From positions 1 to 33,878 of the IMG/VR virus record IMGVR_UViG_3300012920_000128: a stretch of 33,878 bases of DNA. One strand, 5' to 3'. The position numbers and the translations under genes are program-made. The notes beneath the pieces are model-generated. The model saw only the letters and a program-made list of their open reading frames with translations, ran no database searches and was not told where the DNA came from. Below, piece after piece: positions 1 to 33,878 of this stretch (position 1 is its first letter; each line of letters begins with the position of its first letter). Source of the DNA: a virus.

Positions 1-1
1 A

Positions 2-148
2 ACAAAATGGGAAATACTCAATGCAGCTATTGAGGCCCAAGAACTTTTAACCGGTGTTGAAACCGAGTTTGAAGAAACTGAAAATGCTATTTATAAAGCA
101 CAAAAATTTATAGAGAAAATTCAAAACTTAATAACTAAAACTAAATAA
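2..148 (+). CDS. Partial small protein, C-terminal end only
   Basis: The open frame runs in from the left edge and ends at TAA 146-148, giving the last 48 residues. They are acidic and probably helical (for example EFEETENAIYKAQKFIEKIQ), consistent with a coiled-coil tail. The upstream part is outside the window, so no function can be assigned. The next gene starts two bases after the stop codon, so the two are probably in one operon. The frame is supported by absence of stops and by the tight spacing to the following gene. Confidence 0.55.
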   Translation, partial: TKWEILNAAIEAQELLTGVETEFEETENAIYKAQKFIEKIQNLITKTK

Positions 149-150
149 AT

Positions 151-306
151 ATGAACTATCTTCAAAACCTAAATGCTTTAAATAATATGGACAAATCTGA
201 TTTAGTAGATTTAGTTTATGATTTAGTCAATGACATTGACAAGGCAGAAACTTTAGCTGATTTACAAAAGCTAAAAGGAGAGTGTGGACTACGCCACAAT
301 AAATAA
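151..306 (+). CDS. Hypothetical 51-residue acidic protein
   Basis: An ATG at 151 opens 51 codons ending in TAA at 304-306, just before a strong terminator. The protein is rich in Asp and Leu (for example DKSDLVDLVYDLVNDID) and looks like two or three amphipathic helices. I recognise no family. It follows the partial upstream gene by two bases and is the last gene before the hairpin terminator at 327-350, a normal place for a small operon-end gene. The short length makes the call less certain, but position and the open frame favour a real gene. Confidence 0.5.
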   Translation: MNYLQNLNALNNMDKSDLVDLVYDLVNDIDKAETLADLQKLKGECGLRHNK

Positions 307-326
307 ACATTAAGCGTAGAAAGAAA

Positions 327-350
327 GCCGGCCTTAGTGCCGGTTTTTTT
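327..350 (+). terminator. Rho-independent terminator closing the leftmost operon
   Basis: Stem CCGGC (328-332) pairs with GCCGG (339-343), followed directly by seven T residues (344-350). It lies 20 bases after the stop of the 51-residue ORF. Stem and T-tract are classic for an intrinsic terminator on the + strand. Confidence 0.85.
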
Positions 351-387
351 GTGCTCTTAATCCAAACAAAGTAAGGATGAAATAGTA

Positions 388-402
388 TGCAAAAGTTTTG
401 CA
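388..402. promoter_or_regulatory. Operator-like palindrome TGCAAAAGTTTTGCA
   Basis: Two 7-base arms, TGCAAAA and TTTTGCA, flank a single G. It lies between two terminators where no protein is encoded. The arms are too AT-rich and the loop too small for an RNA hairpin, so a dimeric DNA-binding protein site is the more natural reading. The function is not shown by sequence. Confidence 0.4.
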
Positions 403-471
403 CACTAACTAAAACGAATTAACTCTTCGCTTGCTTGATTTACATTTGTACTGTTTCGAATTTCTAATTAA

Positions 472-513
472 AAAAAGCCGGGCGATGACAAATACTTAAC
501 CGCCCGGCTTTTT
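472..513. terminator. Strong, possibly bidirectional, intrinsic terminator
   Basis: AAAAA-GCCGGGCG (472-484) pairs perfectly with CGCCCGGC-TTTTT (501-513) across a 16-base loop. The A-tract on the left and T-tract on the right would give a U-run on either strand. No gene lies between this and the terminator at 327-350, so it may insulate promoter P1 or end a short noncoding RNA. Confidence 0.85.
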
Positions 514-605
514 ACTATGAATATTAAACCGCTATAAATTTAAGAAACAAATCTGAAAATCCAAAAAATTTTTACAACTCTGAAAACCAAGCAGTTACAA
601 ATATA

Positions 606-637
606 TTTGGCAGTGTGCATAAATTGTGTTATCTTTG
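606..637 (+). promoter_or_regulatory. Promoter P1, Bacteroidetes type (TTTG-N20-TATCTTTG)
   Basis: The -33 element TTTG is at 606-609 and the -7 element TATCTTTG at 630-637 with a 20-base spacer, an exact match to the Bacteroidetes housekeeping promoter form TTTG-N19-21-TANNTTTG. The first ten bases, TTTGGCAGTG, are identical to those of promoter P2 at 2809. Transcription should start near 641, leaving a leader of about 50 bases before the ATG at 691. Confidence 0.85.
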
Positions 638-644
638 TGTATAA
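614..644 (-). promoter_or_regulatory. Two DnaA-box-like sites overlapping promoter P1
   Basis: TGTGCATAA (614-622) and TGTGTATAA (636-644) are the reverse complements of TTATGCACA and TTATACACA, both exact matches to the bacterial DnaA-box form TTATNCACA. They have the same orientation and start 22 bases apart, about two helical turns. One sits in the promoter spacer and the other covers the end of the -7 element and the likely start site. Two genes in the window encode DnaA DNA-binding domains, so repression or autoregulation is plausible but inferred. Confidence 0.5.
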
Positions 645-650
645 CTAACC

Positions 651-676
651 GAGGTCGTGTTCAGTGGAACACCCTC
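651..676 (+). promoter_or_regulatory. 5' leader hairpin upstream of the amidotransferase gene
   Basis: GAGG-(TC)-GTGTTC (651-662) pairs with GAACAC-CCTC (667-676) around the loop AGTG, giving ten pairs with one two-base bulge. It starts about ten bases after the expected transcription start and ends 14 bases before the ATG. There is no T-run after it, so it is not a terminator. It may stabilise the mRNA or control translation. Confidence 0.5.
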
Positions 677-690
677 ACAACTAACTAAAT

Positions 691-1800
691 ATGTGTGTAA
701 TAATAATTAATCAAACCGGCAAGCAATTGTCGAAGACTATTCTGAGGACATCCTCAAGAATTAATCCTCACGGACTGGGGATTGTTTGGCTCGATACTTA
801 CGAGACAACTTATCATAAATCTTCTGATTGGAAAAAACTTGTAACCAATAGACCATTCATTGCTCATTTCAGATATGCAACTAAAGGTAAAGTAAACAAG
901 GCCAACACTCATCCTTTTGTATGTGGTCAGAACAAACACGAACTACTGATGCACAATGGTACGATACCCAATATGGGTAGCGACACTATTTCTGATTCAA
1001 GAACTCTAGCAAAGGCTCTAGGCTTTTTACCAAGACACTCTTGGAAAAAAGAATTGGAAAGGTATGACTCAAGATTTGTTACCATCAATACTAGAACTAG
1101 AACTTTTCAAATGTACAACAAAGAACTATGGACTAAAAGCAATGGTGCTTGGTACAGTAAAAACAATGTTATCAAGGACAACCTTGTGGCCGTGTACGGT
1201 ACATTAAAGAAAGGCAATAGCAACTACTACCACTACCTAAGAAATGAAACATTCATTGGCAAGGGCAAGACAACTATGAAGTACCCGATGATTGTACCAG
1301 GACTGCCTTATGTGATAGACAAACCAGGTAAAGGTCATCTCATTGACATTGATTTGTTTGCGGTCAGTGATGACAAGCTAAAGGACTTGGATAGATTAGA
1401 GGGTCATCCGACTCACTACAAGAGAAGAGAGATTACGGTGCTAGTCAAAGGCAGAGTGTACAAAGCTTGGTTATACTTTGGTCAAGGCCAAGAGTACAAA
1501 GGCAAGCAGCTACACAGTAGCTACGAGAAAACCTATCCTAAGTTTTCCCTCAGAGATAGGTCTTATACTTATGCAGACAGTAAGGAGTGGACTCCTTGGT
1601 GGAGGCAAGAGGAATACTTGAAAGAAACGGAGAGTGTCGCTAGCGACACTCAATGTTTCGAGATAAACTACAACCAGGAGACTAGGCTATGTCCGGATTG
1701 CTCACAAGCAACCGAGCAAGACCCATACTCAATGGAGTGGTGGTGTCACTCGTGTCAGAAGTTTGAGACCGAGGAAGTAATGAAACAATTTAAAATTTAA
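691..1800 (+). CDS. Class II glutamine amidotransferase / gamma-glutamylcyclotransferase (AIG2-like) / zinc-ribbon fusion
   Basis: Three parts are visible. Residues 1-160 resemble an Ntn-type class II glutamine amidotransferase: Cys2 would become the N-terminal nucleophile after Met removal, and RYAT (61-64), NTHPF (72-76) and HNG (88-90) match the family's glutamine-binding loops. Residues 165-285 resemble GGCT/AIG2 proteins: YGTLKKG (169-175) is the substrate-binding loop and E237 in LDRLEGHPTHYKRR is the expected catalytic acid. Residues 334-355 carry CxxC-x14-CxxC, a zinc ribbon. No synthetase, isomerase or amidoligase domain is attached, so what accepts the ammonia is unknown. Known families suggest glutaminase or gamma-glutamyl chemistry; the combined role here is inference. 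It is the first gene after P1. A linker palindrome (1632-1651) encodes SVASDT. Confidence 0.8.
   Translation: MCVIIINQTGKQLSKTILRTSSRINPHGLGIVWLDTYETTYHKSSDWKKLVTNRPFIAHFRYATKGKVNKANTHPFVCGQNKHELLMHNGTIPNMGSDTISDSRTLAKALGFLPRHSWKKELERYDSRFVTINTRTRTFQMYNKELWTKSNGAWYSKNNVIKDNLVAVYGTLKKGNSNYYHYLRNETFIGKGKTTMKYPMIVPGLPYVIDKPGKGHLIDIDLFAVSDDKLKDLDRLEGHPTHYKRREITVLVKGRVYKAWLYFGQGQEYKGKQLHSSYEKTYPKFSLRDRSYTYADSKEWTPWWRQEEYLKETESVASDTQCFEINYNQETRLCPDCSQATEQDPYSMEWWCHSCQKFETEEVMKQFKI
1632..1651. repeat. Perfect 20-bp palindrome, copy 1 of the AGTGTC-N6-GACACT element
   Basis: GAGTGTCGCTAGCGACACTC is its own reverse complement. It lies in frame in the linker between the cyclotransferase and zinc-ribbon parts of the 691-1800 protein and reads S-V-A-S-D-T. 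Related elements occur at 9686-9707 and 16408-16427, with partial copies near 978-987 and 7327-7341. Confidence 0.65.
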
Positions 1801-1804
1801 AACG

Positions 1805-2017
1805 ATGAGTAAAAATAAATGGCATGGCTGGAATCAAAAGAAAGCCAACATCAAGCATAAGAAATGGCTTGAGAACTTATCCGATGAGGATAGAACTAGG
1901 ATGAATATACCTAGAACAAGAACTGATGGAGAACTTATCTTCAAAAAAAAGGCAGACCCTTTTATTGACTTTGCCTTAGAAAACTTAATGAAACATCTTA
2001 ATACTAAAAATAAATAA
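1805..2017 (+). CDS. Hypothetical basic 70-residue protein
   Basis: ATG at 1805, four bases after the upstream stop, opens 70 codons ending at TAA 2015-2017. The protein is rich in Lys, Asn and Trp at its N-terminus (KNKWHGWNQKKANIKHKKW) and has a short acidic helix in the middle. No motif or family is recognised. It belongs to the P1 operon and is followed two bases later by the next gene. There is no Shine-Dalgarno sequence, only an A-rich upstream region, as for the other genes here. Confidence 0.6.
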   Translation: MSKNKWHGWNQKKANIKHKKWLENLSDEDRTRMNIPRTRTDGELIFKKKADPFIDFALENLMKHLNTKNK

Positions 2018-2019
2018 CA

Positions 2020-2262
2020 ATGAGTGACTTACTAAATTTAGCAAGCAAATTTTTATTGGCATCAGAATTATTATGTGATACCGATGAAGAGAAAGTAGCC
2101 AACAAACAAAAAATTGTTTTTGCTACTATGAGAAAAGCCAACCCCGAGTGGCAACCACCAGGAGATTGGGATGAACTATCAACTGAGGAAAAACTCAGGA
2201 GACTAAATGGAATACAAGAAATATTAAAAGAAAATAATAATGAAACCAACGTATCTATCTAG
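2020..2262 (+). CDS. Hypothetical 80-residue protein
   Basis: ATG at 2020 opens an 80-codon frame. The predicted protein is mainly helical, with a hydrophobic N-terminal stretch (LLNLASKFLLASELLC), a central PEWQPPGDWDEL loop and a charged C-terminal helix. The loop-plus-helix arrangement looks like a genuine folded small protein, but I do not recognise the family. Its last 23 bases overlap the start of the 36-residue Cys-rich ORF at 2240, typical of compact phage operons. Confidence 0.6.
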   Translation: MSDLLNLASKFLLASELLCDTDEEKVANKQKIVFATMRKANPEWQPPGDWDELSTEEKLRRLNGIQEILKENNNETNVSI

Positions 2263-2350
2263 CTGCTGCGATGCACTACCTTACGGCAACGAACTAATGT
2301 ACAGTAGGTGTTCAATGTGCGGAGAGAATTGCAGTTTCTATACTGTTTAA
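2240..2350 (+). CDS. 36-residue Cys-rich microprotein (zinc-finger-like)
   Basis: A short frame from ATG 2240 to TAA 2348-2350 encodes 36 residues. Five cysteines are arranged as CC (9-10), CxxC (24 and 27) and C31, a pattern that can bind one zinc. The segment with SSCCDALPYGNELMYSRC looks like other tiny phage zinc-binding proteins from memory, not from a search. It overlaps the 2020-2262 gene by 23 bases in another frame and is the last gene before the terminator at 2369-2397. Its partners are unknown. Confidence 0.6.
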   Translation: MKPTYLSSCCDALPYGNELMYSRCSMCGENCSFYTV

Positions 2351-2368
2351 ATTTTAGTTTTAATGTTG

Positions 2369-2397
2369 AAGCAGGTCGAAAGGCCTGCTTTTTTTTG
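2369..2397 (+). terminator. Terminator closing the P1 operon
   Basis: GCAGGTC (2371-2377) pairs with GGCCTGC (2382-2388), with one G-T wobble and a stable GAAA tetraloop, followed by eight T residues (2389-2396). It is only 19 bases after the microprotein stop and nine bases before the -33 element of the next promoter. Confidence 0.88.
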
Positions 2398-2405
2398 CAT
2401 TATTA

Positions 2406-2437
2406 TTTGGTAATCTAAAAGTTATGAACTACCTTTA
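2406..2437 (+). promoter_or_regulatory. Promoter P4 (TTTG-N20-TACCTTTA)
   Basis: TTTG at 2406-2409 and TACCTTTA at 2430-2437 with a 20-base spacer; only the last base of the -7 element departs from the consensus. It directly follows a terminator. It overlaps the first codons of the longest possible reading frame downstream, which shows that the true start of that gene is ATG 2466, not 2424. Confidence 0.65.
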
Positions 2438-2465
2438 CACTATTGTTGAACTTAAATTTTATTTT

Positions 2466-2807
2466 ATGACTAATATTAATACTTTACTAACTAAACTTTC
2501 GGACATCAAATTAAAATCGGTGGAGGAGGTGCACGAAGAGTATAAGAAAAAAGTGAACAGCACTTTTGACTTACTTGAATTTAAAACTCATCCAATGGGA
2601 CTTGGAGTGAGGGCTACTTATCTTATTGGGGACAATAAAGATAAAGGATTAGAAATCTCAGTAGTAGGAGGCGATGCTTTCTATGGAGACGGAGAGAGAA
2701 CTTTTGAAGTAGGAATTTGTCTTGGTGGCTCAGTGGTTGTTGCCGGATGGAAAACTAAAGAGGAAGTGGCAGAGATTATAGATATGTTAAAAGATTTTGA
2801 CCACTAA
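2466..2807 (+). CDS. Hypothetical 113-residue protein
   Basis: The frame could open at ATG 2424, but promoter P4 occupies that segment, so ATG 2466 is chosen; expected leader is about 25 bases. The protein has an N-terminal helical part (EEVHEEYKKKVNSTFDLLEF), a beta-rich middle with GLEISVVGG and GDGERTFEVGICLGG, and a C-terminal helix. It looks like a small alpha/beta domain with no catalytic motif that I can name. It stands as a single-gene unit between its own promoter and P2, suggesting early, independently controlled expression. Confidence 0.65.
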   Translation: MTNINTLLTKLSDIKLKSVEEVHEEYKKKVNSTFDLLEFKTHPMGLGVRATYLIGDNKDKGLEISVVGGDAFYGDGERTFEVGICLGGSVVVAGWKTKEEVAEIIDMLKDFDH

Positions 2808-2808
2808 A

Positions 2809-2840
2809 TTTGGCAGTGACAAATCAATGCACTATCTTTG
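2809..2840 (+). promoter_or_regulatory. Promoter P2 (TTTG-N20-TATCTTTG)
   Basis: TTTG (2809-2812) and TATCTTTG (2833-2840) are separated by exactly 20 bases. The -33 side, TTTGGCAGTG, is the same as in P1. The expected start near 2844-2845 leaves only about five bases before ATG 2849, so the transcript is nearly leaderless. Confidence 0.85.
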
Positions 2841-2848
2841 AACTATCT

Positions 2849-3082
2849 ATGAGTTTTTTGTGTAAAAAATGTTCCGCTTGTTTTTCAACTGAATTGACAC
2901 TTGTTGATTCTAGTTACCTGGGAGAATGGGCGGAACATATTTATAAATGTAAAGCTTGTGGACACAAGGAGATAAAATACTTTGATTTTGTTTATCATCT
3001 TACACCAATCCCAACTAACTTACAAACAAATGAAAACAATACTACACCTAATATCACAATACAAGAGGTTATCGAAACATAG
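2849..3082 (+). CDS. Small zinc-ribbon protein
   Basis: The frame is open from 2810, but that part is promoter P2; ATG 2849 is the first start after the -7 element, giving 77 residues. Two CxxC pairs, C5/C8 and C34/C37, with C11 between them, form a typical zinc ribbon of transcription-factor or nucleic-acid-binding type. The C-terminal 25 residues are polar and probably disordered. It is the first gene of the operon that leads into the replication genes, so a regulatory role is possible but inferred. The next gene overlaps its end by 53 bases. Confidence 0.65.
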   Translation: MSFLCKKCSACFSTELTLVDSSYLGEWAEHIYKCKACGHKEIKYFDFVYHLTPIPTNLQTNENNTTPNITIQEVIET

Positions 3083-3326
3083 AAAATATCTTTACACTAG
3101 GATACTACAGACACGAAATAAATGTGTTAGGATGTTACTTAGAATTGATTGCTCTTCCAACGTTGAAATAATATATAGAGACAGAAAGAGAAAGAACGAA
3201 ACAAAGAAATATTTTATTTGCAGAGTAGCGGAGGATGATATAAATTTACTCATTGAGGCAAGAAAAAACTTATTGTTAACTCAGAAGTATAAAAGAAGAC
3301 TTAAATTATTAAATATAAAATTATGA
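3030..3326 (+). CDS. Hypothetical very basic 98-residue protein
   Basis: ATG 3030 is preferred over 2982 because it shortens the overlap with the zinc-ribbon gene. The product is strongly basic (for example RDRKRKNETKKYF and QKYKRRLKLL) and mostly helical, so nucleic-acid binding is possible. No family is recognised. The overlap with the upstream frame is 53 bases, long for a phage, so one of the two starts may be wrong. The stop overlaps the next ATG as ATGA, suggesting coupled translation. Confidence 0.5.
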   Translation: MKTILHLISQYKRLSKHRKYLYTRILQTRNKCVRMLLRIDCSSNVEIIYRDRKRKNETKKYFICRVAEDDINLLIEARKNLLLTQKYKRRLKLLNIKL

Positions 3327-3496
3327 CAGCTTTAGAATCTCAAAACAAATACCTAATGGAAAGCAATGATGCTCTTCGTGGGTTGATAAAAGAAGTTAGG
3401 AAAGAACTTAGCTTTTTTATATCTAATCAGAGAGTAATGTCTAGCACTGAACAAGCTATACATCTTTCTAAAATAAACAACACTCTAAAAATCTAA
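3323..3496 (+). CDS. Hypothetical 57-residue helical protein
   Basis: ATG 3323 overlaps the preceding stop as ATGA, and the frame closes at TAA 3494-3496, three bases before the next ATG. The 57 residues look like one long amphipathic helix (SNDALRGLIKEVRKELSFFI) plus a shorter one. No family is recognised. The tight fit between neighbours at both ends is the main reason to call it real. Confidence 0.55.
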   Translation: MTALESQNKYLMESNDALRGLIKEVRKELSFFISNQRVMSSTEQAIHLSKINNTLKI

Positions 3497-3498
3497 TT

Positions 3499-3801
3499 AT
3501 GAAATACAAGTTATTTAAAAAATATATACAGAAAATTTTAGAGCACATGGAAATATCCCATGCGGACTTGTTTGATAAGTCTAAGAAAAAGTCAATGGTT
3601 GAAGCTAGACAGTTGTTGTATTACTTGTGCCACAATAGAGGTATGGGTGCAACAGAGATTAAAGACTATATGTTTCGTGAGGGACACAGTCTTGAACACA
3701 CTACAATATTGTATGGTATAAATGCAATGGAGGATGTGATAGCTAACGACCCCGACCTAGAAAAGATTGCCGAAGATATACAAGGGGCAGTTGAAGTATA
3801 G
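3499..3801 (+). CDS. Stand-alone DnaA domain IV-like DNA-binding protein (copy 1)
   Basis: Residues 36-80 match the DNA-binding domain of the DnaA initiator: ARQLLYYLCHNRGMGATEIK corresponds to the first helices (family form ARQ-x-x-YLxR), and EHTTILYGINAMEDV (66-80) to the DnaA signature, in which DHTTV contacts the box. The AAA+ ATPase and the N-terminal DnaB-loading domains are missing: the whole protein is 100 residues. It could bind DnaA boxes without loading helicase, acting as a regulator, a competitor of host DnaA or an origin marker. A second, different copy lies at 10544. DnaA-box-like sites are in promoter P1. Confidence 0.75.
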   Translation: MKYKLFKKYIQKILEHMEISHADLFDKSKKKSMVEARQLLYYLCHNRGMGATEIKDYMFREGHSLEHTTILYGINAMEDVIANDPDLEKIAEDIQGAVEV

Positions 3802-3802
3802 T

Positions 3803-4186
3803 TTGGATGACATATACGAAGAGGCGGTGCGAGACTATGGCACGACTTGTTTACAAGCAGATGGCTATATGTTCTGTATTCTCCTCGGGGTAAAATTAAC
3901 TAAGGATGATATGACTGGACAAATAAAAATATTTGACCCAACAAAAAGCACTAATTACTACGTTGAATTAAATATCGATGAGTATAATTATTTTCAAACT
4001 GAGGGTTGGAAAAAAGGTGTCTTTAAAATAACACTAAACAAATATATAAATAAGCTTGAAAGAATCAAGACAAGTATTAGTGAAGAAATGAACGGGTCTA
4101 TGAGTTTAAAAAAACTTAAATATTTAAAAGAGTCAAGGCAACAAGTTCTTAAAAAATATTATAAATTAATTCAAAAATTAAACTAA
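3803..4186 (+). CDS. Hypothetical 127-residue protein
   Basis: No ATG lies near the front of this frame. TTG 3803, one base after the upstream stop, is chosen; TTG 3767 is possible but would overlap the DnaA-like gene by 35 bases. The N-terminal half (DDIYEEAVRDYG, then KIFDPTKSTNYYVELN) is mixed alpha/beta and the C-terminal half is a long Lys-rich coiled coil. No family is recognised. It ends in TAATG with the next gene's start, so it is likely co-translated with the annealing protein. Confidence 0.55.
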   Translation: MDDIYEEAVRDYGTTCLQADGYMFCILLGVKLTKDDMTGQIKIFDPTKSTNYYVELNIDEYNYFQTEGWKKGVFKITLNKYINKLERIKTSISEEMNGSMSLKKLKYLKESRQQVLKKYYKLIQKLN

Positions 4187-4776
4187 TGACTAAACTAAAA
4201 ACAATTGACATAGGAAGAGGTAAAAGGTATGTTGAAGTTAGCGAGAGATTAAAATTTTTTCGTGCTAACTATCCAGACTACAGTTTACTGAGTGATGTTG
4301 TAGAAATAACTGAAACAACAATCACAATCAAGGCAACAATCCTTGATAAAAAACAGAACCCGATTGCATCTGGCATAGCACAAGAAGTAAAAGGGAGTTC
4401 ATTTATAAACAAAACAAGTTATGTAGAAAACTGTGAGACCTCAGCTTGGGGTAGAGCACTTGCTAACTTTGGTATTGGTATAGATGAAGCAGTGGCATCT
4501 TACAATGAGGTTGCCAATGCTATAGAACAACAGAAAGAAGAAAATGAAATTATGATGGAGGGCGATAAAGAGGAGGAGGAAGATGAATTTGTTTTGGAAA
4601 AGGTACTCAAAGGTATTGAGTATTATAGAAAGCTTGGTTGGGAAGAGAAAGAAATATTTGAAAAGATAGCTGATAAATATGCCGACCTAGATACAGATAC
4701 AATAGAATTGCTAAAAGAAAAATCTAATGACAAAGCTAAACCTAAAAAAAGAAATAGAAAAGCTACGACAAGATAG
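4186..4776 (+). CDS. Probable single-strand DNA annealing protein (Erf/Rad52-like recombinase)
   Basis: The core at residues 15-100 has INKTSYVENCETSAWGRALA followed by NFGIG, the conserved segment of a widespread phage family that precedes recombination exonucleases, and TIKATILD on the strand before it. From memory I place it with Erf/Rad52-type annealing proteins; a profile search is needed to name the exact subfamily. Residues 125-150 are extremely acidic and the last 20 residues are Lys/Arg-rich. The next gene is a RecE-like exonuclease overlapping by 50 bases, the usual partner. Together they would handle double-strand break repair and concatemer formation. Confidence 0.6.
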   Translation: MTKLKTIDIGRGKRYVEVSERLKFFRANYPDYSLLSDVVEITETTITIKATILDKKQNPIASGIAQEVKGSSFINKTSYVENCETSAWGRALANFGIGIDEAVASYNEVANAIEQQKEENEIMMEGDKEEEEDEFVLEKVLKGIEYYRKLGWEEKEIFEKIADKYADLDTDTIELLKEKSNDKAKPKKRNRKATTR

Positions 4777-5518
4777 TTATTACTATGGAGAGGGTGGTTC
4801 AAAGTTTCTAAGTAATTCAGATATGAAAGCTTTGTATCACGAGCCGGCTCAATTTCGTACACCAGTAATTGAAAATGAAAACCTTGCAAGAGGAAGGTTG
4901 TTTCATCAGCTGCTTTTAGAGCCGGCTAAAGCAAAGGATTTTCCAACTTACGATGGGGCTGTAAGAAATGCCTCATATAGACAGTTCTTACAAGAGAATG
5001 ATTTAACTTTTGCTTTGAAGAAAAGTGAAGCAGATGAAGTTAGAGAGATGGCAAGTTGGTTCTTAGATGAATCTAATGTTACTACTCAGAGCTTAAGAAA
5101 CCATATATACAAGTTTGGTGCTAAGTATGAAGAGCCTATGATAAAAGAAATCCAAGGGCACTTGTTTAAGGGTAAAGCGGATTGTATTAGTAATGGAATA
5201 ATTATAGATATAAAAACCACTAAGGACATATATACCTTTCAAAATGTGGCATCTAACTATTTCTATGATAGTCAAGCTTATATATACCAAGAGTTGTTTG
5301 GTATGCCTATGGTGTTTTTTGTAATTGGTAAAACAAAAAAAACATATGGAACTATTGATGAAAGCTATTTTGATGTAGCCGTATTCAATACATCTCCGGA
5401 GTTTATTGAAAGAGGTAGGAGCAAAGTAGAACATGCTTTGAATCATTACAATATATATTTTGGCGATAGTAAAACAAAATCTCTTAAGGAGATAGTATTT
5501 AAAGGAGTATTAACATAA
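4727..5518 (+). CDS. RecE-like PD-(D/E)XK exonuclease
   Basis: GRLFHQLLLEP (near residues 56-66) is the conserved helix with the metal-binding histidine region, and KADCISNGIIIDIKTTKD (near 149-167) holds the PD-(D/E)XK core: the Asp of KAD, then D-x-K in IDIKTT. SQAYIYQELFG is the conserved Gln/Tyr helix. This fits phage RecE/exonuclease VIII-type enzymes that resect 5' ends and hand 3' tails to an annealing protein, which is encoded just upstream. The start overlaps that gene by 50 bases; no better in-frame ATG is present before the conserved region. Confidence 0.8.
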   Translation: MTKLNLKKEIEKLRQDSYYYGEGGSKFLSNSDMKALYHEPAQFRTPVIENENLARGRLFHQLLLEPAKAKDFPTYDGAVRNASYRQFLQENDLTFALKKSEADEVREMASWFLDESNVTTQSLRNHIYKFGAKYEEPMIKEIQGHLFKGKADCISNGIIIDIKTTKDIYTFQNVASNYFYDSQAYIYQELFGMPMVFFVIGKTKKTYGTIDESYFDVAVFNTSPEFIERGRSKVEHALNHYNIYFGDSKTKSLKEIVFKGVLT

Positions 5519-5531
5519 AAATAAAATAAGT

Positions 5532-5804
5532 ATGGATAAATATGTACACAAAGAGGGTATGGGTTCTTTATTTAAAAACACATATAAAGAAAAAGATTCA
5601 CAGCCCGACTTAAAAGGCACAATGACTGGCCTTGATGGTAAACAATATGAGGTAGCCGGATGGTATGATAAAACAAAATCTGGTGTTGATAAAATATCCC
5701 TAAAACAAAGTCATCCATTTAAAAAGGATGAAGGGGAGACTACATCTCTATCAAAAGATGAAGTTGAAAGTCTTAAAGAGGGTTCAGATAATTTCCCATT
5801 TTAA
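5532..5804 (+). CDS. Small protein with SSB-like acidic tail (possible ssDNA-binding protein)
   Basis: The 90-residue product begins GSLFKNTYKEKDSQPDLKGT and continues with short beta strands around YEVAGWYDKTKSG, which could form a small OB-like or DUF736-like barrel. It ends SKDEVESLKEGSDNFPF: an acidic stretch and terminal Phe-Pro-Phe, like the tail of bacterial SSB (typically DDDIPF) that recruits repair and replication proteins. It sits between the recombination genes and the primase. The tail is a direct observation; the ssDNA-binding role is inference. Confidence 0.5.
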   Translation: MDKYVHKEGMGSLFKNTYKEKDSQPDLKGTMTGLDGKQYEVAGWYDKTKSGVDKISLKQSHPFKKDEGETTSLSKDEVESLKEGSDNFPF

Positions 5805-5895
5805 GATTCATATTAATTAGTTTTAAAGTCGAGGGGAAGTTGGTCGAATAGGGTTATTATCCTTGCACCTCTTCCTCTCTTTTAAAGAGAAAAAA

Positions 5896-8310
5896 TTGAA
5901 CACACAAATAACCATATTTAAAAACATAAAAGAAACAGAGACACCTTTCTTCAAAGATGTTTCATTCATTCTTAAAAGAATCAAGGAGGGTAAATCTAAA
6001 TCTTTGATAAAAGAGATTAGAAAAGAAAAAGACAAGGCAACTAGAAATGAACTCAAAAAAAATCTGCCTGCTATTTGTTTCTCTGGAAAGTTTAATAAGA
6101 GAAGTGATGAATCCTTAGTAGAGCATAGTGGCATAATTTGTTTAGACTTTGATGGTTATGATAAACAAAAAGATATGTTACAAGACAAGGAGGGTTTTAT
6201 AAATAGTAAGTTTGTTCTTTCTGTTTTTGTTTCTCCATCTGGTAATGGTCTAAAGGTTCTTGTTAAAATACCACAGTCAGCTGAAAATCATACTAAATAT
6301 TTTAATTCATTAAAAACAGAATTTGATTCAACGTATTTTGATACTACGTCTAAAAACATAAGTCGAGTATGTTATGAAAGCTATGACCCATTGTTGTATT
6401 ACAATCCAAACAGTTTAGTGTGGGACACAATAGAGGAAGAGGAGTATGATGAAAGAAGTACTTATAGAGATAAGCCTACTATAAAAATTACAGATGAAAA
6501 TAAAATTGTAGATATACTTGTAAAGTGGTGGCAAAAAAAACATCCAATGTCTGTGGGACAAAGAAATCATAATGTATATGTTTTAGCTATGGCATTTAAT
6601 GATTTTGGAATTAGTAAAAGTTTAGCATCATTTGTATGTAATCAATATTCATCTAAAGACTTTCCTAAAAGCGAGATTGAAACTACAATTAATTCAGCTT
6701 ACAGACATACAGAAAATTTTAATACTAAGTATTACGAGGACAGTGAAACAATCAATGAGATAAAACAAAGATTAAAAAGAGGAGACAGTAAAAAGATTAT
6801 AAGAAGACAACTTATAGATTCTAATTTAGAAGATGAGGTTATTGATGCAGTGTTAGAAAAAGCAGAGGAAGATGATTCAGCAAAGTTTTGGTCAAAGAAT
6901 GATAAAGGAACAATTAAGGTAATACCTATACTGTTTAAAAAATTTTTAGAAGACAACGGCTTTTATAAATATTGTCCAGAGAGTGGTAAGAACTATGTGT
7001 TTGTAAAAGTTACAAACAATCTTATAGACCACACAAGCGAAAAAGAAATCAAAGATTTTATATTAGATAAGCTGTATCATTATGAAGATGTTTCTGTTTA
7101 TAACTACTTTGCAGACCAAACTAGGCTATTTAGGGAGGAGTTTCTGACACTTTTAAGCACTATTGATATATATTTCATAGCAGATACAAAGAAAACCTCT
7201 TATTTGTACTATAAAAATTGTGCAGTTCAGATAACAAAAGATGAAGTTATAGCTATAGATTATGTAGATTTGGGAGGGTATGTTTGGAAAGACCATGTAA
7301 TTGATAGGATATATAGAGAGTGTGAAAGTGTCGAGTGTGACTACCAAGCTTTTATTAAAAACATATGTGCTCAAGAACAAAAGAGAATCATAGCTATGGA
7401 ATCTACAATAGGTTTTTTGATGCACGGTCATAAGAACTTGTCATATTGTCCCGCAGTTATCTTGAATGATGAAGTAATTTCTGACAATCCAGAAGGGGGA
7501 ACTGGGAAAGGTATATTTATGAACGCACTAAGTCATATGAAAAAGCTTGTAACAATTGATGGTAAAGCTTTTACCTTTGAAAGGTCTTTCGCTTATCAAT
7601 TAGTTTCTGCTGATACGCAGATACTTTGTTTTGATGATGTAAAAAAATACTTTGACTTTGAAAGATTGTTTAGTGTAGTGACAGAGGGTTTAACTCTTGA
7701 AAAGAAAAACAAGGATGCAATAAAAATACCTTTTAGTAGAAGTCCTAAAATTGCTATCACTACAAACTACGCAATAAAAGGTGCGGGTAATTCTTTTGCT
7801 AGAAGAAAGTGGGAGCTCGAGCTTTATCAACATTATAGTAAATCTCATACACCTCAAGATGAGTTTGGTAAATTGTTTTTTGGAGATTGGGATTCTGAGG
7901 AGTGGTGCATTTTTGATAATTATATGATACAATGTTTACAGTTGTATTTAAAAGAGGGCTTAGTTCAAAGTGAATTTGTAAATCTTAAAATAAGACAGTT
8001 ATCTGCTGAAACATCTCATGACTTTATAGAGTGGTGCGGACTGCTCAAAGGTACAGAGCCAAACACAAAGCTCGTACCAGATATACGTATATACAAAAAT
8101 GAAATGTATTTTGATTTTATAAATGAGTATCCAGATTATGGGCCAAAATCTAAAATGACTATAAGTAGAATTAGATTTTATAAATGGTTACACAGCTATT
8201 GTATATTCAAAGAGGGTATACCACCAGAGGAAGGAAGAGACCAAACTGGAAGATGGTTTACTATAAAACAGAAAAAAGAAGATGATGAGCAGTTTGAAGT
8301 ACCTTTCTAA
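5896..8310 (+). CDS. Primase-helicase: BT4734/VirE-N-like domain, PriCT-like domain and SF3/D5-type helicase
   Basis: TTG 5896 gives MNTQITIFKN, where the BT4734-like family normally begins; TTG 5863 is the longer alternative. Residues 1-190 form this domain (GIICLDFDGYD and SPSGNGLKVLVKI are its hallmarks), common in Bacteroidetes elements. Residues about 210-290 look like a primase C-terminal helical domain. The helicase core has Walker A GGTGKG (534-539, Lys538), Walker B ILCFDD (Asp580-Asp581) and a sensor strand KIAITTN. It would open the duplex and prime phage DNA replication. The protein ends KKEDDEQFEVPF, a second SSB-like acidic tail. It starts 91 bases after the small SSB-tailed protein. 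Confidence 0.8.
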   Translation: MNTQITIFKNIKETETPFFKDVSFILKRIKEGKSKSLIKEIRKEKDKATRNELKKNLPAICFSGKFNKRSDESLVEHSGIICLDFDGYDKQKDMLQDKEGFINSKFVLSVFVSPSGNGLKVLVKIPQSAENHTKYFNSLKTEFDSTYFDTTSKNISRVCYESYDPLLYYNPNSLVWDTIEEEEYDERSTYRDKPTIKITDENKIVDILVKWWQKKHPMSVGQRNHNVYVLAMAFNDFGISKSLASFVCNQYSSKDFPKSEIETTINSAYRHTENFNTKYYEDSETINEIKQRLKRGDSKKIIRRQLIDSNLEDEVIDAVLEKAEEDDSAKFWSKNDKGTIKVIPILFKKFLEDNGFYKYCPESGKNYVFVKVTNNLIDHTSEKEIKDFILDKLYHYEDVSVYNYFADQTRLFREEFLTLLSTIDIYFIADTKKTSYLYYKNCAVQITKDEVIAIDYVDLGGYVWKDHVIDRIYRECESVECDYQAFIKNICAQEQKRIIAMESTIGFLMHGHKNLSYCPAVILNDEVISDNPEGGTGKGIFMNALSHMKKLVTIDGKAFTFERSFAYQLVSADTQILCFDDVKKYFDFERLFSVVTEGLTLEKKNKDAIKIPFSRSPKIAITTNYAIKGAGNSFARRKWELELYQHYSKSHTPQDEFGKLFFGDWDSEEWCIFDNYMIQCLQLYLKEGLVQSEFVNLKIRQLSAETSHDFIEWCGLLKGTEPNTKLVPDIRIYKNEMYFDFINEYPDYGPKSKMTISRIRFYKWLHSYCIFKEGIPPEEGRDQTGRWFTIKQKKEDDEQFEVPF

Positions 8311-8331
8311 TCCCTTGCTATGAACGGGATT
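8309..8331. repeat. Inverted repeat AATCCC/GGGATT overlapping the P3 -33 element
   Basis: AATCCC (8309-8314) and GGGATT (8326-8331) flank an 11-base spacer. There is no T-run, so it is not an intrinsic terminator. It spans the primase stop and ends inside the TTTG of promoter P3, where a bound repressor could act. Functional role is unproven. Confidence 0.3.
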
Positions 8332-8361
8332 TGCACAAGTTATGATTTTTTTGTATCTTTG
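8330..8361 (+). promoter_or_regulatory. Promoter P3 (TTTG-N20-TATCTTTG)
   Basis: TTTG 8330-8333 and TATCTTTG 8354-8361 with exactly 20 bases between them. The expected start near 8365 gives a leader of about 22 bases to ATG 8387. It would drive the helicase, nuclease, DnaA-like and phosphoesterase genes. Confidence 0.82.
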
Positions 8362-8386
8362 TTATGAACATTAAAAACTATTTAAT

Positions 8387-8785
8387 ATGAGAACTATAGA
8401 TATGAGACCTAAACAAAACGAGAAAGGTCGCAGAAAAACTTTCAAAGATAATTATTATTTTCATCCGTCATCAAACTACGTAGGCCACTGTTGTCCATCA
8501 TCGATTCATCCACTTAATGGAAAAAGATTTGCTGCAATGTGGACTTTTATGAGACAAACTAAAAAATTGTTTACTATGAAAAAGACCAGGGATATAAAGA
8601 TATGGGGGTATGGAGAAACCCTTGCTAAGTCTGCAAGCAATTGCAGGAAATGGTACGGTATTAAAATCCCATCTACTGGTTGGAAAAAAATTCAATTTAT
8701 TTATCACGAACCCATAACATTTAGGCAAGAAAACCCAGTTGAATCTGATGCCAAGTTTTTAAAGTTTATGTTTAATGAAATTTAG
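8387..8785 (+). CDS. Hypothetical 132-residue basic protein
   Basis: ATG 8387 follows promoter P3. The protein is basic and aromatic, with a conserved-looking HPSSNYVGHCCPSS segment (about residues 26-39), a WTFMRQTKKLFTMKK helix and a C-terminal mixed region. His and Cys residues in the first segment might bind metal, but the spacing fits no zinc motif that I know. It overlaps the helicase gene by 11 bases, so the two are translated together. I do not recognise a family. Confidence 0.6.
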   Translation: MRTIDMRPKQNEKGRRKTFKDNYYFHPSSNYVGHCCPSSIHPLNGKRFAAMWTFMRQTKKLFTMKKTRDIKIWGYGETLAKSASNCRKWYGIKIPSTGWKKIQFIYHEPITFRQENPVESDAKFLKFMFNEI

Positions 8786-9995
8786 AGATTATCAAATTCA
8801 AATTATAGATAAGTCGGTCACGGTTTTGCAGGCACACCGGTTCTGTTATTTGTCAATGCAAGTTAGAACTGGCAAAACTTTGACCGCTTTGGGTTGTTTT
8901 AAAAAGTTAAATATTCAAAGGTTGTTGTTTGTTACTAAGAAAAAGGCAATCACATCCATACAAAACGATTACGAAAAATTAAATCCGTCTTATGATATTG
9001 TAGTTATCAACTATGAAAGCCTGCACAAGGTTGAAGGAAAGTTTGATGGCATTGTATTAGATGAAGCTCATTGCTTGGGAGCTTATCCAAAGCCAAGCAA
9101 GAGGGCAAAACAAATCAAAGAACTTATACGAGTACAATCTCCGTTTGTTATATTAATGTCTGGTACACCAACACCCGAATCATTTAGTCAAATGTACCAT
9201 CAAGTTTATGCTTGTCCAAAAAATCCATTTTCTTATTTTACTAACTTTTATAAGTTTGCTGCTAGCTACGTTGATGTAGTACAAATTAAGATTGGAGCTA
9301 TGCCTCACAATGATTACAGTAGAGGAAAGCTTAGCATACTTGAAGCTATGAAACCTTTTATGATATCTTATACACAAAAAGAGGCGGGCTTTAAGGTTGA
9401 AACTATTGAAAAAATTTTAAAAGTTAAGATGAAGGATATAACTTATTGGATGACATCAAAATTAAAAAAGGATTTAGTTGTTGAAGGAAGTGATGAAGTC
9501 GTGCTTGCAGATACCAGTGTAAAGCTAATGTCAAAGATTCATCAATTATTTTCTGGAACTGTTAAGTTTGAAAGTGGTAAGTCAAAAGTAATAGACACTA
9601 CAAAAGCGGAGTTTATAGCCACGAAATTTAAAAATAAGAAGATAGGTATATATTATAAATTTAAAGCCGAGTATGATGCCTTAAAAAGTGTCCTGGGCGA
9701 CACTTTAACAAATGAATTAGACGAGTTCAAAAACAGCGACAAAAACATAGCTCTGCAAATAGTAAGTGGTAGAGAGGGTATAAGTTTAAAAGAGGCGGAC
9801 TGCCTTGTTTATTACAACATAGATTTTTCCGCATTAAGTTATTGGCAGTCAAGAGATAGAATGACTACAAAAGATTCATTAAAAAATTATGTATATTGGA
9901 TATTCTCTGATAAAGGTATTGAAGAGAAAATTTATAAGGCTGTGTCTAAGAAAAAAGACTACACCCTAAAACATTTTAAAAAAGATTTTATTTAA
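8775..9995 (+). CDS. SF2 (SNF2-like) DNA helicase/ATPase
   Basis: The helicase motifs are in order: the Q-like FRDYQ at 3-7, motif I VRTGKT (30-35), motif II DEAH (96-99), motif III MSGTP (128-132) and a motif VI-like WQSRDRM near residue 365. At 406 residues it is a compact two-RecA-domain enzyme with no accessory domain. Phage SNF2-like helicases of this size commonly sit next to a VRR-NUC nuclease, as here; the pair may process branched DNA or aid recombination. A palindrome (9686-9707) encodes SVLGDT in the second RecA half. Confidence 0.85.
   Translation: MKFRDYQIQIIDKSVTVLQAHRFCYLSMQVRTGKTLTALGCFKKLNIQRLLFVTKKKAITSIQNDYEKLNPSYDIVVINYESLHKVEGKFDGIVLDEAHCLGAYPKPSKRAKQIKELIRVQSPFVILMSGTPTPESFSQMYHQVYACPKNPFSYFTNFYKFAASYVDVVQIKIGAMPHNDYSRGKLSILEAMKPFMISYTQKEAGFKVETIEKILKVKMKDITYWMTSKLKKDLVVEGSDEVVLADTSVKLMSKIHQLFSGTVKFESGKSKVIDTTKAEFIATKFKNKKIGIYYKFKAEYDALKSVLGDTLTNELDEFKNSDKNIALQIVSGREGISLKEADCLVYYNIDFSALSYWQSRDRMTTKDSLKNYVYWIFSDKGIEEKIYKAVSKKKDYTLKHFKKDFI
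9686..9707. repeat. Palindromic element, copy 2 (AAAGTGTC-N6-GACACTTT)
   Basis: Two perfect 8-base arms flank CTGGGC. It is in frame in the helicase gene, reading S-V-L-G-D-T, the same frame relation as the copies at 1632 and 16408. Confidence 0.55.
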
Positions 9996-10004
9996 TTTTG
10001 TCTA

Positions 10005-10244
10005 GTGACCGAGCAACAAATACAGAAGAAAAAGATTGATGAGCTTGAAAGCTTTGGTTACTACGTTTTAAAACTAATAAAAACAAATAAGAACGGTATA
10101 CCAGATGTGATTGCTATACACCCAGAAAAGGGAGTAAAGTTTTTTGAGATTAAAACTCAGAAAGGAAAGGTTTCAAAGTTACAAGAGTACCGTATTAAAG
10201 AATTAGAAAGCTATGGGATACCAACAGAAATATTCAGGGGATGA
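10005..10244 (+). CDS. VRR-NUC domain nuclease
   Basis: GTG 10005 opens 79 codons, nine bases after the helicase stop. GIPDVIAI (31-38), FFEIKTQKGKVS (46-57) and Q60 give the VRR-NUC form of the PD-(D/E)XK fold: Asp34, Glu48 and Lys50 would bind metal. The whole protein is the domain, as in stand-alone phage versions. The family cleaves branched or flap DNA structures and includes Holliday-junction resolvase-like members. Direct coupling to the upstream SF2 helicase suggests joint work on recombination intermediates. Confidence 0.85.
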   Translation: MTEQQIQKKKIDELESFGYYVLKLIKTNKNGIPDVIAIHPEKGVKFFEIKTQKGKVSKLQEYRIKELESYGIPTEIFRG

Positions 10245-10257
10245 ATACTACTATGAA

Positions 10258-10554
10258 ATGGAGCAAGACTTTTTAGAAGAGCTTGATGCTTTACCTCCAT
10301 TGTATAGCGCTGGTATTATAATGCAGCTTGATAAACTTGCATCAGAAATGTATAAAGAAAACCAACAAATAAAAAAACCAAAAAAAATGGGAATGATTGC
10401 AGGTGTAGTTCCATTAAGTAAAGCTATGTTTTTTAAAGTTGAGTACATTAACAGTAAAAGTTTTCATCCATTGTTTTATAAATTTGAAACTATAACATCA
10501 GACGAATACTTAGATTTTTTACTTGTTAATAAAACTTTTAAAAATGAAGATTGA
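10258..10554 (+). CDS. Hypothetical 98-residue protein
   Basis: ATG 10258, 13 bases after the nuclease stop, is preferred; ATG 10213 would add 15 residues and overlap the nuclease gene. The N-terminal part is acidic and helical (EQDFLEELDALPPLYSAGII), followed by a basic KKPKKMG stretch and a beta-rich C-terminal part with SFHPLFYKFETI. No family is recognised. The last 11 bases overlap the second DnaA-like gene. Confidence 0.55.
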   Translation: MEQDFLEELDALPPLYSAGIIMQLDKLASEMYKENQQIKKPKKMGMIAGVVPLSKAMFFKVEYINSKSFHPLFYKFETITSDEYLDFLLVNKTFKNED

Positions 10555-10954
10555 AATACAAAATCAAATTAAAATAATTAGAGATGCGGTTGAAAAACAC
10601 TTCAATGTAAATTTAAATCAACGAAGTAGAGTACGAAAGACTACCCATGCAAGATATATTTATTATAGATTATGTAAAGATTTTACTTTTTCTACCTTAT
10701 ACGAGATAGGTAATGAAGTTGATAGACATCACGCAACAGTAGTGGAAGGATTAAAACAATTTGATAATATAAAGTTTATTAATGACCGCCAATATTTAAA
10801 TCCTTATCATCAAATAAGAAAAGAGTTAATACTAAAATTACACTCTTATCAATTAGAAGACAGTTATTTTACTCTTAAAGAGCTTATCGAACAAAACAAT
10901 ATACTCAAAGAGAAAAATAGATTATTAACTGAAAGATTAGAAAAAATTTTATAA
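10544..10954 (+). CDS. Stand-alone DnaA domain IV-like DNA-binding protein (copy 2) with coiled-coil tail
   Basis: Residues 12-75 match the DnaA DNA-binding domain: HARYIYYRLCKDF (35-47) for the basic-loop helix and VDRHHATVVEGLKQF (59-73) for the DnaA signature, where RDHTTVL is usual and RHHATVV is found here. Residues 115-136 form a Leu-rich coiled coil (NNILKEKNRLLTERLEKIL), giving a likely dimer. ATP-binding domains are absent. It differs clearly from the 100-residue copy at 3499, so this is not a recent duplication. Expected role: binding DnaA boxes of phage or host. ATG 10544 is chosen over TTG 10523. Confidence 0.72.
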   Translation: MKIEIQNQIKIIRDAVEKHFNVNLNQRSRVRKTTHARYIYYRLCKDFTFSTLYEIGNEVDRHHATVVEGLKQFDNIKFINDRQYLNPYHQIRKELILKLHSYQLEDSYFTLKELIEQNNILKEKNRLLTERLEKIL

Positions 10955-10966
10955 CTTTAAATAACT

Positions 10967-11194
10967 ATGTCTTACTCTTTAAATGATATTGAAAAGATTA
11001 TAGGTTTGAAAACGTGGAGTAAAAAGAAAAAGGTTGATGAACTTTTAAAGATAGATGCAGAATTGTATTGTAATCTTGGAAACGAATCAAGTAAGACAGA
11101 GGTTGAAAGAATAAAAAAACAGTCCAGAAAAATATATCGGGCTATAAAAAAAGTCGATGAGTATTCAGGAAGGTTATTGTTAAGAGAACAGTAA
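10967..11194 (+). CDS. Hypothetical 75-residue basic helical protein
   Basis: ATG 10967, 12 bases after the DnaA-like gene, opens 75 codons. The start, SYSLNDIEKIIGLKTWSKKK, could be a helix-turn-helix-like element (ND-IEKIIGLKTWS), and the rest is two charged helices. No family can be named. It is in line with small phage regulators but evidence is weak. Confidence 0.5.
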   Translation: MSYSLNDIEKIIGLKTWSKKKKVDELLKIDAELYCNLGNESSKTEVERIKKQSRKIYRAIKKVDEYSGRLLLREQ

Positions 11195-11204
11195 ACCTTA
11201 TAGT

Positions 11205-11393
11205 ATGAAAGTAACACCGCTAGAGCAAAAGCGCCTTCAAAATATTAACTTCATTATGAAGGATATTCACGACTCAGTAAATCAGATATACGAAACATTG
11301 GTAGACCAAGAGTACGACGATACTCGGCAATCTATACTGACTCTTAATAGTAAATTAAAGACTATTAACGAATCAATAAACGATGAGCTATAA
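11205..11393 (+). CDS. Hypothetical 62-residue coiled-coil protein
   Basis: ATG 11205 opens 62 codons and overlaps the phosphoesterase start by 11 bases. The product is predicted to be all-helical (RLQNINFIMKDIHDSVNQIY and later LTLNSKLKTINESI), probably a short coiled coil. No family is recognised. The operon position and the overlap support a real gene. Confidence 0.5.
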   Translation: MKVTPLEQKRLQNINFIMKDIHDSVNQIYETLVDQEYDDTRQSILTLNSKLKTINESINDEL

Positions 11394-12102
11394 CGATTTT
11401 AGACCAAGATTAAGAGGAAACAAAAAAAAAGCATTTCAAAACCTAACTAAAAAAGAAAGAAGAATCCTAGTGGTTGGAGACTTACACGCTCCCTTTACCC
11501 TTGAAGGATATCTTGAGTTCTGTATAGAAAACTATGCACGATACAATTGTAATCAGGTAATATTTATAGGAGACATAATAGATAATCATTACTCAAGCTT
11601 TCACGCTACTGACCCAGATGGACTGGGTGGTGGTGATGAACTGGAGCTTGCTGTAGAGGATGTAGCAAGATGGTATGAGGCTTTTCCAAAAGCCGATGTA
11701 ATGATTGGTAATCACGATAGAATGATAATGCGTAAAGCATTTGATTCACAAATACCAAAGCGTTGGATTAAAAGTTACAATGATGTGCTAGGTACACCCA
11801 AGTGGAATTGGGTAGAGAATATTGTCTACGATGATGTTTTGTTTGAGCATGGTGAAGGTAGTCAAGCTGCAATGAAAGCAAGAAACAATATGATGTCATC
11901 TGTTTGTGGACACACACACACCTCTGCATATGTTCAATGGTATGTAGGTAAAAAGTTTAGAGTGTTTGGTATGCAGGTAGGATGTGGAATAGATGCAAAA
12001 AGTTATGCTGCTGCATACGCCAAAAATTTTAAACGTCAAGCCATAGGTTGTGGTGTTGTAATTGGAGGACACACAGCGTTCAATTGCTTAATGAATTTGT
12101 AA
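11383..12102 (+). CDS. Calcineurin-like metallophosphoesterase
   Basis: All metal-binding motifs are present in order: GDLH (32-35), GDIIDNH (63-69), GNHD (109-112), a His in FEHGEG (near 156) and GHTH (176-179). This defines a two-metal phosphoesterase of the calcineurin superfamily, at the usual 240-residue length. In phages such enzymes hydrolyse phosphodiesters or phosphoproteins; the substrate cannot be read from sequence. It is the last gene of the left arm and faces the virion operon across only 51 bases. Confidence 0.85.
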   Translation: MSYNDFRPRLRGNKKKAFQNLTKKERRILVVGDLHAPFTLEGYLEFCIENYARYNCNQVIFIGDIIDNHYSSFHATDPDGLGGGDELELAVEDVARWYEAFPKADVMIGNHDRMIMRKAFDSQIPKRWIKSYNDVLGTPKWNWVENIVYDDVLFEHGEGSQAAMKARNNMMSSVCGHTHTSAYVQWYVGKKFRVFGMQVGCGIDAKSYAAAYAKNFKRQAIGCGVVIGGHTAFNCLMNL

Positions 12103-12153
12103 TGAAACAAAAATATTTTGAATTTTTAATAGTTGTTATAATTAATTATTTAA
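12103..12153. other. Convergent junction between the two arms
   Basis: These 51 AT-rich bases separate the last + strand gene from the last - strand gene. I see weak AT-only inverted repeats (around TTATAATTAATTATTTAAT) but no GC stem with a T-run, so readthrough between the two transcription units may occur. Confidence 0.5.
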
Positions 12154-12339
12154 TTATCTACGGGCTCTTCTTGCTAATCTTCTAGCTCTTCTCTGAGATA
12201 TTCTCCTTCTGCGTGCAGTTCTAGGATGTATACGGTTAGGCAAAGCATCAGGGTTTGGTGTTTCTTTTTCAAACTCTTTAGCGAGCTCTGGGTTGTTGGC
12301 GTACATCCAACGGCGTTGTGCTTTACTCTGAAAGGGCAT
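12154..12339 (-). CDS. Arg-rich 61-residue protein, possible virion DNA-associated protein
   Basis: The N-terminal part (PFQSKAQRRWMYANNPELAK) resembles a short motif seen at the start of many small phage proteins encoded near packaging and structural genes; this is from memory. The last 20 residues are almost all Arg and Ala (TARRRRISQRRARRLARRAR), like a protamine-type DNA-binding tail. It is the last gene of the virion operon, and its ATG overlaps the end of the giant protein gene by 17 bases. A role in condensing or binding packaged DNA is inference. Confidence 0.6.
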   Translation of the reverse strand: MPFQSKAQRRWMYANNPELAKEFEKETPNPDALPNRIHPRTARRRRISQRRARRLARRARR

Positions 12340-15300
12340 CTCGAACTTCTTTTTTAATATCTCTTACTTGACTTTTTAAATCTTTAATTTGTTGTTGTAA
12401 CTCAGGGTCAACAAAATCACCGCTTGCTTTATTAGAAACCGGTTTTGAAACTTCATCTTTATCAGGTCTGTAATAACTTGTTGTTCCTATTAAATCAAGG
12501 AAATTTTCCTCTGTAAGTTTAACGTCTTTAAATGTGTTAAACAATCCTGCAAATGGGTCGAATCTAGTACCAGCGATTAACTCAAATATTGGTGTCAAGC
12601 TTCTTAAAGAAAACCCACCTTCTTGAGAAATCAAATTATACATACGAGAAACTACAGCACTATATGGGTTTACGATACTATCCTCAGAAAACCTTTTACC
12701 CTCTATCCTATTATTCATTACTTCAACAGCAGAACCTAAAAGCGGTATTGCATAAACTAAATTTAAAACAGTGTTAGAAAATTTTAATCTATTAAATACT
12801 TCTTCTTTGTCTTCATCATCTCCTAAGAAAAACTTTGCTGAGTTTGCCATAAAAACAAACATCGCATTTGCAATATAAGCATTTAGAGCAACTCTTCTTA
12901 TATCAGCTGCTTTAGGTTTTTTCCCGTTAATTATATCTGTTGTTATAGATGATACCCCCTGAGCAGTTTGATTCATTTGTAAATAGGTGGTGCTCATAAA
13001 CATAGTAAACGTTCTTGTAAGAGCGTCTGTATTTCTTTGTAGCTGAATTTTATCTGCTCCTCTTCTACTTTGTTGCGTGGCATTATAATCATTAAATATT
13101 CTTAAAGCTTCTTGAGGTGACATCCCGTTTTTAATATTTCTATTGTATACTATTTTATATCCCATAATACCTAATAAATCTCCTAATACAGTAGGAGAAG
13201 CAGCAGCAGCCCTATACCTTCTTAATGCAGGGGATTTTTTCAAACCTAAAGTTCCACCGGTTTCTAACCCATACAAATCTCCCCCGAAACCTTTTTCTAA
13301 TCTATCTCTAAAACTTGCAGATATATCTCTAGTTTCTTTAATTTCTTTTGGTAAATTAGATATTACTTGAGCCATGTCTATAGCAAAACCAAATAAATCT
13401 TTTACAAAATTAGGTTTACCGGATTTGTTAAATCTGTATTGTTCAAAAGCATTTACAAAAGAAGAAGCTTGCTTAGGTATCTGCATAAGTCTAAATGATA
13501 ACGCATATCCAGTAAAGTTATTTAAAGCTCTCGCAAAGAATCCTGTGTCCACCTGGTCTATACCATAACCTGGATTGACAATTGCATTAACACTATTTCT
13601 AACTAATCGTGTTGTACCAGTTTCATTCATCAAAGCTCCAACTCCATCTAACTTCATTATAGTGTTTAATTTTTTTACTGTAGATGCAAAAGCTTTATAC
13701 TTTTCTAACGTTTCAATGTGATTGTAAAGTGTATTGGTAAATGTTAAACCTCTTCCTAAATCTATAGGGCTTATTATGTCCTCTCTTGCTTTTAATGCAG
13801 GAGCTGTTTCAGCATTAAATATTGAACTAAAATCTCCAGCTGCTAATAAATCACTGCTAAACTTTGCCTGAGATATAGTTCTGGTAGGGAAATAATTTCT
13901 TATCTGCGGTAAGTTTATATTATTAATTCTAGAATATACATCATTAACTCCTTCATAATAATCTGTGCTTAAATAAACAATAAGCTTATCTATAAACTCA
14001 ATTACTTTATTATCAAGATTATTTTGAATATCATTTAAAACAGAATCAGTATAGCCCATTTTATTAAGCTTATCTTTTTGCACATCGTTTTTACTTAGAG
14101 CGTAAATACGAGCTATGTTATCAGCAGAGTATTCTACTTGTCTACCTTTTACATTTAAAAATATTTCTGGTTCTTTGAGTAAGTTTAATATATCATTGTA
14201 ATTATTTACACCCTCTATAGTAGAAGCTATTTCACTTATTTTATCTTGCTGATTAAATTTACCTCTTAAAGAATTTTCTTCAGCAATATTAGTTTCGTTA
14301 TAAAAATATTTTTGAAAAAATCCTTGGTCATTGTATCTGTCAAGTATCTTGGTAACGGTTTGTAGATTGGCTAAATATCTTCTTAAAGTTTGAAATAGAT
14401 TCCTTGCTGTTCTAAAGTTGTAAGTTTGTGCTACAGCTTTTAATCCTTTCCAGATTTTAAGTTTTTCAAAATCTCTTCTTATGCTAAGGTAATCTTGATT
14501 TAAGTCATTTATATTTTTAACAACTAAATTTCCGTCTTCATCAGTTTTATACAAAAACGGAAAATCCTTTTGCACTTGATTGTTGAGTTCATTTTGAAGC
14601 TCTTGCGTTTCACGTGCTTGAATTTCTCTTAAAGCATTTAGTTGTCTAATAGACTCTGCACGAGCAGCTTGTAAGTCAGTAAATAAAGCTTGCACTTCCT
14701 CTAAAGATTTTTCTTGAATATCTCCAAACATATCAAAAGCTAACACTCTATCTAAAAGTCTTGACTCTGATGATAATAATTTTTCTCCGGCTACTTCTTT
14801 GTTTGTTACTCTTTCTATTTCAGCTAAGTCAGATAAATCATTTGCTACATTGACCATAGCATCTACAGGATTTTTACCTGTAACTGCGTTCATTATCTCA
14901 CTGACAGCCTGAAAAAATTGTTTACCAGCTGCTGTTAAATCTCCACCTCTAATTTTGTTTGACCTTGTTTTAGTAGTTCTGGCTTTTTTATTTGCTAAAG
15001 TTTTTATTTTTTTAATTACACTTAGCTTTTGTTTTTCTCTTTGTTGCTCTATTTGTTTTATTATTTTTTCAGCAACAGCAGGTAAATCATCTTTGCTTGT
15101 AACCTTATTTATAGAGGAAACAAACCCTTTGATTTCTTTCTCATTTGGTAAAGCTTTTCTAATAAAATTATTAACAGTGTTTTGCGCTTGCTTTAAATCC
15201 TTTATACCTTTTTTGAAATCAGCTATTGAATTTTTTATTTGATTTATTTCTTGCTGTATAACTTTATTAGATGTTGTTCCTAAAGTTTTATCGAAACCTA

Positions 15301-17980
15301 ATAATAGTTGTTGTTGGTCTATCTCAGATAAAGTTTGAAATGTTTCATTGGCTTTTAACAACTCTATAGCTTTAGCTCTAAGTTCTGGATTATTAGGTTT
15401 TTCTTTAGATTTAAATTCATTTAACTGTTTTTGCACTGCATCAAATATAGGTTGCCCTACATTTATACCACCAGCTATATTTCTAAAAGCAGCAGGTATT
15501 TCTATTTTTAATTCTAAAAGAGGTTTTATATCTCTAACTTTAAACCCTCTACCTTGTAAAACTTTTTGTATTTGAATGTCTGAAAAACCTTGAGCTCTAC
15601 CTACAGAAATGGTTTCTTCCATGCTCATGCTAGGGTCGCCAATGGTTTCTATAATTTGTTCTGGAGATGTAGGGGAGGGTTCAACAGTTTCTTCGGCTGT
15701 AGTTTCAGCTACTGTTTCCCCTAATCTATCTAGCGCTTGCTCGACCTTCTGATAAATGCCTGTCCCTTCAAGCTGTTGTTGAATGGAACTTTCTCGAAGA
15801 GACTGTAAAATGTCGAGCCTGGTTTGTTCGCCGATGTATCTGGAGTTAACTGCTCGTTTTTCTTGGGCTTCATATTCAATTTGTTTTTCATTTAGTTGTG
15901 TTATTAATGCGTCAAGTTTATTACCAAACTCAGCGTTTGTTCCTGAGTCTAAGTCTAACAAAGATAAGGAATTATTTGCTTGATTCAAAGTAAAGTCTGT
16001 AATCCCAGCAGCCTTAAGGGCTTCCAAGGTTTTAGGTATGTCATTTACTGTCAATAAATATTCTTCAGCATTACGAGTAGCATCAGTTTCTTCTACGTAA
16101 TCAGCAGCTATGGTAGACTCTTGTGTTTCTGGGGCAAGTGCACCTAATATACTGGCTATTTGGTCAGCCTGGTCTCTAGTAACATCGCTTCCTAAATTTA
16201 CTACATTTGATATTTCTACTATTTCTACACCTTCATCATTTTTATATCCACCAATTGCTTCATCTATAACACCTTTAACTTCATAAGCATCTAATACATC
16301 GTTGATGGTTGTTATTTGTTGCTTATATTCAGGTTGTTGTCTTAAATTTATAGCGTCCTCTACTGTTTCTATTGATGTAGCAAAGAGAGGTGCTACATTT
16401 ATTCTTGGAGTGTCGAGTGCGACACTCTCATCTTTGACTTCAACTTCTTTTACAGCTTGCTCTGTGCTTGTTATTGGCTGAGCTTGTAAGCCTATATTTT
16501 TCAGTTCTTGATTAATAGACTTTATTCTTTCTATTTCTTTTGTAACAAGATTTACATCTTTACCAGCTACAAAATTTTCGAAAGTTAATTTTTCAAACAA
16601 TAAATCAGCTGCTTGTTTTTGTTGTTGAGTGTTAAGGTTTTGTGTCGGTATTTGGTCAAATATACCTTTTGCTACAGCAAAGTTTTGTTTTATTTGTTCA
16701 GCTCGTGTTTTGGATATCTCGTTTCTTTTAACTTGATTGTCAACTGTACTGTTAATAAATAAATCTGCATTTGGAGATTGTACTATTGGAAGCTGGTCTA
16801 TCTCCACTACCATATTACCAGATTCAACATCAAATGGCTCTAGTACATTATTATATTTACTTTTTTTTACGTTGTCGTTTAATATTTTTTGTTGTCTACC
16901 TTGCACAATTTTTTTAACTCCAGGAGCAAAAGATTGTATCGGCCCACCTGTAGCTCCTCCAATAACAAATGTATCCGCATATCTTGAAAATGCGTTTGCA
17001 AAAGCTTCTTCATCTCCAAGCACTATAAGGTCAGCTAAATCTTCAGTAGCTTCTGTAGCTAATTCTGAAACTCCCTCTCTTGCAAATCCTTTTTTATAAG
17101 CATTTAATATTGTTTTAAGTGATTCTTTAACAGCTTCTTTTCCTTTAGATGATAACGCTTCTCTTAAACCTTTGAACAGTTGACCACCCATTCTATAAGT
17201 TACTAATTCAAATATTCCTTCAGCTGTACCCGTAATCGCTGAGTTTAATTGTGTTTTAAAATTTAAATCAGCTCCTTCTTCTTGTAGACGTCTTGATTTT
17301 GTAGCTGCTGTTCCTGCTCCTATTGCGACAATACCACCAGGAGCAAACGCAGTAACTATTTGAGGTATAGCTCCTACTGCTTCATTTGTAAGTCTTCTTA
17401 AACCTCTACCCACATTTTCAGAAAAAATATCTTGAGTTATACCAGTGTCGTATTGTGTATCTACAAGCTCTCTTAATCGATTAGCTTCATTATACATTTC
17501 TCTTGAAAAGTCTGTGTCCATTGGTAAACCACCTCCAGTCTGAGCTTTTGCATTATTTATAGTTTCAAAAAATATTTCTCTTTGTTCTGGTGGAAGACTA
17601 TTTATATAATCTTTTTGTTCTTTAGGAGCAAATGCACTAAAAACTGTTTGGTTTATAAATAAGGGAATATCTGATATACCTCCTACAGTTCTTAAAAAAT
17701 TTGATTTAAAAATTTTACCTAAATCAGATTCTGGAGTTTTCTTTTCTTCAGCTGACTCTGGCTGCTCCGATAAACCATCTTCCAATTCTAACTCCGTACT
17801 TATTTCTGGAGTGTCTTTTTTTTTTAAGGAAACTTGAAATGATTCAAGAGTGGGAAACTTTTCTTTATCCAATAAAGGATATAATTGATTTACATCTCCA
17901 TCATCTAAAAACTTTTGCAGTTCTTCAGGGTTAGAAAAAACCCCTGTTGGCAATATGTCAAATAATTCTTGTGTTTCCAT
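12323..17980 (-). CDS. Giant (1885-residue) internal virion / ejection protein candidate
   Basis: This is one of two giant genes in the late operon. The N-terminal 130 residues are acidic and low-complexity, followed by a Gly/Ala-rich hydrophobic stretch near 195-220 (AIPQIVTAFAPGGIVAIGAG), long helical and coiled-coil parts between about 850 and 1200, and more hydrophobic stretches near 1700-1790 (ANAMFVFMANSAKFF and LNLVYAIPLLGSAVEVM). Such proteins in podoviruses travel inside the capsid and enter the host membrane. I see no lysozyme or transglycosylase motif. The C-terminal third may match an LPD-type polyvalent-protein domain. The ATG overlaps the upstream stop as TAATG. A palindrome at 16408-16427 lies in a linker. 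Confidence 0.6.
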   Translation of the reverse strand: METQELFDILPTGVFSNPEELQKFLDDGDVNQLYPLLDKEKFPTLESFQVSLKKKDTPEISTELELEDGLSEQPESAEEKKTPESDLGKIFKSNFLRTVGGISDIPLFINQTVFSAFAPKEQKDYINSLPPEQREIFFETINNAKAQTGGGLPMDTDFSREMYNEANRLRELVDTQYDTGITQDIFSENVGRGLRRLTNEAVGAIPQIVTAFAPGGIVAIGAGTAATKSRRLQEEGADLNFKTQLNSAITGTAEGIFELVTYRMGGQLFKGLREALSSKGKEAVKESLKTILNAYKKGFAREGVSELATEATEDLADLIVLGDEEAFANAFSRYADTFVIGGATGGPIQSFAPGVKKIVQGRQQKILNDNVKKSKYNNVLEPFDVESGNMVVEIDQLPIVQSPNADLFINSTVDNQVKRNEISKTRAEQIKQNFAVAKGIFDQIPTQNLNTQQQKQAADLLFEKLTFENFVAGKDVNLVTKEIERIKSINQELKNIGLQAQPITSTEQAVKEVEVKDESVALDTPRINVAPLFATSIETVEDAINLRQQPEYKQQITTINDVLDAYEVKGVIDEAIGGYKNDEGVEIVEISNVVNLGSDVTRDQADQIASILGALAPETQESTIAADYVEETDATRNAEEYLLTVNDIPKTLEALKAAGITDFTLNQANNSLSLLDLDSGTNAEFGNKLDALITQLNEKQIEYEAQEKRAVNSRYIGEQTRLDILQSLRESSIQQQLEGTGIYQKVEQALDRLGETVAETTAEETVEPSPTSPEQIIETIGDPSMSMEETISVGRAQGFSDIQIQKVLQGRGFKVRDIKPLLELKIEIPAAFRNIAGGINVGQPIFDAVQKQLNEFKSKEKPNNPELRAKAIELLKANETFQTLSEIDQQQLLLGFDKTLGTTSNKVIQQEINQIKNSIADFKKGIKDLKQAQNTVNNFIRKALPNEKEIKGFVSSINKVTSKDDLPAVAEKIIKQIEQQREKQKLSVIKKIKTLANKKARTTKTRSNKIRGGDLTAAGKQFFQAVSEIMNAVTGKNPVDAMVNVANDLSDLAEIERVTNKEVAGEKLLSSESRLLDRVLAFDMFGDIQEKSLEEVQALFTDLQAARAESIRQLNALREIQARETQELQNELNNQVQKDFPFLYKTDEDGNLVVKNINDLNQDYLSIRRDFEKLKIWKGLKAVAQTYNFRTARNLFQTLRRYLANLQTVTKILDRYNDQGFFQKYFYNETNIAEENSLRGKFNQQDKISEIASTIEGVNNYNDILNLLKEPEIFLNVKGRQVEYSADNIARIYALSKNDVQKDKLNKMGYTDSVLNDIQNNLDNKVIEFIDKLIVYLSTDYYEGVNDVYSRINNINLPQIRNYFPTRTISQAKFSSDLLAAGDFSSIFNAETAPALKAREDIISPIDLGRGLTFTNTLYNHIETLEKYKAFASTVKKLNTIMKLDGVGALMNETGTTRLVRNSVNAIVNPGYGIDQVDTGFFARALNNFTGYALSFRLMQIPKQASSFVNAFEQYRFNKSGKPNFVKDLFGFAIDMAQVISNLPKEIKETRDISASFRDRLEKGFGGDLYGLETGGTLGLKKSPALRRYRAAAASPTVLGDLLGIMGYKIVYNRNIKNGMSPQEALRIFNDYNATQQSRRGADKIQLQRNTDALTRTFTMFMSTTYLQMNQTAQGVSSITTDIINGKKPKAADIRRVALNAYIANAMFVFMANSAKFFLGDDEDKEEVFNRLKFSNTVLNLVYAIPLLGSAVEVMNNRIEGKRFSEDSIVNPYSAVVSRMYNLISQEGGFSLRSLTPIFELIAGTRFDPFAGLFNTFKDVKLTEENFLDLIGTTSYYRPDKDEVSKPVSNKASGDFVDPELQQQIKDLKSQVRDIKKEVRDALSE
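16408..16427. repeat. Palindromic element, copy 3 (GAGTGTCG-N4-CGACACTC)
   Basis: Perfect 8-base arms around AGTG. In the coding (-) direction it reads S-V-A-L-D-T, within a low-complexity linker of the giant protein, the same frame as in copies 1 and 2. Confidence 0.6.
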
Positions 17981-19563
17981 TATTGAGCGGGAGATAAATT
18001 AAATTCTTTTATGTATTCTTCCATACCTTTTCCTTTATTTTCTTCTCTTTGTGACCATTCAAAAAATGGAGGCACATTTAATTTTTGCTCGGGACTTTCA
18101 TTTTGTGTATTACTCTGTCTTTTTATAAATGCAAGGGACGTAGCTAAATCTTCTAAGCTTCTTACTGAAGGTACAAGTCTAACTATTTCATCAATTATTT
18201 GTTGTTGAGTTTTATCTTTAGTATCTATGCTTATTCCTTGACCTTTATCTCCTCTTTCTTTAATAGTAATTATTCTTGCAGAAAACATATTACCTCCACC
18301 ACTAACAGAAGCATCAATACCAAGAGCTTGTAAGCCTCCTAAAGCTTGGTTTACTGTATCATTATTATTAAATTGTTCTTCTGTTAAATCTGAAAGACCT
18401 ACTACTGTTGTAATATCATCTACCAACCCTTGAATAGCATCTGTTCCTCCTTGACTTTCTACAAGCTTGTCATACTCGGCTAACTCTTCTTCTGTTAATA
18501 ATTGTTCAATTAATGTTCTAGGAACTTTATCTCCATACAATGCTACAGTTTGTATTTTTCTAATTAAGTCTGATTGTATTTGAGAGTCAGTTAACTCATC
18601 TTCAGCTTCAGGTTCTCTTCTATCAATGTTAAGAGCCCTTAATAATTTTTCTTTAACATGGTCAAACGCTGCTTGTTTTTGTGTTTCTGTAATTTCAAAT
18701 TGATTTGTGTCTTGATTAAAAAACAATTTGTTTTCTTCATCAGTTTTATTTGTAACAATTTGATAGTTCATACTATCTGCAAGAACACTTTCAAGTTCAA
18801 ACCCTTCATCTATCAAAGCGGCTATTTCAGTATCAAGACCTTTCATTAGCTCCTCATTACCAACTATTTCATCATATAGTTGCCCCTGATATCTTAAGCT
18901 TCTACCCTCACTATCTTGTAAAAATTTAGTTCCTAAATTTTCTGCTATAGTATTTACAGCTCCATCTATATTATATTTGTCTCTGGTAAATTTAGAAAAA
19001 TATCCAAGCTGAGAAACATCAAGAGTTTTACCCGTAGGCTTTCCGTCTTCACCAAGTTCTGATATAATTACTTCGCCTGTCTTTTGGTCTACATCTACTG
19101 ACACCCTACCAAAATCTGTGAAGTCTTGAGTCAGCTCGTGCATAAAAACTTCAATCTGAGAAGCTGTACCATCTTGTGCACGTTGAGCAAAATTATCAAA
19201 GTTTTTATTGAAAGACTCTACTGCATCAAAAAGAAGTTGTGTTCCAGACCTAGCGTTATTTTCCCATGCGTTATATTCTTGTAAGTTTTTCTCTTTACCT
19301 TTAAACAAATTAAGATTAGCTAATGAATATTGTCTTAACTGGTCAGAGAAGCCTGACATAATATTATTTAAAGCTGTGTTCTGACCTACTGGTCTGTTAA
19401 GTAAAGTTTTTTGAAAATCAGCTCTTTCATCTAAGATTTGTTTTTTAGTCGCTTGCCTTTCTTCTTCTTGTGATTTAAGTTGGTCAGTAAATTTTCTACT
19501 AACCGCAGACCAATCTACCGCTAAAGGCTCACTATCTCTTACGTATCCATATCCTGTTGGCAT
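17980..19563 (-). CDS. Probable internal virion protein, 527 residues
   Basis: The protein starts MPTGYGYVRDSEPLAVDW, followed by a long helical and coiled-coil region (residues 20-130), a small beta part (VSVDVDQKTGEVIISELG, about 145-165) and an acidic, Gln-rich remainder. There is no enzymatic motif. Position between the Ala-rich protein and the giant protein suggests one of the three internal or ejection proteins of a podovirus, but I cannot assign it by sequence. Its stop overlaps the giant protein's start (TAATG), so the two are translated together. Confidence 0.5.
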   Translation of the reverse strand: MPTGYGYVRDSEPLAVDWSAVSRKFTDQLKSQEEERQATKKQILDERADFQKTLLNRPVGQNTALNNIMSGFSDQLRQYSLANLNLFKGKEKNLQEYNAWENNARSGTQLLFDAVESFNKNFDNFAQRAQDGTASQIEVFMHELTQDFTDFGRVSVDVDQKTGEVIISELGEDGKPTGKTLDVSQLGYFSKFTRDKYNIDGAVNTIAENLGTKFLQDSEGRSLRYQGQLYDEIVGNEELMKGLDTEIAALIDEGFELESVLADSMNYQIVTNKTDEENKLFFNQDTNQFEITETQKQAAFDHVKEKLLRALNIDRREPEAEDELTDSQIQSDLIRKIQTVALYGDKVPRTLIEQLLTEEELAEYDKLVESQGGTDAIQGLVDDITTVVGLSDLTEEQFNNNDTVNQALGGLQALGIDASVSGGGNMFSARIITIKERGDKGQGISIDTKDKTQQQIIDEIVRLVPSVRSLEDLATSLAFIKRQSNTQNESPEQKLNVPPFFEWSQREENKGKGMEEYIKEFNLSPAQ

Positions 19564-19573
19564 AATTTATATT

Positions 19574-20374
19574 TTATTTACCACTAATTGATAATACTTT
19601 TTTTTCTTCTGTGTCAGTTTCATCTACTTCCACTTCTTCTTCATCATCATCAAATGGGCCTTTTTTACCTAAGCTAGCAGCTAAGTCACTTAATAAATCT
19701 ATACCACCCATACGTGAAGCTGCCTCTTGTCTTCTTTGGTCTGCCAACATTCCCTGAAGTCCAGCGATTTGTTGCAATTGAAGTTCTGCAGCCTGTGCAT
19801 CTGTCTGTTGTTGACCAATGGCTTTTCTTAAATCTAAGTTTGCTTTTTGTTCATCAAAGGTAGCTCCAGCTTTTTGTTGCGCCTCTTGTAAAGCCATTAA
19901 AGCTCTACCTCCTGAAGCTAAACCTCGCTGGTCTCCTTCAGAAACTCTTTGTAAAAAATCCCCTGCAGTTTGTCTTGTTGCATCTAAAGCTAACTCAAGA
20001 CCCGTTGTTGGCACAGATAAACCTGCAAATCTATCAGTTTCTAATCTACCTTGTGCACTTTTAAATAGCTCATCTATCTGTCCTTGAAACTCATTTTGTA
20101 AACCTTGAGACCTTCTTGCTTGCCCAAAACTAAATGCTGCCGGCAATCCTTTAGATAAAGCTTGTCCAGCTACTTTTCCCACTTGACCTTTTAATGCTTC
20201 TTTTCCTAAATTTTTAACCGTACCTAACAGTGCTTTAGGGGCTGTACTTAATAATTGACCTGCTATTGTTTTTCCTGCTGCGCCTGCTGCTGACGCTACT
20301 TTAGGCAGAAGAGCTGGAACAACAGTTTTTCCTAAAAATGTTCCCGCTGCTGCGAGTGCTGAACCTATTGGCAT
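19574..20374 (-). CDS. Ala/Gln-rich internal virion protein candidate
   Basis: The 266-residue product has a hydrophobic Gly/Ala N-terminus (residues 1-80, such as IGSALAAAGTFLGKTVVPAL) that could insert in a membrane, a Gln-rich helical centre (QQKAGATFDEQKANLDLRKA) and a very acidic end (FDDDEEEVEVDETDTEEKK). This composition matches small internal or ejected proteins of podoviruses encoded next to larger ones. It lies ten bases upstream of the 527-residue protein in the same operon. Function is inferred from composition and position only. Confidence 0.5.
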   Translation of the reverse strand: MPIGSALAAAGTFLGKTVVPALLPKVASAAGAAGKTIAGQLLSTAPKALLGTVKNLGKEALKGQVGKVAGQALSKGLPAAFSFGQARRSQGLQNEFQGQIDELFKSAQGRLETDRFAGLSVPTTGLELALDATRQTAGDFLQRVSEGDQRGLASGGRALMALQEAQQKAGATFDEQKANLDLRKAIGQQQTDAQAAELQLQQIAGLQGMLADQRRQEAASRMGGIDLLSDLAASLGKKGPFDDDEEEVEVDETDTEEKKVLSISGK

Positions 20375-20375
20375 A

Positions 20376-20783
20376 TTATAATTTTTTTATCATTTCATTA
20401 CAGTTTACATCTCCTTGTATATAACCCCAGTCTTTGTAAGTTTTGATAAGGTTATCATTTTTAAGAATAGCGTAAACAAATTTACTTCCTTTTTCTTTGC
20501 ATATACTTGTCAAAACTCCTATCAAGTATTCTACTGCTTTGTGTCTTAATTTTTTATCTATACTTTTATCTGAGATAATCCATTCAACCCATGATACTTT
20601 TGAGTTTGTAAAATACACAAAACCAGCGCAAATAGGCTGATTGTTATGCAAAACCATTACTCCTCCTTGTCCATCTTCTGGTAAAAATTCTTTTGGTGGA
20701 GGAGTCCAACCCCATTCTTTCCACCAATTTACCAAAACTTCTTCATAATCAGAAGGATTTAATTCAATTATATTAAATTCCAT
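20376..20783 (-). CDS. GNAT-like acetyltransferase
   Basis: The product has the order of a GNAT fold: an N-terminal helix after FNIIELNPSDYEEV, strands with GGVMVLHNNQPICAGFVYF, a central strand and turn at VEWIISD, a helix with DKKLRHKAVEYLIGVL, then FVYAILKNDNLIKTYKDWGY near the end. The usual Q/RxxGxG acetyl-CoA loop is degenerate. GNAT proteins are often found among virion genes of aquatic phages; the substrate is unknown. ATG 20783 is chosen because the longer frame would start with TTG inside a -7 promoter element (20790-20797). Confidence 0.65.
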   Translation of the reverse strand: MEFNIIELNPSDYEEVLVNWWKEWGWTPPPKEFLPEDGQGGVMVLHNNQPICAGFVYFTNSKVSWVEWIISDKSIDKKLRHKAVEYLIGVLTSICKEKGSKFVYAILKNDNLIKTYKDWGYIQGDVNCNEMIKKL

Positions 20784-20789
20784 TCTATG

Positions 20790-20797
20790 CAAAGATA
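20790..20797 (-). promoter_or_regulatory. Promoter -7 element TATCTTTG before the GNAT gene
   Basis: Minus-strand TATCTTTG, six bases before ATG 20783, so the transcript would be almost leaderless, as for promoter P2. No TTTG is present 19-21 bases upstream, so activity may be weak or depend on an activator. Confidence 0.4.
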
Positions 20798-20804
20798 CTA
20801 ATTT

Positions 20805-22364
20805 TTACGGATAGCTTTTCATAGCCTCCGACTCTACAGCAAAGAGTTCTGTAGATGTTGTATTTTCATTTGTGAGGGTAAAAGTAAGTTGATGTCCTAG
20901 CATACCGTGAGTTTCAACCTCCATATTTTTAATATAAAGTATATAAGGCTGTGCTTCGCTTATGATTGTGCTGCCTGTTATATCAGTGTTAACAAATATT
21001 CTATTTATTCCACTCACTAAGTTAACTTCTATATTAGTTATTTGACCGCTGAAATTAATCGTAGTATAGGCCCCTTCAGAAAAATAAATGTAATCTCCTA
21101 TACTAACTATACTTCCAATAGATACTAAAGGTGAAACAGAAAAATTGATTGTTAGTACATTGTTACTCTGATTCCATGTGCTTGCTTTCCCAATACCATT
21201 GGCTGACCTTAGGGCATATTCGTCTGCGGCAGCAGGGATAGTACCTGTTTTTCTAAGGTACGCAAAGTAAGCTCCTTCTTTCTTTTCGAACCATCGTGAA
21301 TCAATAAACCCATCATTTTGTATATCAGTTTGTAAATTAGCTGACCAAGGTGAATCTGACTCTAAATTTAGAGTTTTAAAGACTTTGTTTTCCAAAGGAT
21401 TGTCATTAAAGACACTTGTAATTTGTGAGTTATATTGTTGACCATAGTAGTTGTTTCTAAGTTCGTTTGTGTTGTGTTTGTATAAATTACCGCCTCTAAA
21501 AGTGTATAGATAATTATTCATTCCTATCATCATATCTGGTATGTACGAATAAAATGATGGCCAGCCCTGAACACTTTCACTATATGTTAGTGTATACTCA
21601 GTTTGAACTGGTGATGGAACTGGAGGTACAACACTAGGAACAGGAGAAGGCACAGGTGTTGGTGTGGGTGGTGTAGGTAATGGCCCGGAACAAGTGGTTG
21701 AATTAAATATTAAATTGTTTTGGCCACCCATATATCCGTGATAATAACACTCATAGCTCATAATAAATGGCCCACCTATAACAGTAAGTGTAACATCACC
21801 GTAATAATATGTATAAGGATTACCGTCTAACCCATTTTTAATACCTACAGAAGTTGTACCGGTATAAGTAAATACATTAGTCAAATTAAAATTTTGAAAT
21901 GCAATTGGATGAGCAGCAGGTATGTTTTTTAAAACGTATGTACCTACTGTAACTCCATAAGTTCCATAATTGCCGCCAAACACAAACTTATTTCCACCGC
22001 TTATATTTTGTATTGTAACCTCATCACTTCCTGTCAAACAATAATCTGGCACTGGTTGTGTAGGTGGCGTTGGAGGTGTAGGTGGCGTTGGAGGTGTAGG
22101 TGGCGTTGGTGTAACTGGAATAGGCGTAGGGTTAATTGTACCACAAGCGGTGCTACAAGCTGTTGTGGTATTAACGGTAGTACCAGAAACAGAGTTTCTT
22201 TGTATGCCTCCACTTGGCCCTGTTATGTCTATACAAGGTGATGATATTTCGCCTTCAAGCAATGTTATTCTTTGCTTTGTTCCATCACAACAAGTTATAG
22301 TCCATTCACATTGTCCTCCAACTGCACCTATATCACAGGTCAAAGTATAAATTACACAAGACAT
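20805..22364 (-). CDS. Tail-associated protein with Pro/Thr linkers and a cupredoxin-like domain
   Basis: Four parts are seen in 519 residues: an N-terminal Cys-rich bead (1-76, with CC at 25-26); a Pro/Thr linker (80-106) of PPT repeats; a beta-sandwich domain (about 108-228) with HPIAFQ (His152) and ECYYHGYMGG (Cys206, His209, Met212), the ligand pattern of a type 1 copper site in cupredoxins; a second Pro linker (about 228-255); and a C-terminal domain with ESVQGWPSFYSYIPDMMIG and NPLENKVFKTLNLESDSPW, which I recall as a conserved segment of structural proteins in Bacteroidetes phages. It likely forms an outer tail or receptor-contacting part. The GT and hydroxylase genes lie just upstream in the operon and could modify its linkers. 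Confidence 0.65.
   Translation of the reverse strand: MSCVIYTLTCDIGAVGGQCEWTITCCDGTKQRITLLEGEISSPCIDITGPSGGIQRNSVSGTTVNTTTACSTACGTINPTPIPVTPTPPTPPTPPTPPTPPTQPVPDYCLTGSDEVTIQNISGGNKFVFGGNYGTYGVTVGTYVLKNIPAAHPIAFQNFNLTNVFTYTGTTSVGIKNGLDGNPYTYYYGDVTLTVIGGPFIMSYECYYHGYMGGQNNLIFNSTTCSGPLPTPPTPTPVPSPVPSVVPPVPSPVQTEYTLTYSESVQGWPSFYSYIPDMMIGMNNYLYTFRGGNLYKHNTNELRNNYYGQQYNSQITSVFNDNPLENKVFKTLNLESDSPWSANLQTDIQNDGFIDSRWFEKKEGAYFAYLRKTGTIPAAADEYALRSANGIGKASTWNQSNNVLTINFSVSPLVSIGSIVSIGDYIYFSEGAYTTINFSGQITNIEVNLVSGINRIFVNTDITGSTIISEAQPYILYIKNMEVETHGMLGHQLTFTLTNENTTSTELFAVESEAMKSYP
22063..22111. repeat. 18-bp tandem repeat encoding the PPTPPT linker
   Basis: The unit GGTGGCGTTGGAGGTGTA is present twice exactly (22063-22080, 22081-22098), with a partial third copy to 22110. 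It codes the Pro-Pro-Thr linker on the minus strand. Identity at the DNA level suggests slippage growth. Confidence 0.8.
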
Positions 22365-22381
22365 ACATTAAATTTTATGTA

Positions 22382-22389
22382 CAAATTTA
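22382..22389 (-). promoter_or_regulatory. Possible -7 element TAAATTTG
   Basis: TAAATTTG fits TANNTTTG and sits 17 bases before the ATG of the cupredoxin-domain protein. No -33 TTTG is found at the right distance, so this is a weak candidate. Confidence 0.28.
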
Positions 22390-22407
22390 CGAATTTAAAA
22401 GTTAAGT

Positions 22408-23241
22408 TTAGTTTTGAATCCAGTCTCTAACTAAATTGTAAAAATTGGTATGAGGATAAGAGGATATATCGTGATTAGGAAAGGTAGCTTTATTAAAAAC
22501 TTTATCTACACTATAATGCACAAAGTAATGGTTTTGTATGTTATAATCATTGTGTGAGGGTATATAAGTGTTATCTTGACTAATCATTTTTATTTTATGA
22601 TTATGACAAACAATAGAAAAAGCAGTCATACAAGACCACCATTTCCAAAGTGGGTCACAGTCTGACTCTATAATTTTTTCAGCAATATTTATGACGTCAT
22701 CTATTATTTTTTTTAAAGTTTTGTTTTTTATAAAAATAGGAATGAAACCACCATTCATATACCCTTCGTCATTATGATGTAAATATGGTTGTATTTTGTA
22801 GTAATTTTTTTTTGATGAGTTTGCTATAAACATATGCCAGTCTTCATATCCATCGTAACATATTACATTGTCATCGCCCGGCAAAACATTATCATATTTT
22901 TTTAACATCACTACATCCATATCCGATAGAACTATTATATCTTCGTCAGAAAAATTTTTGATTATAGGTTTTAAAGCAGAAAAAACATTAATTACCACAC
23001 AATTATCGTTTTTACTTTTTACATATTTCCATATTGCAGGACACATATGGTATGGTAATCCATGCAACTTCCAATCAATATCGTTATAAATTTTATCTTT
23101 CGTTGTGTTTTGTTTTACGACAGATAAAATACTATTATTAAAAGCTTCTTGTCCGTATATTTTTTTTTGTGCATATGACCAAAAATTAGCCATCCATTTA
23201 TATCTATCATCTACAATTGAAACTGGTATAAATCTTAACAT
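22408..23241 (-). CDS. GT-A-fold glycosyltransferase-like protein
   Basis: The 277-residue protein has a central IIVLSDMDVVMLKKYD (102-117), where a hydrophobic strand ends in D-x-D (107-109), the metal and sugar-nucleotide motif of GT-A enzymes. GYMNGGFIPIF (160-170) resembles the acceptor-side N-x-G-F loop of GT8-like transferases, and a His-rich C-terminal segment (HNDYNIQNHYFVHYS) could complete the site. No membrane segment or signal peptide is visible, so it acts in the host cytoplasm. It lies between the hydroxylase and a Pro/Thr-rich tail protein, which suggests sugar transfer to a hydroxylated tail; this is inference. The exact family is not resolved. Confidence 0.6.
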   Translation of the reverse strand: MLRFIPVSIVDDRYKWMANFWSYAQKKIYGQEAFNNSILSVVKQNTTKDKIYNDIDWKLHGLPYHMCPAIWKYVKSKNDNCVVINVFSALKPIIKNFSDEDIIVLSDMDVVMLKKYDNVLPGDDNVICYDGYEDWHMFIANSSKKNYYKIQPYLHHNDEGYMNGGFIPIFIKNKTLKKIIDDVINIAEKIIESDCDPLWKWWSCMTAFSIVCHNHKIKMISQDNTYIPSHNDYNIQNHYFVHYSVDKVFNKATFPNHDISSYPHTNFYNLVRDWIQN

Positions 23242-23261
23242 ATAAGACGGATATTTTTTTA

Positions 23262-24494
23262 TTAGTAGCCTTCTAACTGATAATGAACGTAAAAGTTTCT
23301 AAAATATTTACCTCCAAAAACTTCTTTTCTTCCGTGCTCACATATGGCTGATTCATAAAGAATCATATCACCTGGCTTTGCATAAACTTTATACCACTCA
23401 CCGTCATGTCCTTTAATATCTAAGGGCCAGTCATCTGCATATTTTTTATTTTGACAGCCACAAGTCAAATCTTTATCCACTATTATTATAGAAGAAATAT
23501 GATGAGTCTCAATTCTATCGGTATGTTCAGTTAAAGTTGCACCTTTTTGATATGACCTGATACCATAGATATAATTAGGAATTAATTTGTGTTTGCAAAA
23601 ATCTTCGTGTACAGGTTTTAGCTCTTCATGTATAATTGTTTTAATGGTAGGTAGCCAACCAAAATCCATAATGGAGCTGTTACCAGGTATCCACTTTTCT
23701 TTATCTTCAAAAGTTTCATCTACTTCTTTTGATTGCAAAAGTTGATAGCTTTCTTTTATTAAATTCCATGCTTTGTCTGGACACTTTGTTATTTCAAAAC
23801 CATTAGTAGTTAATTTAGGCAACGTTTTGTTTCTTTCTTCAACTCTATCAGGTTTTACTTTAACTATTTTACTCTCATTAATTTGACTTTCTTCTTTATT
23901 GTTATTTTTTTCATCTTCATAAAGTTGAGCATCTCCCGCTCCATCCCATTTTTTTTCTCTCCACCACGATGTTACTATATATTTTTTACCAGAAGTTACA
24001 GGCATACCTTCATGCAAAGTCTCAGGTAAAACTTTATTATCGCTCATATTAGCCCACCATAAAGCTTTACCGGTTACTGCTTTTACTTTTTTATTTAAGG
24101 TAGGAAAATTTGTTTCACCACCTTCATAATCATCATTTAGATAAATCATTAAAGTATGAGTTCTGTTACCTGATGCCTTACAGTGCATATTGTAAGCAGG
24201 GCCAGTAAAAAAATCATTGTGTGGCTTAAAATATTGACCTACTTCATATAGTTGTCCTTGTAAAGATTCCCCATTTTCAAAAGGCAAATTTAGGTGTTGA
24301 CTTATTCTTTTATGAATACTATTTACTATTACATTGGAAGGGTCTAAATTACTTGTTGAAGATGTTCTATGGTCGGTAACATCCTCTCTATCAGTTCCAC
24401 CTACTACTACAGATGAACGAGAATTATTTGAGTCAATTAGTTTAATAATTTCATCACACTCTTGGTGAGAAATAAAGTTTGGTATTTCGTGCAT
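23262..24494 (-). CDS. Double 2-oxoglutarate/Fe(II) oxygenase with a prolyl 4-hydroxylase domain
   Basis: The N-terminal domain (1-182) matches prolyl 4-hydroxylases closely: RTSS (43-46), LQGQLYEVGQYFKPHND with the HxD iron ligands His92 and Asp94, GGETNFP (125-131), and HEGMPVTSGKKYI with the third ligand His161 and the 2-oxoglutarate Lys171. A charged linker (185-225) joins a second, divergent oxygenase domain (230-410) with HTD (His324, Asp326), DWPLDI, and CEHGRKEVFGG with His387. Both domains keep their iron ligands. The family hydroxylates proline in collagen-like or Pro-rich peptides. It sits between the gene for the tail nozzle with Pro/Thr linkers and the glycosyltransferase gene, so tail linkers are the likely substrate (inference). 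Confidence 0.88.
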   Translation of the reverse strand: MHEIPNFISHQECDEIIKLIDSNNSRSSVVVGGTDREDVTDHRTSSTSNLDPSNVIVNSIHKRISQHLNLPFENGESLQGQLYEVGQYFKPHNDFFTGPAYNMHCKASGNRTHTLMIYLNDDYEGGETNFPTLNKKVKAVTGKALWWANMSDNKVLPETLHEGMPVTSGKKYIVTSWWREKKWDGAGDAQLYEDEKNNNKEESQINESKIVKVKPDRVEERNKTLPKLTTNGFEITKCPDKAWNLIKESYQLLQSKEVDETFEDKEKWIPGNSSIMDFGWLPTIKTIIHEELKPVHEDFCKHKLIPNYIYGIRSYQKGATLTEHTDRIETHHISSIIIVDKDLTCGCQNKKYADDWPLDIKGHDGEWYKVYAKPGDMILYESAICEHGRKEVFGGKYFRNFYVHYQLEGY

Positions 24495-24528
24495 TTGATT
24501 AAATTAAATTTTTATAAAGATATAAAAA

Positions 24529-27500
24529 TTATGGACAACCAGTACAGCTTGTAAATGAAGTTCCATTCCAATATCTTGAATAAGAACCATTGCTCACATA
24601 GATAGCACTAGGAAAAAGACTTGAACAAGTGTTACTAGTTCCATACCATTCTGTTGCTAAACAAAATGATGCGTTATTAAAATAATTTGTTTCTCTTCTT
24701 GAAGATGAACAAGCATTGTTTCCGCTTGTATTATCTCTTCCAATATTATTTATTGCAAAACAATTGCTTGGAGTAGGTGGCGTTGGAGGTGTTGGAGTAG
24801 GGGTTGGAACACCAGAAGCTTCACAGGTTGCACAATCAGTAAAAGGGTCATAATTAGTATACACAGGGCCAGTTGTTCCTCCTAAATCTATGTACTCATA
24901 ACATATACCAGATATTTTAAGAACATTAGGGAATGTTGTTCCTCCTGGGCCGCTTACCTCGGCGAGTATATCTCCACCTCCAGTTGCACAATCTCCATAT
25001 CTTGCATATACTGTTGCTGGCACAGGTGGAGGTGTTGGTACAGGAGGTGTAGGCGGTACAGGCGCTGGAGCAAATCCACCACAGCTTGATTGTATTTGTA
25101 CATAGGTTACTTGCGAATTATAAAAAGTTGCGGCTGCATCTATTATCTCCCAATATTTAGTTCCATTAAAAGCAGGATTAGGGCCAGATGCACCACCATT
25201 TAAAGTTAATGCTAAACCATTAGCTAGTGTTGGGGCAGTAAGATTAGTAACTCTTACGTAATATGTAGGAGATGTAGTGTAACACTCTCTAATCTGTATA
25301 TCCTGAAACGTAGCTGGAGTAGGTGGAACTGGCGGTGGACTAGGAGGCGTAGCAGGTGGACATCCAGTGCTTGACCCTACTGCTTGTATGTTTTGACATC
25401 CTAAACCTTGGTCTGAAGTTTGACCTACATCTCCTGCATATCTATAAAATAAAGGATTTGACCCTGAAGTTCCGTCAACAAATCTTTGGTCAAATGTTGG
25501 TTGTGTTGCTGATTGAAAGTAACAATCCTGATGACTTCCACAAGATACTAGTCTATAAAATAAAGACGGTGTAGGAGTCGGAGGCGTCGGAGGCGTCGGA
25601 GGCGTCGGCGTCGGAGGCGTCGGAGGTATTGGCGGGATACCTTGACAGTCAGAACAGTTGGAGTATGTTAAGGTAGGTATGTCTACAGTACTAGTAGAAC
25701 CTGTACTTTGAGCATTACTATAACATATGTTTTGATATTTAACTACAATAGGTATTATCAATCCTTGTCCATCTACAAACCTAAAAATTTGTTTTGCAGC
25801 TGAATCATCACACTGTGAATACTCTCTATATGTAAAAGTAGGTGTTGGTACAGGGGTTGGTACAGGAACTGTTGCTTGACATGCCGGACAATCTGCAAAT
25901 GTTGGTAAAGTTGTTATATCAGTATTAGATGTTGAAGATGTAGCTTGTGGATTTTCATAACATTCTCCATCAAATTTAATAAAACCAGGGAATGAATATC
26001 CAAATGCTCCTTTTGCAATCATAATTATGCTAGCATCATTACATTGTTGATACTGTCTAAACTCTTCAGTTGGCGTTGGCGTCGGCGGTGTAGGCCCTGG
26101 TGTTGGTGGGGTAGGTGGATTAGTATTTCTATAATCATAAACTAAATATAAGTTGTTACCTGAAGCTGGCACTGTAAATGAACCAGAATATAAACTTGGA
26201 GCTTGAGATGTATTCAGTGGCATTGATATAGCTTGACTCAACAGGCTAGTGATTGACGTAATATCATTAGTAAATACAGTGTCACTTCTTAAATATGCAA
26301 ATCCGTTAGCATTAGTGTCAAAGACAAAATCATCAAAATTAAATTTGTTTGCAGCAATAGTCATAACCGAACCATCAGTAGGTAATAATCCAACCCCTTG
26401 ATTTCCACTTACTACATTATATTGAGATATAACAAAATTTCCTGTGCCACTACCAAATGGTACTAAATTAGATTGTGTTGCTGATATCAAACTTCCATCT
26501 GACCAAGAGGCTTCGTTATGAATAAACTCTCCAGCATTTATAGTGTCTGTAACACAAATACTATAAAGGTTTAATAATGAACCACTAGGACATCCGACAG
26601 TAATTTCTATAGTGTCATCTACGGTAGCAGTAGATGTAACTTCTATAATAACTTGATTGATTGTTGTGTTGTTTTTAGGAAAAGTAAAACTGCCGCTTGA
26701 ATAAATAACACCTGTAGTAGTAGAAACACCATCATAAATTGCTGTTATTGTATAACCTATTGGACTAACAGCTCCTTCAGTTTCAATTTGCACTCCATTT
26801 TCAGTTACAATATCTTGAGAAGTAAGTTCTGTAATAATATCTTGAGACCCTTCATCAGGTATTACGTAAGAAACTAAAACATCACCAACTTGTTCTTCTA
26901 AATCTACACAGTATATAAATTCATTATTTGCTGGTACAGTTATATCTCTTGTAACCCCACAAGCAGTACACTTGGCTACTTCTGGTTTCAGTATAGTGTT
27001 TGAGGTTAAGACATATTCATTCATGTAAGGGTCATATCCTCCCAGTTTTTGTGTAGTAAATGCAGCAGTAAATAAATCTCTAAACCAGCTTCTCATACCT
27101 GCCTCTGATATTACTCTCAGTTGTTCATTAGAAGCTGAGCTTCCAACTAAATGTATAACAGCGCTTCTTTTAGCATCGGTAAAATATTTACTTTCACCCC
27201 ATACAGCAAAACTTTCAGGATTATTACTAATACCATAATCCTCTATTCTGGCTATTTGTTTACCTAAAACTTCTGGCACAGAAGTAAGTTGTCCATTACC
27301 ACTTGCATCACTTAACAAGTCTTTACCAGCTAGCACGTAAGATATTTTATCTTCTTGTAAAACTAATATATCGTCACGCCTTGCATTTAAAATCTCTACA
27401 TCACCAAAAGTTTCTTCTAATGGTTTAAAATTTGCTAAACCAAGATTAAATTCATTTAGCTTGTTTACGTTTGTTTCATCGTTAAAAACACCACTATACG

Positions 27501-30500
27501 TCAAATCAGCAAATCTGTGTGCTTTTTGAAAAGTAGTATTAGATGTAGTAAAGGTTCTATTTCCTAAATTAAATTGTGCACCAAAAGATTCGTCTAAAAT
27601 TTTAAAACTCTCAACTCCATTTCCAAATGTAAAACAATTTGAAAAATCAGTAAGAACAACACCAGGCACTTGAGCGCTTATGTCTTGGTCTTGTACATTT
27701 CCTAAATGATTACCTACACTATCTATTTCAAATGTTTGAGCACTTTCATACCATAAATCAGGTAAAGCTTCTTTGGGTTCAGTTTCAAAAACTACAACTG
27801 AATCTCTTCTGTATATTGTAAAATCAACTCTTACTTGAGAATCTCCTTTAGAACTTCTTGAAGCACAACCAGTTGTTCCCGAAACAAGTAAATAGAAACT
27901 ACCCGGTGATGTACTCGTATCCTCATAAAGCCTATAATAATTAACATTGTTTGGGTCTGTTGCAGTTGTACCAAAAACAGTTAAGATATCACTAGACATA
28001 TTAGAACCTTTGTTTGCTTGAGAAGGCAAACCAACTCCTGAATCAGTAGCAGTTATAAATTCATTTGAAACATTAGCTGGACTAACTGTAGCGTTATTTT
28101 GTATTATAGTTTGTAAATCTTCACCATCAAAAAACTCTTGTACCCCTGCATAAGTATCACTACAAATGATGGTTTGCTCTAGTATACTTGTTCTTCTTTC
28201 ACACTGATTTCCAGTGCCAGGTCTTTCCTGTTCTATTCTCATTACAACTCTTGTTCCTACAGGAAAATTATAATTTGAAGTAAAAGCACCTGAAGAATTT
28301 CTTAAAAAGAAAGGATAAGCAATTATAGGAAACCTTCTGGCTGCTTGTGCCTTTACAGGTTCAACTTTTTCATCTACTACATCGTCATCATCCATAACAG
28401 CTTGAAAAGCAATATTACTAAGTTTCATATAAACACCTGCTGGTATAACACTAATACCGGTGACTGTAATAAAATCCTTTTGTTGATTTACTACTTCTAG
28501 GACTGTAGCTTCTGTACATTGGTTTAGTGGGCCTGCTATATCTCTTTTGACTGTTAATCTATCTCCATCTTTTACTTTACCTATATTATCTCCTTCTAAT
28601 AGAAAATAAACGTTGTTACTGTTGTCATCTTCATAAAATATACTACTATAAATAGTCTCATAACTTTCTCTATCTGCTTTTATACAAAACTTATATCTTG
28701 TGGCAAAACTAGGAGCTCTTTGAGTTATTGGAATGTTGACCTGTATTTCATTTTTAGATGATGAAGCATTACATCCTATAAACAAAGTATTGTTTGTACT
28801 TACAAGAGCAGTGGATGCTCTATTAAAAGAGTCCATATATATAATACCAATCTCATATCCACGATTACTATGTAAACTACTTGTGTTAGATACTTCTGCA
28901 AGTGTTGCTGAAAAATTTGTAATCTTATAATATTCTACTAATGTATTTGTACCTACGCCTGTTTCTTCATATTCAGCTGCTAATATTTGTAATTGTAAAG
29001 TGGCTGGCAATATAACGGAGGCTGCTATACCTTCACCAGCTGAAGGAAGAGCGGGAGTTGAACTGGTTCTTCCGCTACGGTTTACATCATATTGTGTAGC
29101 TGCATTTGTCCCTAATTGTCCCTCAAGTGAAGAATTGAAAACATCTGTAAAAGTTGTTCCATCTCCATTTTGAGCATTTGCTAAAGTTTGAATACCAGAG
29201 GTTAATAAACCAAATTTTGCTATAAAATCATTTTCAGATATTAAGTCATTTATAGGTGTCAAACTTTGTGTAAAGTCTTTGTTAAGTGTATATGAGAATT
29301 GTATTGTTCTTGGCCCTGTTGTTTGGTCAGGGTTTAAAGAACCTGAACTCCATGAGTTATGTTCGTATGTTATCGAAAAACTTATTGTAGCTCCAACTAT
29401 TAGTTTATTTGTATTACCATCAAAATTAATTCTCAAAGCACTGTTTGGAATAGTGTTACTTCCGCCAAGCGTATAGCCAGAACTAGCTGTTTCTGCAGGC
29501 AATTGAACTTCACCCACTTCAGATTGAACTAAAGATGTGGTATATTCTAAAGCTAATGGTTCATTGAAAGTGTCTTTTAGGTCATACCCCTCTACATAAT
29601 TACCATAAACCAATCTATTAGCCATTAAAGTCTGAGCTTTTGCCAAGGTTGGAACATTATCAAAAGTTCTTAAAATTTCCGATTCTGGTAAAACAGAAAA
29701 TATTTTACTGTTATCAAATTCAAAAGTATAATTAGTGTTGTCTGAATATCCTTTTTCTTTTTTAATAATTCTTTCTATTACTCTTATAGTAGAATCATTA
29801 GCAAGTTTGTAAAGAATGTCTATTCCTTTTACTAATTCACTACCTGAATTAAATGTAACAATAACAGCATTAAACCTGTTAGTCATACCATCATTAGCAA
29901 AACTTTGTGCACTAAAATTAAAAGGTTTTGGTTGAAATGCTGGTTCGCTGAACTGAGAAGTCGCAGAATACTCTGCATTACTATATCTGTATCTATAACC
30001 AAAACAAACAAAATTGTCAGTTAAGAATGTATCATTTATTGAAGATTGTATCAACTGTAGAGTAGGAGCTTGAAAAGGTGGTTGTTTTACAACTTGTATT
30101 TCTCTCTCATCGAACTGGTCTATTTGTTGTCCTGCTAAATTAGCAGTAGGGTTTTCATAATTTCTTTCAATATTAATTACTCTAGGTGGGTTAGTGTTAT
30201 CTGTAAAAAATAATAAATTATCTATTTTGTTAATACCTGTTATTAAAAATTCAGGGTTAAAGTTTAAGGTAGTGTTTACATTTGCTCCATTATCTATACT
30301 ATAAATATGATATAGTATACCGCCAGTTTGTACGTTAAAAGAAATAATTAAATCTAATTTACCCGTTTCACCTAAAGTAAAAGCTGGGTCATGTACAAAC
30401 CAATATATTGTTTCATTAGCACCGTCTTCAAAGACACCTATACATCTTGCGGATGAGCTTAGCTTTGTACCATTATAATATTGAATATCTGTTAAAAGAG

Positions 30501-30657
30501 TATTTCCTCTTGAGTTTTCAACTGAACCTATTTCAGATTGTTCAGTAGAACCCAACCTTACATTCATAGCATTAGTATACTCACCATTAGGTAAAAGCCT
30601 TAATTCAAGGCTTTTATTCATACGGCCAGCTATAAAATTTCTTTGAATGTTTGCCAT
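24529..30657 (-). CDS. Giant tail nozzle/tubular protein with C-terminal Cys-bead and Pro/Thr-string array
   Basis: The N-terminus (NFIAGRMNKSLELRLLPNGE, then NAMNVRLGS) and a segment near residues 1140-1205 with SNNPESFAVWG, YFTDAKRSAVIHL and GGYDPYMNEYVLT are hallmarks, from memory, of nozzle or muzzle (tail tube B-like) beta-propeller proteins of podoviruses and crAss-like phages. From about residue 1515, six globular beads of 65-90 residues, each with two to six Cys, alternate with Pro/Thr-rich linkers (near 1516, 1600, 1685, 1772, 1872 and 1956). Beads 1, 2 and 5 share the pattern C-x-D...K...CYE...DCxxC. They probably project from the tail and bind the host surface. No enzyme motif was seen. 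It is the longest gene in the window, two bases after the ring protein stop. Confidence 0.72.
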   Translation of the reverse strand: MANIQRNFIAGRMNKSLELRLLPNGEYTNAMNVRLGSTEQSEIGSVENSRGNTLLTDIQYYNGTKLSSSARCIGVFEDGANETIYWFVHDPAFTLGETGKLDLIISFNVQTGGILYHIYSIDNGANVNTTLNFNPEFLITGINKIDNLLFFTDNTNPPRVINIERNYENPTANLAGQQIDQFDEREIQVVKQPPFQAPTLQLIQSSINDTFLTDNFVCFGYRYRYSNAEYSATSQFSEPAFQPKPFNFSAQSFANDGMTNRFNAVIVTFNSGSELVKGIDILYKLANDSTIRVIERIIKKEKGYSDNTNYTFEFDNSKIFSVLPESEILRTFDNVPTLAKAQTLMANRLVYGNYVEGYDLKDTFNEPLALEYTTSLVQSEVGEVQLPAETASSGYTLGGSNTIPNSALRINFDGNTNKLIVGATISFSITYEHNSWSSGSLNPDQTTGPRTIQFSYTLNKDFTQSLTPINDLISENDFIAKFGLLTSGIQTLANAQNGDGTTFTDVFNSSLEGQLGTNAATQYDVNRSGRTSSTPALPSAGEGIAASVILPATLQLQILAAEYEETGVGTNTLVEYYKITNFSATLAEVSNTSSLHSNRGYEIGIIYMDSFNRASTALVSTNNTLFIGCNASSSKNEIQVNIPITQRAPSFATRYKFCIKADRESYETIYSSIFYEDDNSNNVYFLLEGDNIGKVKDGDRLTVKRDIAGPLNQCTEATVLEVVNQQKDFITVTGISVIPAGVYMKLSNIAFQAVMDDDDVVDEKVEPVKAQAARRFPIIAYPFFLRNSSGAFTSNYNFPVGTRVVMRIEQERPGTGNQCERRTSILEQTIICSDTYAGVQEFFDGEDLQTIIQNNATVSPANVSNEFITATDSGVGLPSQANKGSNMSSDILTVFGTTATDPNNVNYYRLYEDTSTSPGSFYLLVSGTTGCASRSSKGDSQVRVDFTIYRRDSVVVFETEPKEALPDLWYESAQTFEIDSVGNHLGNVQDQDISAQVPGVVLTDFSNCFTFGNGVESFKILDESFGAQFNLGNRTFTTSNTTFQKAHRFADLTYSGVFNDETNVNKLNEFNLGLANFKPLEETFGDVEILNARRDDILVLQEDKISYVLAGKDLLSDASGNGQLTSVPEVLGKQIARIEDYGISNNPESFAVWGESKYFTDAKRSAVIHLVGSSASNEQLRVISEAGMRSWFRDLFTAAFTTQKLGGYDPYMNEYVLTSNTILKPEVAKCTACGVTRDITVPANNEFIYCVDLEEQVGDVLVSYVIPDEGSQDIITELTSQDIVTENGVQIETEGAVSPIGYTITAIYDGVSTTTGVIYSSGSFTFPKNNTTINQVIIEVTSTATVDDTIEITVGCPSGSLLNLYSICVTDTINAGEFIHNEASWSDGSLISATQSNLVPFGSGTGNFVISQYNVVSGNQGVGLLPTDGSVMTIAANKFNFDDFVFDTNANGFAYLRSDTVFTNDITSITSLLSQAISMPLNTSQAPSLYSGSFTVPASGNNLYLVYDYRNTNPPTPPTPGPTPPTPTPTEEFRQYQQCNDASIIMIAKGAFGYSFPGFIKFDGECYENPQATSSTSNTDITTLPTFADCPACQATVPVPTPVPTPTFTYREYSQCDDSAAKQIFRFVDGQGLIIPIVVKYQNICYSNAQSTGSTSTVDIPTLTYSNCSDCQGIPPIPPTPPTPTPPTPPTPPTPTPSLFYRLVSCGSHQDCYFQSATQPTFDQRFVDGTSGSNPLFYRYAGDVGQTSDQGLGCQNIQAVGSSTGCPPATPPSPPPVPPTPATFQDIQIRECYTTSPTYYVRVTNLTAPTLANGLALTLNGGASGPNPAFNGTKYWEIIDAAATFYNSQVTYVQIQSSCGGFAPAPVPPTPPVPTPPPVPATVYARYGDCATGGGDILAEVSGPGGTTFPNVLKISGICYEYIDLGGTTGPVYTNYDPFTDCATCEASGVPTPTPTPPTPPTPSNCFAINNIGRDNTSGNNACSSSRRETNYFNNASFCLATEWYGTSNTCSSLFPSAIYVSNGSYSRYWNGTSFTSCTGCP
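25571..25625. repeat. 9-bp tandem repeat (GGCGTCGGA) encoding a PPTP linker
   Basis: GGAGGCGTC-type units follow one another with almost no variation. They are far richer in G and C than the rest of the window and use CCG/ACG-type codons, while other Pro/Thr codons nearby prefer A or T at the third position. This suggests recent expansion. Confidence 0.75.
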
Positions 30658-30658
30658 T

Positions 30659-31579
30659 TTATTTTATCCACTTATTCTCTCCTCTAATATTCATTAGTAA
30701 TCTACTTGGATGAATATTACTTAATCTAAGCTTAGCATTTCTATATAAAGCTTGTTTATCTTTTCTTGCTCTATTAACTATATACTCTTGTACACCAAAT
30801 TTATTATTTAATAATGAAAATTTAATATAGGCATAAATATAATCTTCAAACAGTTTATTTACTTTAATATTACTATCATCGCCATTTTCCATTCCGTCCG
30901 AAATATATTGAAGAATACACTGTTGATTAGCCATAGTAGAATCAAAGTTTATAACTCCATTAGCTTTATCAATTGTAAATGTTGGATTGAAATTAGCTGT
31001 TTCAGTATTTAAACCATATCTCGCTCCAATCCTTGATTCATATATATCATCTTCACAATTATTACATCCAGGATTAACTGCTTCTTCTCTTATGTCATTT
31101 AGATATATACTTTTAAGTTGACCATTGGTTCGTGCGCTATCAAGCTCCGATGTTTGAGTGTTGACGTTATTATTACCATCATAAGTAAATGTTGAAGATG
31201 CTGACTGTACATATTGAGTTGCTGATTGAACCTGTATGTTTTCTACTAAATCTCTGATAACGTTATCTTTAAATAACGATAGCTTTACCCAGTTAACATA
31301 ATCTGAAGGTAAAACAAATTTTAAGTCATCATAAATTTTAAGCTCCAGAGATTTTATTTCATTTAAAGCGTCATAGTTTAATTCTTGTATACCTCGTTTT
31401 GCAAAAAATAATATTTTAAATCTGTCCACATTGTTAATCATTGCATGATTCCCTTGGTACATAAGTAAAAAATTTCTAACAATATCAATTAAAGAAACAT
31501 ATTGATAACTACCAAAATTAGCATTAGTAGGATTTACTCCATCATTTGTGTAATATTTTTTTTGATTTATATAAGCCAT
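30659..31579 (-). CDS. Ring/connector-type virion protein (306 residues)
   Basis: The segment AKRGIQELNYDALNEIKSLE followed by LKFVLPSDYVNWVKLSLF (about 60-105) resembles head-to-tail ring proteins of crAss-like and other Bacteroidetes podoviruses, as I remember them. The rest has a Ser/Thr-rich loop and a helical C-terminus with RKDKQALYRNAKLRL. It is followed two bases later by the nozzle gene and preceded two bases after the next ring-like gene. A place between portal and nozzle is therefore likely. The exact ring number cannot be given. Confidence 0.5.
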   Translation of the reverse strand: MAYINQKKYYTNDGVNPTNANFGSYQYVSLIDIVRNFLLMYQGNHAMINNVDRFKILFFAKRGIQELNYDALNEIKSLELKIYDDLKFVLPSDYVNWVKLSLFKDNVIRDLVENIQVQSATQYVQSASSTFTYDGNNNVNTQTSELDSARTNGQLKSIYLNDIREEAVNPGCNNCEDDIYESRIGARYGLNTETANFNPTFTIDKANGVINFDSTMANQQCILQYISDGMENGDDSNIKVNKLFEDYIYAYIKFSLLNNKFGVQEYIVNRARKDKQALYRNAKLRLSNIHPSRLLMNIRGENKWIK

Positions 31580-31581
31580 AA

Positions 31582-32316
31582 TTATTTTTGATTATCTAAT
31601 TGTTGTTCATCTGTTAATCCGTATTGTATTACTTCTCTTTCTCTAATAGATACTCCTGCATATTGTAATATTTTTGCTACCAAATCATTTGCGTCATCTT
31701 TTGGTAGTTCAAAATCTTGAAAATCAGCCGCTGTTTGGTCAAACAAAGGTTCACCATTAAACAATGTTACATATGTCCACTTAGGGTCTTTAGGATATCT
31801 AATATATTGAGCTTGAACATCTTGACCGCTATTAATTGTAGTAGGAAAGATTGTTATAGAATCTCCTTCTTGAGTATAAGCAGGAAATGTAGTGTTAGGT
31901 GTAGTAAGTAAAGAATTGTTTAAAAGTGTTATTTTATTATGTGAAACTTTTTCCGCTTGACCCAATAAGTTCCCAGCTGAAAAACATAAAACTTTGTTTA
32001 ACAAATAATAATCAGAACCAGTCGTATTTATAGATGGAAGAAAATAAGTACTTGTATTCAAAGTTTTTTGAGTCAAAAATTCAGTTACAGAAAAAGTGTC
32101 AATAACCTCTTCATATCCAAGCTTTATGTTGGCATACCCTGTTCCAGATAACCTGGCATTTTCTTCATTTATTTGTTCGTTGTAATTATAAAAATATTCG
32201 TCAAACAAGTCTAATTGAGCTTGTTTAGCAAATAAATTAAAATCACTAGGTGATATGTACCCGTAATTATTTTTATTGATAATCGCAAGCACAGTGTTTC
32301 TTACAGAATTTATCAT
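31582..32316 (-). CDS. Ring/connector-type virion protein (244 residues)
   Basis: NNYGYISPSDFNLFAKQAQL and DLFDEYFYNYNEQI (residues 16-50) and, near the end, FELPKDDANDLVAKILQYAG with VSIREREV recall tail-adaptor or ring proteins next to the portal in Bacteroidetes podoviruses. It is the first gene after the terminator/promoter pair at 32332-32375, so it opens the tail operon. Function is inferred from memory of the family and from order (capsid, small virion protein, ring, ring, nozzle). Confidence 0.5.
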   Translation of the reverse strand: MINSVRNTVLAIINKNNYGYISPSDFNLFAKQAQLDLFDEYFYNYNEQINEENARLSGTGYANIKLGYEEVIDTFSVTEFLTQKTLNTSTYFLPSINTTGSDYYLLNKVLCFSAGNLLGQAEKVSHNKITLLNNSLLTTPNTTFPAYTQEGDSITIFPTTINSGQDVQAQYIRYPKDPKWTYVTLFNGEPLFDQTAADFQDFELPKDDANDLVAKILQYAGVSIREREVIQYGLTDEQQLDNQK

Positions 32317-32331
32317 TTGAAAATCTTTTTA

Positions 32332-32339
32332 CAAAGATA
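32332..32339 (-). promoter_or_regulatory. Promoter -7 element TATCTTTG for the tail operon
   Basis: On the minus strand TATCTTTG ends about 16 bases before ATG 32316. It lies just after the capsid-side terminator. No TTTG is present at -33, so this may be a phage late promoter needing an activator. Confidence 0.55.
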
Positions 32340-32342
32340 CAC

Positions 32343-32375
32343 AAAATAAAAAAGCACCCTAGATTTGGGTGCTTT
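32343..32375 (-). terminator. Terminator after the small virion protein
   Basis: AAAGCACCC (32351-32359) pairs perfectly with GGGTGCTTT (32367-32375) around a 7-base loop; on the minus strand the stem is followed by a T-rich run. It ends transcription from the capsid side before the tail operon. Confidence 0.85.
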
Positions 32376-32400
32376 CTCGCTGTCGATAGTAAAGGAAGGA

Positions 32401-32685
32401 TTATATTGTTCCTATAGCGATACTAGTAAATACTAGTCCACCATCTTTCGATACTGGTACTGCTGCATTTGTCCAAGAAGTTTCTGCTGCTTTTACTAGC
32501 GCTGCATTTACATTCTCAGCAAAACCTGAAGTCAGTCCAGTTCCAGTTACCGTTAATTTGTGTGTTCCATTAGCCAGAAAAATATCTCCTGCAGTAGAAC
32601 TTACTGTCTCTACATAAAGAACTTGGTCTGTGTTAACGTGAACATTACCGTCACTTGCTGTATCTAAAGTTATATATTTTGCCAT
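32401..32685 (-). CDS. Small virion protein (94 residues), probably capsid-associated
   Basis: The product is rich in Ala, Val, Thr and beta strands (AKYITLDTASDGNVHVN, then VETVSSTAGDIFLANGTHKL) with an amphipathic helix ENVNAALVKAAETSWT, and it lacks charge at the end. Similar short proteins follow the capsid gene in several Bacteroidetes phages from memory. A decoration or minor structural role is possible. It is a single gene between the -7-like element at 32715-32722 and the terminator at 32343-32375. Confidence 0.55.
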   Translation of the reverse strand: MAKYITLDTASDGNVHVNTDQVLYVETVSSTAGDIFLANGTHKLTVTGTGLTSGFAENVNAALVKAAETSWTNAAVPVSKDGGLVFTSIAIGTI

Positions 32686-32714
32686 GTTAAAAATTTTATG
32701 GGTTAAACAAAAAG

Positions 32715-32722
32715 CAAAGTTA
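32715..32722 (-). promoter_or_regulatory. Possible -7 element TAACTTTG before the small virion protein
   Basis: Minus-strand TAACTTTG fits TANNTTTG and gives a leader of about 26 bases to ATG 32685. A TTTG at -33 is missing. Together with the terminator at 32343-32375 it would allow the small virion protein to be made in excess. Confidence 0.35.
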
Positions 32723-33523
32723 CGAATTTTTTGCTAACGCTTTTAGATGCTTATAAGACTCTAAACCTTCATCACTTTGAAAGTAAGATGATATAATAAA
32801 CAGTGGGTCTTCACCGTAGGGTATATTACACATTTTCTTTTTATTTGAAGGTGTGTTAAACCATACCTCACGTTTTTGATTTCTCATTTGTATTAAACCT
32901 TTATCTAAAATATTTTGAATCATAGCTGTAAATTTAAGAGTAGGGTCTTTTAAAAGTTTCATAAAACCTGCTGGGTCTTGTTTAGCAAATATTAATATAT
33001 CTCTTCTAAGCTCTGAGGTAGTAACTTTTGATACATCCTTTTGAAACAGAACTCTTGAAACATTTTCTACCTGCTCAACCGTAAGTTGTCTTGCTTCTAT
33101 TAAAGCATCAACTTCTAAGTTTAAGTCTTCAACTATTTCAGCAGCTTCTTTAGCTTTGTTTATTTCAACAAAAGTTTTTCCGTTGCCTGGATGAAGCGAT
33201 AGAAACTTCTGTAATATTTGATTGTTTTTTGGAACGAACAAAAATCCGTCTTCAAAAACTATAGGCTCAACAATAGCATTATCATCTTGTTCATCTTGAA
33301 AAGGTGAGTTTTGATTACGTGCATATCTTAATGGTCTATTCATACCAGTTTTTTCATCAAAGTGCAATAGAGGATATCTTGTAGTATGCCTTGATGCCAA
33401 TATCAAAGATAATGGAGCAATCTCTCTGGTAAGTTTATAGCTTTTGTCTACAAATTTAGGAGTAGACTTTTTGGGTGTTTGAATAACTGTGTCCACTTGT
33501 GGACTTTTCTTTTCTTTTTTCAT
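32720..33523 (-). CDS. Capsid-adjacent hypothetical virion protein (267 residues)
   Basis: The protein starts with a Lys-rich stretch (KKEKKSPQVDTVIQTPKKS), then has a beta-rich part with LSLILASRHTTRYPLLHFD and VEPIVFEDGFLFVP (about 38-100), and a helical C-terminal half with many charged residues (VEDLNLEVDALIEARQLTVE). It lies between the major capsid gene, which ends in a terminator, and the small virion protein. I do not recognise a function with confidence; capsid assembly or head completion is a guess from gene order. Confidence 0.55.
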   Translation of the reverse strand: MKKEKKSPQVDTVIQTPKKSTPKFVDKSYKLTREIAPLSLILASRHTTRYPLLHFDEKTGMNRPLRYARNQNSPFQDEQDDNAIVEPIVFEDGFLFVPKNNQILQKFLSLHPGNGKTFVEINKAKEAAEIVEDLNLEVDALIEARQLTVEQVENVSRVLFQKDVSKVTTSELRRDILIFAKQDPAGFMKLLKDPTLKFTAMIQNILDKGLIQMRNQKREVWFNTPSNKKKMCNIPYGEDPLFIISSYFQSDEGLESYKHLKALAKNS

Positions 33524-33542
33524 TTGATTTAATTTAATTTAA

Positions 33543-33575
33543 ATTTAAAAAAGGGGCACACTCATGTACCCCTTT
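33543..33575 (-). terminator. Terminator after the major capsid gene
   Basis: AAAGGGG (33550-33556) pairs with CCCCTTT (33569-33575), with a few further pairs inside the loop; the minus strand continues into a T-rich run. It lies ten bases after the capsid stop. Confidence 0.7.
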
Positions 33576-33585
33576 GAATTAATTA

Positions 33586-33878
33586 TTAGTCTTGGAATAA
33601 GAAGAAGTTGTTTGCACCTAAAGTACATACAGCTCTCTCACTCAAGAAGTTTACTTGCATGTTATCGATATCATTAGTCGCAGCACCACCAGCAGAACCA
33701 GTAATCCACGTCTTATATCTTCTGTCTTCTGTTTCAGAAGCTCTATATCTTACATGTAAGAAAGGTCTTTTTGCGTTTTTACCAAGAATTTGGTCGTAAA
33801 CACTTGTAGAACCAGCTGGAACTAATAGTCCATTGATTTTACCTGAACCTGCACCTGATGGTAAACCACCTCTCATAG
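33586..33878 (-). CDS. Major capsid protein, C-terminal part only
   Basis: The frame enters from the right edge and ends at 33586. The visible end, with SVYDQILGKNAKRPFLHVRY, RRYKTWITGSAGGAA and NFLSERAVCTLGANNFF, resembles the C-terminus of major capsid proteins of Bacteroidetes phages (HK97-type fold), from memory. It is followed by a terminator, and most of the protein lies outside the window. The name rests on recognition of this stretch and on its place ahead of the head and tail genes. Confidence 0.65.
   Translation of the reverse strand, partial: MRGGLPSGAGSGKINGLLVPAGSTSVYDQILGKNAKRPFLHVRYRASETEDRRYKTWITGSAGGAATNDIDNMQVNFLSERAVCTLGANNFFLFQD

Follow-up and report, generated by a model that had tools for sequence, protein, structure and literature searches.

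A candidate proline hydroxylation and glycosylation cassette between the two muzzle genes of a marine crAss-like phage

A marine crAss-like phage probably carries a late-expressed tail-modification cassette, in which a prolyl 4-hydroxylase (P4H) hydroxylates and a glycosyltransferase (GT) glycosylates Pro/Thr linkers of its own tail muzzle. The DNA analysed here, a 33,878-nucleotide stretch (the window; IMG/VR record IMGVR_UViG_3300012920_000128), is a fragment of such a phage, related to phi13:2 and elemo. Our reading draws on the gene order, the P4H and GT-A folds, intact catalytic residues, a near-perfect association between cassette and linkers among relatives, GT swapping, and covariation of linker composition with the GTs; from these we infer the substrate, acceptor residue, sugar and benefit. 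The literature consulted held no published description of such a tail P4H and GT cassette.

The cassette and the muzzle proteins that flank it

The run comprises, all on the minus strand, a 2042-aa muzzle part, a 410-aa oxygenase, a 277-aa GT and a 519-aa muzzle part, separated by gaps of 34, 20 and 43 bases; order, strand and coordinates (Table 1) agreed with the original prediction. The cassette thus belongs to the structural operon and separates two parts of one tail protein. In a relative with 98-99% identity (L002), the junction between the oxygenase and GT genes holds an extra gene, a 220-aa GT34-like ORF.

The flanking products had been described as two tail proteins with Pro/Thr linkers. 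Linkers were present in both, but the two proteins are not independent: homology and the PF25729 match predict that they form the N- and C-terminal portions of one tail muzzle (nozzle). Homologues of the larger are Cellulophaga phi13:2 gp120 and, in Flavobacterium elemo, the N-part of gp22; the smaller, with a crAss_MUZ_C domain (73.4 bits against a cut-off of 27), is homologous to phi13:2 gp121. In the Flavobacterium elemo phages both parts form a single gene. PDB sequence searches with both parts gave no useful match; for the N-part, where a match to a solved crassvirus muzzle was sought, there was none at E 1. The muzzle profile matched 10 MAG contigs among bacterial and archaeal genomes; their host names conflicted, and therefore no host was called from them. 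The phi13:2 and elemo relatives point to Bacteroidota as the most likely hosts.

The 2042-aa protein consists of a core (aa 1-1500) followed by a C-terminal extension in which linkers connect small Cys-rich domains. A window scan detected exactly six linkers in it, as predicted (136 aa in total), two in the 519-aa protein (65 aa), and none in five other proteins of the same DNA, including the GT, the oxygenase and a 1885-aa protein. When the two muzzle sequences were shuffled, mean linker lengths were 11 aa for the larger and 7 aa for the smaller, with maxima of 47 and 46 aa.

The oxygenase had been proposed to be a double 2OG oxygenase with a full P4H motif set, and this held for its N-terminal half. 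That half matched PF13640 at 1.3e-17 (64.9 bits, curated cut-off 27) and, by sequence, solved P4Hs in the PDB at 1.1e-31 to 2e-13; its nearest fold was 3gze, an algal P4H with (Ser-Pro)5 (Z 24.1, rmsd 1.9, 178 residues). The iron triad H92-x-D94 and H161 and the 2OG-binding K171 were invariant in 34 relatives, and the residues of the substrate loop R43-T-S were invariant or nearly so. Sequence and model thus predict a genuine peptidyl prolyl 4-hydroxylase. The C-terminal half could not be recognised as a P4H by sequence; searched alone it had no PDB or Pfam match, and we rejected its assignment as a second P4H. Its motif was conserved among relatives, and its model contained a DSBH-like strand pattern. 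The P4H profile found no relative in bacterial and archaeal genomes.

The prediction of a GT-A-like protein with a DxD motif was confirmed in the AlphaFold model (pLDDT 88), whose GT-A fold was nearest to glycogenin (Z 15.3; about 15 over 220 residues) and LgtC (14.8), with GT8, GT6 and GT24 structures among the matches listed. The metal-binding D107-x-D109 was invariant in 15 relatives. The protein had no match among Pfam and PDB sequences, its likeness to GT8 being structural only, and no homologue in isolate phages. A GT60/PF11397 enzyme, found beside the P4H in many relatives, was absent from this phage's own cassette.

Table 1. Features of the muzzle and cassette region in the window
Feature	Position	Strand	Evidence or remark
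N-terminal muzzle/nozzle part, 2042 aa	24529..30657	-	phrog_14478 virion structural protein, E 6.8e-211 over aa 5-1269
Linker 1, NTNPPTPPTPGPTPPTPTPTEE	26062..26127	-	window scan
Linker 2, ATVPVPTPVPTPTFT	25831..25875	-	window scan
Linker 3, DCQGIPPIPPTPPTPTPPTPPTPPTPTPSLF	25558..25650	-	window scan; tandem repeat at 25573-25634
Linker 4, STGCPPATPPSPPPVPPTPATFQ	25303..25371	-	window scan
Linker 5, GGFAPAPVPPTPPVPTPPPVPATVYA	25003..25080	-	window scan
Linker 6, SGVPTPTPTPPTPPTPSNC	24760..24816	-	window scan
Two-domain 2OG oxygenase, 410 aa	23262..24494	-	
Predicted prolyl 4-hydroxylase domain, N-terminal half of the oxygenase	23925..24494	-	PF13640, PDB P4Hs, fold, conserved residues
Second 2OG-oxygenase-like domain, C-half; H324-x-D326, H387, R399	23262..23834	-	phrog_2954/3531 matches
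Junction between oxygenase and GT genes	23242..23261	-	one additional gene here in relative L002
GT-A glycosyltransferase, 277 aa, GT8/glycogenin-like fold, DxD D107-M-D109	22408..23241	-	AlphaFold model
C-terminal muzzle part, 519 aa, N-terminal linker-bearing extension	20805..22364	-	PF25729 crAss_MUZ_C 2.1e-20
Linker 7, INPTPIPVTPTPPTPPTPPTPPTPPTQPVPDY	22041..22136	-	window scan; tandem repeat at 22058-22109
Linker 8, TCSGPLPTPPTPTPVPSPVPSVVPPVPSPVQTE	21597..21695	-	window scan

Linkers and slot contents among related loci

We surveyed 109 non-redundant related loci. Long Pro-rich linkers (108-324 aa) accompanied the P4H at 48/48 loci, whereas all 50 cassette-free loci had 0-32 aa of linker. 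Among the 59 loci with cassette genes, 57 had 108-400 aa of linker and the other two 30 and 39 aa; GT60 was present in L336 and L386 with a linker of only 30-39 aa. Two loci (L042 and L048) combined the P4H and linkers with a slot that held no GT. Six loci of one clade had long (TP)n linkers, GT60 and GT32 and no P4H, which was lost or never present. The P4H is dispensable in this clade, and therefore Thr may be the acceptor there; more generally, Thr may accept sugar besides hydroxyproline. On the tree, cassette presence changed only twice and long linkers required three changes, so the co-occurrence represents few independent events. Because the loci are related, we dropped simple association statistics on the 109. 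The linkers flank the slot and so may be inherited together with it.

In the same slot, relatives carried GT60/PF11397 (down to 5e-76), GT32, O-FucT PF10250, NAD epimerases and a carbamoyltransferase. These are predicted enzymes of kinds that typically serve to glycosylate proteins and hydroxyproline, GT60/PF11397 most of all. The GT60 family includes the GlcNAc-transferase that acts on Skp1 hydroxyproline after a P4H and, in Trypanosoma cruzi, a polypeptide GlcNAc-transferase that has been linked to mucin-type O-glycosylation (PMC6939170, PMC8724618). The P4H directly adjoins the GTs and was much more constant (48/59 cassette loci) than any single GT family. The proposal that P4H and GT act on the linkers therefore gained from the survey and from the hydroxyproline-type GTs of relatives, and was weakened by there being only two transitions and by a P4H that is not obligatory.

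Linker composition varied with slot content, also after phylogenetic correction. Linker Thr content fell in 4/4 acquisitions of carbamoyltransferase/O-FucT, and rose in 5/5 acquisitions of radical-SAM plus GT60 and in 2/2 GT60-without-P4H groups (phylogenetic regression, p 4e-10, 1e-6 and 0.005, respectively). The most Thr-rich linkers (0.34-0.37 Thr) were the (TP)n arrays of the GT60 and GT32 clade without P4H; linkers beside carbamoyltransferase/O-FucT cassettes kept their Pro and lost most of their Thr (0.07-0.16). In the pairs L360/L255 and L364/L365, GT genes were swapped and linker composition shifted in the usual direction, while the non-linker muzzle extensions remained 87-99% identical. 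In several pairs examined, linker sequence evolved fast relative to its surroundings.

Proposed modification and competing explanations

In the mechanism we favour, the P4H domain would hydroxylate prolines in the linkers of the flanking muzzle proteins, and the GT-A enzyme, together with the GT34-like enzyme in near-identical phages, would then add sugar on hydroxyproline and/or Thr/Ser. The linkers would thereby become rigid spacers carrying glycans, and would keep the small Cys-rich domains of the tail tip at a distance from the muzzle. Phages often exchange the GT slot and mostly keep the P4H, and therefore the glycan probably diversifies under selection by the host surface or by enemies. 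We propose more tentatively that these phages possess their own hydroxyproline-linked protein glycosylation, made up of a P4H and an exchangeable GT slot, with linkers as acceptor arrays that co-evolve with the GT family.

Glycosylation might instead be confined to Thr/Ser, in a mucin-like manner, with the P4H merely stiffening the linkers as a polyproline II helix or acting elsewhere, and hydroxyproline not serving as acceptor. The Thr-rich clade without P4H is in line with this account, as are the T. cruzi member of GT60 and the nature of PF10250 as a protein O-fucosyltransferase family. We nevertheless regard it as rather unlikely, given the constancy of the P4H next to changing GT families and the loss of most linker Thr beside carbamoyltransferase/O-FucT, which leaves hydroxyproline or Ser as acceptors. 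Hitchhiking, in which purely mechanical linkers are co-inherited with a neighbouring cassette on one recombining module, the association then saying nothing of the substrate, would account for linkers in both flanking genes, the few transitions and the fast linker evolution. It is unlikely, since GT swaps shift linker composition beside nearly unchanged extensions, and since cassette-free relatives have similar Cys-rich tail domains without Pro linkers.

Cyanophage S-SCSM1 has a similar kit (2OG oxygenases, O-FucT, carbamoyltransferase, epimerases and GTs) that its authors interpret as modifying the host surface. By analogy, our cassette could alter LPS or capsule in superinfection exclusion, the tail site being a convenient insertion point, and epimerases would supply sugar donors usable for any glycan. 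We consider this quite unlikely: surface modification predicts neither the lack of linkers in all cassette-free relatives nor a composition that tracks the GTs, the substrate class of P4Hs is peptidyl proline, and the cassette splits the parts of one tail protein inside a structural operon. A 2OG oxygenase with a GT is also a known pairing in phage DNA modification, and the two enzymes might act on bases like the TET/JBP oxygenases and base glucosyltransferases of other phages. However, in sequence and fold the oxygenase resembles peptidyl P4Hs (1e-31; Z 24) and not TET/JBP, the window proteins that were scanned included none for base hydroxymethylation, and the slot lies in a late structural operon; we rejected this highly improbable reading on the P4H fold and gene context.

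Known systems and other phages

The proposed linker modification resembles the Skp1 pathway of Dictyostelium and Toxoplasma (PhyA and Gnt1/GT60), where a cytoplasmic P4H makes hydroxyproline that a GT60 enzyme glycosylates; many phage relatives pair a similar P4H with PF11397/GT60. A glycogenin homologue contributes to that pathway in some protists, and the GT of this phage resembles glycogenin. The Skp1 pathway, however, modifies one site on a regulatory protein in oxygen sensing and uses GT60, which this phage's own cassette lacks, whereas in the phage a virion protein would be modified at dozens of prolines within its repeat linkers. In extensin-type O-glycosylation of plants and algae, a P4H likewise acts on Pro-rich repeats, and the phage P4H is nearest in fold to an algal enzyme. 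Contiguous and alternating prolines go with different glycosylation in plants (the Hyp-contiguity rule), and contiguous-Pro and alternating-Pro phage linkers similarly pair with different GT sets. The extensin system employs plant-family arabinosyltransferases and galactosyltransferases, but none was identified for the phage cassette.

Among viruses, Paramecium bursaria chlorella virus 1 encodes a P4H (vCPH) of related fold (Z 20.2). It infects algae, and we know of neither a muzzle slot nor an exchangeable GT cassette next to this gene. Hydroxyproline in viral proteins has been proposed (Eriksson 1999, as cited in PMC9301287). Mycobacteriophage GTs modify structural proteins, including a tail protein, as proposed here (Freeman et al. 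2023, as cited in PMC12619734 and PMC10877033); these citing accounts place the glycans at the C-termini of capsid and tail-tube subunits and mention neither P4H nor Pro linkers. Marine phage genomes very commonly encode P4H-like 2OG oxygenases, whose use has been called cryptic or ascribed to host metabolism (PMC9301287, PMC9602691, PMC11561400). Our results give one class of them a concrete candidate substrate, the phage's own tail; if correct, bacterial viruses too would have hydroxyproline-linked glycosylation. That GTs are often swapped at one constant site suggests a tail glycan that evolves quickly; this would matter for adsorption and for how hosts or grazers recognise the phage.

As a general test, a PPTPPTPPT DNA pattern retrieved 120 viral loci, 39 coding in frame and 81 off-frame. 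This P4H occurred at 3/39 in-frame loci, all three also with a muzzle, and at 0/81 off-frame loci. We therefore rejected a general rule linking PPT repeats to P4H and regard the rule as lineage-specific: the expected co-occurrence held within the lineage (48/48 P4H loci against 0/50 cassette-free loci with long linkers) and mostly failed outside it, where 36 of 39 PPT loci had no P4H nearby. The distant P4Hs of the isolate phages Erwinia Y3, Salmonella Sen-NF and Microcystis Mel-JY01 had no linker-rich neighbours within 9 kb. In the jumbo phages XacN1 and RAS14, GT60 was found near baseplate-region proteins with (TP)n linkers. S-SCSM1 has Pro-rich segments in the virion proteins gp19 and gp155, away from its O-FucT/carbamoyltransferase cluster, a parallel that is suggestive only.

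Enzyme genes between the two parts of the muzzle

The predicted operon was confirmed as four genuine genes, co-directional on the minus strand and separated by short gaps. Structural genes of the window, a 33.9-kb virus record, matched crAss-like PHROGs and Pfam families, with the 2042-aa protein assigned to phrog_14478 (6.8e-211) and the 519-aa protein to PF25729, crAss_MUZ_C (2.1e-20). The homologues in Cellulophaga phage phi13:2, gp120 and gp121, are both annotated as structural and adjoin with nothing between them, and in Flavobacterium elemo phages a single fused gene, gp22, contains the C-terminal match. The phiCrAss001 muzzle, known from the solved structure of that crassvirus, is a hexamer that acts as tail-tip gatekeeper and has a T7-nozzle-like propeller (PMC10172136). 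These comparisons favour treating the two proteins as the N-part and C-part of a single muzzle, with the enzyme genes (the cassette) occupying the gap, or slot, between them; the nozzle identity originally proposed was upheld, but a separate second tail protein was not.

In a linker scan, the N-part carried exactly the six Pro/Thr linkers predicted (136 aa), all within its C-terminal extension, and the C-part carried two (65 aa) within its N-terminal one; the linkers connect small Cys-rich domains. Linker totals of both parts exceeded 300 shuffles, and none were found in five other window proteins scanned.

Positions of features in the window and in surveyed viral loci
Feature	Locus	Position (strand)	Description
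Muzzle N-part	window	24529-30657 (-)	2042 aa
Oxygenase	window	23262-24494 (-)	410 aa
C-half domain	window	23262-23834	top hit for PHROGs 2954 and 3531, which both carry the name ferrochelatase
Glycosyltransferase	window	22408-23241 (-)	277 aa
Muzzle C-part	window	20805-22364 (-)	519 aa
Large protein	window	12323-17980 (-)	1885 aa; no PHROG match better than E 0.005; by position, probably a large virion protein
Two-domain protein	window	691-1800	class-II glutamine amidotransferase piece joined to gamma-glutamyl cyclotransferase (PF06094) domain
Oxygenase-glycosyltransferase gap	window	23242-23261	20 bases
GT34-like gene	L002	9127-9789	220 aa, between hydroxylase and glycosyltransferase
Stand-alone C-half oxygenase	L254	5273-5872	
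Stand-alone C-half oxygenase	L258	4806-5408	
Stand-alone C-half oxygenase	L358		
Xanthomonas phage XacN1	L461	13371-23312, 28929-33509	GT60, carbamoyltransferase and GT9 near 3313-aa (TP)n-linker baseplate-region protein
Cyanophage S-SCSM1	L457	7261-18552	O-FucT, 2OG oxygenases, carbamoyltransferase, epimerases and glycosyltransferases in one cluster

Oxygenase and glycosyltransferase

Pfam, PDB sequence match (Bacillus, Chlamydomonas, PBCV-1 and human P4Hs) and fold all identify the N-half of the 410-aa protein as a prolyl 4-hydroxylase (P4H), the best structural neighbour being an algal P4H with bound (Ser-Pro)5 (Z 24.1, 1.9 A over 178 residues). H92-x-D94, H161 and K171 were invariant in the P4H alignment, and the nearly invariant R43-T-S aligned with RTS of the algal enzyme. 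The C-half has the appearance of a second 2OG oxygenase, with H324-x-D326...H387...R399 retained; searched alone, it gave no sequence match naming a P4H. The predicted double oxygenase with a full P4H motif set is thus recognisable by sequence as a P4H in its N-half only.

Despite its ferrochelatase-named PHROG matches, the C-half has HxD...H...R and a DSBH-like strand pattern, and the widely reported phage 'ferrochelatase' (phrog_2954), which co-occurs with 2OG oxygenases, may likewise represent a family of these enzymes. The stand-alone copies, which lack the P4H half, lie in O-FucT and carbamoyltransferase cassettes with Val/Ala-rich Pro linkers.

The 277-aa protein had no Pfam match; its model (pLDDT 88) shows a GT-A fold nearest glycogenin and LgtC, and its DxD is invariant among relatives, in line with the predicted GT-A-like glycosyltransferase (GT). 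The GT34-like gene carried by L001 and L002, relatives 98-99% identical, is missing from the window, showing that the slot varies even among near-identical phages.

Covariation of cassette and linkers

Loci were gathered by scanning viral contigs with queries for GT, P4H, muzzle, GT60 and divergent P4H; after removal of redundancy, 109 remained, each spanning muzzle N-part to C-part. Linkers measured 108-324 aa in 48/48 loci with P4H and 0-32 aa in 50/50 without any cassette gene, an observed covariation that bears out, within this lineage, the anticipated link between P4H and Pro-rich tail genes. Two loci with the C-half oxygenase only, plus O-FucT and carbamoyltransferase, had 220 and 400 aa, and among nine with GT60 but no P4H, seven had 118-378 aa and two 30-39 aa. 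Slots held varying sets of GT60/PF11397, GT32, GT34-like, window-type GT, O-FucT-like PF10250, two NAD epimerases, carbamoyltransferase, PhyH-like oxygenase and radical SAM protein. The recurrent pairing of GT60 with P4H is informative, since this CAZy family is home both to the GlcNAc-transferase that modifies hydroxyproline in Skp1 and to a polypeptide GlcNAc-transferase of T. cruzi implicated in mucin-type O-glycosylation (PMC6939170, PMC8724618).

On the core muzzle tree, the cassette changed only twice (P4H five times, long linkers three), so the presence/absence argument rests on few independent events; the second cassette event is the L437/L438 lineage, a long branch of unsure placement. 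GT swaps are more powerful evidence, with ten changes for GT60, eight for window-type GT, seven for GT32 and six for O-FucT. In two pairs (L360/L255, L364/L365), an exchange of GT genes left the muzzle extensions outside the linkers 87-99% identical, indicating that the slot was replaced on its own. Linker Thr content dropped in 4/4 carbamoyltransferase acquisitions and rose in 5/5 radical-SAM+GT60 acquisitions, and GT60 clades without P4H had Thr-rich linkers. These contrasts share one node (L362/L401 vs L358), and their direction was not predicted in advance; phylogenetic regression supported them (p 4e-10, 1e-6, 0.005). GT32 without GT60 was associated with contiguous prolines (p 4e-7, from about three groups).

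Proposed modification and its reach

The enzyme folds, gene linkage and covariation described above are results; from here we infer the cassette's substrate, acceptor, sugar and benefit. The linkers are probably the substrate. The cassette would most likely be expressed late, along with tail genes; the prolines of the linkers would be hydroxylated by P4H in the cytoplasm, either ahead of assembly or while it is under way. Sugar would then be added to the hydroxyproline, to Thr or to both, so that the tail tip would bear stiff, decorated spacers. In the window phage, hydroxyproline may itself accept sugar, at slightly less than even odds. Glycosylation of phage virions, P4Hs of viruses and glycosylation of hydroxyproline in eukaryotes are already known one by one; in the open-access literature searched, we found no description of a phage combining them.

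Of 39 PPT-repeat loci that a pattern scan found in frame, only 3 had this P4H, all three muzzle-bearing. A P4H thus cannot be assumed wherever Pro/Thr repeats occur, and the predicted association does not extend to such loci generally. GT60 homologues occurred in three isolate phages, Xanthomonas XacN1 and Stenotrophomonas CM1 and RAS14; the two examined, XacN1 and RAS14, have (TP)n linkers in a giant baseplate-region protein near GT60, in similar layouts. The enzyme kit of S-SCSM1 is much like the crAss-like cassettes, and its authors read it as host cell-wall modification.
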